From an uncultured Spirochaetaceae bacterium (GTDB lineage Bacteria; Spirochaetota; Spirochaetia; Sphaerochaetales; Sphaerochaetaceae), in assembly GCA_944389295.1 (NCBI GenBank), contig CALXLV010000011.1:1-64000 (forward strand): a stretch of DNA of 64,000 bases, written 5' to 3'. The notes beneath the pieces were generated by a model that saw nothing but the letters and a program-made list of their open reading frames with translations, searched no databases and was not told where the DNA came from. This document shows, piece after piece, positions 1 to 64,000 of the stretch. Position 1 is the first letter of the stretch. Every line of letters begins with the position of its first letter. The position numbers were made by a program, and so were the translations under genes.

Positions 1-222
1 CTTCTGCTTCTTTATCGTTTTCCTGGCAGCTTCCAGCTGTTGCTCGGTTGAGATGTAATCATCATCGAAGCAGTGAGGGTCCTTGTTGTAGGCAGTGACC
101 CAGTTCTCGACTGTCTTGAGGGGAACAGCGAATTCCTCTGCGGTTTTGATTGTTCCCTCGTTCTGGACACAGATAAGTTCCGCAACCATCTTACGAAATT
201 GTCTTGGATACCTCTTTGGCAT
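1..222 (-). CDS. IS3-family transposase OrfA, N-terminal part (runs off left edge)
   Basis: The bottom strand from 222 to 1 is open for 74 codons starting MPKRYPRQFRKMVAEL, with AGGAGG just upstream of the ATG. The protein is basic and has a helix-turn-helix of the IS3/IS911 OrfA kind (about residues 24-50, containing TAEEFAVPLKTVENWV), which binds the element's ends. The reading frame is still open at base 1, so only the start of the element is in the window. Translation was done by hand from the bases. The left terminus of the element should lie just upstream of the ATG, near 259-268, but no target duplication can be checked. Confidence 0.75.
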   Translation of the reverse strand, partial: MPKRYPRQFRKMVAELICVQNEGTIKTAEEFAVPLKTVENWVTAYNKDPHCFDDDYISTEQQLEAARKTIKKQK

Positions 223-257
223 CTTTACCTCCTGAAAATGTTATACTCTTGATTTTC

Positions 258-268
258 TGTGTCCACTA
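258..268. mobile_element. Probable terminal end of the IS3-type element
   Basis: Read on the bottom strand, TAGTGGACACAGA precedes the OrfA gene by about 40 bases. IS3-group ends commonly begin TGGACAC or similar. The other end lies outside the window, so the inverted repeat cannot be confirmed and the exact base is uncertain. Confidence 0.3.
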
Positions 269-299
269 ATTCGAGAAGGTTTATAGAGGAAAGTACGGC

Positions 300-329
300 T
301 TGACAGAAATGAACGGGGGGGGGTAGAAT
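300..329 (+). promoter_or_regulatory. Sigma-70 promoter with a G9 tract in its spacer
   Basis: A perfect -35 TTGACA (300-305) and a -10 TAGAAT (324-329) are separated by 18 bases, and bases 315-323 of that spacer are nine consecutive G. Transcription would start near 336, upstream of the lipoprotein gene at 364. Gain or loss of one G changes the spacer to 19 or 17 bases. This is the known logic of slipped-strand promoter phase variation, and resembles poly-G tracts in promoters of Treponema pallidum tpr genes. Variability itself is inferred, not seen. Confidence 0.8.
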
Positions 330-363
330 CCTCCTAGTTAATAACCAACTATGGAGGATTGAG

Positions 364-1188
364 ATGAAGAAGGTTCTTATTGCTCTTCTTGCGGCTTCGA
401 TGCTTTTCGCATTCACGGCATGTGATGATGATTCTGTCTCATTCAGCGAGGTAGGAACAGCAGAAGCGCTTACAGAGGCTCTTGCAAACGGAGAGAAGAA
501 TATTGCATTGACAGCTGATATTTCCGATCTCAGTGAGGCTATCGTAATCGGTGATGGTGTCACGATTGACGGAAACGGAAAGACTATCACTTCTACATTT
601 GCGGCGACAGGAAATACATCACCGTTCACCGTTAATGGCAATGGTGTCAGAATCTATGATGCGATATTCAAAGTTGATTCTGATGAGGCTTCGTATAAGG
701 ATGTCCCATTCGCAATGCTTATAAATGAGGCGGAGAATGTGGCCCTTAATAACGTGACTTTTGACGGCAAGAACAGCGGTCTCAATGTTCATACTGCAAC
801 GAACGTAAGACTTGATGATATCACTTTTGCTGAAGCCTCGATGAGAGGATTCATCAATATTGCCTCTTCCGAAGTGACAGTCGGTACGATTAACCTTCCT
901 GCAGATATTGGAACAGCTTGGGCAACCGTTCAGGTGAATGGATACGGCGGCAGTCCTGCGTTTACAGCTTCCGATGTTACTTTCACTGATCCTGATATCA
1001 TCGGTATCCATGTGGAGGTCGTTGCAGAGGATTCCGCAGCTGCTGAGCAGCTTATAACGGATGGAACAGAACCTTGTGAAGATGGTCAGACACAGATCAG
1101 CGGAATCACATTCACTTCCGAGACTGTTGATGTAGATAACGACGGTGCCGGCTGGGTTTACCCGAAAACTTCTGCTGATCAGAAGTAA
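364..1188 (+). CDS. Secreted lipoprotein with parallel beta-helix repeats
   Basis: The 274-residue product starts with a lipoprotein signal peptide (basic MKK, hydrophobic core, lipobox FTAC with Cys20) followed by an acidic DDD stretch. From about residue 30 to 200 it shows short repeating strands (IVIGDGVTIDGNGKTI, ALNNVTFDGKN, VRLDDITF) typical of right-handed beta-helix proteins such as pectate-lyase-like folds. No catalytic residues can be assigned, so it may be an adhesin or surface layer protein rather than an enzyme. GGAGG lies six bases before the ATG. It stands alone between IS-related sequences and a terminator, behind the poly-G promoter, so its amount on the cell surface may be phase variable. 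Confidence 0.75.
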   Translation: MKKVLIALLAASMLFAFTACDDDSVSFSEVGTAEALTEALANGEKNIALTADISDLSEAIVIGDGVTIDGNGKTITSTFAATGNTSPFTVNGNGVRIYDAIFKVDSDEASYKDVPFAMLINEAENVALNNVTFDGKNSGLNVHTATNVRLDDITFAEASMRGFINIASSEVTVGTINLPADIGTAWATVQVNGYGGSPAFTASDVTFTDPDIIGIHVEVVAEDSAAAEQLITDGTEPCEDGQTQISGITFTSETVDVDNDGAGWVYPKTSADQK

Positions 1189-1213
1189 CAGATTCTGCTT
1201 TGTCAGTTATACG

Positions 1214-1243
1214 GAGCCTTGCCTAGATGGCAGGGCTCTCTTT
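1214..1243 (+). terminator. Rho-independent terminator after the beta-helix lipoprotein
   Basis: GAGCCTTGCC (1214-1223) and GGCAGGGCTC (1229-1238) form a 10-bp stem with one G-T pair and a five-base loop, followed by TCTTT. Confidence 0.7.
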
Positions 1244-1255
1244 CATCAGTGATTT

Positions 1256-1441
1256 ATGGAAACAAGAACAAGGATAAGCAACGCTCTCAGGAAGGAGTGC
1301 CTTGCTCATTTCAGGAGCGGAAACGGCTACAAGAGGACTGCCACGCTTACGGGACTGAACAGATATACAGTCCGAGAGTATTGCAGACGCTATAAGAAAG
1401 GGGATATAAGCTGGGCTGAACGAGGCAGGAAAGAGCCCTGA
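1256..1441 (+). CDS. Small HTH protein resembling IS3 OrfA (remnant or stand-alone)
   Basis: A 61-residue basic protein. Residues 10-50 (KECLAHFRSGNGYKRTATLTGLNRYTVREYCRRYKKGD) resemble the N-terminal helix-turn-helix of IS3/IS150-type OrfA proteins. No OrfB, no DDE catalytic residues and no inverted repeats follow; the def gene begins 53 bases later. There is no clear Shine-Dalgarno. It could be a relic of an element or a small independent DNA-binding protein. Its sequence is not the same as the OrfA at 1-222. Confidence 0.45.
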   Translation: METRTRISNALRKECLAHFRSGNGYKRTATLTGLNRYTVREYCRRYKKGDISWAERGRKEP

Positions 1442-1493
1442 CATTCGTCCCGATGATTGCCAAAAGAAGCGTTGACGGATACCATCTCTTAAT

Positions 1494-2006
1494 ATGTTGG
1501 ATATTTACACATTGGGAGAAGATATACTCAGGGATGAATGCTCTGATGTAAAGGAGTTCGGAGACGAGATAAAGATGCTCTCCGATGCCATGATTGACAC
1601 ACTCGATGAGGCCGACGGCGTCGGACTTGCCGGCCCGCAGGTCGGTGTTCCTGAGAAGATTTTCGTCGTTCACATCAGGGGAGAGGAGCCAATGGTTTTC
1701 ATCAACCCCATGATCACCGAGACTTCGATAGAGACCGGAGTGTATGAGGAAGGATGCCTTTCAATCCCCGGCGTCTACCATGATGTAGTGCGTCCTCTTG
1801 CCGTGACAATACAGGCACAGGACGTGAAGGGAAAGGTGTTCACACTGAAGGCTGACGGACTTCTTGCCCGCGTCATCCAGCATGAAAACGATCATCTCCA
1901 CGGCAAGCTCTATATCGACCACCTCGACGAGAAGGAGAGGGAAAAGGTCGTAAAGGCATATGAGAAGAAGAACCGCATCAGACGGAGAACCAAGGCGAGG
2001 GTCTGA
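1494..2006 (+). CDS. def: Peptide deformylase
   Basis: Removes the N-formyl group from nascent proteins in the cytoplasm. All three family motifs are present in order: GVGLAGPQVG (about residues 42-51), EEGCLSIPG (about 85-93, metal-binding Cys) and QHENDHLHG (about 127-135, HExxH metal ligands and catalytic Glu). At 170 residues it has normal length. It overlaps fmt by one base (TGATG), so the pair that adds and removes formyl groups is translationally coupled. No strong Shine-Dalgarno precedes the chosen ATG. It heads a tight operon running to about 8451. Confidence 0.96.
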   Translation: MLDIYTLGEDILRDECSDVKEFGDEIKMLSDAMIDTLDEADGVGLAGPQVGVPEKIFVVHIRGEEPMVFINPMITETSIETGVYEEGCLSIPGVYHDVVRPLAVTIQAQDVKGKVFTLKADGLLARVIQHENDHLHGKLYIDHLDEKEREKVVKAYEKKNRIRRRTKARV

Positions 2007-2932
2007 TGAGGATAGTCTTTGCGGGTACCGGAGATATTGCTGTACCTCTTCTTGAGGCTCTTGCGGGAGAAGGGCTTGTCTCTCTTGTGCTCACAGCCCC
2101 CGATGCTCCGGGAAAGAGGGGAAAGACGCTCATTCCTTCCCCCGTGAAGGTCAGAGCCCTTGAGCTCGGCCTCGATGTCTTTCAGCCGGAGACGATAAGA
2201 ACTGAGGCCAGAGAGTATATTGCAGCTTACAGCGCCGACACGCTTCTCTCCTTCTGCTACGGAAAGATATTCGGTCCGCGCTTTTTAGCGCTCTTTCAGG
2301 AGACATTCAACGTCCATCCCTCGCTCCTTCCCTCATACCGCGGCTGTTCGCCGATCTATGCGGTCATCAGAGAATGCGAGAGGAAAACGGGAATAACGCT
2401 GCAGCGCATCGGAGCAGGCGTGGATGAAGGGGATGTCTACGGAGTGCTTCCCATCACTCTCGACGGAACGGAGACAGAACCCTCTCTCTCCGCTAAGGTC
2501 GCATCGCTTGCGCCGGGATTCGTTCTTCCCATCCTCCTCGACAGCGGCAGAAAAGCAGTCCCGCAGAGCGGTGAGGCGACATACACATCGTTTGTGAAGA
2601 AGGAGGACGGGAAGATAGATTTCTCGTCATCCTCCGAGAAGATACACGCCCAGATAAGGGCATGTTCATCATGGCCGAAAGCCTACGGCATCCTCGGCGG
2701 CGCGCCTCTCTACCTTACCGGCGTAAGCGGAAGCGGCTTCTCCATTGAGAAAACAGTTCCCTCTGAGAAGCCCGGTACGATAGCTGCACTTGATAAGGGA
2801 AAGGGGCTCAGAATCGCGACGGGCGACGGATACATCCATGTGAACCGCGTCCTCCCGCCGATGAGGAAGGAAATGGATGCTGCCTCCTTCGTCAACGGCA
2901 GCAGGGATGTCATAGGCAGAATACTGGAGTAA
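2006..2932 (+). CDS. fmt: Methionyl-tRNA formyltransferase
   Basis: Formylates Met-tRNA(fMet) with 10-formyl-THF. The 308-residue protein has the formyltransferase N-domain with the catalytic/folate loop NVHPSLLPSYRGCSPI (family form NxHxSLLPxYRG), then the C-terminal OB-like domain starting around residue 205 (TYTSFVKKEDGKIDF). The loop residue after RG is Cys-Ser where Ala-Ala is usual. Its start overlaps the stop of def, and the patatin gene follows after two bases, so co-expression is expected. Confidence 0.95.
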   Translation: MRIVFAGTGDIAVPLLEALAGEGLVSLVLTAPDAPGKRGKTLIPSPVKVRALELGLDVFQPETIRTEAREYIAAYSADTLLSFCYGKIFGPRFLALFQETFNVHPSLLPSYRGCSPIYAVIRECERKTGITLQRIGAGVDEGDVYGVLPITLDGTETEPSLSAKVASLAPGFVLPILLDSGRKAVPQSGEATYTSFVKKEDGKIDFSSSSEKIHAQIRACSSWPKAYGILGGAPLYLTGVSGSGFSIEKTVPSEKPGTIAALDKGKGLRIATGDGYIHVNRVLPPMRKEMDAASFVNGSRDVIGRILE

Positions 2933-2934
2933 TC

Positions 2935-5109
2935 ATGCGCAGGAAGATATTTCTCACTCTGATTGTCGCCGTGATATGCATAAGCACCGTCTCCGCCGCG
3001 CTTTTCCGCCCGAAATTCGCGCTTGTGCTCTCTGGAGGAGGGGCTAAGGGAATCGCCCACATCCCCGTCCTTGAAGAGCTCGACAGGAGAGGAATCGTCC
3101 CCGATATCGTCGTCGGAACCAGCATGGGCGCTGTGATAGGCTCCCTCTATGCCGCAGGATACTCAGGCGAGGAGCTCGAGGCCGTGATAACCGGCACGGA
3201 CATAATGGACTACTTCTTCCATCTCTACGCGATAAGGGGTGCCGATACGCTCATAAGCGCGTTCGAGGGCTATGACACCAACCTCCTTACTGTGGAGTTC
3301 GGTGCCAGCGGCATAGGCTCATCCAACGGACTCATAGACGACCAGTACATAAACGGATTCATTCGCCGCCACCTCTCGAAGGTGCTCGATGTCAGGGATT
3401 TCGACGATCTTCCCATCCCGTTCAGGGCAGTCGGGACAGATGTAACCAACAAGCGCAAGGTGGTATTCTCCTCCGGCTCACTCTTCGATGCCATCAGGGC
3501 ATCGATGTCCATTCCCATCGTATTCTCTCCCGTAAGACTTGAGGACGGAAGTTACATAATGGACGGCGGCCTTGTAGACAATCTTCCCGTGGATGTGGCA
3601 AAAGAGCTCGGAGCTGACATAGTGCTCGCTGTTGATGTCAATGACGTTACGCATATCTACGGCAACGACTACAACGACATGGAGACGCTCACAGGGGCGT
3701 TCGGCGCTTTCGCAGACTACATCACCGAGCCTAACGCGCTCGACAACTACGATGATGCCGACTGGATAATCATTCCCGATGTCAATGATTTCACCTCTCT
3801 GAGTTTCAACCAGAGTGAGGAAATCCTTGAAAGGGGAGAGCAGGCCGTCGCCGATTCCTCCTTTGTCTTTGATGAGATAGAGGATCGCCTCTCGTCATGG
3901 ATGGATGACATGGAGAAAACCAGCTACAGCGATATCCCCGCTCCGGAGATAGTGAGGATCGTAGCTGACAACGGCATACCCCGCTCCTCGCTGAAGCAGC
4001 TCAGGAAGTACGAAGGGCTGCCGATGGATTACTACACCATCCTCCGCTTCGAGTCCGATCTCGATGACATAAGACGCCATGAGGGGCTAAAGAGCGTGAC
4101 CTATTCGATCACTGACGGCGTTATCTCAGTGGTCTCAGAGCGTTTCCCGTCGCTCTCCGGAAGCATCTCCCTCGGACTGACAGGCGGAATAGGGCTTAGG
4201 TATGACGGGGATGAGATATTCTTCGTATTCACCCCTGAGTTCACCGTCTCCGGCAGCATGGCCCTTCTCAAGACGCTCAATCTCACCTACGGCGTGAAAG
4301 TCGATAAGGGCATAACCCTCGATGCGGGACTCTCTTATCCGTTCCTCTCGTCGATGTTCCTCTACGGCTCCGTCGGAATAAAGTACGGGCAGCTCTCGTA
4401 TCTCTCCATGCCGGGAACGAACAACTACATCTTCGGCAATGATGTGGGGCTCTTCGCCAGACTGGGGCTCGGATATGCTCCTGTAAAGAACCTGCGCATC
4501 GACCTCCTGTTCTCGCTGGAGTACACATATCTCTCCGGCCTTGACAACAAGCTGGAAGCCGGCCATTTCCTCTATCCTTTCGCCGGCCTCGGCGTCGTCT
4601 TTGACAACTATGACGAGACGGATGCCAGCGCGGACGGATTCGAGCTCTCCGCAACTGCGGAAATAGGCGGCGACTTCCCGTCGAACGAGCTCTCATACTC
4701 CATACATGCGGACATACGCGGAGTGTACGGCCCGACAGATATCTTCAAATTCATCTTCGAGGGCGAGACGGACACGATAAGACGCCCGATCGACCTGGGA
4801 AGGAACTACGCGGTGACGAATATGGGCAAGCTGACCTCCGATTACATCTATGTGATGGGAGGATTCCGCATACCCCTTCCCGCCTCGATGTATGTCGATG
4901 CAGGCATATTCTTCGAGCTCTACGGCGGCGGTCACGATGATATGGCCGCGAAGGAGCGCAGCATCGTGCCTTACTCCGAACTTGACGCACATACAATGGA
5001 TATCGGCGGATACTTCGGACTTGGGCTCTCGACGGCGTTCGGAAGAGTGGGCATAAGCCTCTACATCTCCGCAACTCCCCGCGTCTCGTTCATGATCGGC
5101 ATAGACTGA
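2935..5109 (+). CDS. Patatin-like phospholipase fused to an outer-membrane barrel (PlpD-like, type Vd)
   Basis: The 724-residue protein has a signal peptide (residues 1-22), a patatin lipase domain (about 27-300) and a long beta-strand-rich C-terminal region (about 380-724) with the alternating aromatic/Gly pattern of a transmembrane barrel; a POTRA-like stretch lies between. Patatin motifs are intact: oxyanion loop GGGAKG (34-39), nucleophile elbow GTSMG with Ser63, and the DGG motif with Asp210. This domain order matches type Vd autotransporters such as Pseudomonas PlpD, in which the barrel brings the lipase to the cell surface. Substrate and surface exposure are inferred. It lies two bases after fmt and overlaps the next gene. 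Confidence 0.85.
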   Translation: MRRKIFLTLIVAVICISTVSAALFRPKFALVLSGGGAKGIAHIPVLEELDRRGIVPDIVVGTSMGAVIGSLYAAGYSGEELEAVITGTDIMDYFFHLYAIRGADTLISAFEGYDTNLLTVEFGASGIGSSNGLIDDQYINGFIRRHLSKVLDVRDFDDLPIPFRAVGTDVTNKRKVVFSSGSLFDAIRASMSIPIVFSPVRLEDGSYIMDGGLVDNLPVDVAKELGADIVLAVDVNDVTHIYGNDYNDMETLTGAFGAFADYITEPNALDNYDDADWIIIPDVNDFTSLSFNQSEEILERGEQAVADSSFVFDEIEDRLSSWMDDMEKTSYSDIPAPEIVRIVADNGIPRSSLKQLRKYEGLPMDYYTILRFESDLDDIRRHEGLKSVTYSITDGVISVVSERFPSLSGSISLGLTGGIGLRYDGDEIFFVFTPEFTVSGSMALLKTLNLTYGVKVDKGITLDAGLSYPFLSSMFLYGSVGIKYGQLSYLSMPGTNNYIFGNDVGLFARLGLGYAPVKNLRIDLLFSLEYTYLSGLDNKLEAGHFLYPFAGLGVVFDNYDETDASADGFELSATAEIGGDFPSNELSYSIHADIRGVYGPTDIFKFIFEGETDTIRRPIDLGRNYAVTNMGKLTSDYIYVMGGFRIPLPASMYVDAGIFFELYGGGHDDMAAKERSIVPYSELDAHTMDIGGYFGLGLSTAFGRVGISLYISATPRVSFMIGID

Positions 5110-6098
5110 TGTATTCGCGCTGGCGGACATATTCATCATACCTCAGGGAAAAGTACGGGGAGGCTGTCTACCGCATAGGCGTGGACGGCGGCTTCTCATG
5201 CCCCAACAGGAGAGCTGACAGGTCGGGAGGCTGCGCTTTCTGCGACGGCACAGGCTCAATCGCCGTCTACCAGAGAAGAAGCGAGTCGGGATACCTCCGC
5301 ACCTCTCACTATGATGCGGGAACAGCTGAGACGATTCTTCCCAGGCTCGCATCTATACGCGAACAGATAGAGAAAGGCAGGGAGTTCCTTTCACGGCGCT
5401 ACAAAGCCTCCTCGTTCAGCCTCTGCTTCCAGTCGTGGACGAACACCTACGACAGCGTGGAAAACCTCAGGCGCATATATGATGAGGGGCTTTCCGTGAT
5501 GGATTTCCGCGAGTTCATCGTCTCGACCCGTCCTGATACAGTACCGGAGCCGGTTCTTGATCTCCTTGCCTCATACCGCAGGAATGACAGGGATGTCTGG
5601 GTGGAATTCGGGCTTGAGTCCTCCGATGACAGGACGCTCAGCTATATTGGCCGCGGACACGGACGGGCCGAATATATGGATGCCGCAGAGAGGGCGCACC
5701 GCCATGGCCTGAAGGTATGCACCCATGTCATCCTCGGCCTTCCCGGAGAGGGAAGAAATGAGTTCGTTGCAACTGCCCGGACCGTCGCGGAAGCTGAAAG
5801 CGAAGCCGTGAAGATACACAATCTTCACATCCCCGGAGGCACCAGGCTAGCGGAGGAGTACGGCGAGGGAATAATAACTGCAATGTCGGAGGAGAGGACA
5901 CTCGAGGCTGCAGAGCTCTTCCTCCGCTCAATCCCCGGGGATATCATAGTGGAGAGACTTGTCTCTGAGACGCCTTATCACAGGCTGCTCGCACCGAGGG
6001 TGTTCCCCGACAAGTCGCTCTTTCTTTCCAGACTTGAGAGGAGGATGTGTGAGAATGGAACAAAGCAGGGTGATCTCTGCGGTACAGCGCATAGCTGA
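5109..6098 (+). CDS. Radical SAM protein of the TIGR01212/YhcC family
   Basis: The 329-residue protein begins with the family's typical region (YLREKYGEAVYRIGVDGGFSCPNR) and carries the spaced cysteine set C-x10-C-x2-C (CPNRRADRSGGCAFC, about residues 31-45) that binds the [4Fe-4S] cluster. Later conserved patches are WVEFGLESSDDRTL and THVILGLPGEG. The family is close to Elp3/MiaB-like radical SAM enzymes, but its reaction is not settled. It overlaps the patatin gene by one base, and its 3' end overlaps the start of the fumarase alpha gene by 44 bases. Confidence 0.88.
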   Translation: MYSRWRTYSSYLREKYGEAVYRIGVDGGFSCPNRRADRSGGCAFCDGTGSIAVYQRRSESGYLRTSHYDAGTAETILPRLASIREQIEKGREFLSRRYKASSFSLCFQSWTNTYDSVENLRRIYDEGLSVMDFREFIVSTRPDTVPEPVLDLLASYRRNDRDVWVEFGLESSDDRTLSYIGRGHGRAEYMDAAERAHRHGLKVCTHVILGLPGEGRNEFVATARTVAEAESEAVKIHNLHIPGGTRLAEEYGEGIITAMSEERTLEAAELFLRSIPGDIIVERLVSETPYHRLLAPRVFPDKSLFLSRLERRMCENGTKQGDLCGTAHS

Positions 6099-6894
6099 CA
6101 GCCTCATAACAGCATCGAGGCTGCTTCCGCCCGATGCCGCAAAGGCATTGGAAGAGGCAGTCCCGGAGGGCGGCAAGGCTGCAGGCGTGATGGATGCGAT
6201 CAGGCGCAACCTCGCCATAGCCCGCGAGCGCGACATACCGATGTGCCAGGACACAGGAGCGTTCTGGTGCCTTGCGGAGATAGGGAGGGAATCGCGGATA
6301 CCGCTCTCCCTTGTCGAGAGGATAATCACAGAAGGATGCCGGGAAGCGGCAGAGAAGGGATGCTACCGTACCAGCATCGTCTCCGAGCCGGTCTATGAGA
6401 GAAAGAACACCGGTACGAACCTTCCTCCGTTCATAAACTATGAGCTCAGGGATGGAGACGGTGTGAGGCTTTCATTCCTGATGAAGGGCTTCGGTTCCGA
6501 GAACTGCTCATCGGTAAGAATGCTCAACCCCACAGCGGGCGAGGACGGCGTTTTCCGTGCAGTGATGGAGATGCTTGAGGCGGCAGGCGGCAAACCGTGC
6601 CCTCCCGTCTTTCTGGGAGTGGGAATAGGCGGGACGATGGACAGGGCCGCTTTCCTCAGCAAGAAGGCGTTCTTCGTCTCTGATGAGAGATACACCGAAC
6701 TCTCGGCAAGGATACTCAAGGTAGCCAATGAGCTCGGAACGGGCCCCGGAGGACTTGGAGGAAGTCCGACCGCGCTCGGTGTCTCGATAGCTGCAGAACC
6801 GACGCATATCGCAGGACTTCCTGTCGCGCTGACTGTGAACTGCTGGGCCGAACGCAAAGCTGTCATTGAGTTCAGGGAGGAGGAGCTGTGCTGA
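6055..6894 (+). CDS. fumA: Class I fumarate hydratase (or tartrate dehydratase), alpha subunit
   Basis: An oxygen-sensitive [4Fe-4S] hydro-lyase subunit interconverting fumarate and malate. The start is set at ATG 6055 because GAGGAGG lies 11 bases upstream and the resulting 279 residues match the two-subunit family; an in-frame GTG at 6049 is the alternative. CQDTGAF (about residue 62) and ENCSS (about 149) supply cluster cysteines, followed by GPGGLGGSPTALGV. The beta subunit starts before this gene ends, so both are made together. Alpha and beta cannot be separated from tartrate dehydratase by sequence alone. Confidence 0.9.
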   Translation: MEQSRVISAVQRIADSLITASRLLPPDAAKALEEAVPEGGKAAGVMDAIRRNLAIARERDIPMCQDTGAFWCLAEIGRESRIPLSLVERIITEGCREAAEKGCYRTSIVSEPVYERKNTGTNLPPFINYELRDGDGVRLSFLMKGFGSENCSSVRMLNPTAGEDGVFRAVMEMLEAAGGKPCPPVFLGVGIGGTMDRAAFLSKKAFFVSDERYTELSARILKVANELGTGPGGLGGSPTALGVSIAAEPTHIAGLPVALTVNCWAERKAVIEFREEELC

Positions 6895-7427
6895 GAAATC
6901 TTCATCTTCCGTATTCAGGTTCCCCGGAGCATGGGGACACCATTGAGAGCATCCTTCCCGGTGATGATGTTATTCTCTCCGGAATTCTCTATGTTGGACG
7001 CGATCAGGTGCACAAGAGACTGAAGGAGGCCATCGAGGCATCCCTTCCTCTTCCTTTTGACTTCGCAGGCAATGCGATCTACTACATGGGGCCTTCTCCC
7101 GCACCCGAGGGTTTTGTGATCGGAGCCGCAGGTCCTACGACGAGCGCGAGGATGGACCCTTTCTCTCCGCTTCTAATCTCAAAAGGACTTTCAATAATGG
7201 TCGGCAAAGGCCCCCGGAGCGAGGCTGTCAGGGAGGCGGTGGAGAAGTATCACGGTCTTTACCTGCAGGCATACGGCGGCTGCGGCGCGCTCTATTCGTC
7301 ATGCATAACGAAAGCTGAGACCATCGCATATCCTGAGCTTGGGCCTGAGGCTCTCCTCCGGCTGGAGATCAGGGACTTCCCGGCAGTCTGCGTGATAGAC
7401 AGCCGGGGCACTGTCTACCGTGGGTAG
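6888..7427 (+). CDS. fumB: Class I fumarate hydratase (or tartrate dehydratase), beta subunit
   Basis: The 179-residue partner of the upstream alpha subunit. It starts at GTG 6888 with GGGAGGAGG immediately upstream and a seven-base overlap with the alpha gene. Family features include the N-terminal GDDVILSGILYVGRDQVHKR block and the active-site loop YMGPSPAPEGFVIGAAGPTTSARMD, followed by KYHGLYLQAYGGCGALYSS. Together the two genes replace a single-chain FumA/FumB enzyme. Its end overlaps the next open frame by eight bases. Confidence 0.9.
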   Translation: MLRNLHLPYSGSPEHGDTIESILPGDDVILSGILYVGRDQVHKRLKEAIEASLPLPFDFAGNAIYYMGPSPAPEGFVIGAAGPTTSARMDPFSPLLISKGLSIMVGKGPRSEAVREAVEKYHGLYLQAYGGCGALYSSCITKAETIAYPELGPEALLRLEIRDFPAVCVIDSRGTVYRG

Positions 7428-8451
7428 ATATCTTCTCTTTCTGGTTCCCCAGATGCTCTTTTCGGGATCGCTTGCGGACAGGAACAGCCGCAAGCGCCTG
7501 ATTATCGCCTCCGACTACATCTCGGCTCTGATGGCTCTCATACTCCTCCTTTCTATAAGAGCGGGGTATGACGGAACCGGCCTCTTCCTTCTCCTCCTCT
7601 CTGTGCGTTCCGCATGCAGCGGACTGCAGGGCCCCGCGGCTGAGTCGGCGCTTCCGCTGATGGTGGGGAAGGAGAGGGTCGAGAGGGCAAACGGAATCAG
7701 GAGCGTTTTCACATCCACCGTTTCATTCCTCTCTCCTGCTGCCGCCGGAGTGATGCTGACCGCAGCCGGTCTTGAGTCCCTTCTTCTCCTTGATATAGTC
7801 ACGGCTGCCGCCGCTGCCGCTGCAGTGCTGCCGATGGATATTCCCGAAAGCGGAATGAGGGAAGGCACTGGCATCACAGGCGGTCTGCGCTATGCTGCCG
7901 GAAATGATGCCCTCCGCCGCATACTCATCTTTCATGGAATCTCAATCTTCATAATAAGTCCCGGCGCGATGCTGACGCCTCTTCTTGTCTCACGCTCATT
8001 CGCCTCAGCTCCGTCCGCGCTGGCTCTCTCGGAGGCGTCATACAGCCTTGGGATGATTGCGGGAGGTGCTTTTGTCTCCCTGCTTCCATCAGAAGGAAAA
8101 AGGTTGAGGCGTGCCGGTGCGGCGCTTGCTGTCTACGGCCTGATGCTTATCGGAATGGGATTCTTAGGATCGTTCCTTCTCTACCTTCTGATGAACTTTA
8201 TAATAGGGAGCGTGTCGCCTCTCTATACCTCTCTTGTATTCTCTGAGGTCCAGATACTGACAGATGACGGGATGATGGGAAGAGTGACATCGCTTCTCTC
8301 CGCCCTCACATCCGCAGCCCTCCCTCTGGGGCTTGCACTCTCAGGGCCGCTCTCCGATGCCGTTGCAGTCAGGCCGGTATTCGCAGCATCAGGCGTTATG
8401 GCAGTTCTCTGCGGCACTCTGGGGAGAGTTATGATCACAGGGCGGAAATGA
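7420..8451 (+). CDS. MFS transporter lacking its first transmembrane helix (N-truncated)
   Basis: A 343-residue hydrophobic protein with about ten membrane segments. The MFS motif A loop GSLADRNSRKR, normally found near residue 60-80 between helices 2 and 3, is here at about residues 15-25. Helix 1 and part of helix 2 are therefore missing. The frame cannot be extended: an in-frame TAG lies at 7396-7398, inside fumB. GTG 7420 overlaps the fumB stop. It may be a decayed exporter left by a deletion that joined it to the fumarase operon, or a functional shortened form. Relatives are EntS-type (MFS_3) exporters. Confidence 0.65.
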   Translation: MGRYLLFLVPQMLFSGSLADRNSRKRLIIASDYISALMALILLLSIRAGYDGTGLFLLLLSVRSACSGLQGPAAESALPLMVGKERVERANGIRSVFTSTVSFLSPAAAGVMLTAAGLESLLLLDIVTAAAAAAAVLPMDIPESGMREGTGITGGLRYAAGNDALRRILIFHGISIFIISPGAMLTPLLVSRSFASAPSALALSEASYSLGMIAGGAFVSLLPSEGKRLRRAGAALAVYGLMLIGMGFLGSFLLYLLMNFIIGSVSPLYTSLVFSEVQILTDDGMMGRVTSLLSALTSAALPLGLALSGPLSDAVAVRPVFAASGVMAVLCGTLGRVMITGRK

Positions 8452-8533
8452 CAGCAAGGCGGGATTTTTCTCTGGACTGCAGAATTTCTTTGTTCTATCC
8501 TGTTCACAGCTCTGGGGTGGAAAAGGAGCATCT

Positions 8534-9250
8534 GTGAAGAATATATTCATCATACTCCTTGCTTTGCTCTCTCTGGCCTCATGCGGCAGGGAAGGAGATA
8601 CCATGTCGTCCGGGAATGCGGTCTCTGAGCTTGAGAGGCCCGGCGATCCGGATGCGGCGTTCAGCTATGTCTACGGCTACATGCTTGCGAAGTCTGCTCT
8701 GGAATACACCGATGCGATAGATTACGGCTACATGGCGAGGGGAGTACTCGATTTCCAGAGCGGTGAGTCTTTCTTCAGCGGAAGCGAGATGAGGGACATT
8801 GTCTCCCGCTATCAGGCGAACGCCGCGGAGGAGGCGCAGGAGAGATTCATGCGCGCAAGCATGCGCAATCTCGGGGATGCAGAGGAGTTCCTTGAGGCCA
8901 ACGGCCGGCGTGCCGGAGTAAGAACCACGGATTCAGGGCTACAGTACGAGGTGCTTGAGCGCGGAGATGGCAGGAGCGCTTCCCCCGATTCAACCGTAAT
9001 AGTGCACTACATCCTCACTCTGATTGACGGAACTCGCGCCGATTCCTCATACGAGAGGGGCGAGGCTGCGGAGATAGAGCTTCCGTCCGCCATCCCGGGA
9101 TTCAGGGAAGCAGTCTCGATGATGAGGGAGGGGGACAGATACCGCTTCTGGATTCCCCCCGATCTCGGATACGGGCAGCTTGCCGTGAGCGGAATCTCTC
9201 CCAATTCCCTCCTGATCTTCGACATCGAGCTTATCGAGGTTGTTGAGTGA
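8534..9250 (+). CDS. FKBP-type peptidyl-prolyl isomerase lipoprotein
   Basis: The 238-residue product has a lipoprotein signal peptide with lipobox LASC (Cys17), an FKBP N-terminal dimerisation-like helical region (about 40-125, AAFSYVYGYMLAKSA...) and a C-terminal FKBP catalytic domain (about 135-237) with VIVHYILTLIDGT, AIPGFREAVSMMREGDRYRFWIPPDLGYG and the final LLIFDIELIEV. This matches Mip/FkpA foldases that assist envelope protein folding in the periplasm. The GTG start has GGAG seven bases upstream. It converges on the HAD gene with no gap. Confidence 0.9.
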   Translation: MKNIFIILLALLSLASCGREGDTMSSGNAVSELERPGDPDAAFSYVYGYMLAKSALEYTDAIDYGYMARGVLDFQSGESFFSGSEMRDIVSRYQANAAEEAQERFMRASMRNLGDAEEFLEANGRRAGVRTTDSGLQYEVLERGDGRSASPDSTVIVHYILTLIDGTRADSSYERGEAAEIELPSAIPGFREAVSMMREGDRYRFWIPPDLGYGQLAVSGISPNSLLIFDIELIEVVE

Positions 9251-9925
9251 TCATTCATCGAGGAGAAGAGCGCTGAGCTCAGCGTATGATTTCACTGAGT
9301 AAGAAGCCTCTTCTGATGACTTGCCAGAGAATGAGATGAACACCGAGTCGATTCCTGAGTCCGCTGCGCCCTTTATGTCGCTTGTGAGGCTGTCCCCGAT
9401 CACGAGGCATTCCTCCTTCTCTGCGGAGAGCGCGCTGAGGACAAAGCCGAAGAACCTTCTGTCAGGCTTCGCGTATCCTATCTCCTGGCTTATGAATATA
9501 TTGCTGAAGAACTTTCCTGTACCGGTCCTCTTTATCCTCTCTCTCTGCACCTTCGCGATTCCGTTGGTTATAAGGGAGAGTGTGTATCTGCCATGAAGCT
9601 CAGAGAGGAAACTGACCGCTCCGGGAATCATGATGCCCGCCTCTCCCAGATATTCGGAATATTCAAGACCCGCCTTTTCAGGATCAGCGTCAATCCCGGC
9701 GGCATCGAAGAAGAGCCGGAAACGCTTCGTCTCAAGTTCTTCCAGCGTTATCTCACCGTGCTCATACATCTCCCAGCATCTGCGGTTTCCCTCATGGTAG
9801 AGGGGAAGAAGGGTTTCAGGAAGCGAGTATTCCGCGAAGAGCCTTTCCAGAGCTGTCTTTTCTGTGGCTCCGAAGTCATAGAGAGTGTTGTCGGCATCGA
9901 ATAGAAGGTGTTTCTTTCCTTTCAT
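9251..9925 (-). CDS. HAD-family hydrolase, YjjG-like nucleotidase
   Basis: The 224-residue protein opens with the HAD motif I DADNTLYDF (Asp nucleophile at about residue 10), followed by a helical cap, motif II (SLITNG, about 117), a Lys in RERIKRTG and motif IV GDSLTSDIKGAADSG (about 178). The layout matches the YjjG/TIGR02254 group, whose E. coli member dephosphorylates non-canonical pyrimidine nucleotides; the actual substrate here is unknown. It is transcribed alone and converges with the FKBP gene. Confidence 0.85.
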   Translation of the reverse strand: MKGKKHLLFDADNTLYDFGATEKTALERLFAEYSLPETLLPLYHEGNRRCWEMYEHGEITLEELETKRFRLFFDAAGIDADPEKAGLEYSEYLGEAGIMIPGAVSFLSELHGRYTLSLITNGIAKVQRERIKRTGTGKFFSNIFISQEIGYAKPDRRFFGFVLSALSAEKEECLVIGDSLTSDIKGAADSGIDSVFISFSGKSSEEASYSVKSYAELSALLLDE

Positions 9926-10001
9926 GGCATCATGTTAGTCAAAACCGCCGCAAGGTGGAATAAGGCTTTCCTTTTGCCGCGCTGGATATGATAATCATAA
10001 T

Positions 10002-10580
10002 ATGAGAAAGTACATACCGCTTCTGATCTCAGGGCTCCTGATGATATTCGTAGGGCTCTACATGCTGACCAATCCTGACGGTTTCCTCACCGTTGTGATA
10101 TCCGTGTTCGGAATATATCTGGCTTTCGAGGGTGTGAAGAGCATCTTCTCATATTTCAGCTACCGCGATTCTCTGGGAAGGAGGCTCCGCTCCGCGCTGC
10201 TTGCAAAAGCCGCTGTCAACATAGCCCTTGGTCTCATCACCGTGATAATAGCCGCAGTCAGCCCTTCGCTCATTCCCACTGTTATAATCTACCTTGCCGC
10301 TGCTGCGTTCATTCTGGACGGCGCTGTTGATCTTCTTGATCTCATGTCGCTTTCAAAGCTCGGAATCACAGTTCCCGCGCTCGGACTTGAGACTCTGCTC
10401 TCGTTCGTATTCGCATTGATACTCTTCCTCTTCCCGCGCTTCCTCACAGGCATCGTCATGACGCTGTTCGCAGCTGTCCTCTTCGCATCCGGAGTCCTGA
10501 TGATCTACGGCTCCGTAAGCTCGATGATCTATGCCCGGAAACTCAGGAAGATGGGAGGCGGGGACGTATTCACTCCATGA
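10002..10580 (+). CDS. HdeD/DUF308-family membrane protein
   Basis: A 192-residue integral membrane protein with about six helices beginning YIPLLISGLLMIFVGLYMLTNP, a pattern typical of DUF308/HdeD proteins (acid-resistance membrane proteins in enterics; function elsewhere unknown). There is no Shine-Dalgarno. GATAAT (9990-9995) stands exactly six bases before the ATG, so the mRNA may begin at the start codon. Confidence 0.75.
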   Translation: MRKYIPLLISGLLMIFVGLYMLTNPDGFLTVVISVFGIYLAFEGVKSIFSYFSYRDSLGRRLRSALLAKAAVNIALGLITVIIAAVSPSLIPTVIIYLAAAAFILDGAVDLLDLMSLSKLGITVPALGLETLLSFVFALILFLFPRFLTGIVMTLFAAVLFASGVLMIYGSVSSMIYARKLRKMGGGDVFTP

Positions 10581-10607
10581 GTGTTGTCCGGAGAGGGGCT
10601 TCCGCTG

Positions 10608-10636
10608 TTGACTACGGCTTTCACTTCCTGTAACGT
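10608..10636 (+). promoter_or_regulatory. Predicted promoter of the histidine operon
   Basis: TTGACT (10608-10613) and TAACGT (10631-10636) are spaced by 17 bases and lie just before the His leader peptide. The -10 box is weak (three of six). Confidence 0.5.
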
Positions 10637-10640
10637 TTTC

Positions 10641-10745
10641 ATATGGAAAGAATGAACATGCATATCCATCACTGCCTTTCAGAGTCATGAGAGCCATGAT
10701 GGGTTTCCATATATGCGGACCTCCCAGTGGCGGAGGTCTTTTTTA
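10641..10745 (+). promoter_or_regulatory. His attenuator: competing RNA helices and terminator
   Basis: The terminator is GACCTCC (10718-10724) paired with GGAGGTC (10732-10738), followed by TTTTTTATT. ATATGGAAA (10641-10649, overlapping the leader's ribosome site) is perfectly complementary to TTTCCATAT (10704-10712). The latter segment can instead fold onto the terminator's 5' arm (GGT-TT-CC with GGACC, about 10702-10721). A ribosome stalled on the His codons would cover the first segment and favour the antiterminator. The pairings are seen in the sequence; the mechanism is inferred. Confidence 0.65.
10652..10690 (+). CDS. hisL: His operon leader peptide
   Basis: A 12-codon open frame, MNMHIHHCLSES, has three His codons among residues 4-7 and sits between the promoter and a terminator hairpin in front of hisG. 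A GGAAAG Shine-Dalgarno-like sequence precedes it. This is the arrangement of a ribosome-stalling attenuator: low His-tRNA would stall the ribosome over 10661-10672. It is shorter and has fewer His codons than the E. coli leader (seven in a row). Confidence 0.75.
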   Translation: MNMHIHHCLSES

Positions 10746-10768
10746 TTATCTTTCCGGAGGAGGCGGAT

Positions 10769-11656
10769 ATGGGAATGAGCGATGCGGCGAGGGGCAGTGA
10801 GCCTGTCCTCAGCATAGCGGTGCAGAAGAGCGGGAGGCTTTCAGAGAAAAGTCTGGAACTCATAAAGTCATGCGGCATAGATTTCTACGCGGACAGCAGG
10901 GTGCTCAAGGCATCCGCTTCGGGCTTTCCGCTGGATTTCCTCTTCGTCCGTGATGACGACATTCCGCAGTATGTCGCAGACGGTGTCGCGGATGCGGGAA
11001 TTGTGGGACGCAACGAGTACGATGAATCGGGGATAGAGCTTGAGGTCGTCAGGGATCTCAAATTCGCTTCATGCCGCCTCTCGATAGCCGTTCCCCACGG
11101 CTTTGACTACAAGGACCTTCACTCTCTGGAAGGAAAGAGGATAGCGACATCATATCCAAGGATACTCGGACGCATTCTGAAAGAGAACGGCGTGAATGCT
11201 GAGACGGTGGTCGTCTCCGGATCTGTTGAGATAACGGTGGAGGTGGGAATCGCGGATGCGATCGCAGACCTCGTCTCGACAGGCACGACGCTGAAGATGA
11301 ACGGACTTGAGGAGGCGGAGTGCATTTACCGCTCTTCCGCTGTGATGATCGCTCGTCCCGATATGAAGGAGGAGAAGAAAGCTGTGCTGACAAGGCTTCT
11401 TGAGCGCATCGATGCGGTGATGCTTGCCCGCCACAAGAAGTATATTCTCTTCAACCTTCCCGAGGACAAGCTCGACGATGCCGCGCGCGTTATCGGGGGA
11501 ATGAAGAGCCCTACGGTCACGCCGCTTATGGATGAAGGCTGGCTCTCCGTACAGTCCGCGGTCGACGAGAACAGGTTCTGGGCAGTATTCGAGGAGCTTA
11601 GGCTTCTCGGCGCCGAAGGCATCCTCGTGATGAACATCGAGAAGATGACGGAGTGA
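10769..11656 (+). CDS. hisG: ATP phosphoribosyltransferase, long form
   Basis: First enzyme of histidine synthesis, joining ATP and PRPP. The start is set at ATG 10769, where GGAGGAGG lies upstream; the longer frame would begin inside the terminator. The 295-residue protein is of the long HisG type, with catalytic domains (LSIAVQKSGRLSEKSLELIKSCG, and the PRPP loop VSGSVEITVEVGIADAIADLVSTGTTL at about 150-175) and a C-terminal ACT-like regulatory domain (about 212-295) that gives feedback inhibition by histidine. HisZ is therefore not needed. Confidence 0.95.
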   Translation: MGMSDAARGSEPVLSIAVQKSGRLSEKSLELIKSCGIDFYADSRVLKASASGFPLDFLFVRDDDIPQYVADGVADAGIVGRNEYDESGIELEVVRDLKFASCRLSIAVPHGFDYKDLHSLEGKRIATSYPRILGRILKENGVNAETVVVSGSVEITVEVGIADAIADLVSTGTTLKMNGLEEAECIYRSSAVMIARPDMKEEKKAVLTRLLERIDAVMLARHKKYILFNLPEDKLDDAARVIGGMKSPTVTPLMDEGWLSVQSAVDENRFWAVFEELRLLGAEGILVMNIEKMTE

Positions 11657-11658
11657 GT

Positions 11659-12945
11659 ATGTATCTGAATTTCCGCGATTACGACGAATCCCTTCTCAGC
11701 CGCCCCTCCGATGACAGTGCCGATATTGCCAGAGCCGTAGAGGAGGTGCTTGAGAATGTGAGGAAAAGGGGAGATGCGGCGCTCTTCGAGTACGCAGAGC
11801 GTTTCGATTCCTCCCGCCTCAATTCCCTCTATGTCTCAGATGAGGAGTTTGAGAAGGCGGAGGCGCTTGTCCCTGACTCTCTCAAAGCTGCCATAGACCA
11901 TGCGATGCGGAACATACGCACATTCCATCAGGCGCAGCTCCCTGCGGGAGAGGATGTAGTGACGGAGGCGGGCGTTAGGTGCTGGCGGAGGATAGTGCCG
12001 ATCCGCCGTGTGGGACTTTACATTCCCGGAGGCACCGCCCCTCTCTTCTCCACTGTCCTGATGCTTGCCGTCCCCGCAGTTGTCGCAGGATGCAGCGATA
12101 TCATTCTGGCAACTCCTGCCAGAAACGGAGTGATAAGCCCCGCGGTTCTCTATGCCGCTTCAGCTGCCGGTGTCAGGAGGGTGCTGAAAGTGGGCGGAGC
12201 GCAGGCCATTGCCGCATTCGCCTACGGCACTGAGAGCGTTGAGAAGCGCGACAAGATTTTCGGCCCGGGAAACAGATATGTCACGGAGGCGAAGAGAATC
12301 GTCTCATCGTCGGTTGCGATCGATATGCCCGCAGGACCTTCCGAGGTGATGGTCGTTATAGACAAGAGTTCCAATCCCGCGTTTGCCGCCGCAGACCTTC
12401 TCTCCCAGGCGGAGCACGGCAGGGACAGCCAGGCGATGCTGCTTATAAGAGCTGACAGCAGAGATGAGGCGGAGAGACTGTTCAGTGCAGTAGATGATGC
12501 CATTGGACGTGAGCTGGGAAAGATAGGGCGGCATGAGTACATGCTCCCGTCGCTCTCTCACTCCTATGCTTTCCCCGTCTATTCGGATGCGGAGCTTCTT
12601 GATGCCGTGAACAGCTACGCTCCGGAGCATCTGATAATCTCCACAGAGAACCCTGAAAGGATACTTGAGGGTGTGGAGAACGCGGGCTCGGTGTTCCTCG
12701 GCGCATATACGCCTGAATCCGCCGGAGATTATGCCTCAGGAACGAACCATACGCTTCCAACATCAGGGTGGGCCCGCTCATCATCAGGTGTGTCCGTGGA
12801 TTCTTTTATAAAGAAGATGACGGTGCAGTCCATAACGGAGGACGGGCTTTCCAGGCTCGGGGAGACGATAGAGTGCCTTGCCGAGGCAGAAGGCTTAATG
12901 GCTCACAGCTATGCCGTCAAGGTCAGGCTTGGAAAAGGAGAGTGA
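11659..12945 (+). CDS. hisD: Histidinol dehydrogenase
   Basis: Catalyses the last two oxidations to L-histidine using NAD and zinc. ATG 11659 is preferred because GGAG lies five bases upstream; a GTG at 11653 overlapping hisG is the alternative. The 428-residue protein contains the family patches GLYIPGGTAPLFSTVLMLAVPA, KIFGPGNRYVTEAKRIV, DLLSQAEHGRDSQ (Glu/His catalytic and metal residues) and GDYASGTNHTLPTSG near the C-terminus. Its stop overlaps the first possible start of hisC. Confidence 0.96.
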   Translation: MYLNFRDYDESLLSRPSDDSADIARAVEEVLENVRKRGDAALFEYAERFDSSRLNSLYVSDEEFEKAEALVPDSLKAAIDHAMRNIRTFHQAQLPAGEDVVTEAGVRCWRRIVPIRRVGLYIPGGTAPLFSTVLMLAVPAVVAGCSDIILATPARNGVISPAVLYAASAAGVRRVLKVGGAQAIAAFAYGTESVEKRDKIFGPGNRYVTEAKRIVSSSVAIDMPAGPSEVMVVIDKSSNPAFAAADLLSQAEHGRDSQAMLLIRADSRDEAERLFSAVDDAIGRELGKIGRHEYMLPSLSHSYAFPVYSDAELLDAVNSYAPEHLIISTENPERILEGVENAGSVFLGAYTPESAGDYASGTNHTLPTSGWARSSSGVSVDSFIKKMTVQSITEDGLSRLGETIECLAEAEGLMAHSYAVKVRLGKGE

Positions 12946-12947
12946 TG

Positions 12948-14021
12948 ATGGCGAAGTATGAAGAGGAACGCACAGAGGATGTCTCCTCGCTCCTGAATCC
13001 GTGGATAAGGGAGCTTGTGCCCTACAGCTCCGCGCGGAGCGAGTTCTCGGGAAAAGCCGACGTGCTTCTCGATGCCAATGAGAGCTGGGTCGGTGGAAAT
13101 GACGGCGTAAACCGCTATCCTGATCCCCTCTGCCGCGAGCTTAGGAAGGCGCTTGAGGAGAAGCTGGGGCTTCCTTATGAGATGACTGCGATAGGCAACG
13201 GCTCTGATGAGATCATAGACATGCTGATAAGGATGTTCTGCGCTCCCGGGAAGGACTCCGTGATGATAGAACGTCCGACTTACGGGACATATTCTGTCTT
13301 TGCCCGCACTTCATGCGTTGATGTTGTGGACGTTCCGCTCACACCGTCTCTTGATCTCGACGAGGAGGCCGTCATGAGGGCGATAGCGGAGAAAAAGCCC
13401 CGGATAGTATTCATCTGCACTCCGAATAATCCTACGGGAAGGGTTTATCCTCTGGACGCAGTTGAGCGCATTGCCGCTGCGAATCCGGGCATAACCGCCG
13501 TTGATGAGGCATATGGTGATTTCGCAGAGAATTTTCATTCAGCGGTCAATCTCATAGCAGCCAATCCGCGCGTTGTGGTTCTCCGCACGCTCTCGAAGGC
13601 GTTCGCCGCTGCCGGAGCCCGCATAGGCGTGCTTGTCGCCGATCCTGTGATTCAGAGGACATTCATGAAGGCCAAGCCGCCTTACAATGTGCCGCTTCTC
13701 TCGCAGAAAGCCGGGCTTGCCGCTGTTAATGACTATGAGAATGTGAAGAGGAGAGTGGAGGAGACAAGGAGGAGAAGAAAGGATTTCGCCTCATTTCTCT
13801 CATCTCTCCCGTTTGTCAGGGAGGTCTTTCCGTCGGAGGCGAACTTCGTGCTCTTCCGCACCGGCGATGCCGCTGCCCTTTACACCTGCCTGCTTGAGAA
13901 GGGCATAGTCGTAAGGAACAGATCATCAGATCCGATGCTTGAGAACACGCTCCGCGTGACGATAGGTTCGGAGGAGGAGATGGAGAAGCTCAGGGAGGCG
14001 CTTTGTGGCTGGAGAGAATAG
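12948..14021 (+). CDS. hisC: Histidinol-phosphate aminotransferase
   Basis: A PLP enzyme converting imidazole-acetol phosphate to histidinol phosphate. Two adjacent ATGs (12945, overlapping hisD's stop, and 12948) are possible; 12948 has the better seven-base distance from AAAAGGAG. Fold-type I features are present: LDANESWVGG substrate segment, ICTPNNPTGRVYP, VDEAYGDFAE and the PLP lysine in LRTLSKAFAAAGARIGVL. About 357 residues, normal for the family. A second, more distant paralogue lies at 47475-48566. Confidence 0.95.
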   Translation: MAKYEEERTEDVSSLLNPWIRELVPYSSARSEFSGKADVLLDANESWVGGNDGVNRYPDPLCRELRKALEEKLGLPYEMTAIGNGSDEIIDMLIRMFCAPGKDSVMIERPTYGTYSVFARTSCVDVVDVPLTPSLDLDEEAVMRAIAEKKPRIVFICTPNNPTGRVYPLDAVERIAAANPGITAVDEAYGDFAENFHSAVNLIAANPRVVVLRTLSKAFAAAGARIGVLVADPVIQRTFMKAKPPYNVPLLSQKAGLAAVNDYENVKRRVEETRRRRKDFASFLSSLPFVREVFPSEANFVLFRTGDAAALYTCLLEKGIVVRNRSSDPMLENTLRVTIGSEEEMEKLREALCGWRE

Positions 14022-15141
14022 GAAGAAGGTGCTCTTCATAGACCGTGACGGTGTGATCGTGAAAGAGTGCCAGGTGGACTCATATGAGCGCATAGAATAC
14101 ATCCCTCATGTGTTCGAGGCGCTTAGGGAGATATCGCGGCGCACGGATTATCTTCTTGTCATGGTCTCGAACCAGGACGGCGTCGGCACGCCGTCGTTTC
14201 CCTATGAGTCCTATAAGGGGCCTGCGGAGAGGATATTCTCAACGCTCCGCGGCGAGGGAATAGTATTCGATGATGTCAACATTGATTTCTCGCTTCCGGA
14301 GGACAACTGCCCGGGCAGGAAACCGCTTACCGGGATGATAGAGAGGTACCGCTCCGATGAGTATGACATGGAGCATTCGTTCATGATCGGGGACAGAGTG
14401 ACCGATATGATGCTTGCGAGGAACATGGGCTGCCGCGGCTTCCTCCTTGCTCCCGGTGATACAGAGATCCCTGACGATCTTCTTCCCTTTATAGCGCTCA
14501 GGGCTGACAGCTGGTGCGATATCGCGGCATACCTGATTGACGATGGCTCTCTCCGTCACAGAACGGCTGAGGTGAGACGGAAAACGAAGGAGACCGATAT
14601 CTCGCTTTCTGTCGATCTCGACGGAACCGGGGAGGGAAGAATCGAGACGGGAATAGGTTTCTTCGGCCATATGCTCGATCAGGTGGTCAGGCATTCACGC
14701 TGCGACATCACAGGACGTGCGGAGGGAGACCTTTTCGTCGATGAGCATCATACTGTCGAAGATACGGCGCTCGCTCTCGGGGAAGCTGTGCTTAAAGCTC
14801 TCGGCGACAAGCGCGGAATAGAGCGCTACGGTTATGAGATCGTGATGATGGATGATACCGTGGCGACAGCTGCCATAGATTTCTCCGGACGTCCGGAGTT
14901 CATCTGGGATGCCGAGTTCACGATGGAGACGATAGGTACGTTCCCCTCCGAGCTTGTGCGGCATTTCTTCCGCTCCTTCTCCGCCGCCGCGCAGTGCAAC
15001 CTCTATCTTTCCGCAACTAGGGGCGGAAACAGCCATCATACCGCAGAGGCTCTCTTCAAGGCGTTTGCGAGAGCTGTGCGCAAAGCTGTGAGGAGAATAC
15101 CGGGCGATACGAGGATCGCCAGTACGAAGGGGACGCTATGA
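14005..15141 (+). CDS. hisB: Bifunctional histidinol-phosphatase / imidazoleglycerol-phosphate dehydratase
   Basis: A fused enzyme for two steps. Residues 1-165 form a HAD phosphatase (LFIDRDGVIVKE nucleophile motif, VSNQDGVGT, NCPGRKPLTGM, GDRVTDMMLA). Residues 185-378 form the dehydratase with the repeated manganese-binding HHTVEDTALALGEA and HHTAEALFKAFARA. The zinc-site cysteines of the E. coli phosphatase loop are mostly absent: only one Cys before GRKP remains, as in some other fused HisB. GTG 14005 has GGGAGG six bases upstream and overlaps the hisC end. Confidence 0.94.
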   Translation: MAGENRKKVLFIDRDGVIVKECQVDSYERIEYIPHVFEALREISRRTDYLLVMVSNQDGVGTPSFPYESYKGPAERIFSTLRGEGIVFDDVNIDFSLPEDNCPGRKPLTGMIERYRSDEYDMEHSFMIGDRVTDMMLARNMGCRGFLLAPGDTEIPDDLLPFIALRADSWCDIAAYLIDDGSLRHRTAEVRRKTKETDISLSVDLDGTGEGRIETGIGFFGHMLDQVVRHSRCDITGRAEGDLFVDEHHTVEDTALALGEAVLKALGDKRGIERYGYEIVMMDDTVATAAIDFSGRPEFIWDAEFTMETIGTFPSELVRHFFRSFSAAAQCNLYLSATRGGNSHHTAEALFKAFARAVRKAVRRIPGDTRIASTKGTL

Positions 15142-15728
15142 TTGCGGTTATAAAATACAACGCGGGCAATATCCTCTCCGTGATGTGCGCTCTTGAGCGC
15201 CTCGGGGCGGAGGCTGTGCTCACGGATGATCCTGAGACGATAAAAAAGGCTGAGAGGGTTATCTTTCCCGGAGTGGGCGAGGCATCCACGGCGATGAGGT
15301 ATCTTGATGAGAGAGGTCTTTCCGATGTGATAAGAGGCCTTGACCAGCCGTTTCTCGGCATATGTCTTGGGATGCAGCTGATGTGCTCTTTCTCTGAGGA
15401 GGGAAACACGGAGTGCCTCGGTATCTTCCCCGAGCATGTCAGGCTCTTCCCAAAAGGACAAGGCTATAAGATTCCGCATGTGGGATGGAACACCGTGTCC
15501 CGGCTTTCAGGGCCTCTTTTCAGCGGAGTCCCCGATGAGAGCTATTTCTACTTCGTGCATTCGTATTTCGTTCCCCTTTCTTCCGATGCCTCTTCCGTGA
15601 CATCTTATGACGGCCTGGATTTCTCCGCCTCCCTCTCGCGCGGCAATTTCTACGGAGTGCAGTTCCATCCGGAGAAGAGCGGTGAGGCAGGGGAGATGAT
15701 ACTCCGCAATTTTCTCGAGAGGACATGA
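15138..15728 (+). CDS. hisH: Imidazole glycerol phosphate synthase, glutamine amidotransferase subunit
   Basis: Supplies ammonia from glutamine to HisF. The class I amidotransferase triad is visible: nucleophile Cys in FLGICLGMQLM (about residue 79) and the His and Glu in FHPEKSG near the C-terminus. At 196 residues it has normal length. The start overlaps hisB (ATGA), and hisA follows nine bases after the stop. Confidence 0.96.
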   Translation: MIAVIKYNAGNILSVMCALERLGAEAVLTDDPETIKKAERVIFPGVGEASTAMRYLDERGLSDVIRGLDQPFLGICLGMQLMCSFSEEGNTECLGIFPEHVRLFPKGQGYKIPHVGWNTVSRLSGPLFSGVPDESYFYFVHSYFVPLSSDASSVTSYDGLDFSASLSRGNFYGVQFHPEKSGEAGEMILRNFLERT

Positions 15729-15737
15729 GGAGGGAGC

Positions 15738-16481
15738 ATGAGGATAATACCTGCGATTGATCTGATCGGCGGACGGCCTGTGCGTCTCTCAGAGGGCGAT
15801 TATTACAGAAAGACAGCGTACAGTCTTACGGCTCTTGATGCTGCGAAGCGCTTTGAGGACGGAGGGCTGAGCTTTCTGCACCTCGTGGATCTCGATGCCG
15901 CAGGAGGAAACGGCATGGATAATCTCCGCGTTCTTGAGGAGATCGCATCGCACACTGCGCTGCATATCGACTTCGGCGGAGGCATAAGGAGCAGGGAGAG
16001 TTTTCTGAGAGCGCTCTCTGCTGGTGCTGAGAGGGTGAATGTCGGTTCTCTTGCCGTGCGTGATCCCGCGGCGGTGCTTGGCTGGGAGAAGGAGCGTCCC
16101 GGGAGCGTCATCCTCTCTGCGGATGCCCGGGACGGCTTTGTTGCCGTATCCGGATGGAAGGAGAATACGGACCTCGCTCTTGATGTGTTCATAAGAGGCT
16201 TTGCGGAGGGCGGCGTGAAGGCGGTTGCCGTCACCGACATAGCGAGAGACGGCATGCTCTCCGGTCCGTCGACAGAGCTTTACAGAAAACTCTGCGCAGC
16301 GTTTCCTGAGCTTGAGATCATCGCCTCAGGCGGTGTTTCCTCCGTCCGTGATCTTTATGAGCTTGCCGGTACAGGAGTTTCGGGAGCCATTGTCGGAAAG
16401 GCATACTACGAAGGCAGGGTGACGATAGAGGAGATGAAGGAGGCAGAGGATGCTTGCAAAGCGCATAATACCATGTCTTGA
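15738..16481 (+). CDS. hisA: ProFAR isomerase
   Basis: Phosphoribosylformimino-AICAR-phosphate isomerase, a (beta-alpha)8 barrel of 247 residues. Starts [22 protein letters not shown] with the first catalytic Asp, has the phosphate-binding [12 protein letters not shown] and [11 protein letters not shown] loops and the second catalytic Asp in [20 protein letters not shown] precedes the ATG. hisF starts inside its last 32 bases. Confidence 0.96.
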
Positions 16482-17211
16482 CGTGAAGGACGGCAGGACG
16501 GTCAAAGGAGTGAATTTCGTCTCCCTCCGTGATGCGGGGTCCGCGGTGGAGCTTGCCGGTTTCTACTCGTCATGCGGAGCCGATGAGCTTGTCTTTCTGG
16601 ATATAACGGCGACTGTAGAGAAGCGTGATACGATAGTCTCCCTTGTAAGGGAGGTCTCGCACACGATCTCGATTCCCTTCACGGTCGGAGGCGGGATAAG
16701 GGGAGAGGAGGATGTGGACAGAATCCTCTCCGCGGGGGCTGACAAGATTTCAGTTAACTCCGCCGCGATAAGGAATCCTGAGCTTCTGGAAAGGCTTTCG
16801 CAGCGCTTCGGTTCTCAGTGTGTGGTGCTCGCCCTCGATGCCCGTTCCAATCCTTCGATGCCGTCCGGATACGAGGCCGTGGCTGACGGAGGACGCACTC
16901 CGACTGGGCTGGATGCGCTGCAGTGGGCTTCTGAGGCAGAGGCGCGCGGAGCGGGGGAGATACTCCTTACATCGATGGACAAGGACGGGACGCGTGACGG
17001 CTTTGCTGTTGACTTAACCCGGATAATAAGCACTAATATTGATATTCCCGTTATAGCTTCGGGAGGTGCGGGGAAGATGGAGGATTTTCTCTCGGTCTTT
17101 ACCGCCGGAAAGGCGGACGCGGCGCTTGCGGCGTCGGTTTTCCACTTCCATGAGATAGATATACCGGAACTCAAGCGCTATCTCAGGGCATCGGGGATTC
17201 CTGTAAGATGA
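16450..17211 (+). CDS. hisF: Imidazole glycerol phosphate synthase, cyclase subunit
   Basis: The barrel partner of HisH, 253 residues, producing imidazole glycerol phosphate and AICAR. Family motifs are [19 protein letters not shown] at the N-terminus (catalytic Asp), [27 protein letters not shown] (second Asp) and [18 protein letters not shown] in the end of hisA serves as its ribosome site. It overlaps hisA by 32 bases. Confidence 0.96.
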
Positions 17212-17221
17212 GGGGATGGTT

Positions 17222-17830
17222 ATGACTATTGATTTTGCCAAAGGCGGCGGGCTTGTGCCTGCGGTGGTCCAGGATGCGGTCACCCGCAAGGTTCTGATGC
17301 TCGGTTATATGAATGAGGAGGCGTACAGGCTCACTCTCGACAGAGGACTTGTCACATTCTTCTCCCGTTCCCGAGGCAGAATCTGGACGAAGGGCGAGAC
17401 AAGCGGGAACTTCCTCCAGGTAAGGGAGATACTTGCGGACTGTGACGGCGATACGCTTCTTGTCAAGGCGATTCCCTCCGGTCCTGTATGCCACACCGGA
17501 GCCGACACATGCTTCGGAGAGGACAACCAGCCTACGGAGATCTCGTCTCCCGAGTTCCTTTTCTACCTTGAGTCCGTAATACGCGACAGGCGCACAAATC
17601 CCGTAGAGGGATCATACACGAACCATCTCTTCTCACGCGGACTGAACAAGATCGCGCAGAAGGTGGGTGAGGAGGCCGTGGAGCTTATCATAGAAGCCAA
17701 GGATGATGACAAGGATCTCTTCCTCGGCGAGGCTGCTGATCTGATGTACCATTTCCTCGTTCTTCTCTGCCAGAAGGATGCTACTCTTTCAGAGGTGATA
17801 GACGTCCTCAAGGACAGGCATTCACGCTGA
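17222..17830 (+). CDS. hisI: Bifunctional phosphoribosyl-AMP cyclohydrolase / phosphoribosyl-ATP pyrophosphatase
   Basis: A fusion of the second and third pathway steps (often hisIE). The cyclohydrolase domain (about 1-105) has VLMLGYMNEEAY, RGRIWTKGETSGN, CDGDTLL and the zinc ligands in CHTGADTCF. The pyrophosphatase domain (about 115-202) has NHLFSRGLNKIAQKVGEEAVELIIEAK and LGEAADLMYHFLVLL. ATG 17222 has GAGGGG six bases upstream; ATG 17216 is possible but too close. Its stop overlaps the next gene by one base. Confidence 0.95.
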   Translation: MTIDFAKGGGLVPAVVQDAVTRKVLMLGYMNEEAYRLTLDRGLVTFFSRSRGRIWTKGETSGNFLQVREILADCDGDTLLVKAIPSGPVCHTGADTCFGEDNQPTEISSPEFLFYLESVIRDRRTNPVEGSYTNHLFSRGLNKIAQKVGEEAVELIIEAKDDDKDLFLGEAADLMYHFLVLLCQKDATLSEVIDVLKDRHSR

Positions 17831-18426
17831 TGCCTCCTGCAGGATGTCTGGAGACCGAATCTGATGCCGAAGGCATCGAAGAGAGCGGCACATCGTATCA
17901 GGGGCAGAATCTGAGAGGATCTGTCATACGTTCATCCGTTTTCCGTTCCGTCTCGTTCTCTTCTGCTGATCTTTCCGATGCGGCCATATCTGATACGGTT
18001 TTCGATTCCTGTGATTTCTCAAACGCGGACCTCTCTTCCTGTTCGCTTCTCCGTGTTAAAATAACATCATCGCGGCTGACGGGAGCTGTTTTCTCTTCCT
18101 CCCGTATCAGGGATACTCTCATAGAGAATTCTGCCGGCAAGTACGTATCTTTCTCCCGATCATCACTTAGAAAGATGAGGATAGATTTATCGGATTTCTC
18201 CGATTCTGATTTCTCCTCCGTCTCCGCAGTCCAGTCGGGTATAGAGAACACAGAGCTTTCAAGAGCTTCTTTCAGAGGAACTCCTCTTTCGCAGTTCACT
18301 CTCACTGGAAGCAATATCTCAGGCATTGCGCTTTCGGAGAACCTCAGAGAGCTTAAAGGCGCACGCCTCGATGCCGGGCAGGCCCTTTCGGTCATTCGCA
18401 CCTTAGGGGCAGAGATAACGCCGTGA
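17830..18426 (+). CDS. Pentapeptide-repeat protein coupled to the his operon
   Basis: From about residue 23 to 165 the 198-residue protein runs in five-residue steps of the A(D/N)Lxx type (SSADLSDAAIS, SNADLSSCSLL, ELSRASFRGTPL), which fold as a right-handed quadrilateral helix. It has no signal peptide or membrane segment and is rich in Ser. Its ATG overlaps the hisI stop (TGATG), so it is made with the histidine enzymes. Pentapeptide proteins include DNA mimics that bind gyrase, but no specific function can be assigned. It is not a known part of histidine synthesis. Confidence 0.8.
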   Translation: MPPAGCLETESDAEGIEESGTSYQGQNLRGSVIRSSVFRSVSFSSADLSDAAISDTVFDSCDFSNADLSSCSLLRVKITSSRLTGAVFSSSRIRDTLIENSAGKYVSFSRSSLRKMRIDLSDFSDSDFSSVSAVQSGIENTELSRASFRGTPLSQFTLTGSNISGIALSENLRELKGARLDAGQALSVIRTLGAEITP

Positions 18427-18519
18427 TTTTTCTTTCATGTTCATAATTACGGACAGGAATCCTCCTAAAGATGACGTAACAGCAAATCATGTTACAATTT
18501 TATTGTCCTGGGGGTTTGT

Positions 18520-19038
18520 ATGAGGAAGATATTGTCTGTAATAATGCTGACTGTTTTTATTTGTTCATCAATATTTGCGGCAACTGCAGAATATGATATT
18601 GGCGGTGGTCAATCACTTCTTCTGTATGAAGATGGAACATATGAGATAGTCACTTCACAAGTTGATTCAGACAGGATAATAGGTAAACAATATAAGCTGG
18701 ATTTGATGCGTACACTCGACCCTTTTATAAGGATTGCCATGATGGATGATCCATCAATTGCATATTATTATTCTATGCTTGAGGATACAGGGTTAATTGA
18801 TATGGTAACCTCAGAGGTGCCTGATTTCTCCGTGATTTTCCTTTCTGATGAAAAAGTTCTTGTATCTGTCGATGGGGAAACCTTTGAGACAACATACCGC
18901 ATAACCCCAGCAAAGGTTTTATATATTAATGGCTGGGATGGAGTTGAACAAGAAATAGGTACCTTCAATGATGATTATGAAGAGATATGTATTCCAACCG
19001 AAGATACTCTTCCAGTTTATCTTATAAGACAAGATTGA
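18520..19038 (+). CDS. Secreted protein of unknown function in an AT-rich island
   Basis: I do not recognise this 172-residue protein. It has a clean signal peptide (MRKILSVIMLTVFICSSIFAATA) and a mature part starting EYDIGGGQSLLLYEDGTYEIV, a short strand pattern seen at the start of many small periplasmic proteins. Codon use is much richer in A/T than in the his operon upstream, a sign of foreign origin. The NERD gene starts directly after its stop, so they form a pair. TACAAT at about 18491 may be its -10 box. Confidence 0.6.
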   Translation: MRKILSVIMLTVFICSSIFAATAEYDIGGGQSLLLYEDGTYEIVTSQVDSDRIIGKQYKLDLMRTLDPFIRIAMMDDPSIAYYYSMLEDTGLIDMVTSEVPDFSVIFLSDEKVLVSVDGETFETTYRITPAKVLYINGWDGVEQEIGTFNDDYEEICIPTEDTLPVYLIRQD

Positions 19039-19869
19039 ATGCTTATGAGTTTCTGGTCATTTCTTTTGAATCCAGATCGTTGGATATCGTCACATATAAA
19101 GCGTGGTATAAGACAGGCAGTATTTGGTGATTTAATTGCCGAATATAAGGGGGCAAGAGGAGAAAGTAGGGTTTCCAGAATTGTTGGCAGAGCTTGTACT
19201 GATACCACAGCTGTATCGATAAATGATCTGTATCTTCCATGGCCTGATGGCAGGACTGCACAAATTGATAATCTTATAATTGCTGAAAGTGGCATTTACG
19301 TTATTGAAGTCAAGAACTATAAGGGCTGGATATTTGGAAATGAGAATAATCAGTACTGGACACAAATACTGTCTACAGGATTTAGAGGAGAGTCGATAAA
19401 AAATCGCCTATACAATCCGATACGGCAGAATAATTCCCATATCTACTGCATCAGAAAGAATTTGAAAGGATATAAAGGGCCGATTCATTCTCTTATCGTT
19501 TTCAGTGATGAGGCGGAATTCAAAGATGTGACAGTAAACTCATCTAATGTTTATGTGCTTTATCAGAGCAATCTTTACCGTGTTATGCGTGAAATCAACG
19601 ATGCATATAAGGGGAGTCTTTCCGAAGAGGAAATTGCAGATATCAGAGGAAAACTTATGATTGCTGCCGCTGGGGTAAACAGCAGTAATCATACAGCTCA
19701 GGTAAAACAGCAGATTGCAGAAAAGGAAAAACGCCTTGAGAGAGGATTATGCCCTCGCTGCGGAGCTCCATTGGTTGTAAGGACTGCAAAGAAAGGGGTA
19801 AATGCAGGTTCTCAGTTTCTTGGCTGTTCCAGATATCCCGAATGCAGATATACTAGAAACATTAATTAA
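19039..19869 (+). CDS. NERD-domain nuclease-like protein with C-terminal topoisomerase-type zinc ribbon
   Basis: The 276-residue protein has a nuclease-related domain (about 40-150: GARGESRVSRIV, LPWPDGRTAQIDNLIIAESGIYVIEVKNYKGWIFG), in which D-x-I/L and E-x-K residues match the restriction-endonuclease-like active site. The C-terminal 38 residues form a C4 zinc ribbon of the topoisomerase I kind (CPRCGAPLV ... GCSRYPECRY). NERD proteins are linked to DNA processing and phage defence, but the role is unknown. ATG 19039 abuts the upstream stop; ATG 19045 is possible. AT-rich codon use matches its upstream neighbour. Confidence 0.85.
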   Translation: MLMSFWSFLLNPDRWISSHIKRGIRQAVFGDLIAEYKGARGESRVSRIVGRACTDTTAVSINDLYLPWPDGRTAQIDNLIIAESGIYVIEVKNYKGWIFGNENNQYWTQILSTGFRGESIKNRLYNPIRQNNSHIYCIRKNLKGYKGPIHSLIVFSDEAEFKDVTVNSSNVYVLYQSNLYRVMREINDAYKGSLSEEEIADIRGKLMIAAAGVNSSNHTAQVKQQIAEKEKRLERGLCPRCGAPLVVRTAKKGVNAGSQFLGCSRYPECRYTRNIN

Positions 19870-20084
19870 TTTTCTGGATTTTGAGATATCATTTCGAGTG
19901 CTTTCTCCTTCATATTGTGTACTCTAATCTTGGAATGAGGAAGTTCTATAGGGGTATTATCAAGCGGCATATTAAGGTGAGGGCTGTCCGAATCAGGCGC
20001 GGGCATTGATTGAGAGTATGGAAAATTCTCATGTCTTTCCAATACCTATCCCTGTGAATGAGCTGGAAGAGTTGTGACAGATGA
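19870..20084 (-). pseudogene. Possible frame-shifted gene remnant downstream of the BrnA-like gene
   Basis: This stretch has no intact gene. On the bottom strand, one frame from about 20049 to 19867 reads a coding-like tail (ENFPYSQSMPAPDSDSPHL ... MKEKALEMISQNPEN, stop TAA). A neighbouring frame upstream reads YLDIQSDHLSQLFQLIHRD. Joined by a frameshift they would give a continuous protein, which I do not recognise. The evidence is only the look of the composition. Confidence 0.3.
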
Positions 20085-20360
20085 TCACTTTGTATGTCCA
20101 AATACTGCTTCCCGTAGAATCGAATTGATTCTCGTCTGATACCCTTTGCCCTCAGATTTGAGTGTTTCAAGCACATCGATATCAATTAAAATGGATATTC
20201 TTTTCTTCTTGGGCGTTATGTTGAACCATTCAGGATGGATTTCGCGCGCGGGGCGGAACTGCTCAAGCTGCTCTTTTGAAAGTCTAGGAGAATTTTCATC
20301 ATATATTATCGGCGTGTTTTCGATTTCTCTGATTCTCTTATCTGATATACGTTTTGGCAT
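20085..20360 (-). CDS. BrnA/DUF4415-like antitoxin without a partner
   Basis: A 91-residue protein whose C-terminal half KKKRISILIDIDVLETLKSEGKGYQTRINSILREAV matches the ribbon-helix-helix region of the DUF4415/BrnA antitoxin family. The N-terminal half (NSPRLSKEQLEQFRPAREIHPEWF) is also typical. No toxin gene precedes it in the same direction; the BrnT/BrnA pair lies further upstream with its own promoter. AGGAGG precedes the ATG, and a TTGAAA-N16-TATATT promoter lies at 20399-20426. It may be an orphan antidote or a regulator. Confidence 0.75.
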   Translation of the reverse strand: MPKRISDKRIREIENTPIIYDENSPRLSKEQLEQFRPAREIHPEWFNITPKKKRISILIDIDVLETLKSEGKGYQTRINSILREAVFGHTK

Positions 20361-20398
20361 TCTGTATGTAAACCTCCTTTTCTTCCGGGCTGCAGCTT

Positions 20399-20426
20399 AA
20401 TATATCAGATAAAATATATATTTCAA
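20399..20426 (-). promoter_or_regulatory. Promoter of the orphan BrnA-like gene
   Basis: Bottom strand: TTGAAA (20426-20421), 16 bases, TATATT (20404-20399). The -35 region starts TTGAAATAT exactly as the brnTA promoter does, and the area contains ATATCTTGAAATATAT-like repeats that could be a ribbon-helix-helix operator. Confidence 0.55.
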
Positions 20427-20531
20427 GATATATTTGTATCAGTCTATTATGCAGAAATGAGCAATATCCGTCCCTGCAGTCCAGTCAAATGGAGAACACT
20501 GTTACTGTGCTTTCGGCGGCATTGCGGTTCA

Positions 20532-20741
20532 TCAGTCCCATGCGAATGTAAGTTTCCGTTTCTTCTCTGCGCAGTCCCTGAGGTAGAGGTTGATAAGATT
20601 CTGATAGGATATCCCGACTTCGGCGGCCTGTGCTTTGAAGTAGTCAATGGCCTCTGCATCGATGCGTATTGTGATCTGTTTCTTTAGCTTCTTTGCATAG
20701 GGGTTTTTGATGCCGTTGCTGAAATCATAGTTGTCTTTCAT
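20532..20741 (-). CDS. brnA: BrnA-type antitoxin
   Basis: A 69-residue protein with a basic KKLKKQITIRIDAEAIDYFKAQAAEVGISYQNLINLYLRDCA segment, the ribbon-helix-helix fold of BrnA. In the known Brucella system BrnA binds and neutralises the ribonuclease BrnT and represses the shared promoter. It starts two bases after the toxin gene, the canonical toxin-first order. Confidence 0.85.
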   Translation of the reverse strand: MKDNYDFSNGIKNPYAKKLKKQITIRIDAEAIDYFKAQAAEVGISYQNLINLYLRDCAEKKRKLTFAWD

Positions 20742-20743
20742 TC

Positions 20744-21049
20744 TTATATCCTCCTTTTCAGCGACTCTTCATATTGTTTTCTCTCTCCGGAGTTTGCCTT
20801 TCGCGCTGAAATGATTCTGATTTCCTCAGTTTCCTCACGGTAGCTGTGGCAAACGACAAGAGTCCTGAGCAGACTGCTCGTCCCGATCATCACGAAACGG
20901 TCATCGGAAGCAGAATGCTCATCATCGAATATGATCACAGCTTCTTCATCGCAGAACACGGTCAATGCCTCCTCGAACGATACTGAATGCTTCTTTATAT
21001 TGCGTTTGTTCTTCTCCTCGTCCCATGAAAAAGAAATATCCTTATCCAT
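20744..21049 (-). CDS. brnT: BrnT-type ribonuclease toxin
   Basis: The 101-residue protein carries the BrnT signature: FSWDEEKNKRNIKKHSVSFEEALTVFCDEEAV at the start, RFVMIGTSSLLRTLVVCHSYRE in the middle and IRIISARKANSGERKQYEE at the end, the last supplying the basic catalytic region. BrnT is a RelE-fold mRNA endonuclease. AAGGAG precedes its ATG and a TTGAAA-N16-TATAAT promoter lies at 21063-21090. All key regions look intact. Confidence 0.88.
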   Translation of the reverse strand: MDKDISFSWDEEKNKRNIKKHSVSFEEALTVFCDEEAVIIFDDEHSASDDRFVMIGTSSLLRTLVVCHSYREETEEIRIISARKANSGERKQYEESLKRRI

Positions 21050-21062
21050 TCTGCTCTCCTTA

Positions 21063-21090
21063 ATTATAATTTAATTAAAAAATATTTCAA
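21063..21090 (-). promoter_or_regulatory. brnTA promoter
   Basis: Bottom strand TTGAAA (21090-21085), 16-base spacer, TATAAT (21068-21063), followed by AAGGAG and the brnT start. The TTGAAATAT beginning is shared with the promoter at 20399-20426. Confidence 0.65.
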
Positions 21091-21096
21091 ATGAAT

Positions 21097-21780
21097 TCAT
21101 ATCAGCCCGTGCTCCAGAAAGGAGTAATACCTGTCCTCGGAGAAGATGATGTGGTCAATTACATTTATTCCCAGTATCCTGCCGCACTCGGAGAGCCTTT
21201 TAGTCACCTCTACGTCCTCTTTTGAAGGTTCTGTGTTCCCTGACGGATGGTTTTGCGCTATGGCGACTGCCGCGGCTCTCTGCCTTACGGCTTCGGAGAA
21301 TACTTCCCTCGGATGCACTATCGTCCTGTTCAGCAGCCCCATCGTCGCGACGATAGTAGTCATCACCTCGTGGGCTCCGTTCATGAGGACTACAAGAAGA
21401 TGTTCCTGTTCTCTCGATGAGTAGTGGCATACCTCGCGGAAGATATCGGACGGGGAGGCCACCGTGCGGCCTTTTCTGCCGCCTCTTCTGCGTCCGAGCT
21501 CGAGCGCGGCATCCAGCGCGGAAGCCTTAGCCTCTCCGATTCCCGGTATGAGCATTATCTCATTCCTGCCCAGCCCGGGATTGCTGTCCAGCTTTCCGAG
21601 AAGCTCTCTGGCGATGCGGTCAACGCTCCTGTTATGCGTGCCCGATCCTATTATCAGCATCAGAAGTTCCTCATCGGTGAGCGCCTCCGCTCCGAGCCTT
21701 CCGAGTTTCTCCCTCGGCCTGTCATTCTTGTCCGCCTCTCCAAGCGTGCTGTAGCCTTTGTCTATCCTGTATTTCTCCAT
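21097..21780 (-). CDS. radC: RadC/JAB-domain protein with a changed metal ligand
   Basis: The 227-residue protein has the full RadC layout: an N-terminal UPF0758 region (PREKLGRLGAEALTDEELLMLIIGSGT), a helix-hairpin-helix (LMLIPGIGEAKASAL, about 77-90) and a C-terminal MPN/JAB domain. The JAMM motif, usually HNHPSG-x(3)PS-x2-D, reads QNHPSGNTEPSKED, so the first metal-binding His is Gln (codon CAA on the bottom strand). The preceding Glu and the last Asp are kept. Cellular role of RadC is uncertain; it is not required for recombination repair in E. coli. Confidence 0.92.
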   Translation of the reverse strand: MEKYRIDKGYSTLGEADKNDRPREKLGRLGAEALTDEELLMLIIGSGTHNRSVDRIARELLGKLDSNPGLGRNEIMLIPGIGEAKASALDAALELGRRRGGRKGRTVASPSDIFREVCHYSSREQEHLLVVLMNGAHEVMTTIVATMGLLNRTIVHPREVFSEAVRQRAAAVAIAQNHPSGNTEPSKEDVEVTKRLSECGRILGINVIDHIIFSEDRYYSFLEHGLI

Positions 21781-21875
21781 ATCCTTCTATTCGCAGGGAA
21801 CGGCATTTTCCGTGAAGGGTCAGGCTGACTTTTCATGCAGTCGCATTTTCGCGCCGGATGCCATAAAATGCGGCT

Positions 21876-22340
21876 ATGAGACGCTACAGGATAGGGGAGA
21901 TGGCAGCGCTGAGCTCCCTTTCGGAGAGAACGATAAGATACTACGAGGAGCTTGGACTTATTGCCGCCGAACGTACATCCGGCGGACAGAGATGGTACAC
22001 CGACGAAGATCTCGTCTATCTCAAGCGCATCATAGAGCTGAAAGGGCTGGGGTTCTCGCTGCAGGAGATTCAGAAAGTATTCAGGCTCAAGGATTCAGAC
22101 AGGACAGGAAACGTGAGGAGAGAGGCTCTCCTCGCCGAGTATAGGAAGAAACTGGATGCCGACAGAGAGAAGATGGAAGTGCTGAGAAAGCACATAGACG
22201 AGCTCGAGTGGCACGTTCACCAGCTTGAGAAGGCGGAGGACGGCTTCACCGAATGCCCCGGGGCTCTCTGCGCCTCCTGCCAGTACCGCTCGCGATGCAC
22301 ATTCTTCCGTTCAGAGGGAGAGAAGCCACTCTCCGACTGA
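21876..22340 (+). CDS. MerR-family regulator with C-terminal cysteine cluster
   Basis: The 154-residue protein begins RYRIGEMAALSSLSERTIRYYEELGLI, the MerR winged HTH, followed by the dimerisation coiled coil (about 80-125). The tail CPGALCASCQYRSRC (about 131-145) holds four cysteines that could bind metal, an iron-sulphur cluster or respond to redox. No target operon is adjacent in the same direction. TAAAAT (21864-21869) lies six bases before the ATG with no Shine-Dalgarno, suggesting a leaderless transcript. It overlaps the convergent gene by 30 bases. Confidence 0.85.
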   Translation: MRRYRIGEMAALSSLSERTIRYYEELGLIAAERTSGGQRWYTDEDLVYLKRIIELKGLGFSLQEIQKVFRLKDSDRTGNVRREALLAEYRKKLDADREKMEVLRKHIDELEWHVHQLEKAEDGFTECPGALCASCQYRSRCTFFRSEGEKPLSD

Positions 22341-23129
22341 GAGGGACAGCTTTATGATCTCACGGGAAAAAGAGGCGGGCAGATGCCGTGAGAAGTACAT
22401 GCACTCATAGTTGAGATATCCGCCGTAATGATCTTTCAGGGCCTTCATCACGCTTTCCCACTCTATTGTGCCGAAGCCGGGGAGCAGATGCTGATCCTCC
22501 CTTCCGTTGTTGTCGGCGATATGCAGGCCGATTAGGTATTTCTCCGTCTTTTCTATGAATGCAGGAATATCCTCTCCCATGATATGCGCGTGCCCCGTAT
22601 CGAGGCATATTCCGGCCATGGGGGAGAGTGCCTCGGCAATCGGGATGAGATCATCAGCACTCCATATCTCGTTCCCCGTCTCCATATTCTCCACCGCTAT
22701 TTTCAGCGGATTCTTCTGTCTTTCGAGAAGGGAAGTGAAGTAACCGATATTCTCTTTTACCGGTCCCGGAACCGGGTGGACGACGATATGGGGAATGGAA
22801 AGTGCGGCGGCATACTCCATTGAACGGAGGATGGCCTCCTCAGACGCCTTTCTCTCTTCCCCGCTCATCTCCCTGTATCTCTGCGGGTATGGAGCGTGGG
22901 CCTGTATATATGAAACTCCGCACCTTTCACGGAGAGCTGCCAGCTCTGCAATGTAATCCACAGCTCCATCTGTATTGAGGACGGAGCCAGGATTCATCAT
23001 CTCGCAGAAGTTGAGGTCAAGTTCCCTGTAGCCCTCTTCTGCATAGATGGGTATAAGCTCCGTCATCGTTCTGCGGCCGTATCGGGAGAAAGCTGTGAGA
23101 TTGGTATTAGACGAGATTCTGCGCTGCAT
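22311..23129 (-). CDS. Sugar phosphate isomerase/epimerase-like TIM barrel protein
   Basis: The 272-residue protein matches the AP-endonuclease-2/xylose-isomerase-like barrel family: VSYIQAHAPYP, IPHIVVHPVPGP, IAVENMETG, GICLDTGHAHIMGEDIP, LHIADNNGREDQHLLPGFGTIEW. The His/Glu/Asp residues in these patches form the metal site. It is the last gene of the Ugp-like transporter operon and starts inside the end of the binding-protein gene, so it probably acts on the imported sugar, which is unknown. Confidence 0.82.
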   Translation of the reverse strand: MQRRISSNTNLTAFSRYGRRTMTELIPIYAEEGYRELDLNFCEMMNPGSVLNTDGAVDYIAELAALRERCGVSYIQAHAPYPQRYREMSGEERKASEEAILRSMEYAAALSIPHIVVHPVPGPVKENIGYFTSLLERQKNPLKIAVENMETGNEIWSADDLIPIAEALSPMAGICLDTGHAHIMGEDIPAFIEKTEKYLIGLHIADNNGREDQHLLPGFGTIEWESVMKALKDHYGGYLNYECMYFSRHLPASFSREIIKLSLSVGEWLLSL

Positions 23130-24417
23130 ACTCGTCCAGTGCCGCCTGCACCGTATTCACCATATCGCTTACAGCCTGATCTATATTCTTTCCGTTCTCG
23201 GTGACATTCCTTATCTCCGTCTGGAAGGAGTAGTAGATCTGATATGCCGAAGGAAGCCAGACGCCCGTCACCGCGGGATTTGAGGCCTGTGTCTGTTCCA
23301 TCGCCACGCGGAACTGCGGATTTCCCTCAAGGAATGCCTGATACCCCGGATCATCATACAGCCCTGTATTCACGGGCATGTATCCTGTCCTTTCCGCCCA
23401 TTTCAGCTGGACTCCCTCTGATATTAGATACTCAAGCACGGTCTTGACCTTCTCATCCTGTGAGAACGCGAACATCGCGCCGCCGCCGATGTTCACGCCG
23501 CCTGTTGCATTCTCATCGGTTCTGGGAATGAATGCCGTCCCGACCTCGAAGCGTCCTCCGACGGTGTTTATCACTGTGGAAAGACTTGATGATGAGGCGA
23601 GCATGGATGCTGTGCGGCCCGCTGCGAACTCGGTGCTCACTCCGGAGGTTATGTTGCTGACATAGCCTGTGTCATAGAGCTTCTTCCAGTGCTCAAGGAA
23701 GTTCTTGAATGTGCCTTCCTCCCCGAAGAGCACTTTGTCAGGAGTGCCCTGGTGGCCGTTTTCCTTGTTGACCATATATGAGAGCCCGTTCTGCGCACCG
23801 ATGAAGGCGCCGAGCTCATATGTGGCCGGAACGCCGGCAAACGCATATCTAGTCACTTTGCCGCTGCTGTCCTTCTCTCCGAGAAGAGGAGCAGTCTTTG
23901 CGAAGTCATCGAGTGTCTCCGGCGGCGTTAATCCGAGCGAATCAAAGAGCGTCTTGTTGTAGTAGAAGAGCAGTGAAGATGCGTTGAACGGAACGGCGAG
24001 AAGCCCGCGGTCGGACATGAGCGATTCTATCGCTGACGGCATTACCGCCGATGTGTCCACGCCGAGATCGCCGGGAAGCACGAGATAATCCGAGTTCTTC
24101 ATATCAAGAGCCGCAGTGGCATCGAGCTGCGCTATGTCGGGCAGCGAGGAAGTCCCTGTGGATGCCGCTGCCTTCACTTTTGTGAGCACGTCGTTGGCAG
24201 CCCCCTGATAGACAGCCTCGACCTCTATTCCCTTTTCTTTTCCGACAGTAGTGTTGAACTCTTCGATGATGTCATCAAAAGCGTTCCCGAGAACTCCTGA
24301 GTTCGAATGCCACAGCGTTACGACGCCGTCATCCTCGCTGCTTCCTCCCGCAGAGAGCGGAAATATGCAGAGAAAGACCATCAAAGCTGCTGTCCAGATA
24401 ATTCTTCTGCCGCGCAT
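23107..24417 (-). CDS. ABC transporter extracellular solute-binding protein, family 1 (UgpB-like)
   Basis: A 436-residue periplasmic binding protein with signal peptide MRGRRIIWTAALMVFLCIFPLSA and the family start VVTLWHSNSGVLGNAFDDIIEEFNTTVGKEKGIEVEAVYQGA, as in glycerol-3-phosphate or sugar binders. ATG 24417 is six bases from AAGGAGG; ATG 24420 is three. It follows two permease genes and precedes the TIM-barrel gene. Ligand cannot be read from sequence. Confidence 0.9.
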   Translation of the reverse strand: MRGRRIIWTAALMVFLCIFPLSAGGSSEDDGVVTLWHSNSGVLGNAFDDIIEEFNTTVGKEKGIEVEAVYQGAANDVLTKVKAAASTGTSSLPDIAQLDATAALDMKNSDYLVLPGDLGVDTSAVMPSAIESLMSDRGLLAVPFNASSLLFYYNKTLFDSLGLTPPETLDDFAKTAPLLGEKDSSGKVTRYAFAGVPATYELGAFIGAQNGLSYMVNKENGHQGTPDKVLFGEEGTFKNFLEHWKKLYDTGYVSNITSGVSTEFAAGRTASMLASSSSLSTVINTVGGRFEVGTAFIPRTDENATGGVNIGGGAMFAFSQDEKVKTVLEYLISEGVQLKWAERTGYMPVNTGLYDDPGYQAFLEGNPQFRVAMEQTQASNPAVTGVWLPSAYQIYYSFQTEIRNVTENGKNIDQAVSDMVNTVQAALDEYAAQNLV

Positions 24418-24455
24418 CATATGCCTCCTTCCGGCTTTGTGTTTATTTGTGTTCA

Positions 24456-25274
24456 TCATTCTCCGATCCTCGCCGACAGTGATTTCATTATCAGACGCCG
24501 GACTGCGATGAGCAGTATCAGGAAGGGGAGAGTTATCATCACGATCGATGCAAACTGAGCTCCGTATTCTCCTTCCTCCGCGAATCCGAGCATCGTTATT
24601 CCCACCTGTACCGTCCTCATCTTCGGCTTTGTGGTCACGAGAAGCGGCCACAGATAGCTGTTGAAAGATGAGATGAACGCCTGTATGAAAACTGTTGCGG
24701 ACACGGATGATGTAAGGGGGACGAGTATCGAGGCCATGTACCTCATGTCTCCGCTCCCGTCGATTCGCGCCGCATCGTAGATATCCCTGTCGGCGGAGAG
24801 ATATACCCCGGCTGTAAGCAGCATCGCGGATGCTGAGAAGAGGGAGGGAAGTATTATTCCGAGATATGTGTCTGTCAGATGCAGTCCCGCCACCGTCTTG
24901 TAGTTCTCATAGAGCATCGCATCGGAGGGAATGAAGAGGGTGGAGAGAAGCGCGATAAGAAGTATTCTCTTGCCCCTGAACTCGAGATGGGTGAATACGA
25001 AGGCGGAGAGAACTGAGAGCACTGTTCTTATTGATGCCGTCATCAGTGCGGTGATGAATGAGTTCAGGGCATAACGGCCGAAATATCTGTGCGCCGCGGC
25101 CAGTGCGTAGTTCCTGAGAGAAAGCCTTGACGGCAGGAAGAGCGCCTTCTCCGCCGTGAAGTCCTGCGGAGTGAAGAACGATGCGGAGATCGTGTAGAAG
25201 AGCGGAAAGAGCACTATGACTGACAGAAGCGCCGCCATCAGGATCTTTGCCGTTCTGCATGCTTTCTCAGACAT
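24456..25274 (-). CDS. ABC transporter permease (UgpE/MalG-like)
   Basis: A 272-residue inner-membrane protein with six predicted helices. The cytoplasmic EAA loop, contacting the ATPase, is YDAARIDGSGDMRYMASILVPLTSS. It overlaps the upstream permease by eight bases. The C-terminus TISARIGE-like end is normal for the family. Confidence 0.9.
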   Translation of the reverse strand: MSEKACRTAKILMAALLSVIVLFPLFYTISASFFTPQDFTAEKALFLPSRLSLRNYALAAAHRYFGRYALNSFITALMTASIRTVLSVLSAFVFTHLEFRGKRILLIALLSTLFIPSDAMLYENYKTVAGLHLTDTYLGIILPSLFSASAMLLTAGVYLSADRDIYDAARIDGSGDMRYMASILVPLTSSVSATVFIQAFISSFNSYLWPLLVTTKPKMRTVQVGITMLGFAEEGEYGAQFASIVMITLPFLILLIAVRRLIMKSLSARIGE

Positions 25275-26112
25275 TCCTCCGCCTCCTTGATATGAGCGTC
25301 ATCAGAAGCACGGATACGAGCACCATCAGAACCGCTATCGTTGTCTCGGCGCCTCTGTTGCCGCTGCGGAACGCCTCGAGATAGTAGAAGTACATGACAG
25401 TCTCCGTCGATCTGAACGGGCCTCCTTCCGTCAGCACCATCACAGGTGCTGAGATCATCGCGGCATCCTTGAGCGCCATCAGGACGGTCACAGAGAGCAT
25501 GTTCCCTATCGCGGGAAGCTCTATCAGGAAGAACATCCTCGCTCCTGAGGCTCCGTCTATCTCCGCGGCTTCCAGAATGCTCCTGTCTGTGCTGCGGAAT
25601 GCGGCGAGGAGGAGTATGAAGTCGAGGGCGAAATCGAGGAATACTCCTAGTACAACAAGCACCGCCATCGCGGTGAAAGGTTCGTCAAGCCACTGGACGT
25701 CGGTTGAGAATATCCTTCCCATTATGCTTACGCTTCCGCGGAACATCTCCTTGAATACAAGAGCGAGCGCGGAGAGGGATAACGCCAGCGGCGTTAGGAA
25801 TATGAACTCCGGTATGCGCGTCCATTTCTCCTTCTTTCTCACAAGCGCCGCGGCAAGAAGCGTTATGAATGTGTTGAGAGGCAGAAAGAGTACGATGAAG
25901 CGGAGCGTGTTCGCGACGCTTGAGATGAATGCGGGATTGCCGAAGAGCGCTGCGTAGTTCCTCAGCCCGGCGAATCCGAGTACCTTCCCGGACTGTGATA
26001 TGGTCAGGAATGAGCCTGTGAAACTCTTTGCAAGCGGCAGCATGAAGAAGAGAACGGCCAGCACCAGCGATGGCGCCAGAAAGAGATATGCATTCCGCTC
26101 ATTTTTCTTCAT
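25267..26112 (-). CDS. ABC transporter permease (UgpA/MalF-like)
   Basis: A 281-residue membrane protein starting NAYLFLAPSLVLAVLFFMLPL, with the EAA loop LEAAEIDGASGARMFFLIELPAI. It is the first gene of the operon (permease-permease-binding protein-TIM barrel). No ATPase gene is present, so the system must share an MsmK/UgpC-type ATPase encoded elsewhere. Confidence 0.9.
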   Translation of the reverse strand: MKKNERNAYLFLAPSLVLAVLFFMLPLAKSFTGSFLTISQSGKVLGFAGLRNYAALFGNPAFISSVANTLRFIVLFLPLNTFITLLAAALVRKKEKWTRIPEFIFLTPLALSLSALALVFKEMFRGSVSIMGRIFSTDVQWLDEPFTAMAVLVVLGVFLDFALDFILLLAAFRSTDRSILEAAEIDGASGARMFFLIELPAIGNMLSVTVLMALKDAAMISAPVMVLTEGGPFRSTETVMYFYYLEAFRSGNRGAETTIAVLMVLVSVLLMTLISRRRRNV

Positions 26113-26122
26113 GACGTAAGGT

Positions 26123-26151
26123 AATTTAAGTCATCTCAATACGCTTTTCAA
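26123..26151 (-). promoter_or_regulatory. Promoter of the Ugp-like ABC operon
   Basis: Bottom strand TTGAAA (26151-26146), 17 bases, TAAATT (26128-26123), ten bases before the permease ATG. An inverted repeat ACATAAAT (26195-26202) / ATTTATGT (26221-26228) lies further upstream and could be an operator. The rest of the AT-rich gap 26113-26349 holds only the promoter of the next gene: TATAAT at 26293-26298 with no clear -35. Confidence 0.55.
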
Positions 26152-26349
26152 GATGATTTGGCATCCAATTTCTTTGAATATAAAAGAATATCTTACATAA
26201 ATAAATATAACGTAAAGTTGATTTATGTCAGGTTTTCTCAGTAATTCATGGCTCTGCCGTTCTCTGGGCGGTGAAAAAGAGGAAAGACGGTGTATAATTG
26301 CATACGAGGAGCCTGATTCCGATAATATAATCAGACCCGGGAGGATGAG

Positions 26350-27261
26350 ATGAAACCTACACTTCTTGTTATGGCAGCCGGTCTCGGATCACGCTATGGC
26401 GGCGTGAAGCAGATAGATGCGGTCGGTATGCATGGGGAGACCCTGCTTGATTTCGGCGTATATGATGCGTTCCATGCTGATTACGGCAAGGTCGTGTTCA
26501 TAATCAGGAAGGACATAGAGCATGACTTCAGGGAAAGGCTCTTCGACAGGATCGCCCGCAACATGGATGCCGATTACGTATTCCAGGACAGGACCACGCT
26601 TCTGACAGATGAGGAGATCGCGGCATCCGAGGGACGCACGAAGCCGTGGGGCACCATACAGGCAATACTTGCCGCCAAGGATGCTGTAAAGACGCCGTTT
26701 ACGGTGATAAACGCCGATGACTACTACGGAAGAAGCGCCTACAAAATTCTCGGAGATTATCTCTCGACGCTTGAGAACAGCGATACAACGCATGCGATGG
26801 TCGGATTCACACTCAAGAACACGATGAGCCCCTCCGGCTCTGTCACCAGGGCCATCTGCGTCATGAAGGACGGAATGCTTGTCTCGATGGAGGAGAACTC
26901 CAAGATAGAGTACACGGCTGACGGCGGCATTGTCTCCCATATGCCTTCCGGCGACGTTATGCTCACGGGCGATGAGCCTGTCTCGATGAACTTCTTCGGC
27001 TTTACTCCGAAGGCTTTCGACAGCTTCATGGAGTACTGGGAGGAGTTCAAGAGAAACAGCATCAGGGAGCCAAAGGTGGAATGCCTCCTTCCCAACGGCG
27101 TTTCCGAGATGGTCACATCTGGCAAGGGCTCGGTTAAGGTATTCACCACGCCTGACAAGTGGTTCGGAATGACATATCCGGAAGACAAGGCAAACGTGAT
27201 GTCCGAGCTGAGGAAGAAGATCGAGACTGGATACTACCCGGAGAAGCTCTGGGAGAAGTGA
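26350..27261 (+). CDS. Sugar nucleotidyltransferase-like protein
   Basis: The 303-residue protein begins LLVMAAGLGSRYGGVKQIDAVG, the nucleotide-binding GxGxRxxxxK loop of the NTP-transferase superfamily, and has the metal-binding INADDYYG (about 119). The family includes glucose-1-phosphate thymidylyl/uridylyl transferases, but this subgroup is distinct and its substrate is unknown. GGGAGG lies upstream of the ATG. The end abuts the convergent YitT gene with no gap. Confidence 0.8.
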   Translation: MKPTLLVMAAGLGSRYGGVKQIDAVGMHGETLLDFGVYDAFHADYGKVVFIIRKDIEHDFRERLFDRIARNMDADYVFQDRTTLLTDEEIAASEGRTKPWGTIQAILAAKDAVKTPFTVINADDYYGRSAYKILGDYLSTLENSDTTHAMVGFTLKNTMSPSGSVTRAICVMKDGMLVSMEENSKIEYTADGGIVSHMPSGDVMLTGDEPVSMNFFGFTPKAFDSFMEYWEEFKRNSIREPKVECLLPNGVSEMVTSGKGSVKVFTTPDKWFGMTYPEDKANVMSELRKKIETGYYPEKLWEK

Positions 27262-28170
27262 TCAGCGCTGGGTGACATCGCTTGATGAGGAGAGCTTTTC
27301 CAGAGGCGAATAGCCTTCTCCGATCACATGATAGGTGTCCTGCACGATCATGAAGGCCGACGGATCACGTTCCTGTACGGCTCTGCTCAGCATTGAGATA
27401 TACTGATTGGGAACCACGGTCATGAGCATGGGCCGTGGTTCTTTCGTAAAAAAGCCCTGTGCATCCAGCACTGTCGCGCCTCTCTCCATCTCATCCATTA
27501 TGAACTGTCCGATCGACTCGTAATTCTGAGAGATGATGAAAACCGTCTTGGCGTAGTTAGTTCCCATAGAAAGCACAACCTTGTTGAGAACCGCAGTGGT
27601 CAGGTAGGCGACTACGACAGCGTAGAGAGCGCTCTCAAGTCCGAAGAATACTGCGGATGCGGCTATTATGAGGCCGTCGACGATGAAGAGCGACGTTCCG
27701 AGGGTGAGGGGAGTATAGCGCGCCATTATCTGCGCAATGATATCCGTGCCCCCGGTGTTCGAACCAGATTTCATCACAAGTCCCATCCCGATTCCCGCGG
27801 TCACTCCTCCGAAGAGCGCCGAGAGCCAGATCGAGATATCCTTTGAGTAGTCGAGTATTCCATTTTCGCCGATGAAGAATACCCAGACCCATGTGAATAC
27901 AGAGAGAAGCAGTGATCCTAGGAGCGTCTTGAAGCCGTACTGGCGTCCGAAGAGCTTTGTCCCGATCAGGAATATCGGGAGCGTAAGCACGAGCATCGTC
28001 AGTCCAAGATCACATCCGGCGGCGTGGAAGATTATCGTGGCTATGCCGGAGACTCCGCCCGGAGCAAGCCGGGCAGGATTGAGGAATACAGCCGTGGAGA
28101 AGGCCGTCACAGCACTTCCCAGCGTGATGTAAATATAGTCTATTACCGTTCTTGAAGCAGTTTTCATCAT
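27262..28170 (-). CDS. YitT-family membrane protein
   Basis: The 302-residue protein has about six transmembrane helices (residues 10-195, with GGVSGIATIIFHAAG and GMGLVMKSGSNTGGTDIIAQIMAR, the DUF161 repeats) and a soluble C-terminal DUF2179 domain (about 205-290: GATVLDAQGFFTKEPRPMLMTVV). Function of the family is unknown. It overlaps the LOG gene by four bases (ATGA). Confidence 0.88.
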   Translation of the reverse strand: MMKTASRTVIDYIYITLGSAVTAFSTAVFLNPARLAPGGVSGIATIIFHAAGCDLGLTMLVLTLPIFLIGTKLFGRQYGFKTLLGSLLLSVFTWVWVFFIGENGILDYSKDISIWLSALFGGVTAGIGMGLVMKSGSNTGGTDIIAQIMARYTPLTLGTSLFIVDGLIIAASAVFFGLESALYAVVVAYLTTAVLNKVVLSMGTNYAKTVFIISQNYESIGQFIMDEMERGATVLDAQGFFTKEPRPMLMTVVPNQYISMLSRAVQERDPSAFMIVQDTYHVIGEGYSPLEKLSSSSDVTQR

Positions 28171-28745
28171 CCGAGTTTCGGGGGTGTGTCAGCGTGTTCG
28201 GATTCCAGTCTGTCGAGAAGTCTTGCAGGATCGTCCTCGACTATGAGCAGGTTCCTGACTTCTTCGCTGATGAATCCCTCTGCCGTTCCCTTTCCTATCA
28301 TCTCCACGAAGCTGTCCCAGTAGCCGCAGGTGTTGAGAAGCGCCACGTTCTTTCTGTGGTATCCGAGCTGCCTCCATGTGTATATCTCGCAGATCTCGTC
28401 AAGAGTGCCTATCCCTCCGGGGAGCGCCACGAATCCGTCTGATCTGTCATACATGGCTTTCTTCCTCTCGTGCATGCCGGGAACTATGAGGATCTCATCC
28501 TCCCACTTCTCCTTTCTCACGGACGGTACGTCCATCGCCTCGGGCAGTATGCCTGTCACATGGCCGCCGCAGCGGTGAACGCTCTCGGCAGTCCTGCCCA
28601 TGAGGCCGAGGCATCCGCCTCCGTAGATGAGCGATATGCCCCTCCGTGCCATTTCCTTTCCAAGTGCCTCTGCCGCTTCCGCGTACTCTTTCCTCCTTCC
28701 CGGAGATGAGCCGCAGAATACCGCGATACTTCTGATTTCAGCCAT
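28167..28745 (-). CDS. LOG-family phosphoribohydrolase (TIGR00730)
   Basis: The 192-residue Rossmann protein starts IAVFCGSSPG, contains LIYGGGCLGLMG and the family's catalytic PGGIGTLDEICE motif (about 109-120) with the Arg in TWRQLG. Members cleave nucleoside 5'-monophosphates to base and ribose phosphate (LonelyGuy cytokinin activation in plants). TATAAT on the bottom strand (28758-28753) is seven bases from the ATG and there is no Shine-Dalgarno, so a leaderless mRNA is likely. Confidence 0.88.
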   Translation of the reverse strand: MAEIRSIAVFCGSSPGRRKEYAEAAEALGKEMARRGISLIYGGGCLGLMGRTAESVHRCGGHVTGILPEAMDVPSVRKEKWEDEILIVPGMHERKKAMYDRSDGFVALPGGIGTLDEICEIYTWRQLGYHRKNVALLNTCGYWDSFVEMIGKGTAEGFISEEVRNLLIVEDDPARLLDRLESEHADTPPKLG

Positions 28746-28870
28746 GAAAATGATTATATATTGAAGAGATGGCAGGGGAATAGTACCGCCGCTTGGTATT
28801 TTCTCTTGCGGGGGAAGCTGTTGAGGGCTTAGAATATGATTCGATTGGTATAACCATCACTGGAGTGACT

Positions 28871-30172
28871 ATGCAGAGAATCAGAAAAATCATAATTGCT
28901 TTGACCGCGATGCTTATGATAGCGGCGGTGCCTCTTGCTGCCAGCACTATGACGGTGACTTGGGAGTGGCTTCTTGATGATCCCGAAGTAACGGCGTACC
29001 GCTACCAGCTCGGCGGAGAGGACCCTGACGGCTGGACTGTGATCGGCGGCGATGTCAACACGCTGGAAATCGGCAATCTTGATCCTGCAGCGGAGTACAC
29101 GCTCTACCTCCAGCGCTCATATGACGGAGAGAACTGGTCGGAATCAGCTTCCAGCACGGCAAGTGCGACAATAGTTCCATATACGCCGCCTGCAGAGGAA
29201 GTCGCAGAGGAAGAGACACCTGCTGAGGCAGTTCCCGCAGAGGAGACTGCGGTTGAGGAAGAACCTCTTGTAAAGACTTATGAGAACGCAGGCTTCACGC
29301 TTACCGCATATATCTCCGAGGGGGAGACTGTCCTTGAGTATCCTGCGTCGGTCGCAGACAGCGATGTCCACGCTTTCTTTGCTCTGGAGAACGAGAAGTA
29401 CGGACTTGGTGATATGGGTGTTGTCTACAGAATAGAGGAGAGCGGCAGAGCCGTCATCACATATCCTTCCGAATACACGAAGGAGAGCGTCGATGCAGAG
29501 CTTGATCTGCTCTTCGATGATCTGACAGCATATCTTGCTCCGGCTGCAGAGACGGCTGAAACACCTGCGGAGGAAACTCCTGCAGCAGCTGAGATTCCTT
29601 CTGCATCGGATGAGTCAAGATTCGCAGTATCGCTTCTTCTCCGCGCTGGAATCGCATCCACATTCGATGATACCTTCACGTTCAGCGATACGCAGCTTGC
29701 GGAAGTCGGTCTCGGTCTTGATTTCAGCAACATCCTTTCTGTGGGCGATAATTTCGGTTTCGGACTCAGAAGCGATTTCATCGTCAACTTCCTGCCGACA
29801 TCCGGCGCGTGGGACCTTGAGGATACAAAGGATTACTTCAATGTGATGAACTATGCTGAGAGGCTCTCACTTGATCTCAAGCTGATGGCTGATTTTGCAG
29901 CAGGTCCCGCTGAAATCTATCTCGGTGGCGGCGCGGGTTTCTCGGTGGTCAATCCCGATAATGCCATCAACCTCAGCTATGCCTCTGATCTCGGCACGTT
30001 CAAGATCGGCGATGCGGCCTTCGGAATGGACTGGTTTGCTTCGGCCGTGGCAGGACTCAGGTTCCATATCGGAAGTGTATTCTCGATCGGAGCTGAGGTC
30101 GGTTACCGCTATCTCGTCGAGGCTGAGGAGCATCTCGGCAGCGCAGATATCGTTCTCGGCTTCACATTCTGA
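28871..30172 (+). CDS. Secreted protein: Fn3-like domain, Glu/Ala/Pro linker, C-terminal beta-barrel
   Basis: ATG 28871 is chosen because GGAG lies six bases upstream and a signal peptide follows at once (MQRIRKIIIALTAMLMIAAVPLAAS). The mature part has a fibronectin-III-like segment (about 27-100, TWEWLLDDPEVTAYRYQLGGEDPDGWTVIG ... YTLYLQRSYDGENWS), an acidic Glu/Ala/Pro linker, a central domain, a second such linker, and a C-terminal region (about 240-433) of amphipathic strands ending LGFTF with terminal Phe, as outer-membrane barrels do. It probably anchors in the outer membrane. TATAAC near 28846 may be its -10. Confidence 0.75.
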   Translation: MQRIRKIIIALTAMLMIAAVPLAASTMTVTWEWLLDDPEVTAYRYQLGGEDPDGWTVIGGDVNTLEIGNLDPAAEYTLYLQRSYDGENWSESASSTASATIVPYTPPAEEVAEEETPAEAVPAEETAVEEEPLVKTYENAGFTLTAYISEGETVLEYPASVADSDVHAFFALENEKYGLGDMGVVYRIEESGRAVITYPSEYTKESVDAELDLLFDDLTAYLAPAAETAETPAEETPAAAEIPSASDESRFAVSLLLRAGIASTFDDTFTFSDTQLAEVGLGLDFSNILSVGDNFGFGLRSDFIVNFLPTSGAWDLEDTKDYFNVMNYAERLSLDLKLMADFAAGPAEIYLGGGAGFSVVNPDNAINLSYASDLGTFKIGDAAFGMDWFASAVAGLRFHIGSVFSIGAEVGYRYLVEAEEHLGSADIVLGFTF

Positions 30173-30186
30173 GAATTTCTTCTGTC

Positions 30187-30218
30187 AAAGAGGGGGCTGG
30201 GGAACCAGCCTCTTTCTT
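30187..30218 (+). terminator. Terminator after the Fn3/barrel gene
   Basis: AAAGAG/CTCTTT and GCTGG/CCAGC arms form a stem with a GGG bulge and GGAA loop (30187-30215), followed by CTT. Confidence 0.6.
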
Positions 30219-30231
30219 ATGAGGTTATGTT

Positions 30232-30753
30232 ATGGAGATAAGGAAAGCTGCGGCGGGCGACATCGATGCTGCGCTCGCGATGTATGAGGATATCATAGAC
30301 AGTACGGACGGCAGGAGCGAGAGCCCGAGATGGACGAAGGGCATATACCCTGACAGGAGCTATCTTGAAGGAGCTGCTGAGAGGGGAGAGCTATTTCTGG
30401 CGTTCATCGACGGCAGGGCTGCAGGAGGCGTTGTATTCAACCATAAGCAGGCGTCCGGTTATGAGAATGTCGGCTGGTCGGTGGATGCATCTCCCTGCGA
30501 GGTCTGTACAATACACACCCTCGGCGTCCATCCGGACTTCCAGCACAGGAAGATAGCGACGCTTCTCTCCCGCAGAGTGATAGAGGAGGCGGAAAGGGAA
30601 GGCATGAAGGCGGTGCGCCTTGATGTGATCGAGGGGAATACCCCGTCCGTGAAGCTCTACGAGAGCATGGGATTTACGAATCACGGCGATCATATTCTCC
30701 GCTACGAGGGGATGGATGACATTCCGTTCACGATGATGGAGCTTGTCCTATGA
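30232..30753 (+). CDS. GNAT-family N-acetyltransferase
   Basis: The 173-residue protein has the GNAT fold: EIRKAAAGDIDAALAMYEDI at the start, the acetyl-CoA binding segment LGVHPDFQHRKIATLLSRRVIEEAEREG (R/Q-x-x-G/A loop in a slightly divergent form) and LDVIEGNTPSVKLYESMGFTNHG. Substrate unknown. It stands alone with AGGTTATGTT before the ATG. Confidence 0.85.
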   Translation: MEIRKAAAGDIDAALAMYEDIIDSTDGRSESPRWTKGIYPDRSYLEGAAERGELFLAFIDGRAAGGVVFNHKQASGYENVGWSVDASPCEVCTIHTLGVHPDFQHRKIATLLSRRVIEEAEREGMKAVRLDVIEGNTPSVKLYESMGFTNHGDHILRYEGMDDIPFTMMELVL

Positions 30754-30804
30754 GTTGTAATCAGCTATTATCGTAGCGATACATTGAAGAGGGCTGTTCT
30801 CTAT

Positions 30805-31584
30805 ATGAAGAATGACCGGCTGGATATCAGCCTTGATTATATGCGATTCACTATCGAAGCCGACGGCGAGAGCTTTACGGAGAAGCTTGAGGATACCTTC
30901 ACGTCCATTCTTGAAGGCGATCTGAGCGCTGACAAGGCCGTTGCCTCGTATATCCGTTCCTCCTCGCTCAGCACAGAAGAGTTCTCCGGTTCGGAGGACG
31001 AGATGTCGTCATATCCGGGAACCAGGTGCCTTGTAAATTATTTCGGGATCAAGGAGAAGCCGAAGCTCAGAAGCGTAGACAAGATGATCTCGTCGATAAG
31101 GACAGCAGAGCTTCTCAGGAAGCCTCTCGACATGCCTTTTTCATTCGAGCATCTGGTGGCGATACACTCCCACCTCTTTGGAGACATCTATCCTTCCGCC
31201 GGAATGATAAGGACATCATCCTCCAAAAAGCATCGCGAATACTGCCAGCCCGACTACATAATTCCTTCAGCGGAGAAGCTCTTCGACAATCTCAGGAACA
31301 GCCGCTATCTGCGCGGCATCGATGATCTTGATGATTTTGTGAACGAGCTTGCCTACTATATGGGCGAGGTTGAGGCTCTGCACCCGTTCCTCGACGGCAA
31401 CGGACGCACGACGAGGCTCTTCTTCAATCTCCTCTCCCTCAGCGCGGGCTATCTCATAGGGTGGGGCAGCGCCGATCCTGATCACTTCCTCGAAGCCAAT
31501 GTCGCAGCTCTTGACGGAGATTATCAGGCACTCATTGATGTGCTTGAGGAAATCGTCATTCCTGTCTCAGAGCGTGAAGAATAA
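30805..31584 (+). CDS. Fic/DOC-family protein
   Basis: The active-site motif HPFLDGNGRTTR starts at His193 and matches the catalytic HPFx(D/E)GNGRxxR of Fic AMP-transferases exactly. The preceding flap residues (KKHREYCQPDYIIPSAEKL) fit as well. Start ATG 30805 is used; the frame also allows TTG 30784. The usual N-terminal inhibitory helix motif (S/T)xxxE(G/N) is not obvious. It could modify a protein partner by AMPylation. No antitoxin gene lies beside it; the next genes are a separate RelE/XRE pair. Confidence 0.85.
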   Translation: MKNDRLDISLDYMRFTIEADGESFTEKLEDTFTSILEGDLSADKAVASYIRSSSLSTEEFSGSEDEMSSYPGTRCLVNYFGIKEKPKLRSVDKMISSIRTAELLRKPLDMPFSFEHLVAIHSHLFGDIYPSAGMIRTSSSKKHREYCQPDYIIPSAEKLFDNLRNSRYLRGIDDLDDFVNELAYYMGEVEALHPFLDGNGRTTRLFFNLLSLSAGYLIGWGSADPDHFLEANVAALDGDYQALIDVLEEIVIPVSEREE

Positions 31585-31615
31585 TTTGCTGACAGATATA
31601 TTTCTTGTGGCATAC

Positions 31616-31636
31616 CCCTGTATTGCAGGGATGATA
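31616..31636 (+). terminator. Short terminator-like hairpin after fic
   Basis: CCCTG (31616-31620) and CAGGG (31626-31630) with a five-base loop, then a T-rich stretch. The stem is short. Confidence 0.4.
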
Positions 31637-31643
31637 TTTTTAG

Positions 31644-31673
31644 TTTGAAAAGTACCCTTTTTTGTCTTATATT
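31644..31673 (+). promoter_or_regulatory. Promoter of the RelE-like toxin pair
   Basis: TTGAAA (31644-31649), 18-base spacer, TATATT (31668-31673). The ATG follows six bases later, which puts the transcription start on the start codon. Confidence 0.6.
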
Positions 31674-31679
31674 TCAGGT

Positions 31680-31949
31680 ATGAAAGAGTACGAGGTATTG
31701 TTCAGTCGCAAGGCTTTGAAAGGCATCGAAAAGCTAGGCAAAAAGGAGAAGGAAGTACTTGCGAAACTGATTAGCGATCTTCGTACTTCTGGACCTGTAC
31801 AGCCAAGCTACAAAAACTACAGCTCACTTGGCGGAGGAAGATATCACTGCCATTTGAGTTATCACTGGGTAGCTTGCTGGTACTCGGAGAATGGAAAACT
31901 AAAAATAGAGGTGTACTATGTTGGTAGTCGTGAATCAGCCCCATATTAA
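31680..31949 (+). CDS. RelE/HigB-type toxin
   Basis: About 89 residues from ATG 31680 (MKEYEVLFSRKALKGIEKLGKKEKEVLAKLISDL). The protein is basic, has the RelE/ParE strand-helix-strand layout and ends KIEVYYVGSRESAPY, the region holding catalytic residues in RelE-fold mRNA nucleases. The antitoxin gene overlaps its last 32 bases. Toxin-first order is that of HigBA. Confidence 0.78.
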   Translation: MKEYEVLFSRKALKGIEKLGKKEKEVLAKLISDLRTSGPVQPSYKNYSSLGGGRYHCHLSYHWVACWYSENGKLKIEVYYVGSRESAPY

Positions 31950-32289
31950 CAATTTCAAAATTGAAGGTACTCTCTCGAGTTCCTTCTTGGATTCTCTGAA
32001 AAAGGAGTTCGGTGATTCCATGAAGATCATCCAGAAGGATGAGGACGAAGAGTGGATCGATGTCTGCGATCTTGACTGGTATAAGGAGATGAAAGCCGAG
32101 GAGACGCCCGGCAAGAATCTCAAGTTCTACCGCAAGCTCGTTGGTATGACGCAGAAGGAGCTTGCAGAAAAGCTCGGTATGAACAAGCAGCACATCTCGG
32201 ATATGGAAAGGGACAGAAGGTCAATAAGCAAAAAGACTGCGAAGGAGCTTGCCGGAATTTTCAAAGTTTCTCCTGTCAGGTTCATTTGA
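31918..32289 (+). CDS. XRE-family antitoxin (HigA-like)
   Basis: The 123-residue protein has an N-terminal toxin-binding region (1-60) and a C-terminal helix-turn-helix (about 66-118: KNLKFYRKLVGMTQKELAEKLGMNKQHISDMERDRRSISKKTAKELAGIF). It probably neutralises the toxin encoded just upstream and represses the shared promoter. Confidence 0.82.
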   Translation: MLVVVNQPHINNFKIEGTLSSSFLDSLKKEFGDSMKIIQKDEDEEWIDVCDLDWYKEMKAEETPGKNLKFYRKLVGMTQKELAEKLGMNKQHISDMERDRRSISKKTAKELAGIFKVSPVRFI

Positions 32290-32336
32290 TCTCTTCTGCG
32301 GCTGTGGCTGCAGTTTTTGTCATGCACAGGAAGGAC

Positions 32337-32366
32337 AGGAGCCGCTTCATCAGCGGCTCCTCTTCA
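32337..32366. terminator. Hairpin between the toxin-antitoxin pair and rlmKL
   Basis: AGGAGCCGC (32337-32345) and GCGGCTCCT (32353-32361) form a perfect nine-base stem with a seven-base loop. It lies between convergent genes and can serve both, although the T-tracts on either side are short. Confidence 0.6.
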
Positions 32367-34586
32367 TCAGTGTCTTATCCTCGGCTCACGCTTAGGAATG
32401 CTGACTTTCACTTTGTTGCGTATGAGATAGCACTTGTGGATGTTGGGATCGTTCTCGAAATCCTTTCCGATAGTTTTCTCCGTGATGTCCTCTACGCTGA
32501 ACCTCTCCATGATTCCCTCATCCATTCTGAAACGCCTGAAATTGGTGGAGAATATCAGGACGCCGCCGGGGGCGAGATGCATTGCCGCAGCTTTTATCAG
32601 CTTCCAGTGGTCACGCTGGACATCGAAAGTGTTTCTTCCCTTGCTGTTTGAGAATGTCGGGGGATCGCAGAAGATGAGATCGTATCTGTCGTATGTCTCC
32701 CATAGCCACTCTATCGCATCATCGCGGTAGAAGAAGTTCTCTATGTCGGTGGGGTAGCCGTTTATCCTGAGATTCTCTATCGCCCAGTCAAGATATGTTG
32801 ACGAGGCATCGACGGAGACTGTGGATACAGCGCCTCCCTTTATTGCGTTCAGTGTTGCCGTCCCGGTGTAGCAGAAGAGATTGAGGAACCTCTTTCCTGC
32901 CGCCATCTCCTGTATCATCTTCCTCACGGGTCTGTGGTCGAGGAAGATTCCCGTATCGAGGTAGTCCTGGAAGTTCACCAGCATCCTCAGCCCGTTCTCC
33001 CTTATGATGTTGAAGCGGTTTGATGATGCAAGGCGGTTGTACTGTGACTTTCCCTTCTGGCTCTTCCTCTCCTTTACGAAGATGTTCTCAAGGTCTATTC
33101 CTGTCGCCCTTTCGGCGGCGTAGATCAGTTCGTTGAGTCTCTCCTCGGCCTTCTCCCTGTCGATGTAGTCAGGGGCTCTGTATTCCGAGAGGTTTATCCA
33201 CTTTCCCTCATACATATCGATGGCGGCGGCGTATTCGGGGATGTCGGCATCGTAGATACGGTAGCAAGTGACGCCTTCTTTCTCCATTTCGTCTTTCAGG
33301 TTGTCCAGATTCTTCATTATCTTCCTGTAGACGATTTCTGCGCCTCCTGTGAGGGGAGTCGAGAGCCTGATTCTCTTCTTTTCCTTCGCTCTCTCTATAA
33401 GAGCTGCCTTCTCCTCATCGGTGAAGATGATGTAGTGGGCGGCCTGACAGAGGATGCCTCCGTTGTAGAGGGAGTTGGTGCGGTCGGGCTTCATGTCGAT
33501 GTTGGAGAGCAGATCGCTTGAACCTGTCAGTATCGTGGCTCTCCAGCCCTTGAAGTACTCCTGCAGCGTTCTGCCTATTCCGGAGTAAAGTCTGTCAATG
33601 TCCTCGACCCTCATTCTTTCGCCGTACGGCGGATCGGTGACGATGTAGCCTGTTCCCGTAGGTCTGTCCGCTTCCGTGAAAGCGGTGAAATCCTTAACAG
33701 AGAATGCTATGAGCCCGTCAACTCCCGCTCTTTCCGCGGCAGCTTCCGCGATCCTCACGGCTCTGGGGGAGATGTCGGAGGCATATATCTGTATATCCCT
33801 CTCGTCTATGGCCTTCTGGCGCCTCTCTTCAGCTTCCTTTCTGATGTTCTCCCAGAGAGCGGCATCATAGCCTTTGAGGCTCTGGAATGCATACGGCTTC
33901 TTCCTGATGAGGCCGGGTGCGGTGTCAGAGGCCATCAATGCTGCTTCTATCGCTATAGTTCCAGAACCGCAGAACGGGTCCATGAAGATTCCGGGATTGC
34001 CTTCGTTGACTGTCTTTTTCCACTCGCTTCTCGATATCAGAGCGGCGGCGAGATGCTCCTTGAGCACAGCGTCTGTCTGGTCATCTCTGTAGCCTCTCTG
34101 ATGCAGCCCCTCTCCAGAGAAGTCCGCATACCATACAACGGTCCTGTCGTGAACGTGGACATGTATCGTCATGTCAGGGGAGACGACATCGACATCCGGG
34201 CGCACGCCGTCGAACTTCTCCTTGAGGCGGTCGCAGATTCCGTCCTTGACGCGCAGTGCGGCGTAGTGGCTGTTCCTTATCCACGCGCAGCTCTGTGTCG
34301 TGCATGTCACCTTTATCGTCATCTCGGGAGTGATCCAATCCTCCCACGGAAGTGCGAGCGTAGACTCGTAGAGCTCGTCGTCGTTCTCCGTATCCTCATC
34401 TATGTAGAGGGCCATCAGAAGGCGTGAGGCGACGCGGGCGTACATGCAGAAGCGCATTCCCGTTTCCCAGCTTCCCTCGAACTCAACTCCCGAGGATGTC
34501 TGTCTCACATCCTCCGAACCCGCCTTTCTTGCCTCCTCGGCCACGAGGTCTCCCTGATTGGCCGCACATGCTGCGAAGAATATCAT
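32367..34586 (-). CDS. rlmL: Bifunctional 23S rRNA methyltransferase RlmKL
   Basis: The 739-residue protein joins two methyltransferases. The N-terminal half has a THUMP domain (about 60-160) and an RlmL-type domain with FMDPFCGSGTIAIEAALMA and the catalytic DPPYGERM (m2G2445). The C-terminal half is RlmK-like, with FLNLFCYTGTATLNAIKGGA and DPPTFSNSKG (m7G2069). Length and order match the E. coli protein. Its start overlaps hslO (ATGA), so the two are coupled. Confidence 0.95.
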   Translation of the reverse strand: MIFFAACAANQGDLVAEEARKAGSEDVRQTSSGVEFEGSWETGMRFCMYARVASRLLMALYIDEDTENDDELYESTLALPWEDWITPEMTIKVTCTTQSCAWIRNSHYAALRVKDGICDRLKEKFDGVRPDVDVVSPDMTIHVHVHDRTVVWYADFSGEGLHQRGYRDDQTDAVLKEHLAAALISRSEWKKTVNEGNPGIFMDPFCGSGTIAIEAALMASDTAPGLIRKKPYAFQSLKGYDAALWENIRKEAEERRQKAIDERDIQIYASDISPRAVRIAEAAAERAGVDGLIAFSVKDFTAFTEADRPTGTGYIVTDPPYGERMRVEDIDRLYSGIGRTLQEYFKGWRATILTGSSDLLSNIDMKPDRTNSLYNGGILCQAAHYIIFTDEEKAALIERAKEKKRIRLSTPLTGGAEIVYRKIMKNLDNLKDEMEKEGVTCYRIYDADIPEYAAAIDMYEGKWINLSEYRAPDYIDREKAEERLNELIYAAERATGIDLENIFVKERKSQKGKSQYNRLASSNRFNIIRENGLRMLVNFQDYLDTGIFLDHRPVRKMIQEMAAGKRFLNLFCYTGTATLNAIKGGAVSTVSVDASSTYLDWAIENLRINGYPTDIENFFYRDDAIEWLWETYDRYDLIFCDPPTFSNSKGRNTFDVQRDHWKLIKAAAMHLAPGGVLIFSTNFRRFRMDEGIMERFSVEDITEKTIGKDFENDPNIHKCYLIRNKVKVSIPKREPRIRH

Positions 34587-35512
34587 CGCTCCTCCCTGAA
34601 AAGCTCTTTTATCTCATCTTCCCCGAAACTGTACTCCGTACCGCAGTTGAAGCACTCGAGCACGAGGGGGAAAGCTCCGCTGAGTATAGCATCCTTCTCC
34701 GCTTTGGGGAGAGATGTGAGGTACGATCTGAAATGCTCTCTGGAGCATGGGCATGAGAATCCCGTCGGGATATGGGCTATGTGGCGCGGAGAGAAGGCAC
34801 TGAACTCCTTTTCCCCGTACTCCTTTGCGGTCATTCCCTCTGAGAGCATCTTGCCGATGCTGCTGAGGCTTCCCGCCTTCTCCTGCAGCAGGGCAAGGGT
34901 ATCAGGAGAAGCTCCCGGCAGGGCCTGTATGAAGAGCCCTCCAGCTCCCCAGACACGTCCTTTTGTGTCGAAATGCACGGAGAGATAGAAGAGCGACGGG
35001 GTTTGCTCTGACTCCTGGAAGTAGAGCGCGAGATCGCGGGCGATATTGCCGTACTGCAGCATCACCTGTCCGGAGAACGGTGTCCTGCTGCCTTCGAGTA
35101 TTTTCGTGACTGTCAGGAACCCCGGACCGAAGAGCGGGGAAGTGTCTAATGACTCGAGCGGCTTCTCAAGCGGAATCGGATTGCGGAAGAGGTAGCCCCT
35201 TACCGCGCCGGAGGCCCATGCCTCCACGGAAAGTCCTTTCACAGGGCCTCCGCACTCTATGTCGAGCCTTACTCTGTCGCTGCCCTTGACCGTGGAGGAG
35301 AGCAGGGCCGCGGCTATATAGGCCTGTCCCAGAACGTATGTCTCGATCAGGCCGGTGCCGTGGTTAGCCCTCATCTGGTTTATCATAGTTGTGGCAGAGA
35401 CGACAGAGAGTCTTATGCTTTCATCTGCAAGAAGGAAAACCTCCCTCCCGTCGGCGGGAAGAGAGGCTGTATGCTCCCTGAGCTCATTGTCGTCTAATGA
35501 AGCGGAAATCAT
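34583..35512 (-). CDS. hslO: Redox-regulated chaperone Hsp33
   Basis: The 309-residue protein has the Hsp33 N-domain (NHGTGLIETYVLGQAYIAAALLSSTVKGSDRVRLDIECGGPVKGLSVEA) and the C-terminal zinc switch with all four cysteines: CPC (FSCPCSREHF) and CFNC (LECFNCGTEYSF). Oxidation of these releases zinc and turns the chaperone on. It is transcribed with rlmKL. Confidence 0.95.
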   Translation of the reverse strand: MISASLDDNELREHTASLPADGREVFLLADESIRLSVVSATTMINQMRANHGTGLIETYVLGQAYIAAALLSSTVKGSDRVRLDIECGGPVKGLSVEAWASGAVRGYLFRNPIPLEKPLESLDTSPLFGPGFLTVTKILEGSRTPFSGQVMLQYGNIARDLALYFQESEQTPSLFYLSVHFDTKGRVWGAGGLFIQALPGASPDTLALLQEKAGSLSSIGKMLSEGMTAKEYGEKEFSAFSPRHIAHIPTGFSCPCSREHFRSYLTSLPKAEKDAILSGAFPLVLECFNCGTEYSFGEDEIKELFREER

Positions 35513-35621
35513 AGCTGTAGCTTATTGAAATAAAAGAGTCTTCTCAAGGCCCGGATGCGGAGTGCATCCTTCCTGTCATCCGTGTTAATTCCTTCTGCCT
35601 GCGGTCTCTTCTCATCTCATG

Positions 35622-35661
35622 GAAAAGAAAAGCCTCCCTCCCGTTTTGCCGGAAGAGAGGC
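35622..35661 (-). terminator. ftsH terminator
   Basis: On the bottom strand a 12-bp stem (35661-35650 with 35643-35632, including G-T pairs) and a six-base loop are followed by TTTTCTTTT. Confidence 0.75.
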
Positions 35662-35678
35662 ATATGAATGGTAAGGGG

Positions 35679-37658
35679 TTACTGTTTAACGTACTTTCCG
35701 GCGAGAGATGCGAACTCATCGCCTTCAATTACTTCTTTATCAAGGAGCACTCCCGCTATGGCCTCGAGCGCCTCTTTGTTCTTCTCAAGCTGCGCTTTCA
35801 CTATGCTGTAGCGCTCTGCGATAACCTTCTCGGCCTCCTCGTCGATGTACTGCTGCGTAGCCTCGGAGTATTCCTTTCCGCCGGATACGCCGTCTATGCC
35901 TGAGTTCGTCCTCGGCAGCGTCAGGTTGCGGAACTTCTCCGACATTCCGTATTCGGTGATCATCTTGCGCACTGTGTCCGAAGCTCTTGAGATATCATTG
36001 CTGGCGCCTGTGGAGATATCTCCGAACACAGTCTCCTCAGCGGCACGCCCTCCGAGAAGCACGTCCACAGAGCCGAGAAGCTCCGACTCCGAAAGCAGGA
36101 ATCTGTCCTCAGTGGGATACTGCAGCGTATAGCCGAGCGCACCGTATCCGCGCGGTACTATCGATATCTTCGAGACAGGGGAGGAGCCCTTTGTGAGGTA
36201 TGCCGTCAGAGCGTGTCCGGTCTCATGGTATGCGACCCTCTTCCTCTCATTCGCATCAAGCACTCTGCTCTTCCTCTCAAGTCCTGCTATCGACTTTTCG
36301 ATCGCCTCCTCGAAATCCTCCTGCATGATGTTCTGGTGGCCTCTCCTGACAGCCTGCAGCGCCGCCTCGTTCGCGATATTGGCAAGGTCCGCGCCCGCAA
36401 GTCCTGCTGAGCCCTGGGCTATCTTGTGCAGGTCAACATCCGCTCCCAGCTTCATGCCGCGCGTGTGAATGCGCAGTATTGCCTCACGGCCGGGGAGATC
36501 AGGCTTGTCCACAAGTACCTGCCTGTCGAAGCGTCCCGGTCTGAGCAGCGCTTCGTCAAGAACCTCCGGGCGGTTCGTTGCGGCGAGGATTATGACTCCT
36601 GTCCTCGAGTCGAAGCCGTCCATCTCAACTAGCAGCTGGTTGAGTGTCTGCTCGCGTTCGTCGTTTCCTCCGATATTGGCTGCCGAGCGTTTTCTTCCGA
36701 TCGCATCGATCTCATCTATGAAGATGATGCATGGGCTCTTCTCCTTCGCCTGCTTGAAGAGATCCCTGACCCTCGCAGCTCCGACGCCGACGAACATCTC
36801 GACGAAATCAGCACCGCTCATGCGGAAGAAAGGCACGCCCGCCTCTCCCGCCACGGCCTTCGCCAGAAGCGTCTTTCCCGTTCCCGGAGGTCCTACGAGA
36901 AGTACTCCCTTGGGTATCTTCGCTCCCATCTCCGTGTATTTTGCAGGATTCTTCAGGAAATCAACGACCTCCACGAGCTCCGCCTTCGCCTCGTCCTCGC
37001 CCGCTACATCGGAGAACTTCACTCCTGTATCGTTCTCTGCTACCAGCTGGCTCTTGTTCTGGCTGAAAGACATCACTCCGGCAGCGCCTCCCGCCATCTT
37101 CTTTGAAAGCCACGCGTAGAAGATGAGGAATACCGCTACGGGAAGGAGCATCGAGACAAGATAGCTGAGCACAGAGGGCTTTGCGGGTTCAGTCGCATAG
37201 TATTCAACGCCCTTTGAATCGAGAAGCGGCACGAATGTCGGATCATCTATCATGTATGTCTGATAGGCGATGATGCTCGATGTGTCGATTGAGTCAGGCA
37301 GCTTTCTCGATTTCGCTATCTCCTGCAGTGTGTTTATGGCATCTTCCTTTGTCAGGCCGTATCCGATGTACTGATCGCCGTCGAACGCCACCTGTACTAT
37401 CGTGCCGTCAGTCACATACTCCTTGAACTGGCTGTAGTCGATAGAGACAGCCTGATTGAGCTCCTGGTCGAAGAGCATCTTGTTCACGAGGATTATAAGA
37501 AGGAAAACTATGACGAAGTACCATATCGAGAATGTGAACTTCTTTCTGGTATTCCTGTTTCCGCTGTTATCTGTATGAAGGCCCGGCTCCGGTTCCTTCT
37601 TCCTGTGCCTGCCGTCGTTCGACTCAAGCATCATGCGATCTTTCTCACTCTCTGACAT
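35679..37658 (-). CDS. ftsH: ATP-dependent zinc metalloprotease FtsH
   Basis: A membrane AAA+ protease that removes damaged membrane proteins and short-lived regulators. Start ATG 37658 is preferred because AGGA lies seven bases upstream; the open frame extends to 37721. It has a basic N-terminal tail of about 45 residues, a first membrane helix ([14 protein letters not shown]), a periplasmic domain, a second helix ([18 protein letters not shown]), Walker A GPPGTGKT, Walker [10 protein letters not shown], the second region of homology, and the zinc motif HETGH. About 659 residues, normal. Confidence 0.95.
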
Positions 37659-37845
37659 TTCTTTTTCCTGTTTGGCAGTCCGCAGTTTCCGGACGGCCGT
37701 CACTCCCACGTTATTCAGCATTTCTCTGCTGCATACTCTTTTTTAAGATAATACCGCAGAGTGTGAAGAAAACCGTAGACAATATGGAGAGTATGTGTCG
37801 TTTCCCATGCAAGACTATTCCCCTGCGATGGGATATAATCCCTGT

Positions 37846-39129
37846 ATGGAAGGAAGAAAGAGGGATGCGAAGAAGTGGACGCCTGACAGGAAGGAAGCTC
37901 TTGTCACGACCTCTGTCGTAACGCTTTCATTCATCATCTTCCTCGTTCTTCTCATAATGATGGGTTCGATCATAGTCTCATCTGAGAGCTTGAGGCTTGA
38001 GAACGCCGTCGAGAGGGCTTTCTCCGAAGTTGTGGTTGCGCTGCAGCAGGGTGAGAAAACTTTCCCGGACACTATGTCGGACAAGAACGTTCTCGGCTTC
38101 GGATACTATACTCCGACAGGCATTCCCATCTTCATATGGGGAGATGCATACAGGGTCCTTCCGTTCTCAGGTTTTTCAGATTCCTCCGATCTTTCCGACA
38201 CACTCGTCTCGTTCAACCGCGATACAGGTGTGATAGAGTGCCTCCGCTATGCCCAGTCCATCTCCCTCGACCCTGAGAACATCTTCCGCCGCAGCGGGCG
38301 GGGTGCGATAGAGTTTCCTGATATCATCTATCTGTCGTTCGATGCCTCGGGTTTTGTCGAGAGGATAACGGTGATGCGCACCGTAGCGTTCTTCTCCGTC
38401 GCGGCGGTCATCATCATCTACTTCATCACAATGCACATCATCAGGCAGAACAGGAAGTTCAGGGAGGCCCTGAGACGGCAGGAGAGTCTGGTGCGTCTGG
38501 GAGAAGCGGCGAGGACGCTCACGCATGAGATAAAGAATCCGCTCTCCGCGATAACCATACAGCTTGCGATCCTCAAGAGGGAGGTAAGGCCGGAGGTGCT
38601 GCCCGATGTCATGGTGATAGACCATGAGGCTTCGCGGCTTAGGCAGCTTACGGACAAGGTCTCCGACTATCTCCGCAATCCTGTCGGGCAGGCTGTTGAG
38701 CTTGACCTCGCGGAAGCGGTGAGGGATATAGTTCCCGTTTTCCGCGGCAAGGTGAGGCTGATGGAGCCGGCGCCCTCCGCGGTTGTGCGCTTTGACAGGG
38801 ACAAGCTGAGATCTGTGGTGGAGAACCTCATGAAGAATGCTGTCGAGTCCTGCGACGGCATGGAAGTTGACGTTGAGGCGGAGATAATCAACGGCAGAGA
38901 CGGATTCGCGCATCTCTACATCCGCGACAGGGGATGCGGGATAAAGAAAGAGGATATGGAGAGGATATTCGATCCGTTCTTCACTACAAAGATACACGGC
39001 TCGGGCGTAGGACTTGCGATCTGCCAGCGCTTTTTAAGCGCGGCGGGAGGCACTCTGCGTCTCTATCCGCGCGACGGAGGCGGTACAACGGCCGAGGCTG
39101 TGATTCCGGAAACCAGGAGTATTCTATGA
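37846..39129 (+). CDS. Sensor histidine kinase, NtrB/AtoS-like
   Basis: A membrane kinase of about 427 residues: one N-terminal helix (VVTLSFIIFLVLLIMMGSIIV), a periplasmic sensor of about 110 residues, a second helix (VAFFSVAAVIIIYFITMHII), then H-box LTHEIKNPLSA (phospho-His), N-box NLMKNAVES, G1 RDRGCGI and G2 GSGVGLAIC. TATAAT (37834-37839) stands six bases before ATG 37846, favouring this start; GTG 37795 with GGAG five bases upstream is the alternative and would add 17 residues. It overlaps the response-regulator gene by four bases. Confidence 0.9.
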   Translation: MEGRKRDAKKWTPDRKEALVTTSVVTLSFIIFLVLLIMMGSIIVSSESLRLENAVERAFSEVVVALQQGEKTFPDTMSDKNVLGFGYYTPTGIPIFIWGDAYRVLPFSGFSDSSDLSDTLVSFNRDTGVIECLRYAQSISLDPENIFRRSGRGAIEFPDIIYLSFDASGFVERITVMRTVAFFSVAAVIIIYFITMHIIRQNRKFREALRRQESLVRLGEAARTLTHEIKNPLSAITIQLAILKREVRPEVLPDVMVIDHEASRLRQLTDKVSDYLRNPVGQAVELDLAEAVRDIVPVFRGKVRLMEPAPSAVVRFDRDKLRSVVENLMKNAVESCDGMEVDVEAEIINGRDGFAHLYIRDRGCGIKKEDMERIFDPFFTTKIHGSGVGLAICQRFLSAAGGTLRLYPRDGGGTTAEAVIPETRSIL

Positions 39130-40454
39130 GAGTTCTCATATGCGATGATGAGGAGAACATCAGAAATCTGATGAAGCGCTTTCTCTCGATGGAGGGAATA
39201 GAGGCGGATGCCGCGGAGAACGGCCTTTCGGCGCAGCGGTATATGAGGGAGAATCCCTACGATGCCCTTCTTGTCGATCTGAGGATGCCCGGCATGGACG
39301 GGCTGTCCCTCCTGAAATGGATGAGGGACGAGGGCTTCCGCATGCCTGCGATAATGATAAGCGCCCACGGGGATGTCTCAGATGCGGTGGCGGCTCTCAA
39401 GCAGGGCGCGCAGGACTACATCGTCAAGCCCTTCGATCCCGAGGAGGTCGTTATAAGGATAAAGGGACTTGTGGAGTCCCAGAACCTCCGAAACATGGTC
39501 GAGAGCGGAAAGGATGGGGGAAGCACATTCATCGGAGAGAGTGCCGAGATGGCCGCGATAAAGCGCATCATCGCGAAGACCGCTCCTTCCTCTGCCACCG
39601 TGCTTATAACAGGGGAATCGGGGACAGGAAAGGAGGTTGTCGCGAGGGAGATACACAGACTCTCCTCCGTCTCTTCAGGTCCTTTCGTCGCGATAAACAT
39701 AGGCGGCGTTCCTGAGAACCTTCTTGAGTCGGAGCTCTTCGGCTATGAGAAGGGAGCGTTCACGGGAGCCGTGCAGAGGAAGACAGGACTTTTTGAGCTG
39801 GCGGCGGGAGGAACCCTCTTTCTGGATGAGATCGGGGATATGCCCCCGGCCCTGCAGGTGAAGATACTCAGGGTGCTGCAGGAGAGGAAGATAACACGCC
39901 TCGGCGGCACTTCATCCATGCCGATAAACGCGCGCATAGTGGCGGCTACGAACAAGGAGCTGGAGAAGCAGGTGAGGGAAGGGAAGTTCCGCGAGGATCT
40001 CTTCTACCGCCTCAATGTCGTGAGGATAGAGCTTCCTCCTCTCAGGGAGAGAAAGAGCGACATACCGCTTCTTGCGGCATACATCATATCGAAATACAAC
40101 CGCATCATGGGAATGAGGATATCGGGATTCACTCCTGAGGCGCTTGAGGCGCTGAAAGGACACAGCTTCTGCGGCAATGTCAGGGAGCTTGAGAACATAA
40201 TAGAGCGAGCGATGATCTTCGCGGACTCAGATGTGATCGATGCCGATGACCTCGATCTGAGGAACACCCTCGATGCAGGACGGAGCGCGGCAGCGCCCCC
40301 GTCGGAGTGCCTTACTCTTCGCGATGCCGAGCGTGAGGCGATAATCCGCTCCCTTCACAGATGGGAGGGCAACCGCACAAGGGCTGCCGAGGAGCTGGGA
40401 ATATCGCGCCGCACACTGATAACGAAGATTCAGGAATATGGCATCGAAATCTAG
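39126..40454 (+). CDS. NtrC-family sigma-54 response regulator
   Basis: The 442-residue protein has a receiver domain (Asp51 in LLVDLRMPGMDG), a sigma-54 AAA+ domain with Walker A GESGTGKE, the sigma-54-contact loop GAFTGA in its standard form, Walker B GGTLFLDEIGD, and a Fis-type HTH (EGNRTRAAEELGISRRTLITKI). ATG 39126 overlaps the kinase stop. Together they form a two-component system activating a sigma-54 promoter; I see no GG-N10-GC promoter before the next gene, so the target is not clear. Confidence 0.94.
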   Translation: MRVLICDDEENIRNLMKRFLSMEGIEADAAENGLSAQRYMRENPYDALLVDLRMPGMDGLSLLKWMRDEGFRMPAIMISAHGDVSDAVAALKQGAQDYIVKPFDPEEVVIRIKGLVESQNLRNMVESGKDGGSTFIGESAEMAAIKRIIAKTAPSSATVLITGESGTGKEVVAREIHRLSSVSSGPFVAINIGGVPENLLESELFGYEKGAFTGAVQRKTGLFELAAGGTLFLDEIGDMPPALQVKILRVLQERKITRLGGTSSMPINARIVAATNKELEKQVREGKFREDLFYRLNVVRIELPPLRERKSDIPLLAAYIISKYNRIMGMRISGFTPEALEALKGHSFCGNVRELENIIERAMIFADSDVIDADDLDLRNTLDAGRSAAAPPSECLTLRDAEREAIIRSLHRWEGNRTRAAEELGISRRTLITKIQEYGIEI

Positions 40455-40484
40455 AAGAGGCTAGAATCTGGGCGGAGGAAAATA

Positions 40485-41438
40485 ATGAAGAGATTTCTGT
40501 TCTGCACAGCAGTTCTTCTCGCGGCGCTTTCAATGCTCGGCGCTGCGGATGTCTCCGTTGCGGCTCTCCGCGGGCCCACGTCCATCGGTATGGTGAAGCT
40601 GATGGAGGACAGCGCCGGCGGCGCGGAGGTAAACGGAAACACATATACATTCCAGCTTGAGGGCGCGGCCGATGCCGTCGTTCCCCTCATCGTGCGCGGC
40701 GATGTCGATATAGCCGCAATACCCGGCAACCTCGCATCTGTTCTGTACGGACGCACGGATGGCGCGATAGAGGTCATAGGAATCAACACGCTCGGTGTTC
40801 TCTATATCGTGGAGAACGGGGAGAGCATAACTTCTGTCGATGATCTCAGAGGAAGGACGATCTACTCTGCGGGAAAGGGTGCTACGCCTGAGTACGCGCT
40901 CCAGTATGTGCTCAGTTCAAGCGGTCTAGAAGTGGGCAAGGATGTGTTTATCGAGTGGAAGAGCGAGCATGCGGAGTGCGTGGCCGCGCTTAAAGCTGAC
41001 CCGGACGGAGTGGCGATGCTTCCGCAGCCGTTCGCGGCGACTGCGATGATGGCTGATCCTTTGATAAGGATTGCCCTCGATCTCAATGATCTCTGGGAGG
41101 CCGAGACAGGTACCGTGCTCATCACGGGCGTGACAGTTGCCAGAAAGGAGTTCATCGAATCTGAGCCGGAGGCGCTTGAGGCGTTCCTCGAGAGCTACGG
41201 CGAGTCTGTCAATTTCGTCAACTCGAACGTTCATGATGCCGCAGTCCTTGTCGGAAAGTTCGGAATAGTTCCTGAAAAGGCCGCCGAGGCAGCCATCCCT
41301 TACTGCAGCATCGTGCTGATAACAGGAGAGGAGATGAAGGACGCGCTTTCTTTCTACCTCGGAATACTCGCGGCGCAGAATCCGGCAAGTATCGGAGGAA
41401 CTCTCCCCGACGATGCGTTCTACTATCTGGGAAAGTAA
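40485..41438 (+). CDS. ABC transporter substrate-binding protein (SsuA/TauA/ThiY-like)
   Basis: The 317-residue protein has signal peptide MKRFLFCTAVLLAALSMLGA and the NMT1/TauA fold: VAALRGPTSIGMVKLMED, DVDIAAIPGNLASVLYG, LRGRTIYSAGKGATPEYALQYVL, GVAMLPQPFAATAMM. Ligands of this group include sulphonates, nitrate/cyanate and thiamin precursors; none can be chosen. GGAGG precedes the ATG. Its end overlaps the permease gene by 26 bases. Confidence 0.85.
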   Translation: MKRFLFCTAVLLAALSMLGAADVSVAALRGPTSIGMVKLMEDSAGGAEVNGNTYTFQLEGAADAVVPLIVRGDVDIAAIPGNLASVLYGRTDGAIEVIGINTLGVLYIVENGESITSVDDLRGRTIYSAGKGATPEYALQYVLSSSGLEVGKDVFIEWKSEHAECVAALKADPDGVAMLPQPFAATAMMADPLIRIALDLNDLWEAETGTVLITGVTVARKEFIESEPEALEAFLESYGESVNFVNSNVHDAAVLVGKFGIVPEKAAEAAIPYCSIVLITGEEMKDALSFYLGILAAQNPASIGGTLPDDAFYYLGK

Positions 41439-42171
41439 GAGAGCAAGGGCCGGAGCCGTACTCTTCTGGCTTCTTATATGGGAAATTGCTTCTCTCCTGA
41501 TCGGGGAGGAGCTTTTCCTGCCGTCGCCTCTCTCTGTGGCGGAGAGGCTGCTTTCCCTTTCCGTCACTTCCGTGTTCTGGTCGTCGGTGCTCTTCACGCT
41601 GCTGAGGATAATAGCGGGGTTCATTCTCTCCGCACTGACTGCAGCTGCCGCAGCGGCGCTCTCGTACAGGTTCCCGCTGTTCTCCCTCGCCGCAGACCCT
41701 TTCGTCAGGATAATAAGGACGACGCCCGTCGCATCCATAGTCATCCTCGTCCTTGTATGGGTCAGGAGCCGCAACCTCTCGGTGGTGATCTCATTCCTGA
41801 TGGTTTTCCCTGTGGTCTACACAGGTATCCTTGAAGGACTGAAAAGCACAGATCATGACCTTCTCGAGGCCGCCGCGGTCTACAGGATTACGCTTGTGAA
41901 GCGGATAAGGTATATCTTCATCCCTTCTCTCACACCTTACATCGAGAGCGCTCTCCGCACATCGCTCGGACTGAGCTGGAAGAGCGGCATAGCTGCCGAG
42001 GTGATAGGTCTTCCCGACGGTTCGATAGGTGAGAGGCTCTATGAGGCGAAGATATACCTCTCCACTCCCGACCTCTTCGCATGGACCGTCGTCGTGATAA
42101 TCCTCGCATTCATCTTCGAGCGCACATTCCTGGCTCTGGCGCGGCTTCTGGTAAAAGGAGCTGTCTCATGA
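41413..42171 (+). CDS. ABC transporter permease (SsuC/TauC-like)
   Basis: A 252-residue membrane protein with six helices and the EAA loop LEAAAVYRITLVKRIRYIFIPSLTPY. It begins before the stop of the binding-protein gene and ends overlapping the ATPase gene (ATGA), so the three are one unit. Confidence 0.88.
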   Translation: MRSTIWESKRARAGAVLFWLLIWEIASLLIGEELFLPSPLSVAERLLSLSVTSVFWSSVLFTLLRIIAGFILSALTAAAAAALSYRFPLFSLAADPFVRIIRTTPVASIVILVLVWVRSRNLSVVISFLMVFPVVYTGILEGLKSTDHDLLEAAAVYRITLVKRIRYIFIPSLTPYIESALRTSLGLSWKSGIAAEVIGLPDGSIGERLYEAKIYLSTPDLFAWTVVVIILAFIFERTFLALARLLVKGAVS

Positions 42172-42725
42172 TCGCACGCATAGAGGTGAAGAGATTCGGG
42201 GAGAAGGTCATCTTCTCCAATGCCGTTTTCAATGTGCCGTCTCTTTCCCATACCGCCATACTCGGTCCGTCGGGCAGGGGAAAGACGACGCTGATGCGCA
42301 TCCTCTCCGGCCTCGACAGGGAGTGGAAAGGCAGCATTGAGGATGGGCCGGAGCATCCTCTGGTGCTCTTTCAGGAGGACAGACTGACAGGGAACATTCC
42401 TGCGCTTTCGAATCTCAGGGCTGTCTCCGATGATGCCGCCGCAATAAGAAAGGTGCTCTCCGATACAGGTCTTTCAGGGGAGGAGAAGAAGAGTGTGCAT
42501 GAGTTCTCGGGAGGAATGAGGAGGCGTCTTGCGATAGCGCGCATCCTCCTTCTTGACGGCGATTTTCTCTTCCTCGACGAGCCGTTCAGAGGGCTCGACG
42601 GCCCGATGAAGGCGCATATCGCATCTCTTCTGCTTGACCATGCCGCGGGGCGCACGCTGGTCTTCATAACCCATGATGAGGATGATCTTTCCCTTCTCGG
42701 GGCTGACAGCATCATAGAGCTCTGA
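42168..42725 (+). CDS. Short ABC transporter ATPase
   Basis: At 185 residues this is shorter than SsuB/TauB proteins (about 250). Walker A GPSGRGKTT, the signature FSGGMRRRLAIARIL, Walker B FLFLDEPFRGLD and the switch His in VFITHDEDD are all present. The Q-loop region (LVLFQEDRL) is kept. The missing length is mostly the loop between the Q-loop and the signature and the C-terminal tail. It probably powers the adjacent permease. Confidence 0.85.
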   Translation: MIARIEVKRFGEKVIFSNAVFNVPSLSHTAILGPSGRGKTTLMRILSGLDREWKGSIEDGPEHPLVLFQEDRLTGNIPALSNLRAVSDDAAAIRKVLSDTGLSGEEKKSVHEFSGGMRRRLAIARILLLDGDFLFLDEPFRGLDGPMKAHIASLLLDHAAGRTLVFITHDEDDLSLLGADSIIEL

Positions 42726-42802
42726 TTGGTTGACCGCCTCGGGATAATGACGCATCATTGGTGAAGATCAATGCGGCTGATGCCGCCCGAGAGGTAAATT
42801 TA

Positions 42803-43909
42803 ATGGCACTTAACTGCGGTATAGTAGGGCTTCCGAACGTAGGGAAGTCGACAATTTTCTCGGCAGTCACATCGGCTCCCGCCGAGGCTGCGAATTATCC
42901 GTTCTGCACTATAGATCCGAATATTGGAATCGTTTCAGTCCCCGATCAGAGACTGGATGAGATAGCGCGTCTGATTCCGGCGAAGAAAGTCACTCCGGCG
43001 ACGGTCGAGTTCGTTGATATAGCAGGTCTTGTCAAAGGCGCCTCGCAGGGCGAGGGACTGGGAAACAGGTTCCTTGCATCGATAAGGGAAGTCGGTGTCA
43101 TCGCGCATGTTGTCAGATGCTTCGAGAATCCCGATATAATCCATGTTTCCAACAAGATCGATCCCGCATCCGACATAGAGACGATAAACATAGAGCTCGC
43201 GCTCGCCGATCTCGAGACTGTGCAGAAGAGATACGACAAGATGTCGAAGCTCTCACGTCTTTCCAAAGAGCAGCAGAAGGAGAATGAGAAGGTGCTTCCC
43301 GTCTATGAGAGGCTGATAAAATGCCTCGGGGATGGTCTTCCTGCGCGTACTCTCGGCCTCGACGAGGATGAGAGCGCGCTTGTCTATGATCTGCATCTCA
43401 TAACGCTCAAGCCTGTAATCTATGTCTGCAACGTCGATGAGGACGGAATATCAGAGGATAATGAATATGTCCGCACCGTGCGCACCATCGCGGAGAAGGA
43501 GAATGCTCCTGTAGTCGTCATCTGCGGAAAGATAGAGTCTGAGATCGCGGCGCTTGAGTCTGCGGAGGAGAGGCAGGAGTTTCTGGAGGCATCAGGGCTT
43601 TCTGAGAGCGGCCTGAATCCGCTTATCAGGGCGGCTTACTCCGCGCTTGGACTGAGGACGTTCTTCACGGCAGGAGCCGACGAGGACAGGGCCTGGACGT
43701 TCCGCGAAGGCTCTAAGGCTCCGCAGTGCGCCGGCATAATCCACACCGATTTCGAGAAGGGATTCATCAAGGCCGAGGTCTACAGCGTCGATGATCTTAT
43801 CAAATACGGTTCGGAGGCGCATGTGCGCGAGGCTGGTAAGCTCCGTCTCGAGGGCAAGGACTACATTGTGCAGGACGGGGACATAGTCTTCTTCCGCTTC
43901 AATGTCTGA
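42803..43909 (+). CDS. ychF: Ribosome-associated ATPase/GTPase YchF
   Basis: Obg-family protein of 368 residues. Start ATG 42803 with GAGAGG upstream. GLPNVGKSTIFSAVTSAPAEAANYPFCTIDPN (G1 and switch), DIAGLVKGASQGEGLGNRFL (G3), CNVDEDG in place of the usual NKxD (family feature giving ATP preference), and the C-terminal TGS-like domain ending DGDIVFFRFNV. Stand-alone housekeeping gene. Confidence 0.96.
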   Translation: MALNCGIVGLPNVGKSTIFSAVTSAPAEAANYPFCTIDPNIGIVSVPDQRLDEIARLIPAKKVTPATVEFVDIAGLVKGASQGEGLGNRFLASIREVGVIAHVVRCFENPDIIHVSNKIDPASDIETINIELALADLETVQKRYDKMSKLSRLSKEQQKENEKVLPVYERLIKCLGDGLPARTLGLDEDESALVYDLHLITLKPVIYVCNVDEDGISEDNEYVRTVRTIAEKENAPVVVICGKIESEIAALESAEERQEFLEASGLSESGLNPLIRAAYSALGLRTFFTAGADEDRAWTFREGSKAPQCAGIIHTDFEKGFIKAEVYSVDDLIKYGSEAHVREAGKLRLEGKDYIVQDGDIVFFRFNV

Positions 43910-43952
43910 TTGATAACTGTTTGCGGGCTCTGAAATTCACGCTCTGCGATAA

Positions 43953-43981
43953 TTGACACCGGGCCCGCTTCTGGCATAAAT
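43953..43981 (+). promoter_or_regulatory. rpsD promoter
   Basis: TTGACA (43953-43958), 17 bases, ATAAAT (43976-43981), giving a leader of about 55 bases with a small GCTG/CAGC hairpin. S4 is known to bind its own mRNA in several bacteria, so the leader may carry such a site; this is inference. Confidence 0.6.
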
Positions 43982-44041
43982 TGGATATGCTGTGCTTATG
44001 CAGCGATAAAACTGACACTTGTTTACTGGAGGGTAAAATCT

Positions 44042-44635
44042 ATGGCAAGGTACAGAGGTCCTAGATTCAAGCAGTGCAGAAGACTTGGTGTGAATGTATG
44101 TGGGCATCCCAAGGCAATGGACAGGGCGGGCTCCGCTTCTTTCGCAAGAAGGAAGAAACCCACCGATTACAGCAGACAGCTTACCGAGAAGCAGAAGCTC
44201 AAGGCTTATTACGGCGTTCTTGAGAAGCAGCTTCACAGGTACTTCGAGAAGGCTCTCAAGTCCAGCATGAACACGGGCGATGCGCTCGTCATCTCCCTTG
44301 AGAGAAGGCTTGACAACGCTGTTTACCGCATCGGTTTCGGCAACTCGATAAGGCTCGCACGCCAGCTCGTGTCGCACGGACACATCCTCGTCAACGGAAA
44401 GAAGGTCGATATTCCTTCCTACCAGCTCAACGTGGGTGACGTTGTGACGCTCAAGGAGAAGTCAAGGAACAACGAGCACTTCAAGGAGTGCTTCCTCGGA
44501 CATCCCGCATTCAATCTTCCCTATTTCGAGAGGAACACGGATGAGTTCTCAGGCAAGCTCACAAGGCTTCCGGAGAGGAACGAGATCCCTGTTCAGGTCA
44601 ACGACCAGCTCGTAGTCGAGTTCTACTCAAGGTAA
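44042..44635 (+). CDS. rpsD: Small-subunit ribosomal protein S4
   Basis: The 197-residue protein starts [28 protein letters not shown] and contains the S4 RNA-binding domain (about 89-150: [44 protein letters not shown]). GGAGG precedes the ATG. It is encoded alone rather than in the alpha operon with rpoA. Assembles early on 16S rRNA. Confidence 0.97.
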
Positions 44636-44655
44636 GGATAAGTCTCTGATAGAAA

Positions 44656-44772
44656 GCCCTGTAATCCAGCCTCACATCTGGATAGGCGAAAGGGAAACGG
44701 CCTCATTCCAATACTGCCTTTCCCCGGACGCGCACCCTGACGGCTGCCCTCAGGAAAAGGATGCGTAAGGGC
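44656..44772 (+). ncRNA. Candidate structured RNA with a four-way junction
   Basis: No gene is seen in 44636-44980. By hand this stretch folds as P1 GCCCT/AGGGC (44656-44660, 44768-44772) enclosing three arms: P2 ATCCAG/CTGGAT (44664-44669, 44678-44683), P3 GAAAGG/CCTTTC (44688-44693, 44717-44722) and P4 CGCACC/GG-A-TGCG (44731-44736, 44759-44765) topped by CTGA/TCAG. A strong terminator follows at once. I do not recognise the family. It could be an sRNA, a riboswitch-like element or chance folding. Confidence 0.35.
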
Positions 44773-44780
44773 AATCTGAA

Positions 44781-44805
44781 TCCCGGTCACAGACCGGGAT
44801 TTTTC
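44781..44805 (+). terminator. Strong terminator downstream of rpsD
   Basis: TCCCGGTC (44781-44788) and GACCGGGA (44792-44799) with a three-base loop, followed by TTTTTC. Confidence 0.85.
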
Positions 44806-44977
44806 TGTCGCTGCATATCTTCTGCGGACATCGCTGTGTGCAAAATCCATAGTTATAAACTGCGTTCATGCGGTTCCAGTGACCTGAACTTATGCACTCC
44901 ATCAGCAGGAAATCGGCATATAGAGGATCATACGCAGTGTTTTGAACAACTTTTAATGTCTGCAAAATATCTCAGGA

Positions 44978-45021
44978 ATGTAAAATCCTTTACATATCTC
45001 ATTCTTTGATTTGCATATAGT
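44978..45021 (+). promoter_or_regulatory. Crp/Fnr-type operator and class II promoter of the NhaC-type operon
   Basis: The 18-bp perfect palindrome ATGTAAAATCCTTTACAT (44978-44995) is centred at 44986.5. A -10 box TATAGT lies at 45016-45021, putting the start site at about 45028, so the operator is centred at -41.5, the classical position for a Crp/Fnr activator. It takes the place of a -35 box. The same palindrome type occurs at 48623-48640. Confidence 0.7.
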
Positions 45022-45031
45022 ACTTCCAACA

Positions 45032-45075
45032 AAGAGCAAAGGTGCCATCAGGTTGTCGCCTTTGCTCTTTTTTTT
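45032..45075 (+). terminator. Attenuator-like terminator just before the NhaC-type gene
   Basis: AAGAGCAAAGG (45032-45042) and CCTTTGCTCTT (45059-45069) form a perfect 11-bp stem, extendable inward by two pairs, with eight Ts at 45068-45075. The ATG of the gene is only 15 bases further and the predicted transcription start only a few bases before the stem, so the short leader consists almost wholly of a terminator. Confidence 0.7.
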
Positions 45076-45089
45076 CGAGGAGCTGCTGT

Positions 45090-46577
45090 ATGGAAGAAAA
45101 GAAGGATGCAACTTTGCTTGAGTTTTACGGATCGAACTTTCTCTCGCTGATTCCGCTTGCCGTGTTCGTGGTATTCTGTGTTCTGTGCTTCGTAGTATTC
45201 AAGGACTTCGCAATGGAATCTGTATGCATGGGAGGTTTCGTATCGCTCGTGATCGGAAGCCTCTTTGCCAGGAAATCGTCCGCATACTGGGATGCTGTCG
45301 TGAAGGGGATGTCATCCGAGATGATGAACACCCTTGCCCTGATCCTTTTTATCGTCGGCATGTTCGGAAAGATGATGACGCGTGCGGGTGTGGCGGAAGG
45401 ATTTGTCTGGCTTGGCGATCTTATGGGACTTCATGGTGGTCTTTTTACCGCATTTTCATTTATCGTCGCGTGCATAATGTCAACGGCCACAGGAACATCA
45501 ATCGGCACGCTCTTTTCCGCATTTCCGATTCTCTATCCGTCCGGAATACTTCTTGGTGCTGACCCTGTGCTTCTTGCCGGAGCAATACTCGGCGGTGCGA
45601 TTTTCGGTGATAATGTCGCTCCAGTTTCAGACACGACAATAGCATCCGCCTCGTCACAGACATATAAATACAGAAAGGGATGCGCGGATATAGGGGGCGT
45701 TGTTGCTACAAGAATGAAGTATGCGCTTGTCGCGGCAGCTTTCGCACTTATCTGCTTTGCGGTATTCGGAGGTGCCGAAGGCGGTGAACCGAGCGTAGCT
45801 GCAGATGAGATTCTTGCGCACTACAGCGATCCCAGAGGACTTATAATGCTCATTCCTGTGGTGATTCTGCTTATAATTGCTGTTAAGACGCAGAACATCT
45901 TCTTGGCATCGACATGGGGAATGATCTCCGGCACATTGATCGGCCTTGTTTCCGGTGCGCTGGTTCCTGCGGATGTGATGGGTCTTGAAGGAGGTGCTCT
46001 CTCCGGATTTCCGATTGACGGCATCAAGAATACGATAGGAACAGTCGGATACCTCTATGCAGTCGCAGGTGTCATCGGGGTTCTTAATGCAAGCGGAACT
46101 ATGGAGAAGATAATCAGTGCTCTTATAAACAGCCGTCTCAACAGAACCGCTGTCGGTTCGGAGATAATAATGGGACTGGGCATAATGATAACATCGATCT
46201 GTCTTGGTTCTGCAAACGGACCGGCCATAATCATGTTCGGACCTATTGCCGACAGAATCGGCAAGTCCAAGGACCTGCATCCTTACAGAAGAGCCAATCT
46301 CCTTGATGGTTTCGCCAGCACTCTGCCTGTAATTGTCCCTGTCACAAGCTCGTTCATATTCATTACTCTGTCATGTGTGGAGAGCGCTGCATCCGAGTAT
46401 GCCTTTGTGAGTATGATAAGTCCTGTACAGGTTGCGGGAGCGACGCTTCATTGTATCTTCCTTTTCTTCGTACTGGCATTTGCTGTAGCTACAGGGTGGG
46501 GCAGAAAGTATGAAGGTCCGGATGGTAAACTTTCCAGAACTCCGTATCTGGAGAGGGAAGAGGAGAAGGCGTGCTGA
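45090..46577 (+). CDS. NhaC-family Na+/H+ antiporter-like transporter
   Basis: A 495-residue membrane protein with about 11-12 helices. Family patches: FIVACIMSTATGTSIGTLFSAFPILYPSG, GAILGGAIFGDNVAPVSDTTIASASSQ. NhaC relatives include Na+/H+ exchangers and Na+-coupled carriers of organic acids such as MleN (malate/lactate). The linked aldolase and aminotransferase suggest an amino or oxo acid as substrate here; this is inference. CGAGGAG precedes the ATG. Its stop overlaps the aldolase start. Confidence 0.85.
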   Translation: MEEKKDATLLEFYGSNFLSLIPLAVFVVFCVLCFVVFKDFAMESVCMGGFVSLVIGSLFARKSSAYWDAVVKGMSSEMMNTLALILFIVGMFGKMMTRAGVAEGFVWLGDLMGLHGGLFTAFSFIVACIMSTATGTSIGTLFSAFPILYPSGILLGADPVLLAGAILGGAIFGDNVAPVSDTTIASASSQTYKYRKGCADIGGVVATRMKYALVAAAFALICFAVFGGAEGGEPSVAADEILAHYSDPRGLIMLIPVVILLIIAVKTQNIFLASTWGMISGTLIGLVSGALVPADVMGLEGGALSGFPIDGIKNTIGTVGYLYAVAGVIGVLNASGTMEKIISALINSRLNRTAVGSEIIMGLGIMITSICLGSANGPAIIMFGPIADRIGKSKDLHPYRRANLLDGFASTLPVIVPVTSSFIFITLSCVESAASEYAFVSMISPVQVAGATLHCIFLFFVLAFAVATGWGRKYEGPDGKLSRTPYLEREEEKAC

Positions 46578-47344
46578 TGAAACTTATAGATAAAATAAGA
46601 AATGGCGAGAGAACGGCAGGTACTTTCCTGAACCTCGGTTCGGCAGTGGCGGCGGAGTGCGCCGCCATTGCCGGGTTTGATTACGTCATTATCGATCTTG
46701 AGCACAGTCAATTCGGTTTTCCGGAGGCTGCTGATATGATAAAGACGGCGGCACTGAGAGGTATGCCTGTACTTGTACGGGTTCCGGAAATAAGCCGTGC
46801 ATGGATACTGAAGCTCCTTGATGCCGGGGCGGGGGGAATTGTCGTTCCCGGTCTCAAGACAAAAGAGGAGGCGGAGAGGCTTGTGCAGCTGTCGAAATAT
46901 CCGGGTCTTGGCAGCAGGGGATTCTGTCCTACGCGTGTCTGTGACTTCGGATATGGCGATGCGTTCCGGGATGGAATACTGAGCTATGCGGCAAAGACAA
47001 ACAGGGACACAATGATGATACCTCAGTGTGAGACCGTGGAATGCCTTGAGTCGATAGAGGAGATTGTCTCGATGGAAGGAATAGACGGTATATTCATCGG
47101 CCCATTTGACCTCTCGCTCGCTCTCGGAATACCTGCTGAATTCAGCAGAAAGGAATTCACAGATGCCATAGAGCATATTAAAGATGTCTGCATAAAGCAC
47201 GGCAAGCCTGTCTTTATTTTCGCTCCTGATCAGTCTACTGCAGCAAAACGCATGGAGGAAGGATATACGAGCGTCACCATCAGCGCCGACCTGAATATTC
47301 TCATCGATTCATTCAGGGCAGTGACTGCTGCGCTGAAAAAATGA
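46577..47344 (+). CDS. HpcH/HpaI-type class II aldolase
   Basis: The 255-residue barrel protein has FDYVIIDLEHSQFGF, metal-binding and substrate residues in VRVPEISRAWILKLLDAGAGGIVVPGL, and IPQCETVECLESIEEIVSMEGIDGIFIGPFDLSLALG, as in the family of 2-oxo-acid aldolases (4-hydroxy-2-oxoheptanedioate, 2-dehydro-3-deoxyglucarate, 2-keto-3-deoxy-rhamnonate). They cleave 4-hydroxy-2-oxo acids to pyruvate plus an aldehyde. ATG 46577 overlaps the transporter stop; a GTG at 46571 is also in frame. Confidence 0.88.
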   Translation: MKLIDKIRNGERTAGTFLNLGSAVAAECAAIAGFDYVIIDLEHSQFGFPEAADMIKTAALRGMPVLVRVPEISRAWILKLLDAGAGGIVVPGLKTKEEAERLVQLSKYPGLGSRGFCPTRVCDFGYGDAFRDGILSYAAKTNRDTMMIPQCETVECLESIEEIVSMEGIDGIFIGPFDLSLALGIPAEFSRKEFTDAIEHIKDVCIKHGKPVFIFAPDQSTAAKRMEEGYTSVTISADLNILIDSFRAVTAALKK

Positions 47345-47380
47345 TCAGCAGTTGCCTATATTCGGGTTTTTCATAATCTC

Positions 47381-47410
47381 TCTCCCGTCGCAGGGCGGGA
47401 GAACTTTATT
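47381..47410 (+). terminator. Terminator of the transporter-aldolase operon
   Basis: TCTCCCG (47381-47387) and CGGGAGA (47396-47402) with an eight-base loop, then ACTTTATT. Confidence 0.6.
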
Positions 47411-47424
47411 CACATTTGCTCATT

Positions 47425-47460
47425 AACAGAAAACGGCAGGCCTCAGAGGAGACCTGCCGT
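47425..47460 (-). terminator. Terminator of the aminotransferase gene
   Basis: Bottom strand stem ACGGCAGG/CCTGCCGT (47460-47453 with 47440-47433) followed by TTTTCTG. Confidence 0.7.
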
Positions 47461-47474
47461 CCAAGCCGAGCAGA

Positions 47475-48566
47475 TCAGCTTCTTTCCTTCAGGATTTTCT
47501 TCATCGCGGCAACAGCTTTCCTGCACTCATCGAGTGTACCGATGGAAATTCTTGCTTCAGGGAAATCACCGCGTATCATGACGCCGAATGAAGCGAGCTC
47601 GGCAGCGAACTCGCGCGGCGGCATCGTCGGACGGAAGAAGATGAAGTTTGAAGAGGACGGCCATACTCTGAATCCCATCCCTTCCATCTCTTTCACAAGG
47701 TAATCTCTGGATTCCTTGTTCTTCTTTATGCTCATGTTTATGAAATCCTCATCATCGAGCGCGGCCTCGGCGGCCTTCACCCCAGCTCTGTTGCAGCAGA
47801 AGCCCGTTGCGGTGATCTGCAGATAGGAGATGATCTCCCTGTTTGAGATGATGTATCCGATTCTGCATCCGGCCATGCCGTAGAGTTTTGAGAATGTCTT
47901 GACGACTATCAGGTTCACATTGTCTGCAACTTCGCTGATCATGCTCCTGTAATTTCTGTCCTCGACGAAATCAAGATATGCCTCGTCGATAGCAAGCACG
48001 ACATGCTCAGGAAGCGAGTGAAGGAACTCTATGAGGTCCTTATCGCTGCATACAGTGCCTGTGGGGTTGTTCGGATTGCACAGGAATACAAGGCGCGTCC
48101 TGTCGTTGATGGCTTCTGAGATTTTTCTGAAATCAGGGGTGTATGTGTCATCAGACATCGGGACTTCCACGAGAGTACCTCTGTTCTTCTTCACTATGTT
48201 GTAGTAGTTGGGGTAGGTGGGAGGGGTGACAATTACCTCTGTTTCTTCTCTGACGAAAACCTCTCCTATGAATCCCAGAGCTGATGTGGCCCCCTGTGTG
48301 ACCATAACATTCTCTGGTTTCAGGCCATGCTTTGAAGCAAGTTTCTCAACCAGGGATGCTGCCCTGATATCAGGATAGCGGTTGGAAATATCGGCCTGTC
48401 TTTTGATCTCCGCCGCAGCAAGAGGGGAGATTCCGAACGGATTCTCATTCTTGTTCAGCTGCAGTATTTCAGTCACTTCCGGACGCAGCGGCTTCTTCGG
48501 TTCACCGAGGCCAAAGTTGTAAGGCGGGGCTTCCTTGACAAAATCACTTACAAGATTCTTTACCAT
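47475..48566 (-). CDS. PLP-dependent class I/II aminotransferase (HisC-like)
   Basis: The 363-residue protein has the HisC/CobD-like layout: LNKNENPFGISPLA, VTQGATSALGFIGEV, LCNPNNPTGTV, AIDEAYLDF and the PLP lysine in VVKTFSKLYGMAGCRIGY. A complete HisC already exists in the his operon, so this paralogue probably acts on another amino or oxo acid linked to the neighbouring transporter and aldolase. AGGAGG lies eight bases before the ATG. It shares the Crp-type palindrome with the divergent regulator. Confidence 0.85.
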   Translation of the reverse strand: MVKNLVSDFVKEAPPYNFGLGEPKKPLRPEVTEILQLNKNENPFGISPLAAAEIKRQADISNRYPDIRAASLVEKLASKHGLKPENVMVTQGATSALGFIGEVFVREETEVIVTPPTYPNYYNIVKKNRGTLVEVPMSDDTYTPDFRKISEAINDRTRLVFLCNPNNPTGTVCSDKDLIEFLHSLPEHVVLAIDEAYLDFVEDRNYRSMISEVADNVNLIVVKTFSKLYGMAGCRIGYIISNREIISYLQITATGFCCNRAGVKAAEAALDDEDFINMSIKKNKESRDYLVKEMEGMGFRVWPSSSNFIFFRPTMPPREFAAELASFGVMIRGDFPEARISIGTLDECRKAVAAMKKILKERS

Positions 48567-48596
48567 ATCAGGTTCCTCCTCTGAATAGATGCTGTG

Positions 48597-48640
48597 AGTA
48601 TATCCATCGGAATGGAAAAGATATGTAAAGCACTTTACTG
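48597..48640 (-). promoter_or_regulatory. Crp/Fnr-type operator and class II promoter of the aminotransferase gene
   Basis: ATGTAAAGCACTTTACTG (48623-48640) has the same ATGTAAA-N4-TTTAC plan as the site at 44978. Bottom strand TATACT (48602-48597) is the -10; the start site is then about 48590, and the operator centre (48631.5) is at -41.5, identical to the other promoter. Confidence 0.65.
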
Positions 48641-48758
48641 CTCTCTGCTGTTTCTGGCAGGTACTTCAGGCGGCGGTATTTTACTGAATTCCTTTGCGGC
48701 AGCTTCTTTTTCTTGGACAAAGCTCATGTCATTAACTATATTTCCAGAAGAGATCGGT

Positions 48759-49478
48759 ATGACAGAAGAAGAGAAACCACAGATCCTGCAGTATTCTCCA
48801 TGGATTGACGGTGATGAGAATACTCTTTTAAGGTACTTTGCGGATTGTCAGTGCCGTACTTTCAGCAAAGGCTATGTATTCTACTCTCAGGAGGAGAATT
48901 CAGATTATGTCTATCTGATTCACAGAGGACGTGTCTGCCTGTCTCTCGACAATATCAACGGGGATGCAAAGGATATCTTCATCGCTGACAAGGGATTCAT
49001 ATTCGGAAAGCTCTCTTTTTTCGACCCTCTTCCCAACAGCTGCTGTGCGATAGTCGTCTCTGAAAGCGCAGAGGTCATACTGATCCCCAAAAGCCGTTTT
49101 CAGGAGCTTCTTGAGAGGGACATCACATTCTGCAGAGAGATTCTTGCGATGATGTCCAAGACGATACGCACCCTCATCTCCGAGATAAAGCTGATGTCTT
49201 TCAGCAGTTCAAAAGCAAAGGTGAACTATACATTCTACCATCTCATCAATCAGTACTCCACGAAGGAGGGGGACTCCTATAAAATCAACATGACATTCAC
49301 GCATCAGGAGATCGGGGAGCTGGTAGGTCTATCGCGCGTATCTGTGTCTTATATAATCTCACGCATGGTCAAGGACGGCATCATCGAGAAGCGAAACGGC
49401 TATTACTATGTCAAAGACAAAGAAGCGATCTACCGCTCTGTAGCCGACGATGAGATTGCTGATTTCTCGTCATCCTGA
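48759..49478 (+). CDS. Crp/Fnr-family transcription regulator
   Basis: The 239-residue protein (start MTEEEKPQIL; earlier in-frame starts run through the operator and look non-coding) has a cyclic-nucleotide-binding-like beta-roll (about 25-130: FSKGYVFYSQEENSDYVYLIHRGRVCLSL ... FIFGKLSFFD), a long dimer helix, and a C-terminal winged HTH (MTFTHQEIGELVGLSRVSVSYIISRM). The recognition helix SRVSVSYII differs from Crp's SRETVGRIL, in line with a different operator. Cysteines 30 and 32 and a Cys pair near 97 exist but do not form the Fnr pattern. Likely controls the two ATGTAAA sites. Confidence 0.85.
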   Translation: MTEEEKPQILQYSPWIDGDENTLLRYFADCQCRTFSKGYVFYSQEENSDYVYLIHRGRVCLSLDNINGDAKDIFIADKGFIFGKLSFFDPLPNSCCAIVVSESAEVILIPKSRFQELLERDITFCREILAMMSKTIRTLISEIKLMSFSSSKAKVNYTFYHLINQYSTKEGDSYKINMTFTHQEIGELVGLSRVSVSYIISRMVKDGIIEKRNGYYYVKDKEAIYRSVADDEIADFSSS

Positions 49479-49543
49479 AAATATGCAAAAGCCGTCAATC
49501 CATTGAATGAGAAACTCGGATAACGGCTCTGATTACCTGAATA

Positions 49544-50239
49544 TCAATTCCAGCTTATGCTGAATTCCATCGGCTGATTCAGAAGGAGGAAGTCGATTAT
49601 AGGGAAGCTGTAGGAGGCGGTATCCTCATCCAGAAGGGCGCAGTTCTCCGTCTCCGTTATCGTTCCCGGCACAGTGATGTTCACAGTCACCAGTCCGTTG
49701 GCTATCGCCTCCGGACCGTCCTCTCCGAGAAGGAAGTATATCATGTCGAGGTAATCTGCCTCGCTCATTCCTTGGTTGTACTCCGGGCCGTAGACCTCGA
49801 AATTCGGGTCGGAGAGAAGAGGAATGAGCTGTTTCAGCTCCTGATAGTTCTCCATGTCCAGATGGAAGGAGAGAGTATTCTCTGTCTCTCTGAAGAGCGT
49901 CTGGTTCTCTGCTCCGACCGACTGCAGCAGCGCATCGAGGTCGCTGTATGCGAACGAGAACGTGTAGTCGTTCTCTCCCAGCTTCTCCCATGAGGATGAT
50001 GTTATCTCGCCGTTCTTCCCGAATTCCTCCGCGAAACCTCTTACGGTGCTGTCCATTATTGTCTCGTCGTTTTCCGGGAGGAACTCTGAGAGATCGTTCA
50101 GCACGTCGATGAAGAAATCCTCGGCGTGGATTGTCATTACGCTTTCTCCGCTTCCTCCCTCTCCGAGAGTAAGTTCTTCTGTCACGGTACAGGATGAAAG
50201 CAGCGCAATTATGATAAGTGGGAGAATGATCTTCTTCAT
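49544..50239 (-). CDS. Lipoprotein of unknown function
   Basis: The 231-residue product begins MKKIILPLIIIALLSSCTVTEELTL with lipobox LSSC. The mature part (GESVMTIHAEDFFIDVLNDLSEF ... FSFAYSDLDALLQSVG) has mixed strands and helices and matches no family I recognise; VNITVPGTITETENCALLDEDTASYSFPI near the C-terminus suggests a beta domain of the DUF-type lipoproteins common in spirochaetes. Upstream in-frame TTG start (50275) is unlikely. TATAAT abuts the ATG. Confidence 0.65.
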   Translation of the reverse strand: MKKIILPLIIIALLSSCTVTEELTLGEGGSGESVMTIHAEDFFIDVLNDLSEFLPENDETIMDSTVRGFAEEFGKNGEITSSSWEKLGENDYTFSFAYSDLDALLQSVGAENQTLFRETENTLSFHLDMENYQELKQLIPLLSDPNFEVYGPEYNQGMSEADYLDMIYFLLGEDGPEAIANGLVTVNITVPGTITETENCALLDEDTASYSFPIIDFLLLNQPMEFSISWN

Positions 50240-50318
50240 ATTATAAGGATAAAGCATTAAAGAGGTTGTAGACAACTTCCCCTCCGCATGGTAAAAACTC
50301 GGGTTAGAGGAAAGATAA

Positions 50319-51137
50319 ATGACAAAAAGAGCTTTATTTGCCTGTTTTCTCCTGTTTTCAGCGGCATTTCTGGCAGCCGATGGTCTGGATGCCGTCTGTA
50401 CTCCGCACCCTTCTTCCGTGGATTTCTCATGGAGCGGGGTGCCCGGCGCCGTTTATTACGACATCTACAGGGGAGAGACGTTCCTTGCGAGAGTTGACAG
50501 CAGCACGCTCTCCTATACTGCGGAAAACCTTCTGTCGGATACTGAATACTCATTCTCTGTCGCTGCCCGCACGGAGAACAATACCACGCTCGATGCGGCT
50601 TTCCTCGATACAGTCACGGGAAGCTGGGACGGTGTTTACCGCTGGGAGAACCTTACAGATGAGGACAACAGGGGCAGCATGAGGTCGTACACGCTCCGCG
50701 TCGAGACAGAGACCGATCCCGCAGTCGGGCAGTATCATGCGATATACATGCTTGCCAACGACGGAAAGGAGTACAGGATATTCCCTCTCTATGATTTCGG
50801 CGATCCCGCCTCAGGCGAGTGGGTGGAGTACAAGGGGAAGAGCCCTGAGGCCGTCTCCTACCGTCTCAACGCCGAGCGCTTCAACGCCTCAGTGTTCAAG
50901 CCGTCGAAGTGGAGAGTGGACAAAGTTGTGATTGACTATGATTCGACTTCCGCTTACATTCAGACAAGCGCCATCGGCATCACCGTCGAGACTGTGACGA
51001 CTTACAGGCTGTATGAGGAAGATGGCGTTATGAAGATGTCCTTCCAGACAGAAGGAAGCGGGGTTGTCAACGGAATGCTTTTCAAGAATCCGAATCCTGG
51101 GGAGGGGGATGCCTTCATATTGACAAGGATTCAGTAG
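50319..51137 (+). CDS. Secreted protein with fibronectin-III-like domain
   Basis: The 272-residue protein has signal peptide MTKRALFACFLLFSAAFLAADG, an Fn3-like domain (about 25-95: VDFSWSGVPGAVYYDIYRGETFLARVDSSTLSYTAENLLSDTEYSFSVAA) and a C-terminal half of unknown fold (SWDGVYRWENLTDEDNRGSMRSYTLRVE). No enzymatic motif. GAGGAAAG precedes the ATG, and topA starts ten bases after its stop, so both may be co-transcribed. Confidence 0.7.
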   Translation: MTKRALFACFLLFSAAFLAADGLDAVCTPHPSSVDFSWSGVPGAVYYDIYRGETFLARVDSSTLSYTAENLLSDTEYSFSVAARTENNTTLDAAFLDTVTGSWDGVYRWENLTDEDNRGSMRSYTLRVETETDPAVGQYHAIYMLANDGKEYRIFPLYDFGDPASGEWVEYKGKSPEAVSYRLNAERFNASVFKPSKWRVDKVVIDYDSTSAYIQTSAIGITVETVTTYRLYEEDGVMKMSFQTEGSGVVNGMLFKNPNPGEGDAFILTRIQ

Positions 51138-51147
51138 GAGGTCCCGT

Positions 51148-53688
51148 TTGACAGCAGATCCGAACAAGAAGACGCTTATAATAGTCGAGTCTCCGACAAA
51201 GGCAAGGACTATTTCCAAGTTCCTTCCGCCGACGTGCACTGTCATTGCATCGATGGGACATGTCATTGATCTCGCTCCAGAGCCCAAGACAGGCGTCTAC
51301 GGAGTCAATGTCGATGACGGTTATTCCCTCGAATACGAGCTTGATGAAAGCAAGAAGGAGATACTTGGAAAGATGAGAAGCGCCCTCAGGGATGCCGAGC
51401 AGCTGATGCTCGCAACCGATGAGGACCGCGAGGGCGAGTCGATATCATGGCATCTTCTGAACCAGCTCAAGCCGAAATGTCCTGTCTACAGGATGGTCTT
51501 TCATGAAATAACGAAGAGCGCGATACTCTCTGCTTTCTCCTCCTGCCGCGACCTTGACATGAATCTTGTCCATGCGCAGGAGGCGAGAAGGGCCGTTGAC
51601 CGCCTGCAGGGCTACGGAATCTCCCCGATAATCTCCCGCAAGCTCGGCGGAAGATACTCCGCAGGGCGCGTGCAGTCGCCCGGACTTAAGCTGATCGTGG
51701 AGCGCGAGAAGCTGAGACGGAAGTTCTCCTCCTCATCATATTATTCAGTAGAAGCAGTGCTCACCGCTGCCGGAGGTCAGTCATTTCCTGCAGTTCTCGT
51801 GAAGATCGGGGAAACGCCTGTTGCATCATCCAAAAGCTATGACAGGGAGACGGGTGCGCTGAAGGAGGGCTGCATACCGTTGACAGAGGAGAGGGCTGCG
51901 GAGATAGCAGCTGAGGTTGAAGGAAAGGAAGCCGCTGTATTCAGCGTGACGAACCAGGAGAAGATACAGCTTCCTGCGAAACCTTTCACAACATCGACGC
52001 TGCAGCAGGATGCCTCACGCAAGCTCCACAAGAGCGTTCGTGATATAATGTCGCTTGCCCAGCAGCTCTACGAGAACGGATTCATAACATACATGAGAAC
52101 CGATTCGCCGACGCTCTCATCCGAGTGCATAGGCGCGGCCCGCGCGCAGGTCGAGGCGATGTTCGGCTCCGGTTATCTCTCCTCACGCCCGAGGAACTAC
52201 AAGGCCACGGGAGGAAACGCACAGGAGGCGCATGAGGCGATAAGGCCTGCGGGCAACCATTTCAGGACGCCGGAGGAGACAGGGCTTTCAGGCGACCAGC
52301 TGAAACTCTACACCCTTATCTGGAAGAGGACTCTCGCCACTCAGATGAAGGAGGCGGAGAAGAGCTCCACCACGGCGGTGCTTACAGTCGGAGACTACTC
52401 GTTCTCCTCATCCGGCACCACGATAAAGTTCCCTGGCTTTCTGAAACTCTATAGCGTCTCCACAGATGAGACGGATGAAGAGGGTGAGGAAGGAGTGCTT
52501 CCCAGCCTTGAGGGCGGTGCTGCGATACCTGTCACATCAGCCGGTACGAAGGCCCATACCACTGAGCCGCCTGCGAGATACAACGAGGCAAGCCTCGTGC
52601 AGAAGCTGGAGAGCGAGGGAATCGGACGTCCGTCCACATATGCCGCTATAATCTCCACTCTGCTCGACAGGAAGTATGTTTTAAGGATAAACCAGCAGCT
52701 TGTGCCGACATTCACCGGCTTTTTCGTGGACTCTTTCCTTGAAAGCACGTTCCCTCTCTATATCGGCTACGGCTTCACTTCAACGATGGAGGAAGGACTG
52801 GACAAAATCGCGGAGGGAAAGGAGTCAAAGAAGGAGTTCCTCGACGATTTCTGGAAGGGCCATGACAGCTTCCACGGTCTTGCTGAGGACATCGAGAACG
52901 TCAAGCTGACGGTAAGGCGCTCTGATGCAAAGAACCTCCAGATCTCAGGGCTTTCGTATTCTTTCATCCATGACGGAAAGCGCGTCTCCTACTCGATAAA
53001 GACTGGCAAGTTCGGGCCTTATCTCGCCTCCGACAGCTTCGATGAGGCTGCAGGCAAGGACAGAATGGCCTCGATCGACCAGAGCAGATACTTCCCCGGT
53101 ACGTTCACCGATGCGGATGCCGAAGCGATACTCTTCCCCGGAGAGCCTGACAGGACAGTTGTCGCCGACGGCATCTCCGCCATGAAGGGACGATACGGCG
53201 AATACCTGCTGCGCGAGAGCGACGGAAAGACTGCCCGCCTTCCTCGGGGTGCGAAGGCAGCCTCTCTTTCCCCTGAGCTTGCCGCGCTTCTCTTCGAGCT
53301 GCCGAAAACCATAGGACATGATGATGACGGCAATGAGATAGTGCTTGCTTCCGGGCCGTACGGCTTCTATGCAAGATACTGCGGAAAGAATATCAGCGTC
53401 TCCGATCCTCTCAGCCCGGATATCGCGGCGATAATCAATGGCGGGAAGAAAGGAAAGGAAGAGAAGAAGGTCATCGCTGACTTCGGCGAATATGAGGGGA
53501 AGCCTCTGCAGGTTCTCGACGGCCGCTACGGAGCGTACATAAAGTGGGGTGACCGCAACTGCGCTCTTTCAGGAGATGAGAAGAAGAATCCTGAGACGCT
53601 GAGCGCGGAGAGGGCGAGGAAGATAGCATCGTCGGCACCGGAGAAGAAGAAAAGCGTCAGAAGAAGGAGCACGCGCTCAAAAGCATAG
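51148..53688 (+). CDS. topA: DNA topoisomerase I
   Basis: The 846-residue type IA enzyme relaxes negative supercoils. It starts at TTG 51148, with TAGGAGG upstream. The Toprim domain has LIIVESPTKARTISKFL and ATDEDREGESISWHLL (metal residues). The cleavage tyrosine is Tyr315 in ENGFITYMRTDS. The C-terminal 250 residues carry topo C-terminal repeats (KTGKFGPYLAS, RYGEYLLRE, GPYGFYARYCG, GRYGAYIKWGDRN) instead of C4 zinc fingers, then a Lys/Arg-rich tail. Confidence 0.96.
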   Translation: MTADPNKKTLIIVESPTKARTISKFLPPTCTVIASMGHVIDLAPEPKTGVYGVNVDDGYSLEYELDESKKEILGKMRSALRDAEQLMLATDEDREGESISWHLLNQLKPKCPVYRMVFHEITKSAILSAFSSCRDLDMNLVHAQEARRAVDRLQGYGISPIISRKLGGRYSAGRVQSPGLKLIVEREKLRRKFSSSSYYSVEAVLTAAGGQSFPAVLVKIGETPVASSKSYDRETGALKEGCIPLTEERAAEIAAEVEGKEAAVFSVTNQEKIQLPAKPFTTSTLQQDASRKLHKSVRDIMSLAQQLYENGFITYMRTDSPTLSSECIGAARAQVEAMFGSGYLSSRPRNYKATGGNAQEAHEAIRPAGNHFRTPEETGLSGDQLKLYTLIWKRTLATQMKEAEKSSTTAVLTVGDYSFSSSGTTIKFPGFLKLYSVSTDETDEEGEEGVLPSLEGGAAIPVTSAGTKAHTTEPPARYNEASLVQKLESEGIGRPSTYAAIISTLLDRKYVLRINQQLVPTFTGFFVDSFLESTFPLYIGYGFTSTMEEGLDKIAEGKESKKEFLDDFWKGHDSFHGLAEDIENVKLTVRRSDAKNLQISGLSYSFIHDGKRVSYSIKTGKFGPYLASDSFDEAAGKDRMASIDQSRYFPGTFTDADAEAILFPGEPDRTVVADGISAMKGRYGEYLLRESDGKTARLPRGAKAASLSPELAALLFELPKTIGHDDDGNEIVLASGPYGFYARYCGKNISVSDPLSPDIAAIINGGKKGKEEKKVIADFGEYEGKPLQVLDGRYGAYIKWGDRNCALSGDEKKNPETLSAERARKIASSAPEKKKSVRRRSTRSKA

Positions 53689-53721
53689 CTCTCCGCATCC
53701 TTCCGTGTTAATCTTTCGATT

Positions 53722-55545
53722 ATGATAAACGCGCTTGTCTGCATTCCCTATCTCGAGCTGAAAGAACCTTATGAGAGATGCATAAGGCGGTATTCCGACA
53801 AGGACATCTCCTTCGAGGTCCGCCATATCATAGGCATCCATGAGGCGCTGGAGAATGCCGTCATGGGCAAGGATATCGTCGTGGCCAGGGGAATCACGGC
53901 CGCGACTGTCGCGAAGGAGTGGCCGAGCAAGCATCTTATAGAGATAGAGCTTACAGGCTACGATGTCCTCCATGCGATAATAGCCTGCCGCGAGAAGTAC
54001 AAATCAAAGAACATCGCGATAATCTACGCAGAGACGCTGAGATGCGATGAGCGCATGCTCTCTGATCTCACGGGAATACCTGTGACTGTGAAGAAGGTCT
54101 CCGACGAGATAGAGACAAGGGCCGCCATACTGGACTACGCTGCGGCGGGTGTGGATACCTTCGTCGTCGGACGCACCGGCGCCGAAATCTGCGACAAGAA
54201 CGGACTTGCGTATGTCTCAGTAGATGTCGGCAAGGAGGCGATAGAGCGCTCCGTGCTCGATGCCATCACCGCTGCAAGGACGATGGAGTACGAGAGGTCG
54301 AAGAGCGTTCTGATACGCCAGCTCCTCAATGACAACGCGGACGGCGAGATCGCGGTGGACACAGAGGGCAATATAGTCGAGGAGAACCGCATGGCCCGCG
54401 AGCTTGTCGGCTCAAGCATGGAGAACATTCCCGAGTGGAGGGAGGCTCTTGCAAGCGAGACGGGCTTTGAGAGAGTGAGGATGTTCAACAATCTTCCCTG
54501 CATTGTCCGCTACGTCCCCGTATTCCAGTCCGGAAAGCCGATCGGCGTGAACATCGTCATCCAGAACAGCGAAAGGCTGCGCGAGTCAGACTCGAAGATA
54601 AGACGGGAACTGAAGGAGCGCGGGTTCGTTGCGAGATACTCATTCTCGGATATAAAGGGCGAGAGCGGGAAACTCCTTGAGATGAAGGAGAAGGCGAAGA
54701 AGTTCTCTCAGGTGCTCTCTTCAGTGCTTATAACAGGGGAGACGGGTACTGGAAAGGAGCTCTTTGCCCACAGCATACACTCGGCAAGCCCCCGCGCGTG
54801 GGAGCCGTTTGTCGCCGTCAACTGCGCGACGCTTCCCGGCTCTCTTCTTGAGTCGGAGCTTTTCGGCTATGTAGAAGGCGCTTTCTCCGGCGCAGTCAGG
54901 GGCGGCAAGGCGGGACTTTTCGAGATTGCCCACAAGGGGACCATCTTCCTCGATGAGATAGGGGAGATACCTCTTCCTGTGCAGTCGAAGCTGCTGAGAG
55001 TGCTGCAGGAGAGCGAGATAAGGAGAGTCGGGGATACGCGCGTCCGTCATGTCGATGTGAGGATCATCGCGGCGACGAACGTCGATATGAAAGCCAAGGT
55101 GCGCGAAGGCCTCTTCCGCTCCGATCTCTACTACAGGCTGAGCGTTCTAGACCTTCATCTTGCGCCGCTCAGGGAGAGGGGAAACGACATCCTCCTCCTT
55201 GCCGATATGTTCCTCGAGCGCTATGCATCCCGCTCAGGGCGCCGCAAGCCTGTGCTCTCGCGTGATGCGGAGAACATACTCATGTCATATTCATGGCCGG
55301 GAAACATCAGGGAACTGAGGAATATCTGCGAGAAGATAATAGTGCTCTCCGATGGGGATACGATCTCGGGGTGCGATCTTGACGGCATCCTCTCTGCAGG
55401 AAGCGATGAGAAGGAGGGCAGGGCTCTTTCGATAGAGGAGCTTGCGTCATCGGGAATCGTCAAGAAGGGCGCACTTGCCGATGCGCTGGGAATCAGCCGC
55501 ACGACGCTCTGGAGAAGGATGAAAGAGAGCAATGTGAAACATTAA
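53722..55545 (+). CDS. PrpR-type sigma-54-dependent activator
   Basis: The 607-residue protein has an N-terminal PrpR_N sensor domain (about 5-185: [40 protein letters not shown]), a PAS-like region (about 205-275), and a sigma-54 AAA+ domain with Walker A GETGTGKE (about 339) and Walker [11 protein letters not shown]. The sigma-54 loop reads GAFSGA (386-391) instead of GAFTGA. A Fis HTH ends the protein ([19 protein letters not shown]). PrpR_N domains sense small organic acids or their CoA products. Palindromes overlapping its stop codon and a sigma-54 promoter downstream make tctBAC its probable target. Confidence 0.92.
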
Positions 55546-55573
55546 TGTTTCGTATATGAAACAAAAATGTTTT
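55536..55573 (+). promoter_or_regulatory. Tandem palindromes: probable upstream activator sites
   Basis: GAAACATTAATGTTTC (55536-55551, perfect 16 bp, spanning the activator's stop) overlaps TGTTTCGTATATGAAACA (55546-55563, perfect 6-6-6), and a third ATGTTTT half follows (55567-55573). They lie about 110-150 bases before the sigma-54 promoter, the usual distance for enhancer-type activators. Confidence 0.75.
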
Positions 55574-55673
55574 ATATGTTGCGGGCATGTTATCTCTTCA
55601 TAATTTTATATCGATTCTCCAACTTCCGGTTCCCGTTTGAATTAATAATGAGAAAAACGGTACTGGCGCAAGT

Positions 55674-55689
55674 TGGCACTGTTCTTGCT
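55674..55689 (+). promoter_or_regulatory. Sigma-54 promoter of tctBAC
   Basis: TGGCACT-GTTC-TTGCT has GG at 55675-55676 and GC at 55687-55688 with exactly ten bases between, matching the -24/-12 consensus in nearly every position. Transcription should begin near 55700, just before AAGGAGG and the tctB ATG. Confidence 0.9.
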
Positions 55690-55718
55690 CTAAAAAGAAG
55701 TAAAAAGGAGGACCAATC

Positions 55719-56165
55719 ATGTTGCGGAAACTGAATTGGCGATGCGTTCTGTTCATTGCCACAGCTATTCTCGGCATCATATGGGCAGTTCTCGGATTCG
55801 GTACATACGGCTTCTGGTCTGAAGCTGAAGGTCCGGGAGCGGGATTCTTCCCGGCCATCGTCGGATGCGCCCTGGTGTTTTTCAGCGTTGTAGAGTTCAT
55901 AAAGAGCATTGGCAAGTATGAGGTGAAGTTCGATAAGGAAGCTCTCTTCATAGTCGCAAGCGTCGCTCTTATCCTTGTTCTCAATTTTCTTGTCGGCCTG
56001 CTTCTTGCGCTTCTCATCTACTATGTCATCTGGCTCAAGTGCGTTGAGAAGTATCCCTGGAAGAAGGTTATACTGATCACTCTCTTCTACGGAGCGATCA
56101 TGTACGGCATCTTCTCCGCCTGGCTGCAGGTTCCGTTCCCGACCGGTCTGATCGGGCTTATCTGA
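55719..56165 (+). CDS. tctB: Tripartite tricarboxylate transporter, small membrane subunit
   Basis: A 148-residue protein with four predicted helices (CVLFIATAILGIIWAVLGFGTYGFW, FFPAIVGCALVFFSVVEFI, and two more) typical of TctB. AAGGAGG precedes the ATG. First gene of the sigma-54-driven operon. Confidence 0.88.
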   Translation: MLRKLNWRCVLFIATAILGIIWAVLGFGTYGFWSEAEGPGAGFFPAIVGCALVFFSVVEFIKSIGKYEVKFDKEALFIVASVALILVLNFLVGLLLALLIYYVIWLKCVEKYPWKKVILITLFYGAIMYGIFSAWLQVPFPTGLIGLI

Positions 56166-56176
56166 GGAGGTGCTCT

Positions 56177-57691
56177 ATGATGGAAACACTTCAGCTTCTT
56201 GGACAGGGTTTTGTAGTCGCCTTCTCTCTGCAGAATCTCGGCGCCGCCCTCTTCGGTGGAATCCTCGGTCTTATCGTAGGCGCAATGCCCGGTATCGGCT
56301 CACTTGCCGGCTGTGCGCTTCTGCTGCCTCTCACGTTCCATTTCAACCCGACGACAGCCATCATCATGCTCGGCTCGATCTACTATGCCAACATGTTCGG
56401 AGGCGCGTTCTCGGCCATCCTGATCAACATACCCGGTGATGCTCCGGCAATCATGACGGCGCTTGACGGATTCTCGATGACGAAGAAGGGACAGCCCGGA
56501 AAGGCTCTCTTCATCTCCAACTATGCATCGTTCATCGGCGGCTTCATCGGCATGGTCATCCTCGTATTCCTCGGGCCCGCGCTTGCATCGTTCGGACTGA
56601 ACTTCGGACCTTCCGAGATGACAGTGCTCATGCTCGTTGCCATGACCAGCATCAGCTGGCTTGTCGGCGAGAACCCGATCTCCGGCATTGTCGCGACATG
56701 CCTCGGAATCATGATAAGCACGCTCGGAATCGACATCGTATCCGGACAGATCAGATACAACTTCGGTTCGATATGGCTTCTCGGCGGCATCAACTTCGTT
56801 CCTCTCGTGATCGGCTTCATCGGAATGACACAGCTTTTCGATCTCGTCGTACAGGACAGGGCGAAGGAGAAGATCAGCTACGTCGATGTGAAGATCCGCT
56901 TCCGCGACACGCTGCTCACGAAGGATGAGTACAAGAGAGCCACAAGGCCGTCCATCACGGCAGGTCTCCTCGGCACGTTCGTAGGCTTCCTCCCGGGCGC
57001 AGGCGCAACGGCTGCTTCATTCCTCTGCTATGCAGTTGAGAAGAAGCTATCAAACGGCAAGACGCTCGTACCGCTCGGACAGGGCGCAATCGAAGGCCTT
57101 GCGGCATCAGAGTCCGCAAACAACGCCGCCGCTGCCGGTGCGTTCGGACCTCTGCTTGCTCTCGGCATTCCGGGAAGCGGCACGACTGCTGTTCTCCTCG
57201 GCGGCCTGATGATGTGGGGACTGAACCCCGGACCGATGCTCTTCTCGACGAATCCTGATTTCGCATGGGGACTCATTGCATCGCTCTTCATCTCCAACAT
57301 ACTCTCGCTCGCGATCTCGCTTGGCTGTATCCCATGGCTGCAGAAGATTGTGCGCGTGCCCATCGGAGTGATGATTCCCTCGATCCTCGTGATCTGCTTC
57401 ATCGGCGCATACTCGACAAGCAACTCGATGTTCGGAGTGGTCGTCATGCTCGTCGGAGGTTTCCTCGGCTACATCTTCGGAAAATGCAGCCTCCCGACAG
57501 CGCCTCTTCTTCTGGCATTCGTCCTCTCAAGCACGCTTGAGACAAACCTCAGAAGAGCGTTCCTCACATCCAACGGCAATCTCGCGGTATTCCTCCAGAG
57601 GCCTATCACGGATGTGTTCCTCGTGATCTTCCTCATCATGGTACTCGTACCTGCGGGAAGAGCCATCTACAACAAAGTGAAAAAGAACTAA
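56177..57691 (+). CDS. tctA: Tripartite tricarboxylate transporter, large membrane subunit
   Basis: A 504-residue protein with about 12 helices and the TctA signature GGILGLIVGAMPGIGSLAGCALLLPLTF, plus GIPGSGTTAVLLGGLMMWGL in the second half. It forms the secondary, ion-coupled channel of the system. GAGGAGG precedes the ATG. Located in the inner membrane. Confidence 0.94.
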   Translation: MMETLQLLGQGFVVAFSLQNLGAALFGGILGLIVGAMPGIGSLAGCALLLPLTFHFNPTTAIIMLGSIYYANMFGGAFSAILINIPGDAPAIMTALDGFSMTKKGQPGKALFISNYASFIGGFIGMVILVFLGPALASFGLNFGPSEMTVLMLVAMTSISWLVGENPISGIVATCLGIMISTLGIDIVSGQIRYNFGSIWLLGGINFVPLVIGFIGMTQLFDLVVQDRAKEKISYVDVKIRFRDTLLTKDEYKRATRPSITAGLLGTFVGFLPGAGATAASFLCYAVEKKLSNGKTLVPLGQGAIEGLAASESANNAAAAGAFGPLLALGIPGSGTTAVLLGGLMMWGLNPGPMLFSTNPDFAWGLIASLFISNILSLAISLGCIPWLQKIVRVPIGVMIPSILVICFIGAYSTSNSMFGVVVMLVGGFLGYIFGKCSLPTAPLLLAFVLSSTLETNLRRAFLTSNGNLAVFLQRPITDVFLVIFLIMVLVPAGRAIYNKVKKN

Positions 57692-57709
57692 TACAGAAGG
57701 AGAAGTGAA

Positions 57710-58672
57710 ATGAAGAAGAATCTTATTCTTACGGTTCTTGTTTTCCTGCTTGCGGCAGTCGCCGTATTCGCGCAGGGCGGAAAGGAAGCTGACGACGGTC
57801 AGTTCCATATCAGCGGCAACGTGGACTTCTACGTAAGCTCATCTGCCGGCGGCGGAAGCGATATCATCACGCGCACCCTGACAGATATCGCCTCCAAGAA
57901 AGGCTTCGTCGATGCACCGTTCGTGGTCTACAACCAGCCTGACGGCAACGGACAGATCTCAAGACGCACTGTAAGCACTGCGCGCAATGCCGACAGCACG
58001 CTGCTCTGCTTCTCCTCAGGAGACCTCACGGCAATGATCCAGAACGGCGGCCTCACTCTTGATGATTTCCGCCCTCTCGTCATCCTTGCTGCTGACAAGC
58101 ACCTCTGCTTCGTAAACGCCAACGGAAAGTACAAGAGCTTCCAGGAGATTCTTGATGCCGTAGCTGCCGGACAGAAGATCAACGTCGGCGGAACGATGAG
58201 CGATGAGCGCGTTGTATTCAACATGCTCTGCGATGAGCTTGGAACGGATGCGTTCACATACATCACATACGGCTCAGCATCGGAGAGCATCGCGGCGCTT
58301 CTCGGCAACCATGTCGATATCGCGATCTCGAAGCCCGCTGCCGCATCCCAGTATGTTCTCTCAGGCGACATCATTCCTGTGCTCGCACTCAGCACAACCA
58401 GATTCACAGCTCCGTTTGACGCAGCTCCTACGCTCAGCGAGCTCGGATACAACGATGTTGAGTACCCGATGTGGCGCGGTGTGATCGGCGCGAAGAACAT
58501 GTCCGATGAGGCTGTTGCCTACTGGGCAGATGTATTCAAGAAGATTTCCGAGACAGAGGAATGGCAGAATGACTATCTTGCCAAGAACCTCCTCGTTTCT
58601 CAGTACATGGGACCGGAAGAAGCAAGCGCTGTCATGTACGAGGCTCAGGCTGCGGCTCAGGCCCAGAACTGA
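57710..58672 (+). CDS. tctC: Tripartite tricarboxylate transporter, periplasmic binding protein
   Basis: The 320-residue Bug-type binding protein has a signal peptide (MKKNLILTVLVFLLAAVAVFAQG) and VDFYVSSSAGGGSDIITRTL, the ligand-contact loop of the family, and INVGGTMSDERVVFNMLCDELG. Ligands are organic acids or related small anions; unknown here, though co-location with glycosidases hints at a sugar-derived acid. AAGGAG precedes the ATG. Confidence 0.92.
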   Translation: MKKNLILTVLVFLLAAVAVFAQGGKEADDGQFHISGNVDFYVSSSAGGGSDIITRTLTDIASKKGFVDAPFVVYNQPDGNGQISRRTVSTARNADSTLLCFSSGDLTAMIQNGGLTLDDFRPLVILAADKHLCFVNANGKYKSFQEILDAVAAGQKINVGGTMSDERVVFNMLCDELGTDAFTYITYGSASESIAALLGNHVDIAISKPAAASQYVLSGDIIPVLALSTTRFTAPFDAAPTLSELGYNDVEYPMWRGVIGAKNMSDEAVAYWADVFKKISETEEWQNDYLAKNLLVSQYMGPEEASAVMYEAQAAAQAQN

Positions 58673-58690
58673 ACCGTCGCTGCGGTCGTT

Positions 58691-58721
58691 ACAGAGGACG
58701 GGTTTCCCGTCCTCTGTTCTT
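58691..58721 (+). terminator. Terminator between tctC and the GH31 gene
   Basis: ACAGAGGACGGG (58691-58702) and CCCGTCCTCTGT (58706-58717) form a perfect 12-bp stem with a TTT loop, followed by TCTT. It would limit read-through from the sigma-54 promoter into the glycosidase genes. Confidence 0.75.
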
Positions 58722-58735
58722 AAAAAGGAGGAAGA

Positions 58736-60748
58736 ATGGGCTGTTTCATAGATTGCGGCGCTGATGCTCTGACATGGCAGGAAGAGGGAGAGCTGCTCCG
58801 TCTTGAGCCGTATGGCGACGGTGTCATCAGGGTAAGGGCCTCAAGAAGCCTTCATATATCAGACGAGAGATGGAATATGCTTCCTCCTCGTACCGGCAGC
58901 AGCCGTATTGAAAAGTCCGTTGACGGATACCGCCTATTCAGCGGAAGGCTTTCGGCCGTTGTTGAGAAGAATGGAACAATCTCTTTCTTCCACGATGAGC
59001 GCATGATTCTCAGAGAGGACTGGGAGGATAAGCGCGCCAACATGTCAGTCCTCCGGAGGGCGAGATGCTACAGGACTATCTCGTCGTCCGTATTCTCCAC
59101 CGATCTCTATTTCCAGTCGGACCCTGATGAGGAGTTCTACGGGCTCGGCGGCGTGCCTGACGGACGCCTCAGCCGCAAGGGGGAGGAGATTGCGCTGGAG
59201 CACAAGAACGGGTTCTGTTCTATTCCCTATGTGATCTCATCACGCGGCTACGGCTTCATATGGAACACTCCGTCGGTCGGGCGTGTGTCCTTTTCATCGG
59301 GCGTAACGCACTGGCACTCCGATGCCGAGGCGCAGATAGATTACTTCATCTTCTCCGGTGACACACCGGATGAGATCACTCGCTCTCTGGCATCACTTAC
59401 GGGACTGCCTTCACATCTTCCCTCCTGGGCGCTTGGTTTCTGGCAGAGCCGCCTGCGCTATGAGAGGGAAGAGGATGTCCTTGCAGTCGCCTCGAAGTAC
59501 AGGGAACTCGGAATACCGGTTTCCGCAATAGTGATTGACTACTTCCACTGGCCCGTGCAGGGAACATGGGAGTTCAGCGCCTCAGAGTGGCCTGATCCTG
59601 AGAGAATGGTCAAGGAGCTGCGTTCCATGGGAATAGAACCCATAGTCTCCATCTGGCCCACTGTCGATCCCCGCAGCCCTTATTACCGGGAGATGAAGGA
59701 CCGGAACATGCTGCTCAAAGCAGAGAACGGACTTCCGTTCTTCTTCCTGATAATGGGCCCTGAGTCCATCGTTGACCCCACTCATCCCGATGCTGGCCCA
59801 TACTGGTGGAATATCGTCAGGAAAAACTATGCGGACAAGGGCATCAGATCGTTCTGGCTCGATGAGACGGAGCCCGAGATGAGGCCGTATGATTACGGGA
59901 ACGTGAGGATGTATCTCGGCAATGGCACGGAATGCGCGAACATCTACGCCTATTACTACACGAAAGCATTCTCAGACGGTCAGAAAAAGGATGGAATAGG
60001 GGATACGGTGAATCTCGCACGCTCCGCGTGGCTGGGCTCACAGACAACGGGCATGATACTCTGGTCGGGCGACATCCCGTCGACTTTTGCCTCTCTCCAT
60101 GAGCAGGTCAGGGTTGCCCTCAATACAGGACTTTCAGGCATTCCGTACTGGACTTCCGATATAGGAGGCTTCTTCGGCGGCGATCCTGCCGATGAGGATT
60201 TCCGCGAGCTTCTGGTCAGATGGTTCGAGTTCGCAGTATTCTGTCCGGTCCTGAGGCTCCATGGGAAGAGGCTTCCTTATGACAGTGTGGACAAGCAGAG
60301 CGACTTTGATGCATTTCTGCCGTCCTGCGGCGATAACGAGATATGGAGCTTCGGAGAGGAAGTTTTCGATATACTCAGACGCCAGATAGCCCTCAGGGAA
60401 GTGCTGAGACCGTATATACGCAGGATAGCCGACGAGGCGGAGAGCACCGGCCGTCCGATGATGCGCCCGCTCTTTTATGATTATCCCGGCGATGAGAGGC
60501 TGAGGAATTATTCGGATGCCTATCTCTTCGGTGATGAGATCATCGCGGCTCCCGTGACGGAGAAGGGACAGAGACAGAAGGAGGTATATCTTCCGGAAGG
60601 AAGTATATGGGTATCTGTTCCCGACGGTAAGGAAATCACAGGCGGAAGTGTTTATACAGCGGATGCGCCCCTCGGCGCGATACCGTTCTTTTTCAGGAAA
60701 GGCAGCTGGTGCTGCAGTCTTTTGGAGAGTATAAGGGAGGTTCTATGA
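58736..60748 (+). CDS. Glycoside hydrolase family 31 (alpha-xylosidase/alpha-glucosidase)
   Basis: The 670-residue protein has the GH31 N-terminal beta domain and barrel. The nucleophile is Asp376 in SFWLDETEPEM and the probable acid/base Asp446 in LWSGDIPSTF. WEFSASEWPDPERMVKELRSMGIEPIVSIWPTVD and the FWLD-x2-EPE form resemble alpha-xylosidases. No signal peptide, so it acts in the cytoplasm on imported oligosaccharides. AGGAGG precedes the ATG; the GH13 gene overlaps its stop. Confidence 0.9.
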   Translation: MGCFIDCGADALTWQEEGELLRLEPYGDGVIRVRASRSLHISDERWNMLPPRTGSSRIEKSVDGYRLFSGRLSAVVEKNGTISFFHDERMILREDWEDKRANMSVLRRARCYRTISSSVFSTDLYFQSDPDEEFYGLGGVPDGRLSRKGEEIALEHKNGFCSIPYVISSRGYGFIWNTPSVGRVSFSSGVTHWHSDAEAQIDYFIFSGDTPDEITRSLASLTGLPSHLPSWALGFWQSRLRYEREEDVLAVASKYRELGIPVSAIVIDYFHWPVQGTWEFSASEWPDPERMVKELRSMGIEPIVSIWPTVDPRSPYYREMKDRNMLLKAENGLPFFFLIMGPESIVDPTHPDAGPYWWNIVRKNYADKGIRSFWLDETEPEMRPYDYGNVRMYLGNGTECANIYAYYYTKAFSDGQKKDGIGDTVNLARSAWLGSQTTGMILWSGDIPSTFASLHEQVRVALNTGLSGIPYWTSDIGGFFGGDPADEDFRELLVRWFEFAVFCPVLRLHGKRLPYDSVDKQSDFDAFLPSCGDNEIWSFGEEVFDILRRQIALREVLRPYIRRIADEAESTGRPMMRPLFYDYPGDERLRNYSDAYLFGDEIIAAPVTEKGQRQKEVYLPEGSIWVSVPDGKEITGGSVYTADAPLGAIPFFFRKGSWCCSLLESIREVL

Positions 60749-62427
60749 AAAAGGATTCACAGTGGTGGAAGAGAGCAGTTGTCTATCAGATATATCCCCG
60801 CAGCTTCATGGATTCAAACGGAGACGGGATCGGCGATATCCGCGGAATAGTATCGCGGCTCGGCTATCTCAGGGATCTCGGCGTTGATGTCATCTGGGTA
60901 TGCCCTGTCTACCAGTCTCCGAATGTTGACAACGGGTATGATATCAGCGACTACAGGGACATACAGTCTGATTTCGGTACGCTCGATGATATGAACGAGC
61001 TTATAGAGAAGGCCCATGAGAACGGCATACGGATCGTCATGGACATGGTGATGAACCACACTTCAGACCTCCATCCGTGGTTCCTTGAGGCAAGAAAAAG
61101 CAAGGACAATCCCTACCATGACTACTACCTCTGGGTTGATCCTCCCGCCGACGGCTCCCTCCCGAACAACTGGCAGTCGCATTTCAGCGGTCCGGCGTGG
61201 AAGTACTCCGAGGAGTGCGGCCAGTACTATCTCCACATCTTCTCATCAGGACAGCCCGATCTGAACTGGGCGAATCCTGAGCTGCGCGCGGCGCTGAAGG
61301 ATATACTCCGCTTCTGGCTGGACAAGGGAATCGACGGCTTCCGCCTTGACACTATAAACTTCATCTCGAAGGTTCCCGGATACCCGAGCGTACCCGGTGC
61401 GAAAGGACTTGTGCGCGGCTCGCAGTTCTACATGAACGGCCCGAAGGTGCACGACTACCTCCACGAAGTCTATGAGGACGTATTCTCGAAGTACGATATC
61501 ATGACTGTCGGAGAGACTCCCAACGTCACTCCTGAGACCGCTCTGCAGTATGTAGACGAGGAGCGCGGCGAGCTCAACATGGTTTTCCAGTTCGAGCATG
61601 TGAATATCGATCAGGGAAAGACGAACAAGTGGGATATCAGGCCATGGTCGATAAAGGAGTTCAAATCCATCGTATCGAAGTGGCAGAAATCCCTCGGCGA
61701 GAAGGGATGGAACAGCATCTACGTCTCCAACCATGACCAGGCGAGGAGCGTATCGCGCTTCGGCAATGACGAGAGGTATCTCAAGGAGAGCGCGAAGGTG
61801 CTGTGCACGATGGACATGACGCTCCGCGGCACTCCTTATGTATATCAGGGCGAGGAGCTTGGGATGACCAATGTGCGGTTTGAGAACATCTCCTCATACC
61901 GCGACGTGCAGACGCTGAATCTCTACAAGGAGCTTACGGATGCCGGCGTGCCGGAACACGATATAATGGAGAAGATTTACTACCGCGGACGCGACAATGC
62001 GCGCACTCCTATGCAGTGGGACAGTTCCGAGAACGCCGGATTTACAATCGGAAAGCCATGGATTGACGTAAATCCGAACTACAAGACCATAAACGCTGAG
62101 GCGGAGCTTGCCGATCCCGATTCAGTTCTCAACTACTACAAGACGATGATCGCGTTCAGGAAAGCGCATTCCGTGATCGTGGACGGTAGCTACAGGGAGT
62201 GCTTCGAGGAGAGCGACAGAGTATTCTCCTATGTCCGCGAGAACGATGAGGAGATGCTCTTTGTCGTCCTCAACTACAGCGCCACGAAGTTCACGCTGCA
62301 GATTCCCGATGATGTCGATATGGACGGGGCTGAGGTCGCGGTTTCCAATATCGGAAGGAAGTCTTTCTCCGGCAGAGTGCTTGATCTCAGGCCGTATGAG
62401 GCTGTCGTATTCCTGAAAAGGAAGTAA
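60745..62427 (+). CDS. GH13 oligo-1,6-glucosidase / alpha-glucosidase
   Basis: The 560-residue cytoplasmic enzyme starts WWKRAVVYQIYPRSFMDSNGDGIGDIRGI (family GH13_31-like). Catalytic residues are Asp202 in DGFRLDTINF, Glu257 in GETPNV and Asp in SNHDQARSVSRFG. Length equals Bacillus oligo-1,6-glucosidases. Start ATG 60745 overlaps the GH31 stop (ATGA), with GGGAGG upstream. It likely trims isomalto- or malto-oligosaccharides. Confidence 0.93.
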   Translation: MKKDSQWWKRAVVYQIYPRSFMDSNGDGIGDIRGIVSRLGYLRDLGVDVIWVCPVYQSPNVDNGYDISDYRDIQSDFGTLDDMNELIEKAHENGIRIVMDMVMNHTSDLHPWFLEARKSKDNPYHDYYLWVDPPADGSLPNNWQSHFSGPAWKYSEECGQYYLHIFSSGQPDLNWANPELRAALKDILRFWLDKGIDGFRLDTINFISKVPGYPSVPGAKGLVRGSQFYMNGPKVHDYLHEVYEDVFSKYDIMTVGETPNVTPETALQYVDEERGELNMVFQFEHVNIDQGKTNKWDIRPWSIKEFKSIVSKWQKSLGEKGWNSIYVSNHDQARSVSRFGNDERYLKESAKVLCTMDMTLRGTPYVYQGEELGMTNVRFENISSYRDVQTLNLYKELTDAGVPEHDIMEKIYYRGRDNARTPMQWDSSENAGFTIGKPWIDVNPNYKTINAEAELADPDSVLNYYKTMIAFRKAHSVIVDGSYRECFEESDRVFSYVRENDEEMLFVVLNYSATKFTLQIPDDVDMDGAEVAVSNIGRKSFSGRVLDLRPYEAVVFLKRK

Positions 62428-62445
62428 TCTTATTCCATCAGCTGT

Positions 62446-62478
62446 GAGGGGCGGCTTCTGCTGTCCCTCTTCTTTTTC
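62446..62478 (+). terminator. Terminator of the glycosidase operon
   Basis: GAGGGGCGGC (62446-62455) pairs with GCTGTCCCTC (62460-62469) including two G-T pairs, four-base loop, then TTCTTTTTC. Confidence 0.8.
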
Positions 62479-62528
62479 TCCTGTTTATTCTGGTGATAAA
62501 CCCATAACCTGCATCTTATAATGTGCTC

Positions 62529-63200
62529 ATGGGAAACTCGCTTGCAGAGAAGGTGTCAGAGAGAATTTCAGAGGATATACGTTCCGGCCGCTACCGCCCT
62601 GGGGAGAAAATCCCCAGCGAGCCTGTTCTCGCGGATGAAGCGGGAGTGGGCAGAAGCACAGTCAGGGAGGCTGTGAAGGAGCTTGTCACAGCCGGAGTGC
62701 TTGAGATACGCCGCGGCGAGGGAACTTATGTCTGCGCCGTTCCCGGTATCGGCAGGGACCCGCTGGGTCTGAATTTCATCTCCGACAGGAGAAAGGCCGC
62801 GCTCGATCTTTCAGAGATACGACTTCTCATCGAACCGTGGGCTGCCTCAGCAGCGGCTGCGAGAGCGGGAGATGAGGAGATTGCGAGGCTCGATGCCCTG
62901 CGCATTGAGACTGAGAAGAAGATAGCGGAAGGGGTGAATCACAGCAGAGAGGATATCGCTTTCCACTCCTTTCTCGCAGAGTGCACGGGAAACTCCGTAA
63001 TGCCCAATCTCATTCCCATCCTGATGCGTGCGATACCCCTTTTCATCGAGGTCACGGAGAGCTCCCTTGCCGGCGAGACTGTACGGACGCACCGCGAAAT
63101 CTGCGCTGCCGTGAGACATCATGATCCGGAATCTGCGGAAAAGGCGATGAGGGAGCATATACTCCTTAACCGCACCATGATACTTTCCCTTGATGAATGA
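62529..63200 (+). CDS. FadR/GntR-family regulator (FCD domain)
   Basis: The 223-residue protein has a GntR winged HTH (about 1-70: KVSERISEDIRSGRYRPGEKIPSEPVLADEAGVGRSTVREAVKELVTAGVLEIRRGEGTYV) and an FCD ligand domain (about 90-215) with the metal-binding Asp/His residues (EDIAFHSFLAECTGN, HREICAAVRHHD). FCD regulators sense sugar acids or other organic acids. TATAAT (62517-62522) is six bases before ATG 62529 with no Shine-Dalgarno, suggesting a leaderless mRNA. The dehydratase gene follows, with a palindrome between. Confidence 0.9.
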   Translation: MGNSLAEKVSERISEDIRSGRYRPGEKIPSEPVLADEAGVGRSTVREAVKELVTAGVLEIRRGEGTYVCAVPGIGRDPLGLNFISDRRKAALDLSEIRLLIEPWAASAAAARAGDEEIARLDALRIETEKKIAEGVNHSREDIAFHSFLAECTGNSVMPNLIPILMRAIPLFIEVTESSLAGETVRTHREICAAVRHHDPESAEKAMREHILLNRTMILSLDE

Positions 63201-63238
63201 GCTTCCATATTGCTGCGGATGTGTTATCCTTATCTGTG

Positions 63239-63258
63239 GACATCAGACGTCTGATGTC
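63239..63258 (+). promoter_or_regulatory. 20-bp perfect palindromic operator before the dehydratase gene
   Basis: GACATCAGACGTCTGATGTC reads the same on both strands. It lies 15 bases before the dehydratase ATG, directly after the FadR-type gene, and is the probable site of that regulator. GGAG (63263-63266) follows as the ribosome site. Confidence 0.75.
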
Positions 63259-63272
63259 ATTCTGGAGTGATT

Positions 63273-64000
63273 ATGGAAAAATGCGGACTGAAAAGCGAGA
63301 AGGTGAGGAAGCTGGCGCCGGAGATGGACCCTCTGCGCCTTGGAATGGGGTGGAGCGCCTCTGATCTTGATAAACCGAAGGTGCTCATTGAAAGTACTTT
63401 CGGTGACAGCCATCCCGGCTCAAGCGGTCTTTTCCCTCTTGTCGAGAGAGCCGTGGAGGGTGTTGCCTCCGCAGGAGGAAAGGCTGCCCGATATTTCGTC
63501 ACCGATATCTGCGACGGCCAGGCGCAGGGCCATGACGGAATAAACTACTCGCTTGCAAGCCGCGACATGATCGCGAATATGGTCGAGATACACAACAATG
63601 CCACCCCGTTCGATGCCGGCGTATTCATTGCCAGCTGCGACAAAGGGCTTCCGGGGCTGCTGATGGGAATAGGCAGAACTGATCTTCCCTCAGTGGTCGT
63701 TCCCGGAGGCGTCATGGAGGCCGGCCCTGATCTTCTTACGCTTGAGGAGATAGGCAAGTACAGCGCGCAGTATCAGAGGGGAGAGATAACTGAGAAGGAG
63801 TTCAGCTATTACAAGCACAACGCATGTCCCTCCTGCGGAGCCTGCTCGTTCATGGGCACAGCCTGCACAATGCAGGTCATGAGCGAGGCCCTCGGCCTTG
63901 CTCTTCCCGGCACGGCCCTCCTGCCCGCGGTATGCCCTGAGCTTCCTGATGCGGCGTACAGAGCTGGACAGGCTGCAGCGGCACTTGCCGTGAGCGGCAT
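63273..64000 (+). CDS. IlvD/Edd-family dehydratase, N-terminal part (runs off right edge)
   Basis: The first 242 codons of an iron-sulphur dehydratase, translated by hand from ATG 63273 (MEKCGLKSEKVRKL). Family patches: CDGQAQGHDGINYSLASRDMIA, SCDKGLPGLLMG and CPSCGACSFMGTACTMQ with the cluster cysteines. The last motif and the upstream FCD regulator fit the sugar-acid (aldonate) dehydratase side of the family more than branched-chain IlvD, but this is not certain. About 330 more residues are expected beyond the window. Confidence 0.85.
   Translation, partial: MEKCGLKSEKVRKLAPEMDPLRLGMGWSASDLDKPKVLIESTFGDSHPGSSGLFPLVERAVEGVASAGGKAARYFVTDICDGQAQGHDGINYSLASRDMIANMVEIHNNATPFDAGVFIASCDKGLPGLLMGIGRTDLPSVVVPGGVMEAGPDLLTLEEIGKYSAQYQRGEITEKEFSYYKHNACPSCGACSFMGTACTMQVMSEALGLALPGTALLPAVCPELPDAAYRAGQAAAALAVSG

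Follow-up and report, generated by a model that had tools for sequence, protein, structure and literature searches.

A predicted Crp/Fnr-controlled regulon of an NhaC-type transporter, an HpcH-type aldolase and an aminotransferase in an uncultured Spirochaetaceae bacterium

The window, a stretch of 64,000 nt from an uncultured Spirochaetaceae bacterium (GCA_944389295.1, CALXLV010000011.1, positions 1 to 64,000), contains a cassette of genes for a transporter, an aldolase, an aminotransferase and a regulator. The transporter (45090..46577, + strand, 495 aa) belongs to the NhaC family (PF03553, 45.8 bits against a cut-off of 23) and is 75% identical to its counterpart in a Lachnospiraceae genome (L072). 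It scores below the equivalog model of the NhaC Na+/H+ antiporter (TIGR00931, 56.2 against 370 bits) and has no match in the PDB up to E 1; its structure model, with a mean pLDDT of 35, is too poor for use. The HpcH/HpaI-family aldolase (46577..47344, + strand) has its likely start at ATG 46577, which overlaps the stop codon of the transporter, while its longest ORF begins at GTG 46571. A terminator-like hairpin lies 3' of the aldolase (47381..47402, + strand), and nine such hairpins are found in the stretch scanned against 4.4 in shuffles. The aminotransferase (47475..48566, - strand) is a HisC-like class I/II enzyme. Its identification as HisC itself is rejected, since it is under the cut-off of TIGR01141 (268.5 against 276.55 bits) and outside the his operon; a HisC copy located in the his operon at 13002-14003 is over this cut-off with 298.7 bits.

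The regulator (48759..49478, + strand, 239 aa) belongs to the Crp/Fnr family. The longest ORF, from GTG 48594, is over-extended, because the homologues place the true start at ATG 48759, and a palindrome described below thereby falls in the gap between the aminotransferase and regulator genes. The protein has the layout of this family, an N-terminal cNMP-binding-fold domain (PF00027, 48.0 bits) followed by a C-terminal Crp HTH (PF13545, 45.3 bits), both over cut-off. In the alignment to E. coli CRP, the cAMP contacts E72, R82, S83, T127 and S128 correspond to K, S, C, L and I; of the recognition-helix residues, R180 is conserved, E181 is replaced by V and R185 by Y. The FNR-type conserved cysteine set is not found among 15 homologues, which share one invariant cysteine (C95). 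Because both the cAMP contacts of CRP and the conserved cysteine set are missing, the ligand is likely a small molecule other than cAMP, perhaps the substrate of the pathway or its oxo acid. No regulator of this kind was found in viral contigs.

Two palindromes, predicted to be regulator sites, match ATGTAAA-N4-TTTAC exactly: site 1 (44978..44995, ATGTAAAATCCTTTACAT) before the transporter-aldolase operon and site 2 (48623..48640, ATGTAAAGCACTTTACTG), in which the dyad is broken by the outer right bases, before the aminotransferase gene. CRP activates class II promoters from sites centred at -41.5, and the -10 slot was defined by placing +1 41.5 bp away from the centre of the site. The sequence-only reading had placed both palindromes at exactly this distance, and its placement stands: the exact slot is occupied by a 5/6 hexamer in both cases, TATAGT (45016..45021, + strand) for the transporter and TATACT (48597..48602, - strand) for the aminotransferase, giving a predicted +1 at 45028 and 48590. 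From site 2 towards the regulator the slot reads GTACTT (1/6), and there is no class II -10. A site with at most two mismatches combined with a slot hexamer of at least 4/6 occurs twice in the window and 0.017 times on average (maximum 1) in 60 dinucleotide shuffles of it. Shuffling of the upstream regions reaches the match of site 1 in 0 of 20000 cases and that of site 2 in 9. With up to two mismatches the motif has 8 matches in the window, both strands counted, against 1.31 expected. Scanning of the 1.98 Mb genome, the check suggested at the outset, finds the exact motif in two places only, both in the cassette, and one-mismatch copies in 7 further places, with 10 rows in total against 5 for the reversed control.

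Essentially the same arrangement recurs in L072, which has all four genes in a different order. Palindromes at 9876 (no mismatch), 10708 (one) and 16740 (one) precede the transporter and the regulator (a shared, divergent site), the aminotransferase and the aldolase, and the match is reached in 0, 45 and 13 of 20000 shuffles of the upstream regions. The transporter/regulator site is the sole exact copy in this 3 Mb genome, and 3 of the 22 places with at most one mismatch fall in the cassette. The hexamers in the exact slots are TATTGT (4/6, transporter), TATCAT (5/6), TATAAA (5/6) and TATAAT (6/6), while the best hexamer of the transporter, TGTAAT (5/6), sits 3 bp off the slot. The site-plus-hexamer pair is found at 0.073 per shuffle. 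At 19 of 26 near-sites outside the cassettes, none of 38 slots has a hexamer of at least 4/6. The combination is not wholly exclusive, since an additional slot hexamer in L072, TGTGAT (4/6), points away from the aldolase, and a site at 1696 outside the cassette, with two mismatches, has the slot hexamer TTTTAT (4/6).

In another genome, L149, four of five sites with at most two mismatches have a slot hexamer of at least 4/6, compared with 0.003 per shuffle. They face the transporter, the aminotransferase, an operon of shell and aldolase genes and an operon with an acetate--CoA-ligase-like gene, and two of the sites carry two mismatches. In a third, L148, an exact palindrome precedes a transporter-aminotransferase-aldolase operon, although the class II slot is AATTAC (3/6) and the best hexamer, TATAGT, would set the site at -74.5. 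Thus the claim of a Crp/Fnr-controlled regulon with palindromes conserved before these genes is borne out in L072 and L149 for both site and class II geometry, and in L148 for the palindrome but not for the spacing. The identities to the window proteins are low for the regulators of L149 (39%) and L148 (30%) and for the aldolase of L149 (34%), so that these are not clearly the same proteins.

When matches were paired by an identical length of the longest contig, aldolase and aminotransferase come together in 10 cases, including the window's own (mean 0.2 with shifted lengths), and regulator and aminotransferase in 4 (mean 0.07). G262 (L087) has a distant regulator (28%) near two NhaC-like genes; no palindrome with at most two mismatches adjoins it, the nearest being at 10567, inside a transporter, and 13591. 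That G036 has the cassette on a single contig (L071) is rejected, as aldolase (37%) and regulator (26%) are both distant and the neighbours differ. L084-L086, of the same class, have an aldolase of 40-44% identity and, in two of three, an aminotransferase match of 24-25%, and they are not counted as the same cassette since no transporter or regulator match adjoins. No aminotransferase match was found in plasmids at E <= 1e-60, and Hymenobacter plasmid aldolases (44-47%) lie among unrelated genes in the surroundings read (2 of 3).

The cassette was likely acquired laterally. The GC content is 0.486 in 44978-49478, as against 0.546 and 0.543 in the 10 kb flanks and 0.531 in the window, the transporter is absent from 138 other genomes of the family, and in four relatives rpsD adjoins the same downstream gene with no cassette between them. 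In G008 the interval between rpsD and the lipoprotein gene lacks the segment 44778..49549, which includes the cassette.

These features probably represent a four-gene cassette activated by a Crp/Fnr protein from two class II sites, for import, transamination and cleavage of an amino acid to pyruvate and an aldehyde. Comparison with L072 and L149 lends the regulon itself good support. The Crp/Fnr protein would activate the transporter-aldolase operon and the aminotransferase gene from two TGTAAA-N4-TTTACA-type sites; the adjacent regulator is the presumed binder, judging from adjacency and co-occurrence. The transporter would import the amino acid, the aminotransferase would yield a 4-hydroxy-2-oxo acid, and the aldolase would cleave it to pyruvate and an aldehyde in a retro-aldol reaction, an order that fits the protein families. 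A 4-hydroxy amino acid or a homoserine-like compound is the putative substrate; since ions and organic acids are likewise transported by members of the NhaC family, an amino acid is no more than a candidate for import.

The order of this pathway gains support from L149, where the gene set adjoins a bacterial microcompartment locus (EutN/CcmL and three BMC-domain shell genes), an acetate--CoA-ligase-like gene and genes for pyruvate-type (2-oxoacid) oxidoreductase subunits; an amidohydrolase gene is also present, and no aldehyde dehydrogenase is found among the proteins scanned. BMC-domain genes are found in neither the window genome nor that of L072. This link to a microcompartment is new here. 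It might reflect an undescribed mobile, fermentative regulon for amino acid cleavage in two forms, naked (the window, L072 and L148) and microcompartment-associated (L149), a tentative extension that we hold to be somewhat less probable than its converse. In L149, the same palindromes would switch on the shell together with the HpcH-type aldolase and the amidohydrolase inside it, as well as the oxidation of pyruvate and an acyl-CoA synthetase that yields ATP. The imported gamma-hydroxy (or related) amino acid would be transaminated and then cleaved within the shell; fermentation to acetate would follow, with a gain of ATP and, unlike in normal metabolosomes, with no aldehyde dehydrogenase.

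The same regulon might operate in the reverse direction, the aldolase joining pyruvate to an aldehyde and the aminotransferase forming a gamma-hydroxy amino acid for export or exchange by the transporter. Enzymes of both classes can work in either direction, NhaC-family proteins are often exchangers, and the window cassette includes no catabolic follow-up enzyme. However, the L149 palindromes before the acetate--CoA-ligase-like/2-oxoacid oxidoreductase operon and the shell operon form a degradative, energy-yielding pattern, which makes reverse flow unlikely.

Control of the transporter may have another layer. Between the predicted +1 and its start lies a predicted intrinsic terminator (45031..45075, + strand), a stable stem (45031-45070, -22.5 kcal/mol, z about -3) followed by a U-tract, which may terminate part of the transporter transcripts. 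This leader hairpin is new here and is found in three of four genomes, with counterparts in L072 (9831-9800) and L148 (7943-7987) and none in L149; of the four Rfam matches on L001 and L072 at E <= 1, none reaches its gathering score or falls on a leader. That attenuation at this leader is the main control, with the palindromes adding basal or global control only, would agree with the strength of the hairpin and with its restriction to the transporter, since four leaders of aminotransferase and aldolase genes, when folded, show no such stem with a U-tract. Only three bases lie 5' of the stem in the window, however, so that neither a leader peptide nor a competing antiterminator would fit upstream, and the palindromes occur in all four genomes, including L149 without the hairpin; such a mechanism is very improbable as the main control.

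Crp/Fnr members are often global regulators, and adjacency does not equal binding, so the sites might belong to a wider network and be bound by another Crp/Fnr protein of the cell. We give this little credence, since a single-sequence search of the own genome (87% complete) with the regulator finds only itself at E <= 1e-3, the exact sites are confined to the cassette, and regulator and enzymes co-occur elsewhere. A chance origin of the palindromes, unrelated to the gene set, would suit the near-control level of one-mismatch matches elsewhere, but is practically dismissed, since in L072 and L149 they recur at the exact spacing.

What began as a reading of sequence becomes a regulon definite enough to be tested, comprising a motif, a regulator candidate, promoter predictions at base resolution and enzymes of assayable chemistry. 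It adds a further Crp/Fnr member that likely senses neither cAMP nor redox state but something else, and for the transporter the leader hairpin suggests a second level of control.

Among known systems, the aldolase shares PF03328 (109.4 bits, cut-off 25) with HpaI, GarL and RhmA (YfaU), whose structures align over most of its length, whereas it scores far under the cut-offs of all three equivalogs (138 against 369, 130 against 407 and 105 against 441 bits), and its own group shares RGFCPTR and PQCET stretches. The regulator resembles E. coli CRP in domain layout and, by prediction, in class II activation at -41.5. NtcA sites have the form GTA-N8-TAC, and the cassette sites have GTA...TAC halves with equal spacing, but the regulator scores 25.6 against 244.95 bits required by the NtcA model. 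CprK, the Crp/Fnr-family regulator of reductive dehalogenation in Desulfitobacterium, responds to the pathway substrate rather than cAMP and binds two inverted halves around N4, TTAAT-N4-ATTAA (PMC3638464). Taken alone, the HTH part of the cassette regulator has CprK as its best PDB match (3.7e-07), and the cassette site likewise consists of two inverted halves around N4. On the other hand, the half-site of the cassette is TGTAAA/TTTACA, the target genes are unrelated, and the full-length profile prefers other Crp/Fnr proteins (PDB 4byy, 4cyd and 3r6s, about 4e-18). For the L149 locus, the amidohydrolase and the shell genes without an aldehyde dehydrogenase among the proteins scanned recall the BUF loci (BMC loci of unknown function) and the Xau and Aut microcompartments, both predicted, of which Aut includes an aminotransferase (PMC4207490, PMC8217296 and PMC6620236). 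The passages of these papers that were consulted contain no description of the L149 gene set, for which the cassette suggests a candidate substrate class. L149 differs from the loci described there in that its shell is combined with an HpcH-type aldolase, an NhaC-type transporter and a Crp/Fnr-type regulator.

In the window the cassette begins with the palindrome at 44978 and closes with the regulator gene, which ends at 49478. The genes for the transporter (NhaC family) and the aldolase (HpcH/HpaI family) look like a single operon, the likely ATG of the latter overlapping the stop codon of the former, and the HisC-like aminotransferase gene lies on the opposite strand, divergent from the Crp/Fnr-family regulator gene, the start of which is fixed at the ATG at 48759 by alignment of homologues. 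Genome-wide, the exact motif, ATGTAAA-N4-TTTAC, has just two occurrences, both inside the cassette: at 44978 before the transporter and at 48623 before the aminotransferase. The sequence-only reading had placed both at -41.5, and the -10 hexamers TATAGT (transporter) and TATACT (aminotransferase) indeed fall exactly in the class II slot, the -10 position when the site centre stands 41.5 bp from the predicted start (45028 and 48590, respectively). This combination of site and slot hexamer is observed twice in the window versus a mean of 0.017 in 60 shuffles.

Four loci emerge when genome contigs are scanned with the aligned regulator homologues; one (L072, a Lachnospiraceae genome) encodes a close relative with 64% identity, the other three being distant (21–26%). 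L072 carries all four cassette genes (transporter 75%, aminotransferase 74%, aldolase 64%, and regulator 64% identity) in an order different from that in the window, with the aldolase about 4 kb off beyond other genes. The palindrome precedes every unit, and the hexamer in the exact slot matches at 4/6 (transporter), 5/6 (regulator), 5/6 (aminotransferase) and 6/6 (aldolase) positions; before the transporter a better hexamer (5/6) sits 3 bp from the slot. When the three L072 upstream regions are dinucleotide-shuffled 20000 times, a match at least as good as that observed arises 0, 45 and 13 times. With up to one mismatch, the 3-Mb genome has 22 places (control 18), of which three lie within the cassette, including the sole exact copy. 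At 19 near-sites outside the cassettes (seven in the window's genome and 12 in that of L072, where seven more without a locus were left out), none of the 38 slots has a hexamer of at least 4/6. At up to two mismatches L072 shows six site and hexamer combinations versus 0.073 per shuffle: the four just given, a further one at the aldolase site but directed away from that gene (TGTGAT), and a sixth at 1696, outside the cassette (TTTTAT). The latter palindrome (L072:1696-1711; two mismatches, hexamer 4/6) lies about 130 bp upstream of a 662-aa flavoprotein-like ORF at 1839, a possible extra member of the regulon.

A search for the aminotransferase in 397 genomes of the family of L072 (E <= 1e-90) matched three, its own and those of L148 (G685) and L149 (G1034). 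L148 has a divergent regulator (30%), an exact palindrome, and transporter, aminotransferase and aldolase genes in succession; the class II slot holds no -10 hexamer (3/6), and thus the spacing rule fails there. In L149, where the regulator is 39% identical to that of the window, transporter and aminotransferase are divergent with one site apiece (0 and 1 mismatch) and hexamers of 4/6 each. An exact palindrome is reached in 3 (L148 gap) and 1 (L149 gap) of 10000 shuffles. Conservation before the same genes extends to palindrome and spacing in L072 and L149, and to the palindrome without the spacing in L148. Another locus (L087:7334-11442) has a distant regulator relative (28%) near two NhaC-like transporters, with no palindrome adjoining.

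A hairpin followed by a U-tract lies downstream of the predicted start, ahead of the transporter gene, in the window (45031-45075, +4 to +43, -22.5 kcal/mol), and similarly in L072 (9831-9800, +12 to +43, -15.8 kcal/mol) and L148 (7943-7982 within the feature at 7943-7987, -25.6 kcal/mol for the folded stretch, the start being uncertain). It is absent from the L149 transporter leader, and none of four folded aminotransferase or aldolase leaders has a stem with a U-tract, the L149 aminotransferase leader folding at -19.0 without one. A role for the hairpin in ending transcripts from further upstream is improbable, given that the preceding gene in L072 and L148 points the other way; it is terminator-like and may act as a control on the transporter.

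Lateral gain is the simplest reading of the origin of the cassette. Around the downstream lipoprotein gene, none of 19 relatives' loci checked contains cassette genes; rpsD is present on eight of the 19, and in G008, G018, G012 and G013 it faces the lipoprotein gene as in the window with nothing of the cassette between. Homology to G008 ends at window 44777 and restarts at 49550, and GC content is 0.486 in the cassette versus 0.546 and 0.543 in the flanks. The transporter is matched in its own genome only among 139 family genomes (E <= 1e-80), as is the aminotransferase among 394 class genomes (E <= 1e-100). Elsewhere the window holds a his operon (10727-17830; hisG, D, C, B, H, A, F and IE by reading, hisC by model) with hisB resembling a HAD-IGPD fusion, an ABC-type uptake set upstream of ychF (40485-42725; binding protein, permease and ATPase by reading) and a PrpR_N plus sigma-54 activator (53722-55545; PrpR model 352/499 bits). 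Same-contig pairing of database rows was judged by exactly equal longest contig, with sizes shifted by 1–50 as the null. Equal-size pairs number at least 10 for aldolase and aminotransferase, one being the window's own (shifted mean 0.2, maximum 2), at least four for regulator and aminotransferase (0.07, 1) and at least two for regulator and aldolase (0.03, 1). Equal size suggests the same contig, short of proof. The aldolase gene thus seems often to accompany the aminotransferase gene, even where this regulator is unmatched among the matches listed, as in rows named Treponema sp. (longest contig 21887).

Most likely, the ligand-bound regulator would activate both the transporter-aldolase and aminotransferase units; an amino acid would enter via the transporter, be turned into a 2-oxo acid by the aminotransferase, and be cleaved by the aldolase into pyruvate and an aldehyde. 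This activation and pathway are proposed as the most likely reading of the genes, sites, geometry and conservation observed. In L149, similar palindromes precede the operons of a microcompartment locus (L149:3981-9502 and L149:848-2987): two extra sites with two mismatches each (hexamers 4/6 and 5/6) stand before the shell operon and an acetate--CoA-ligase-like operon, whereas the slot of a fifth site, at 2971, lacks a hexamer of this quality. The locus has EutN/CcmL and three BMC-domain genes. The HpcH-type aldolase there (343 aa) has an N-terminal part resembling, by eye, that of the adjacent amidohydrolase (dihydropyrimidinase/allantoinase-like, under every cut-off shown), possibly as targeting segments. 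Also present are an acetate--CoA ligase alpha-like protein (391/567 bits, under cut-off), which has an ATP-grasp partner, and subunits of a 2-oxoacid oxidoreductase, of which gamma exceeds the PorC/KorC cut-off; no aldehyde dehydrogenase is found among the proteins scanned and 10 other open frames of the contig. Independently of L149, the sequence of the aminotransferase homologue P0170 (59%) continues as a BMC-domain protein, and the end of P0158 reads as the same BMC gene in another frame (46/48 residues versus at most 18 in ten shuffled controls), so that a shell gene seems to follow the aminotransferase gene there too. P0188 ends in the same letters as these two read-ons (homologues of 59–60%), and P0168 (60%) differs, reading on into PALP-type sequence. 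Neither the window genome (87% complete) nor the L072 genome shows a BMC gene, and thus both carry a shell-less form. Going by searches of the open-licence literature, the gene set is undescribed, no description being found in the portions retrieved of PMC3638464, PMC4207490, PMC8217296 and PMC6620236.

The regulator matches 15 proteins including the window's own (E <= 1e-3, database of 5.8 billion). It has lost the cAMP contacts of CRP, and all 15 homologues have just one cysteine in common; the recognition helix is SRVSVSN (Y in the window protein), with R180 of CRP retained. By full-length profile, the closest solved structures are other Crp/Fnr proteins, whereas CprK is the nearest when the HTH part is searched alone. 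CprK responds to the substrate of its own pathway (PMC3638464), and by analogy the working idea is that the ligand of this regulator may be the substrate or the oxo acid.
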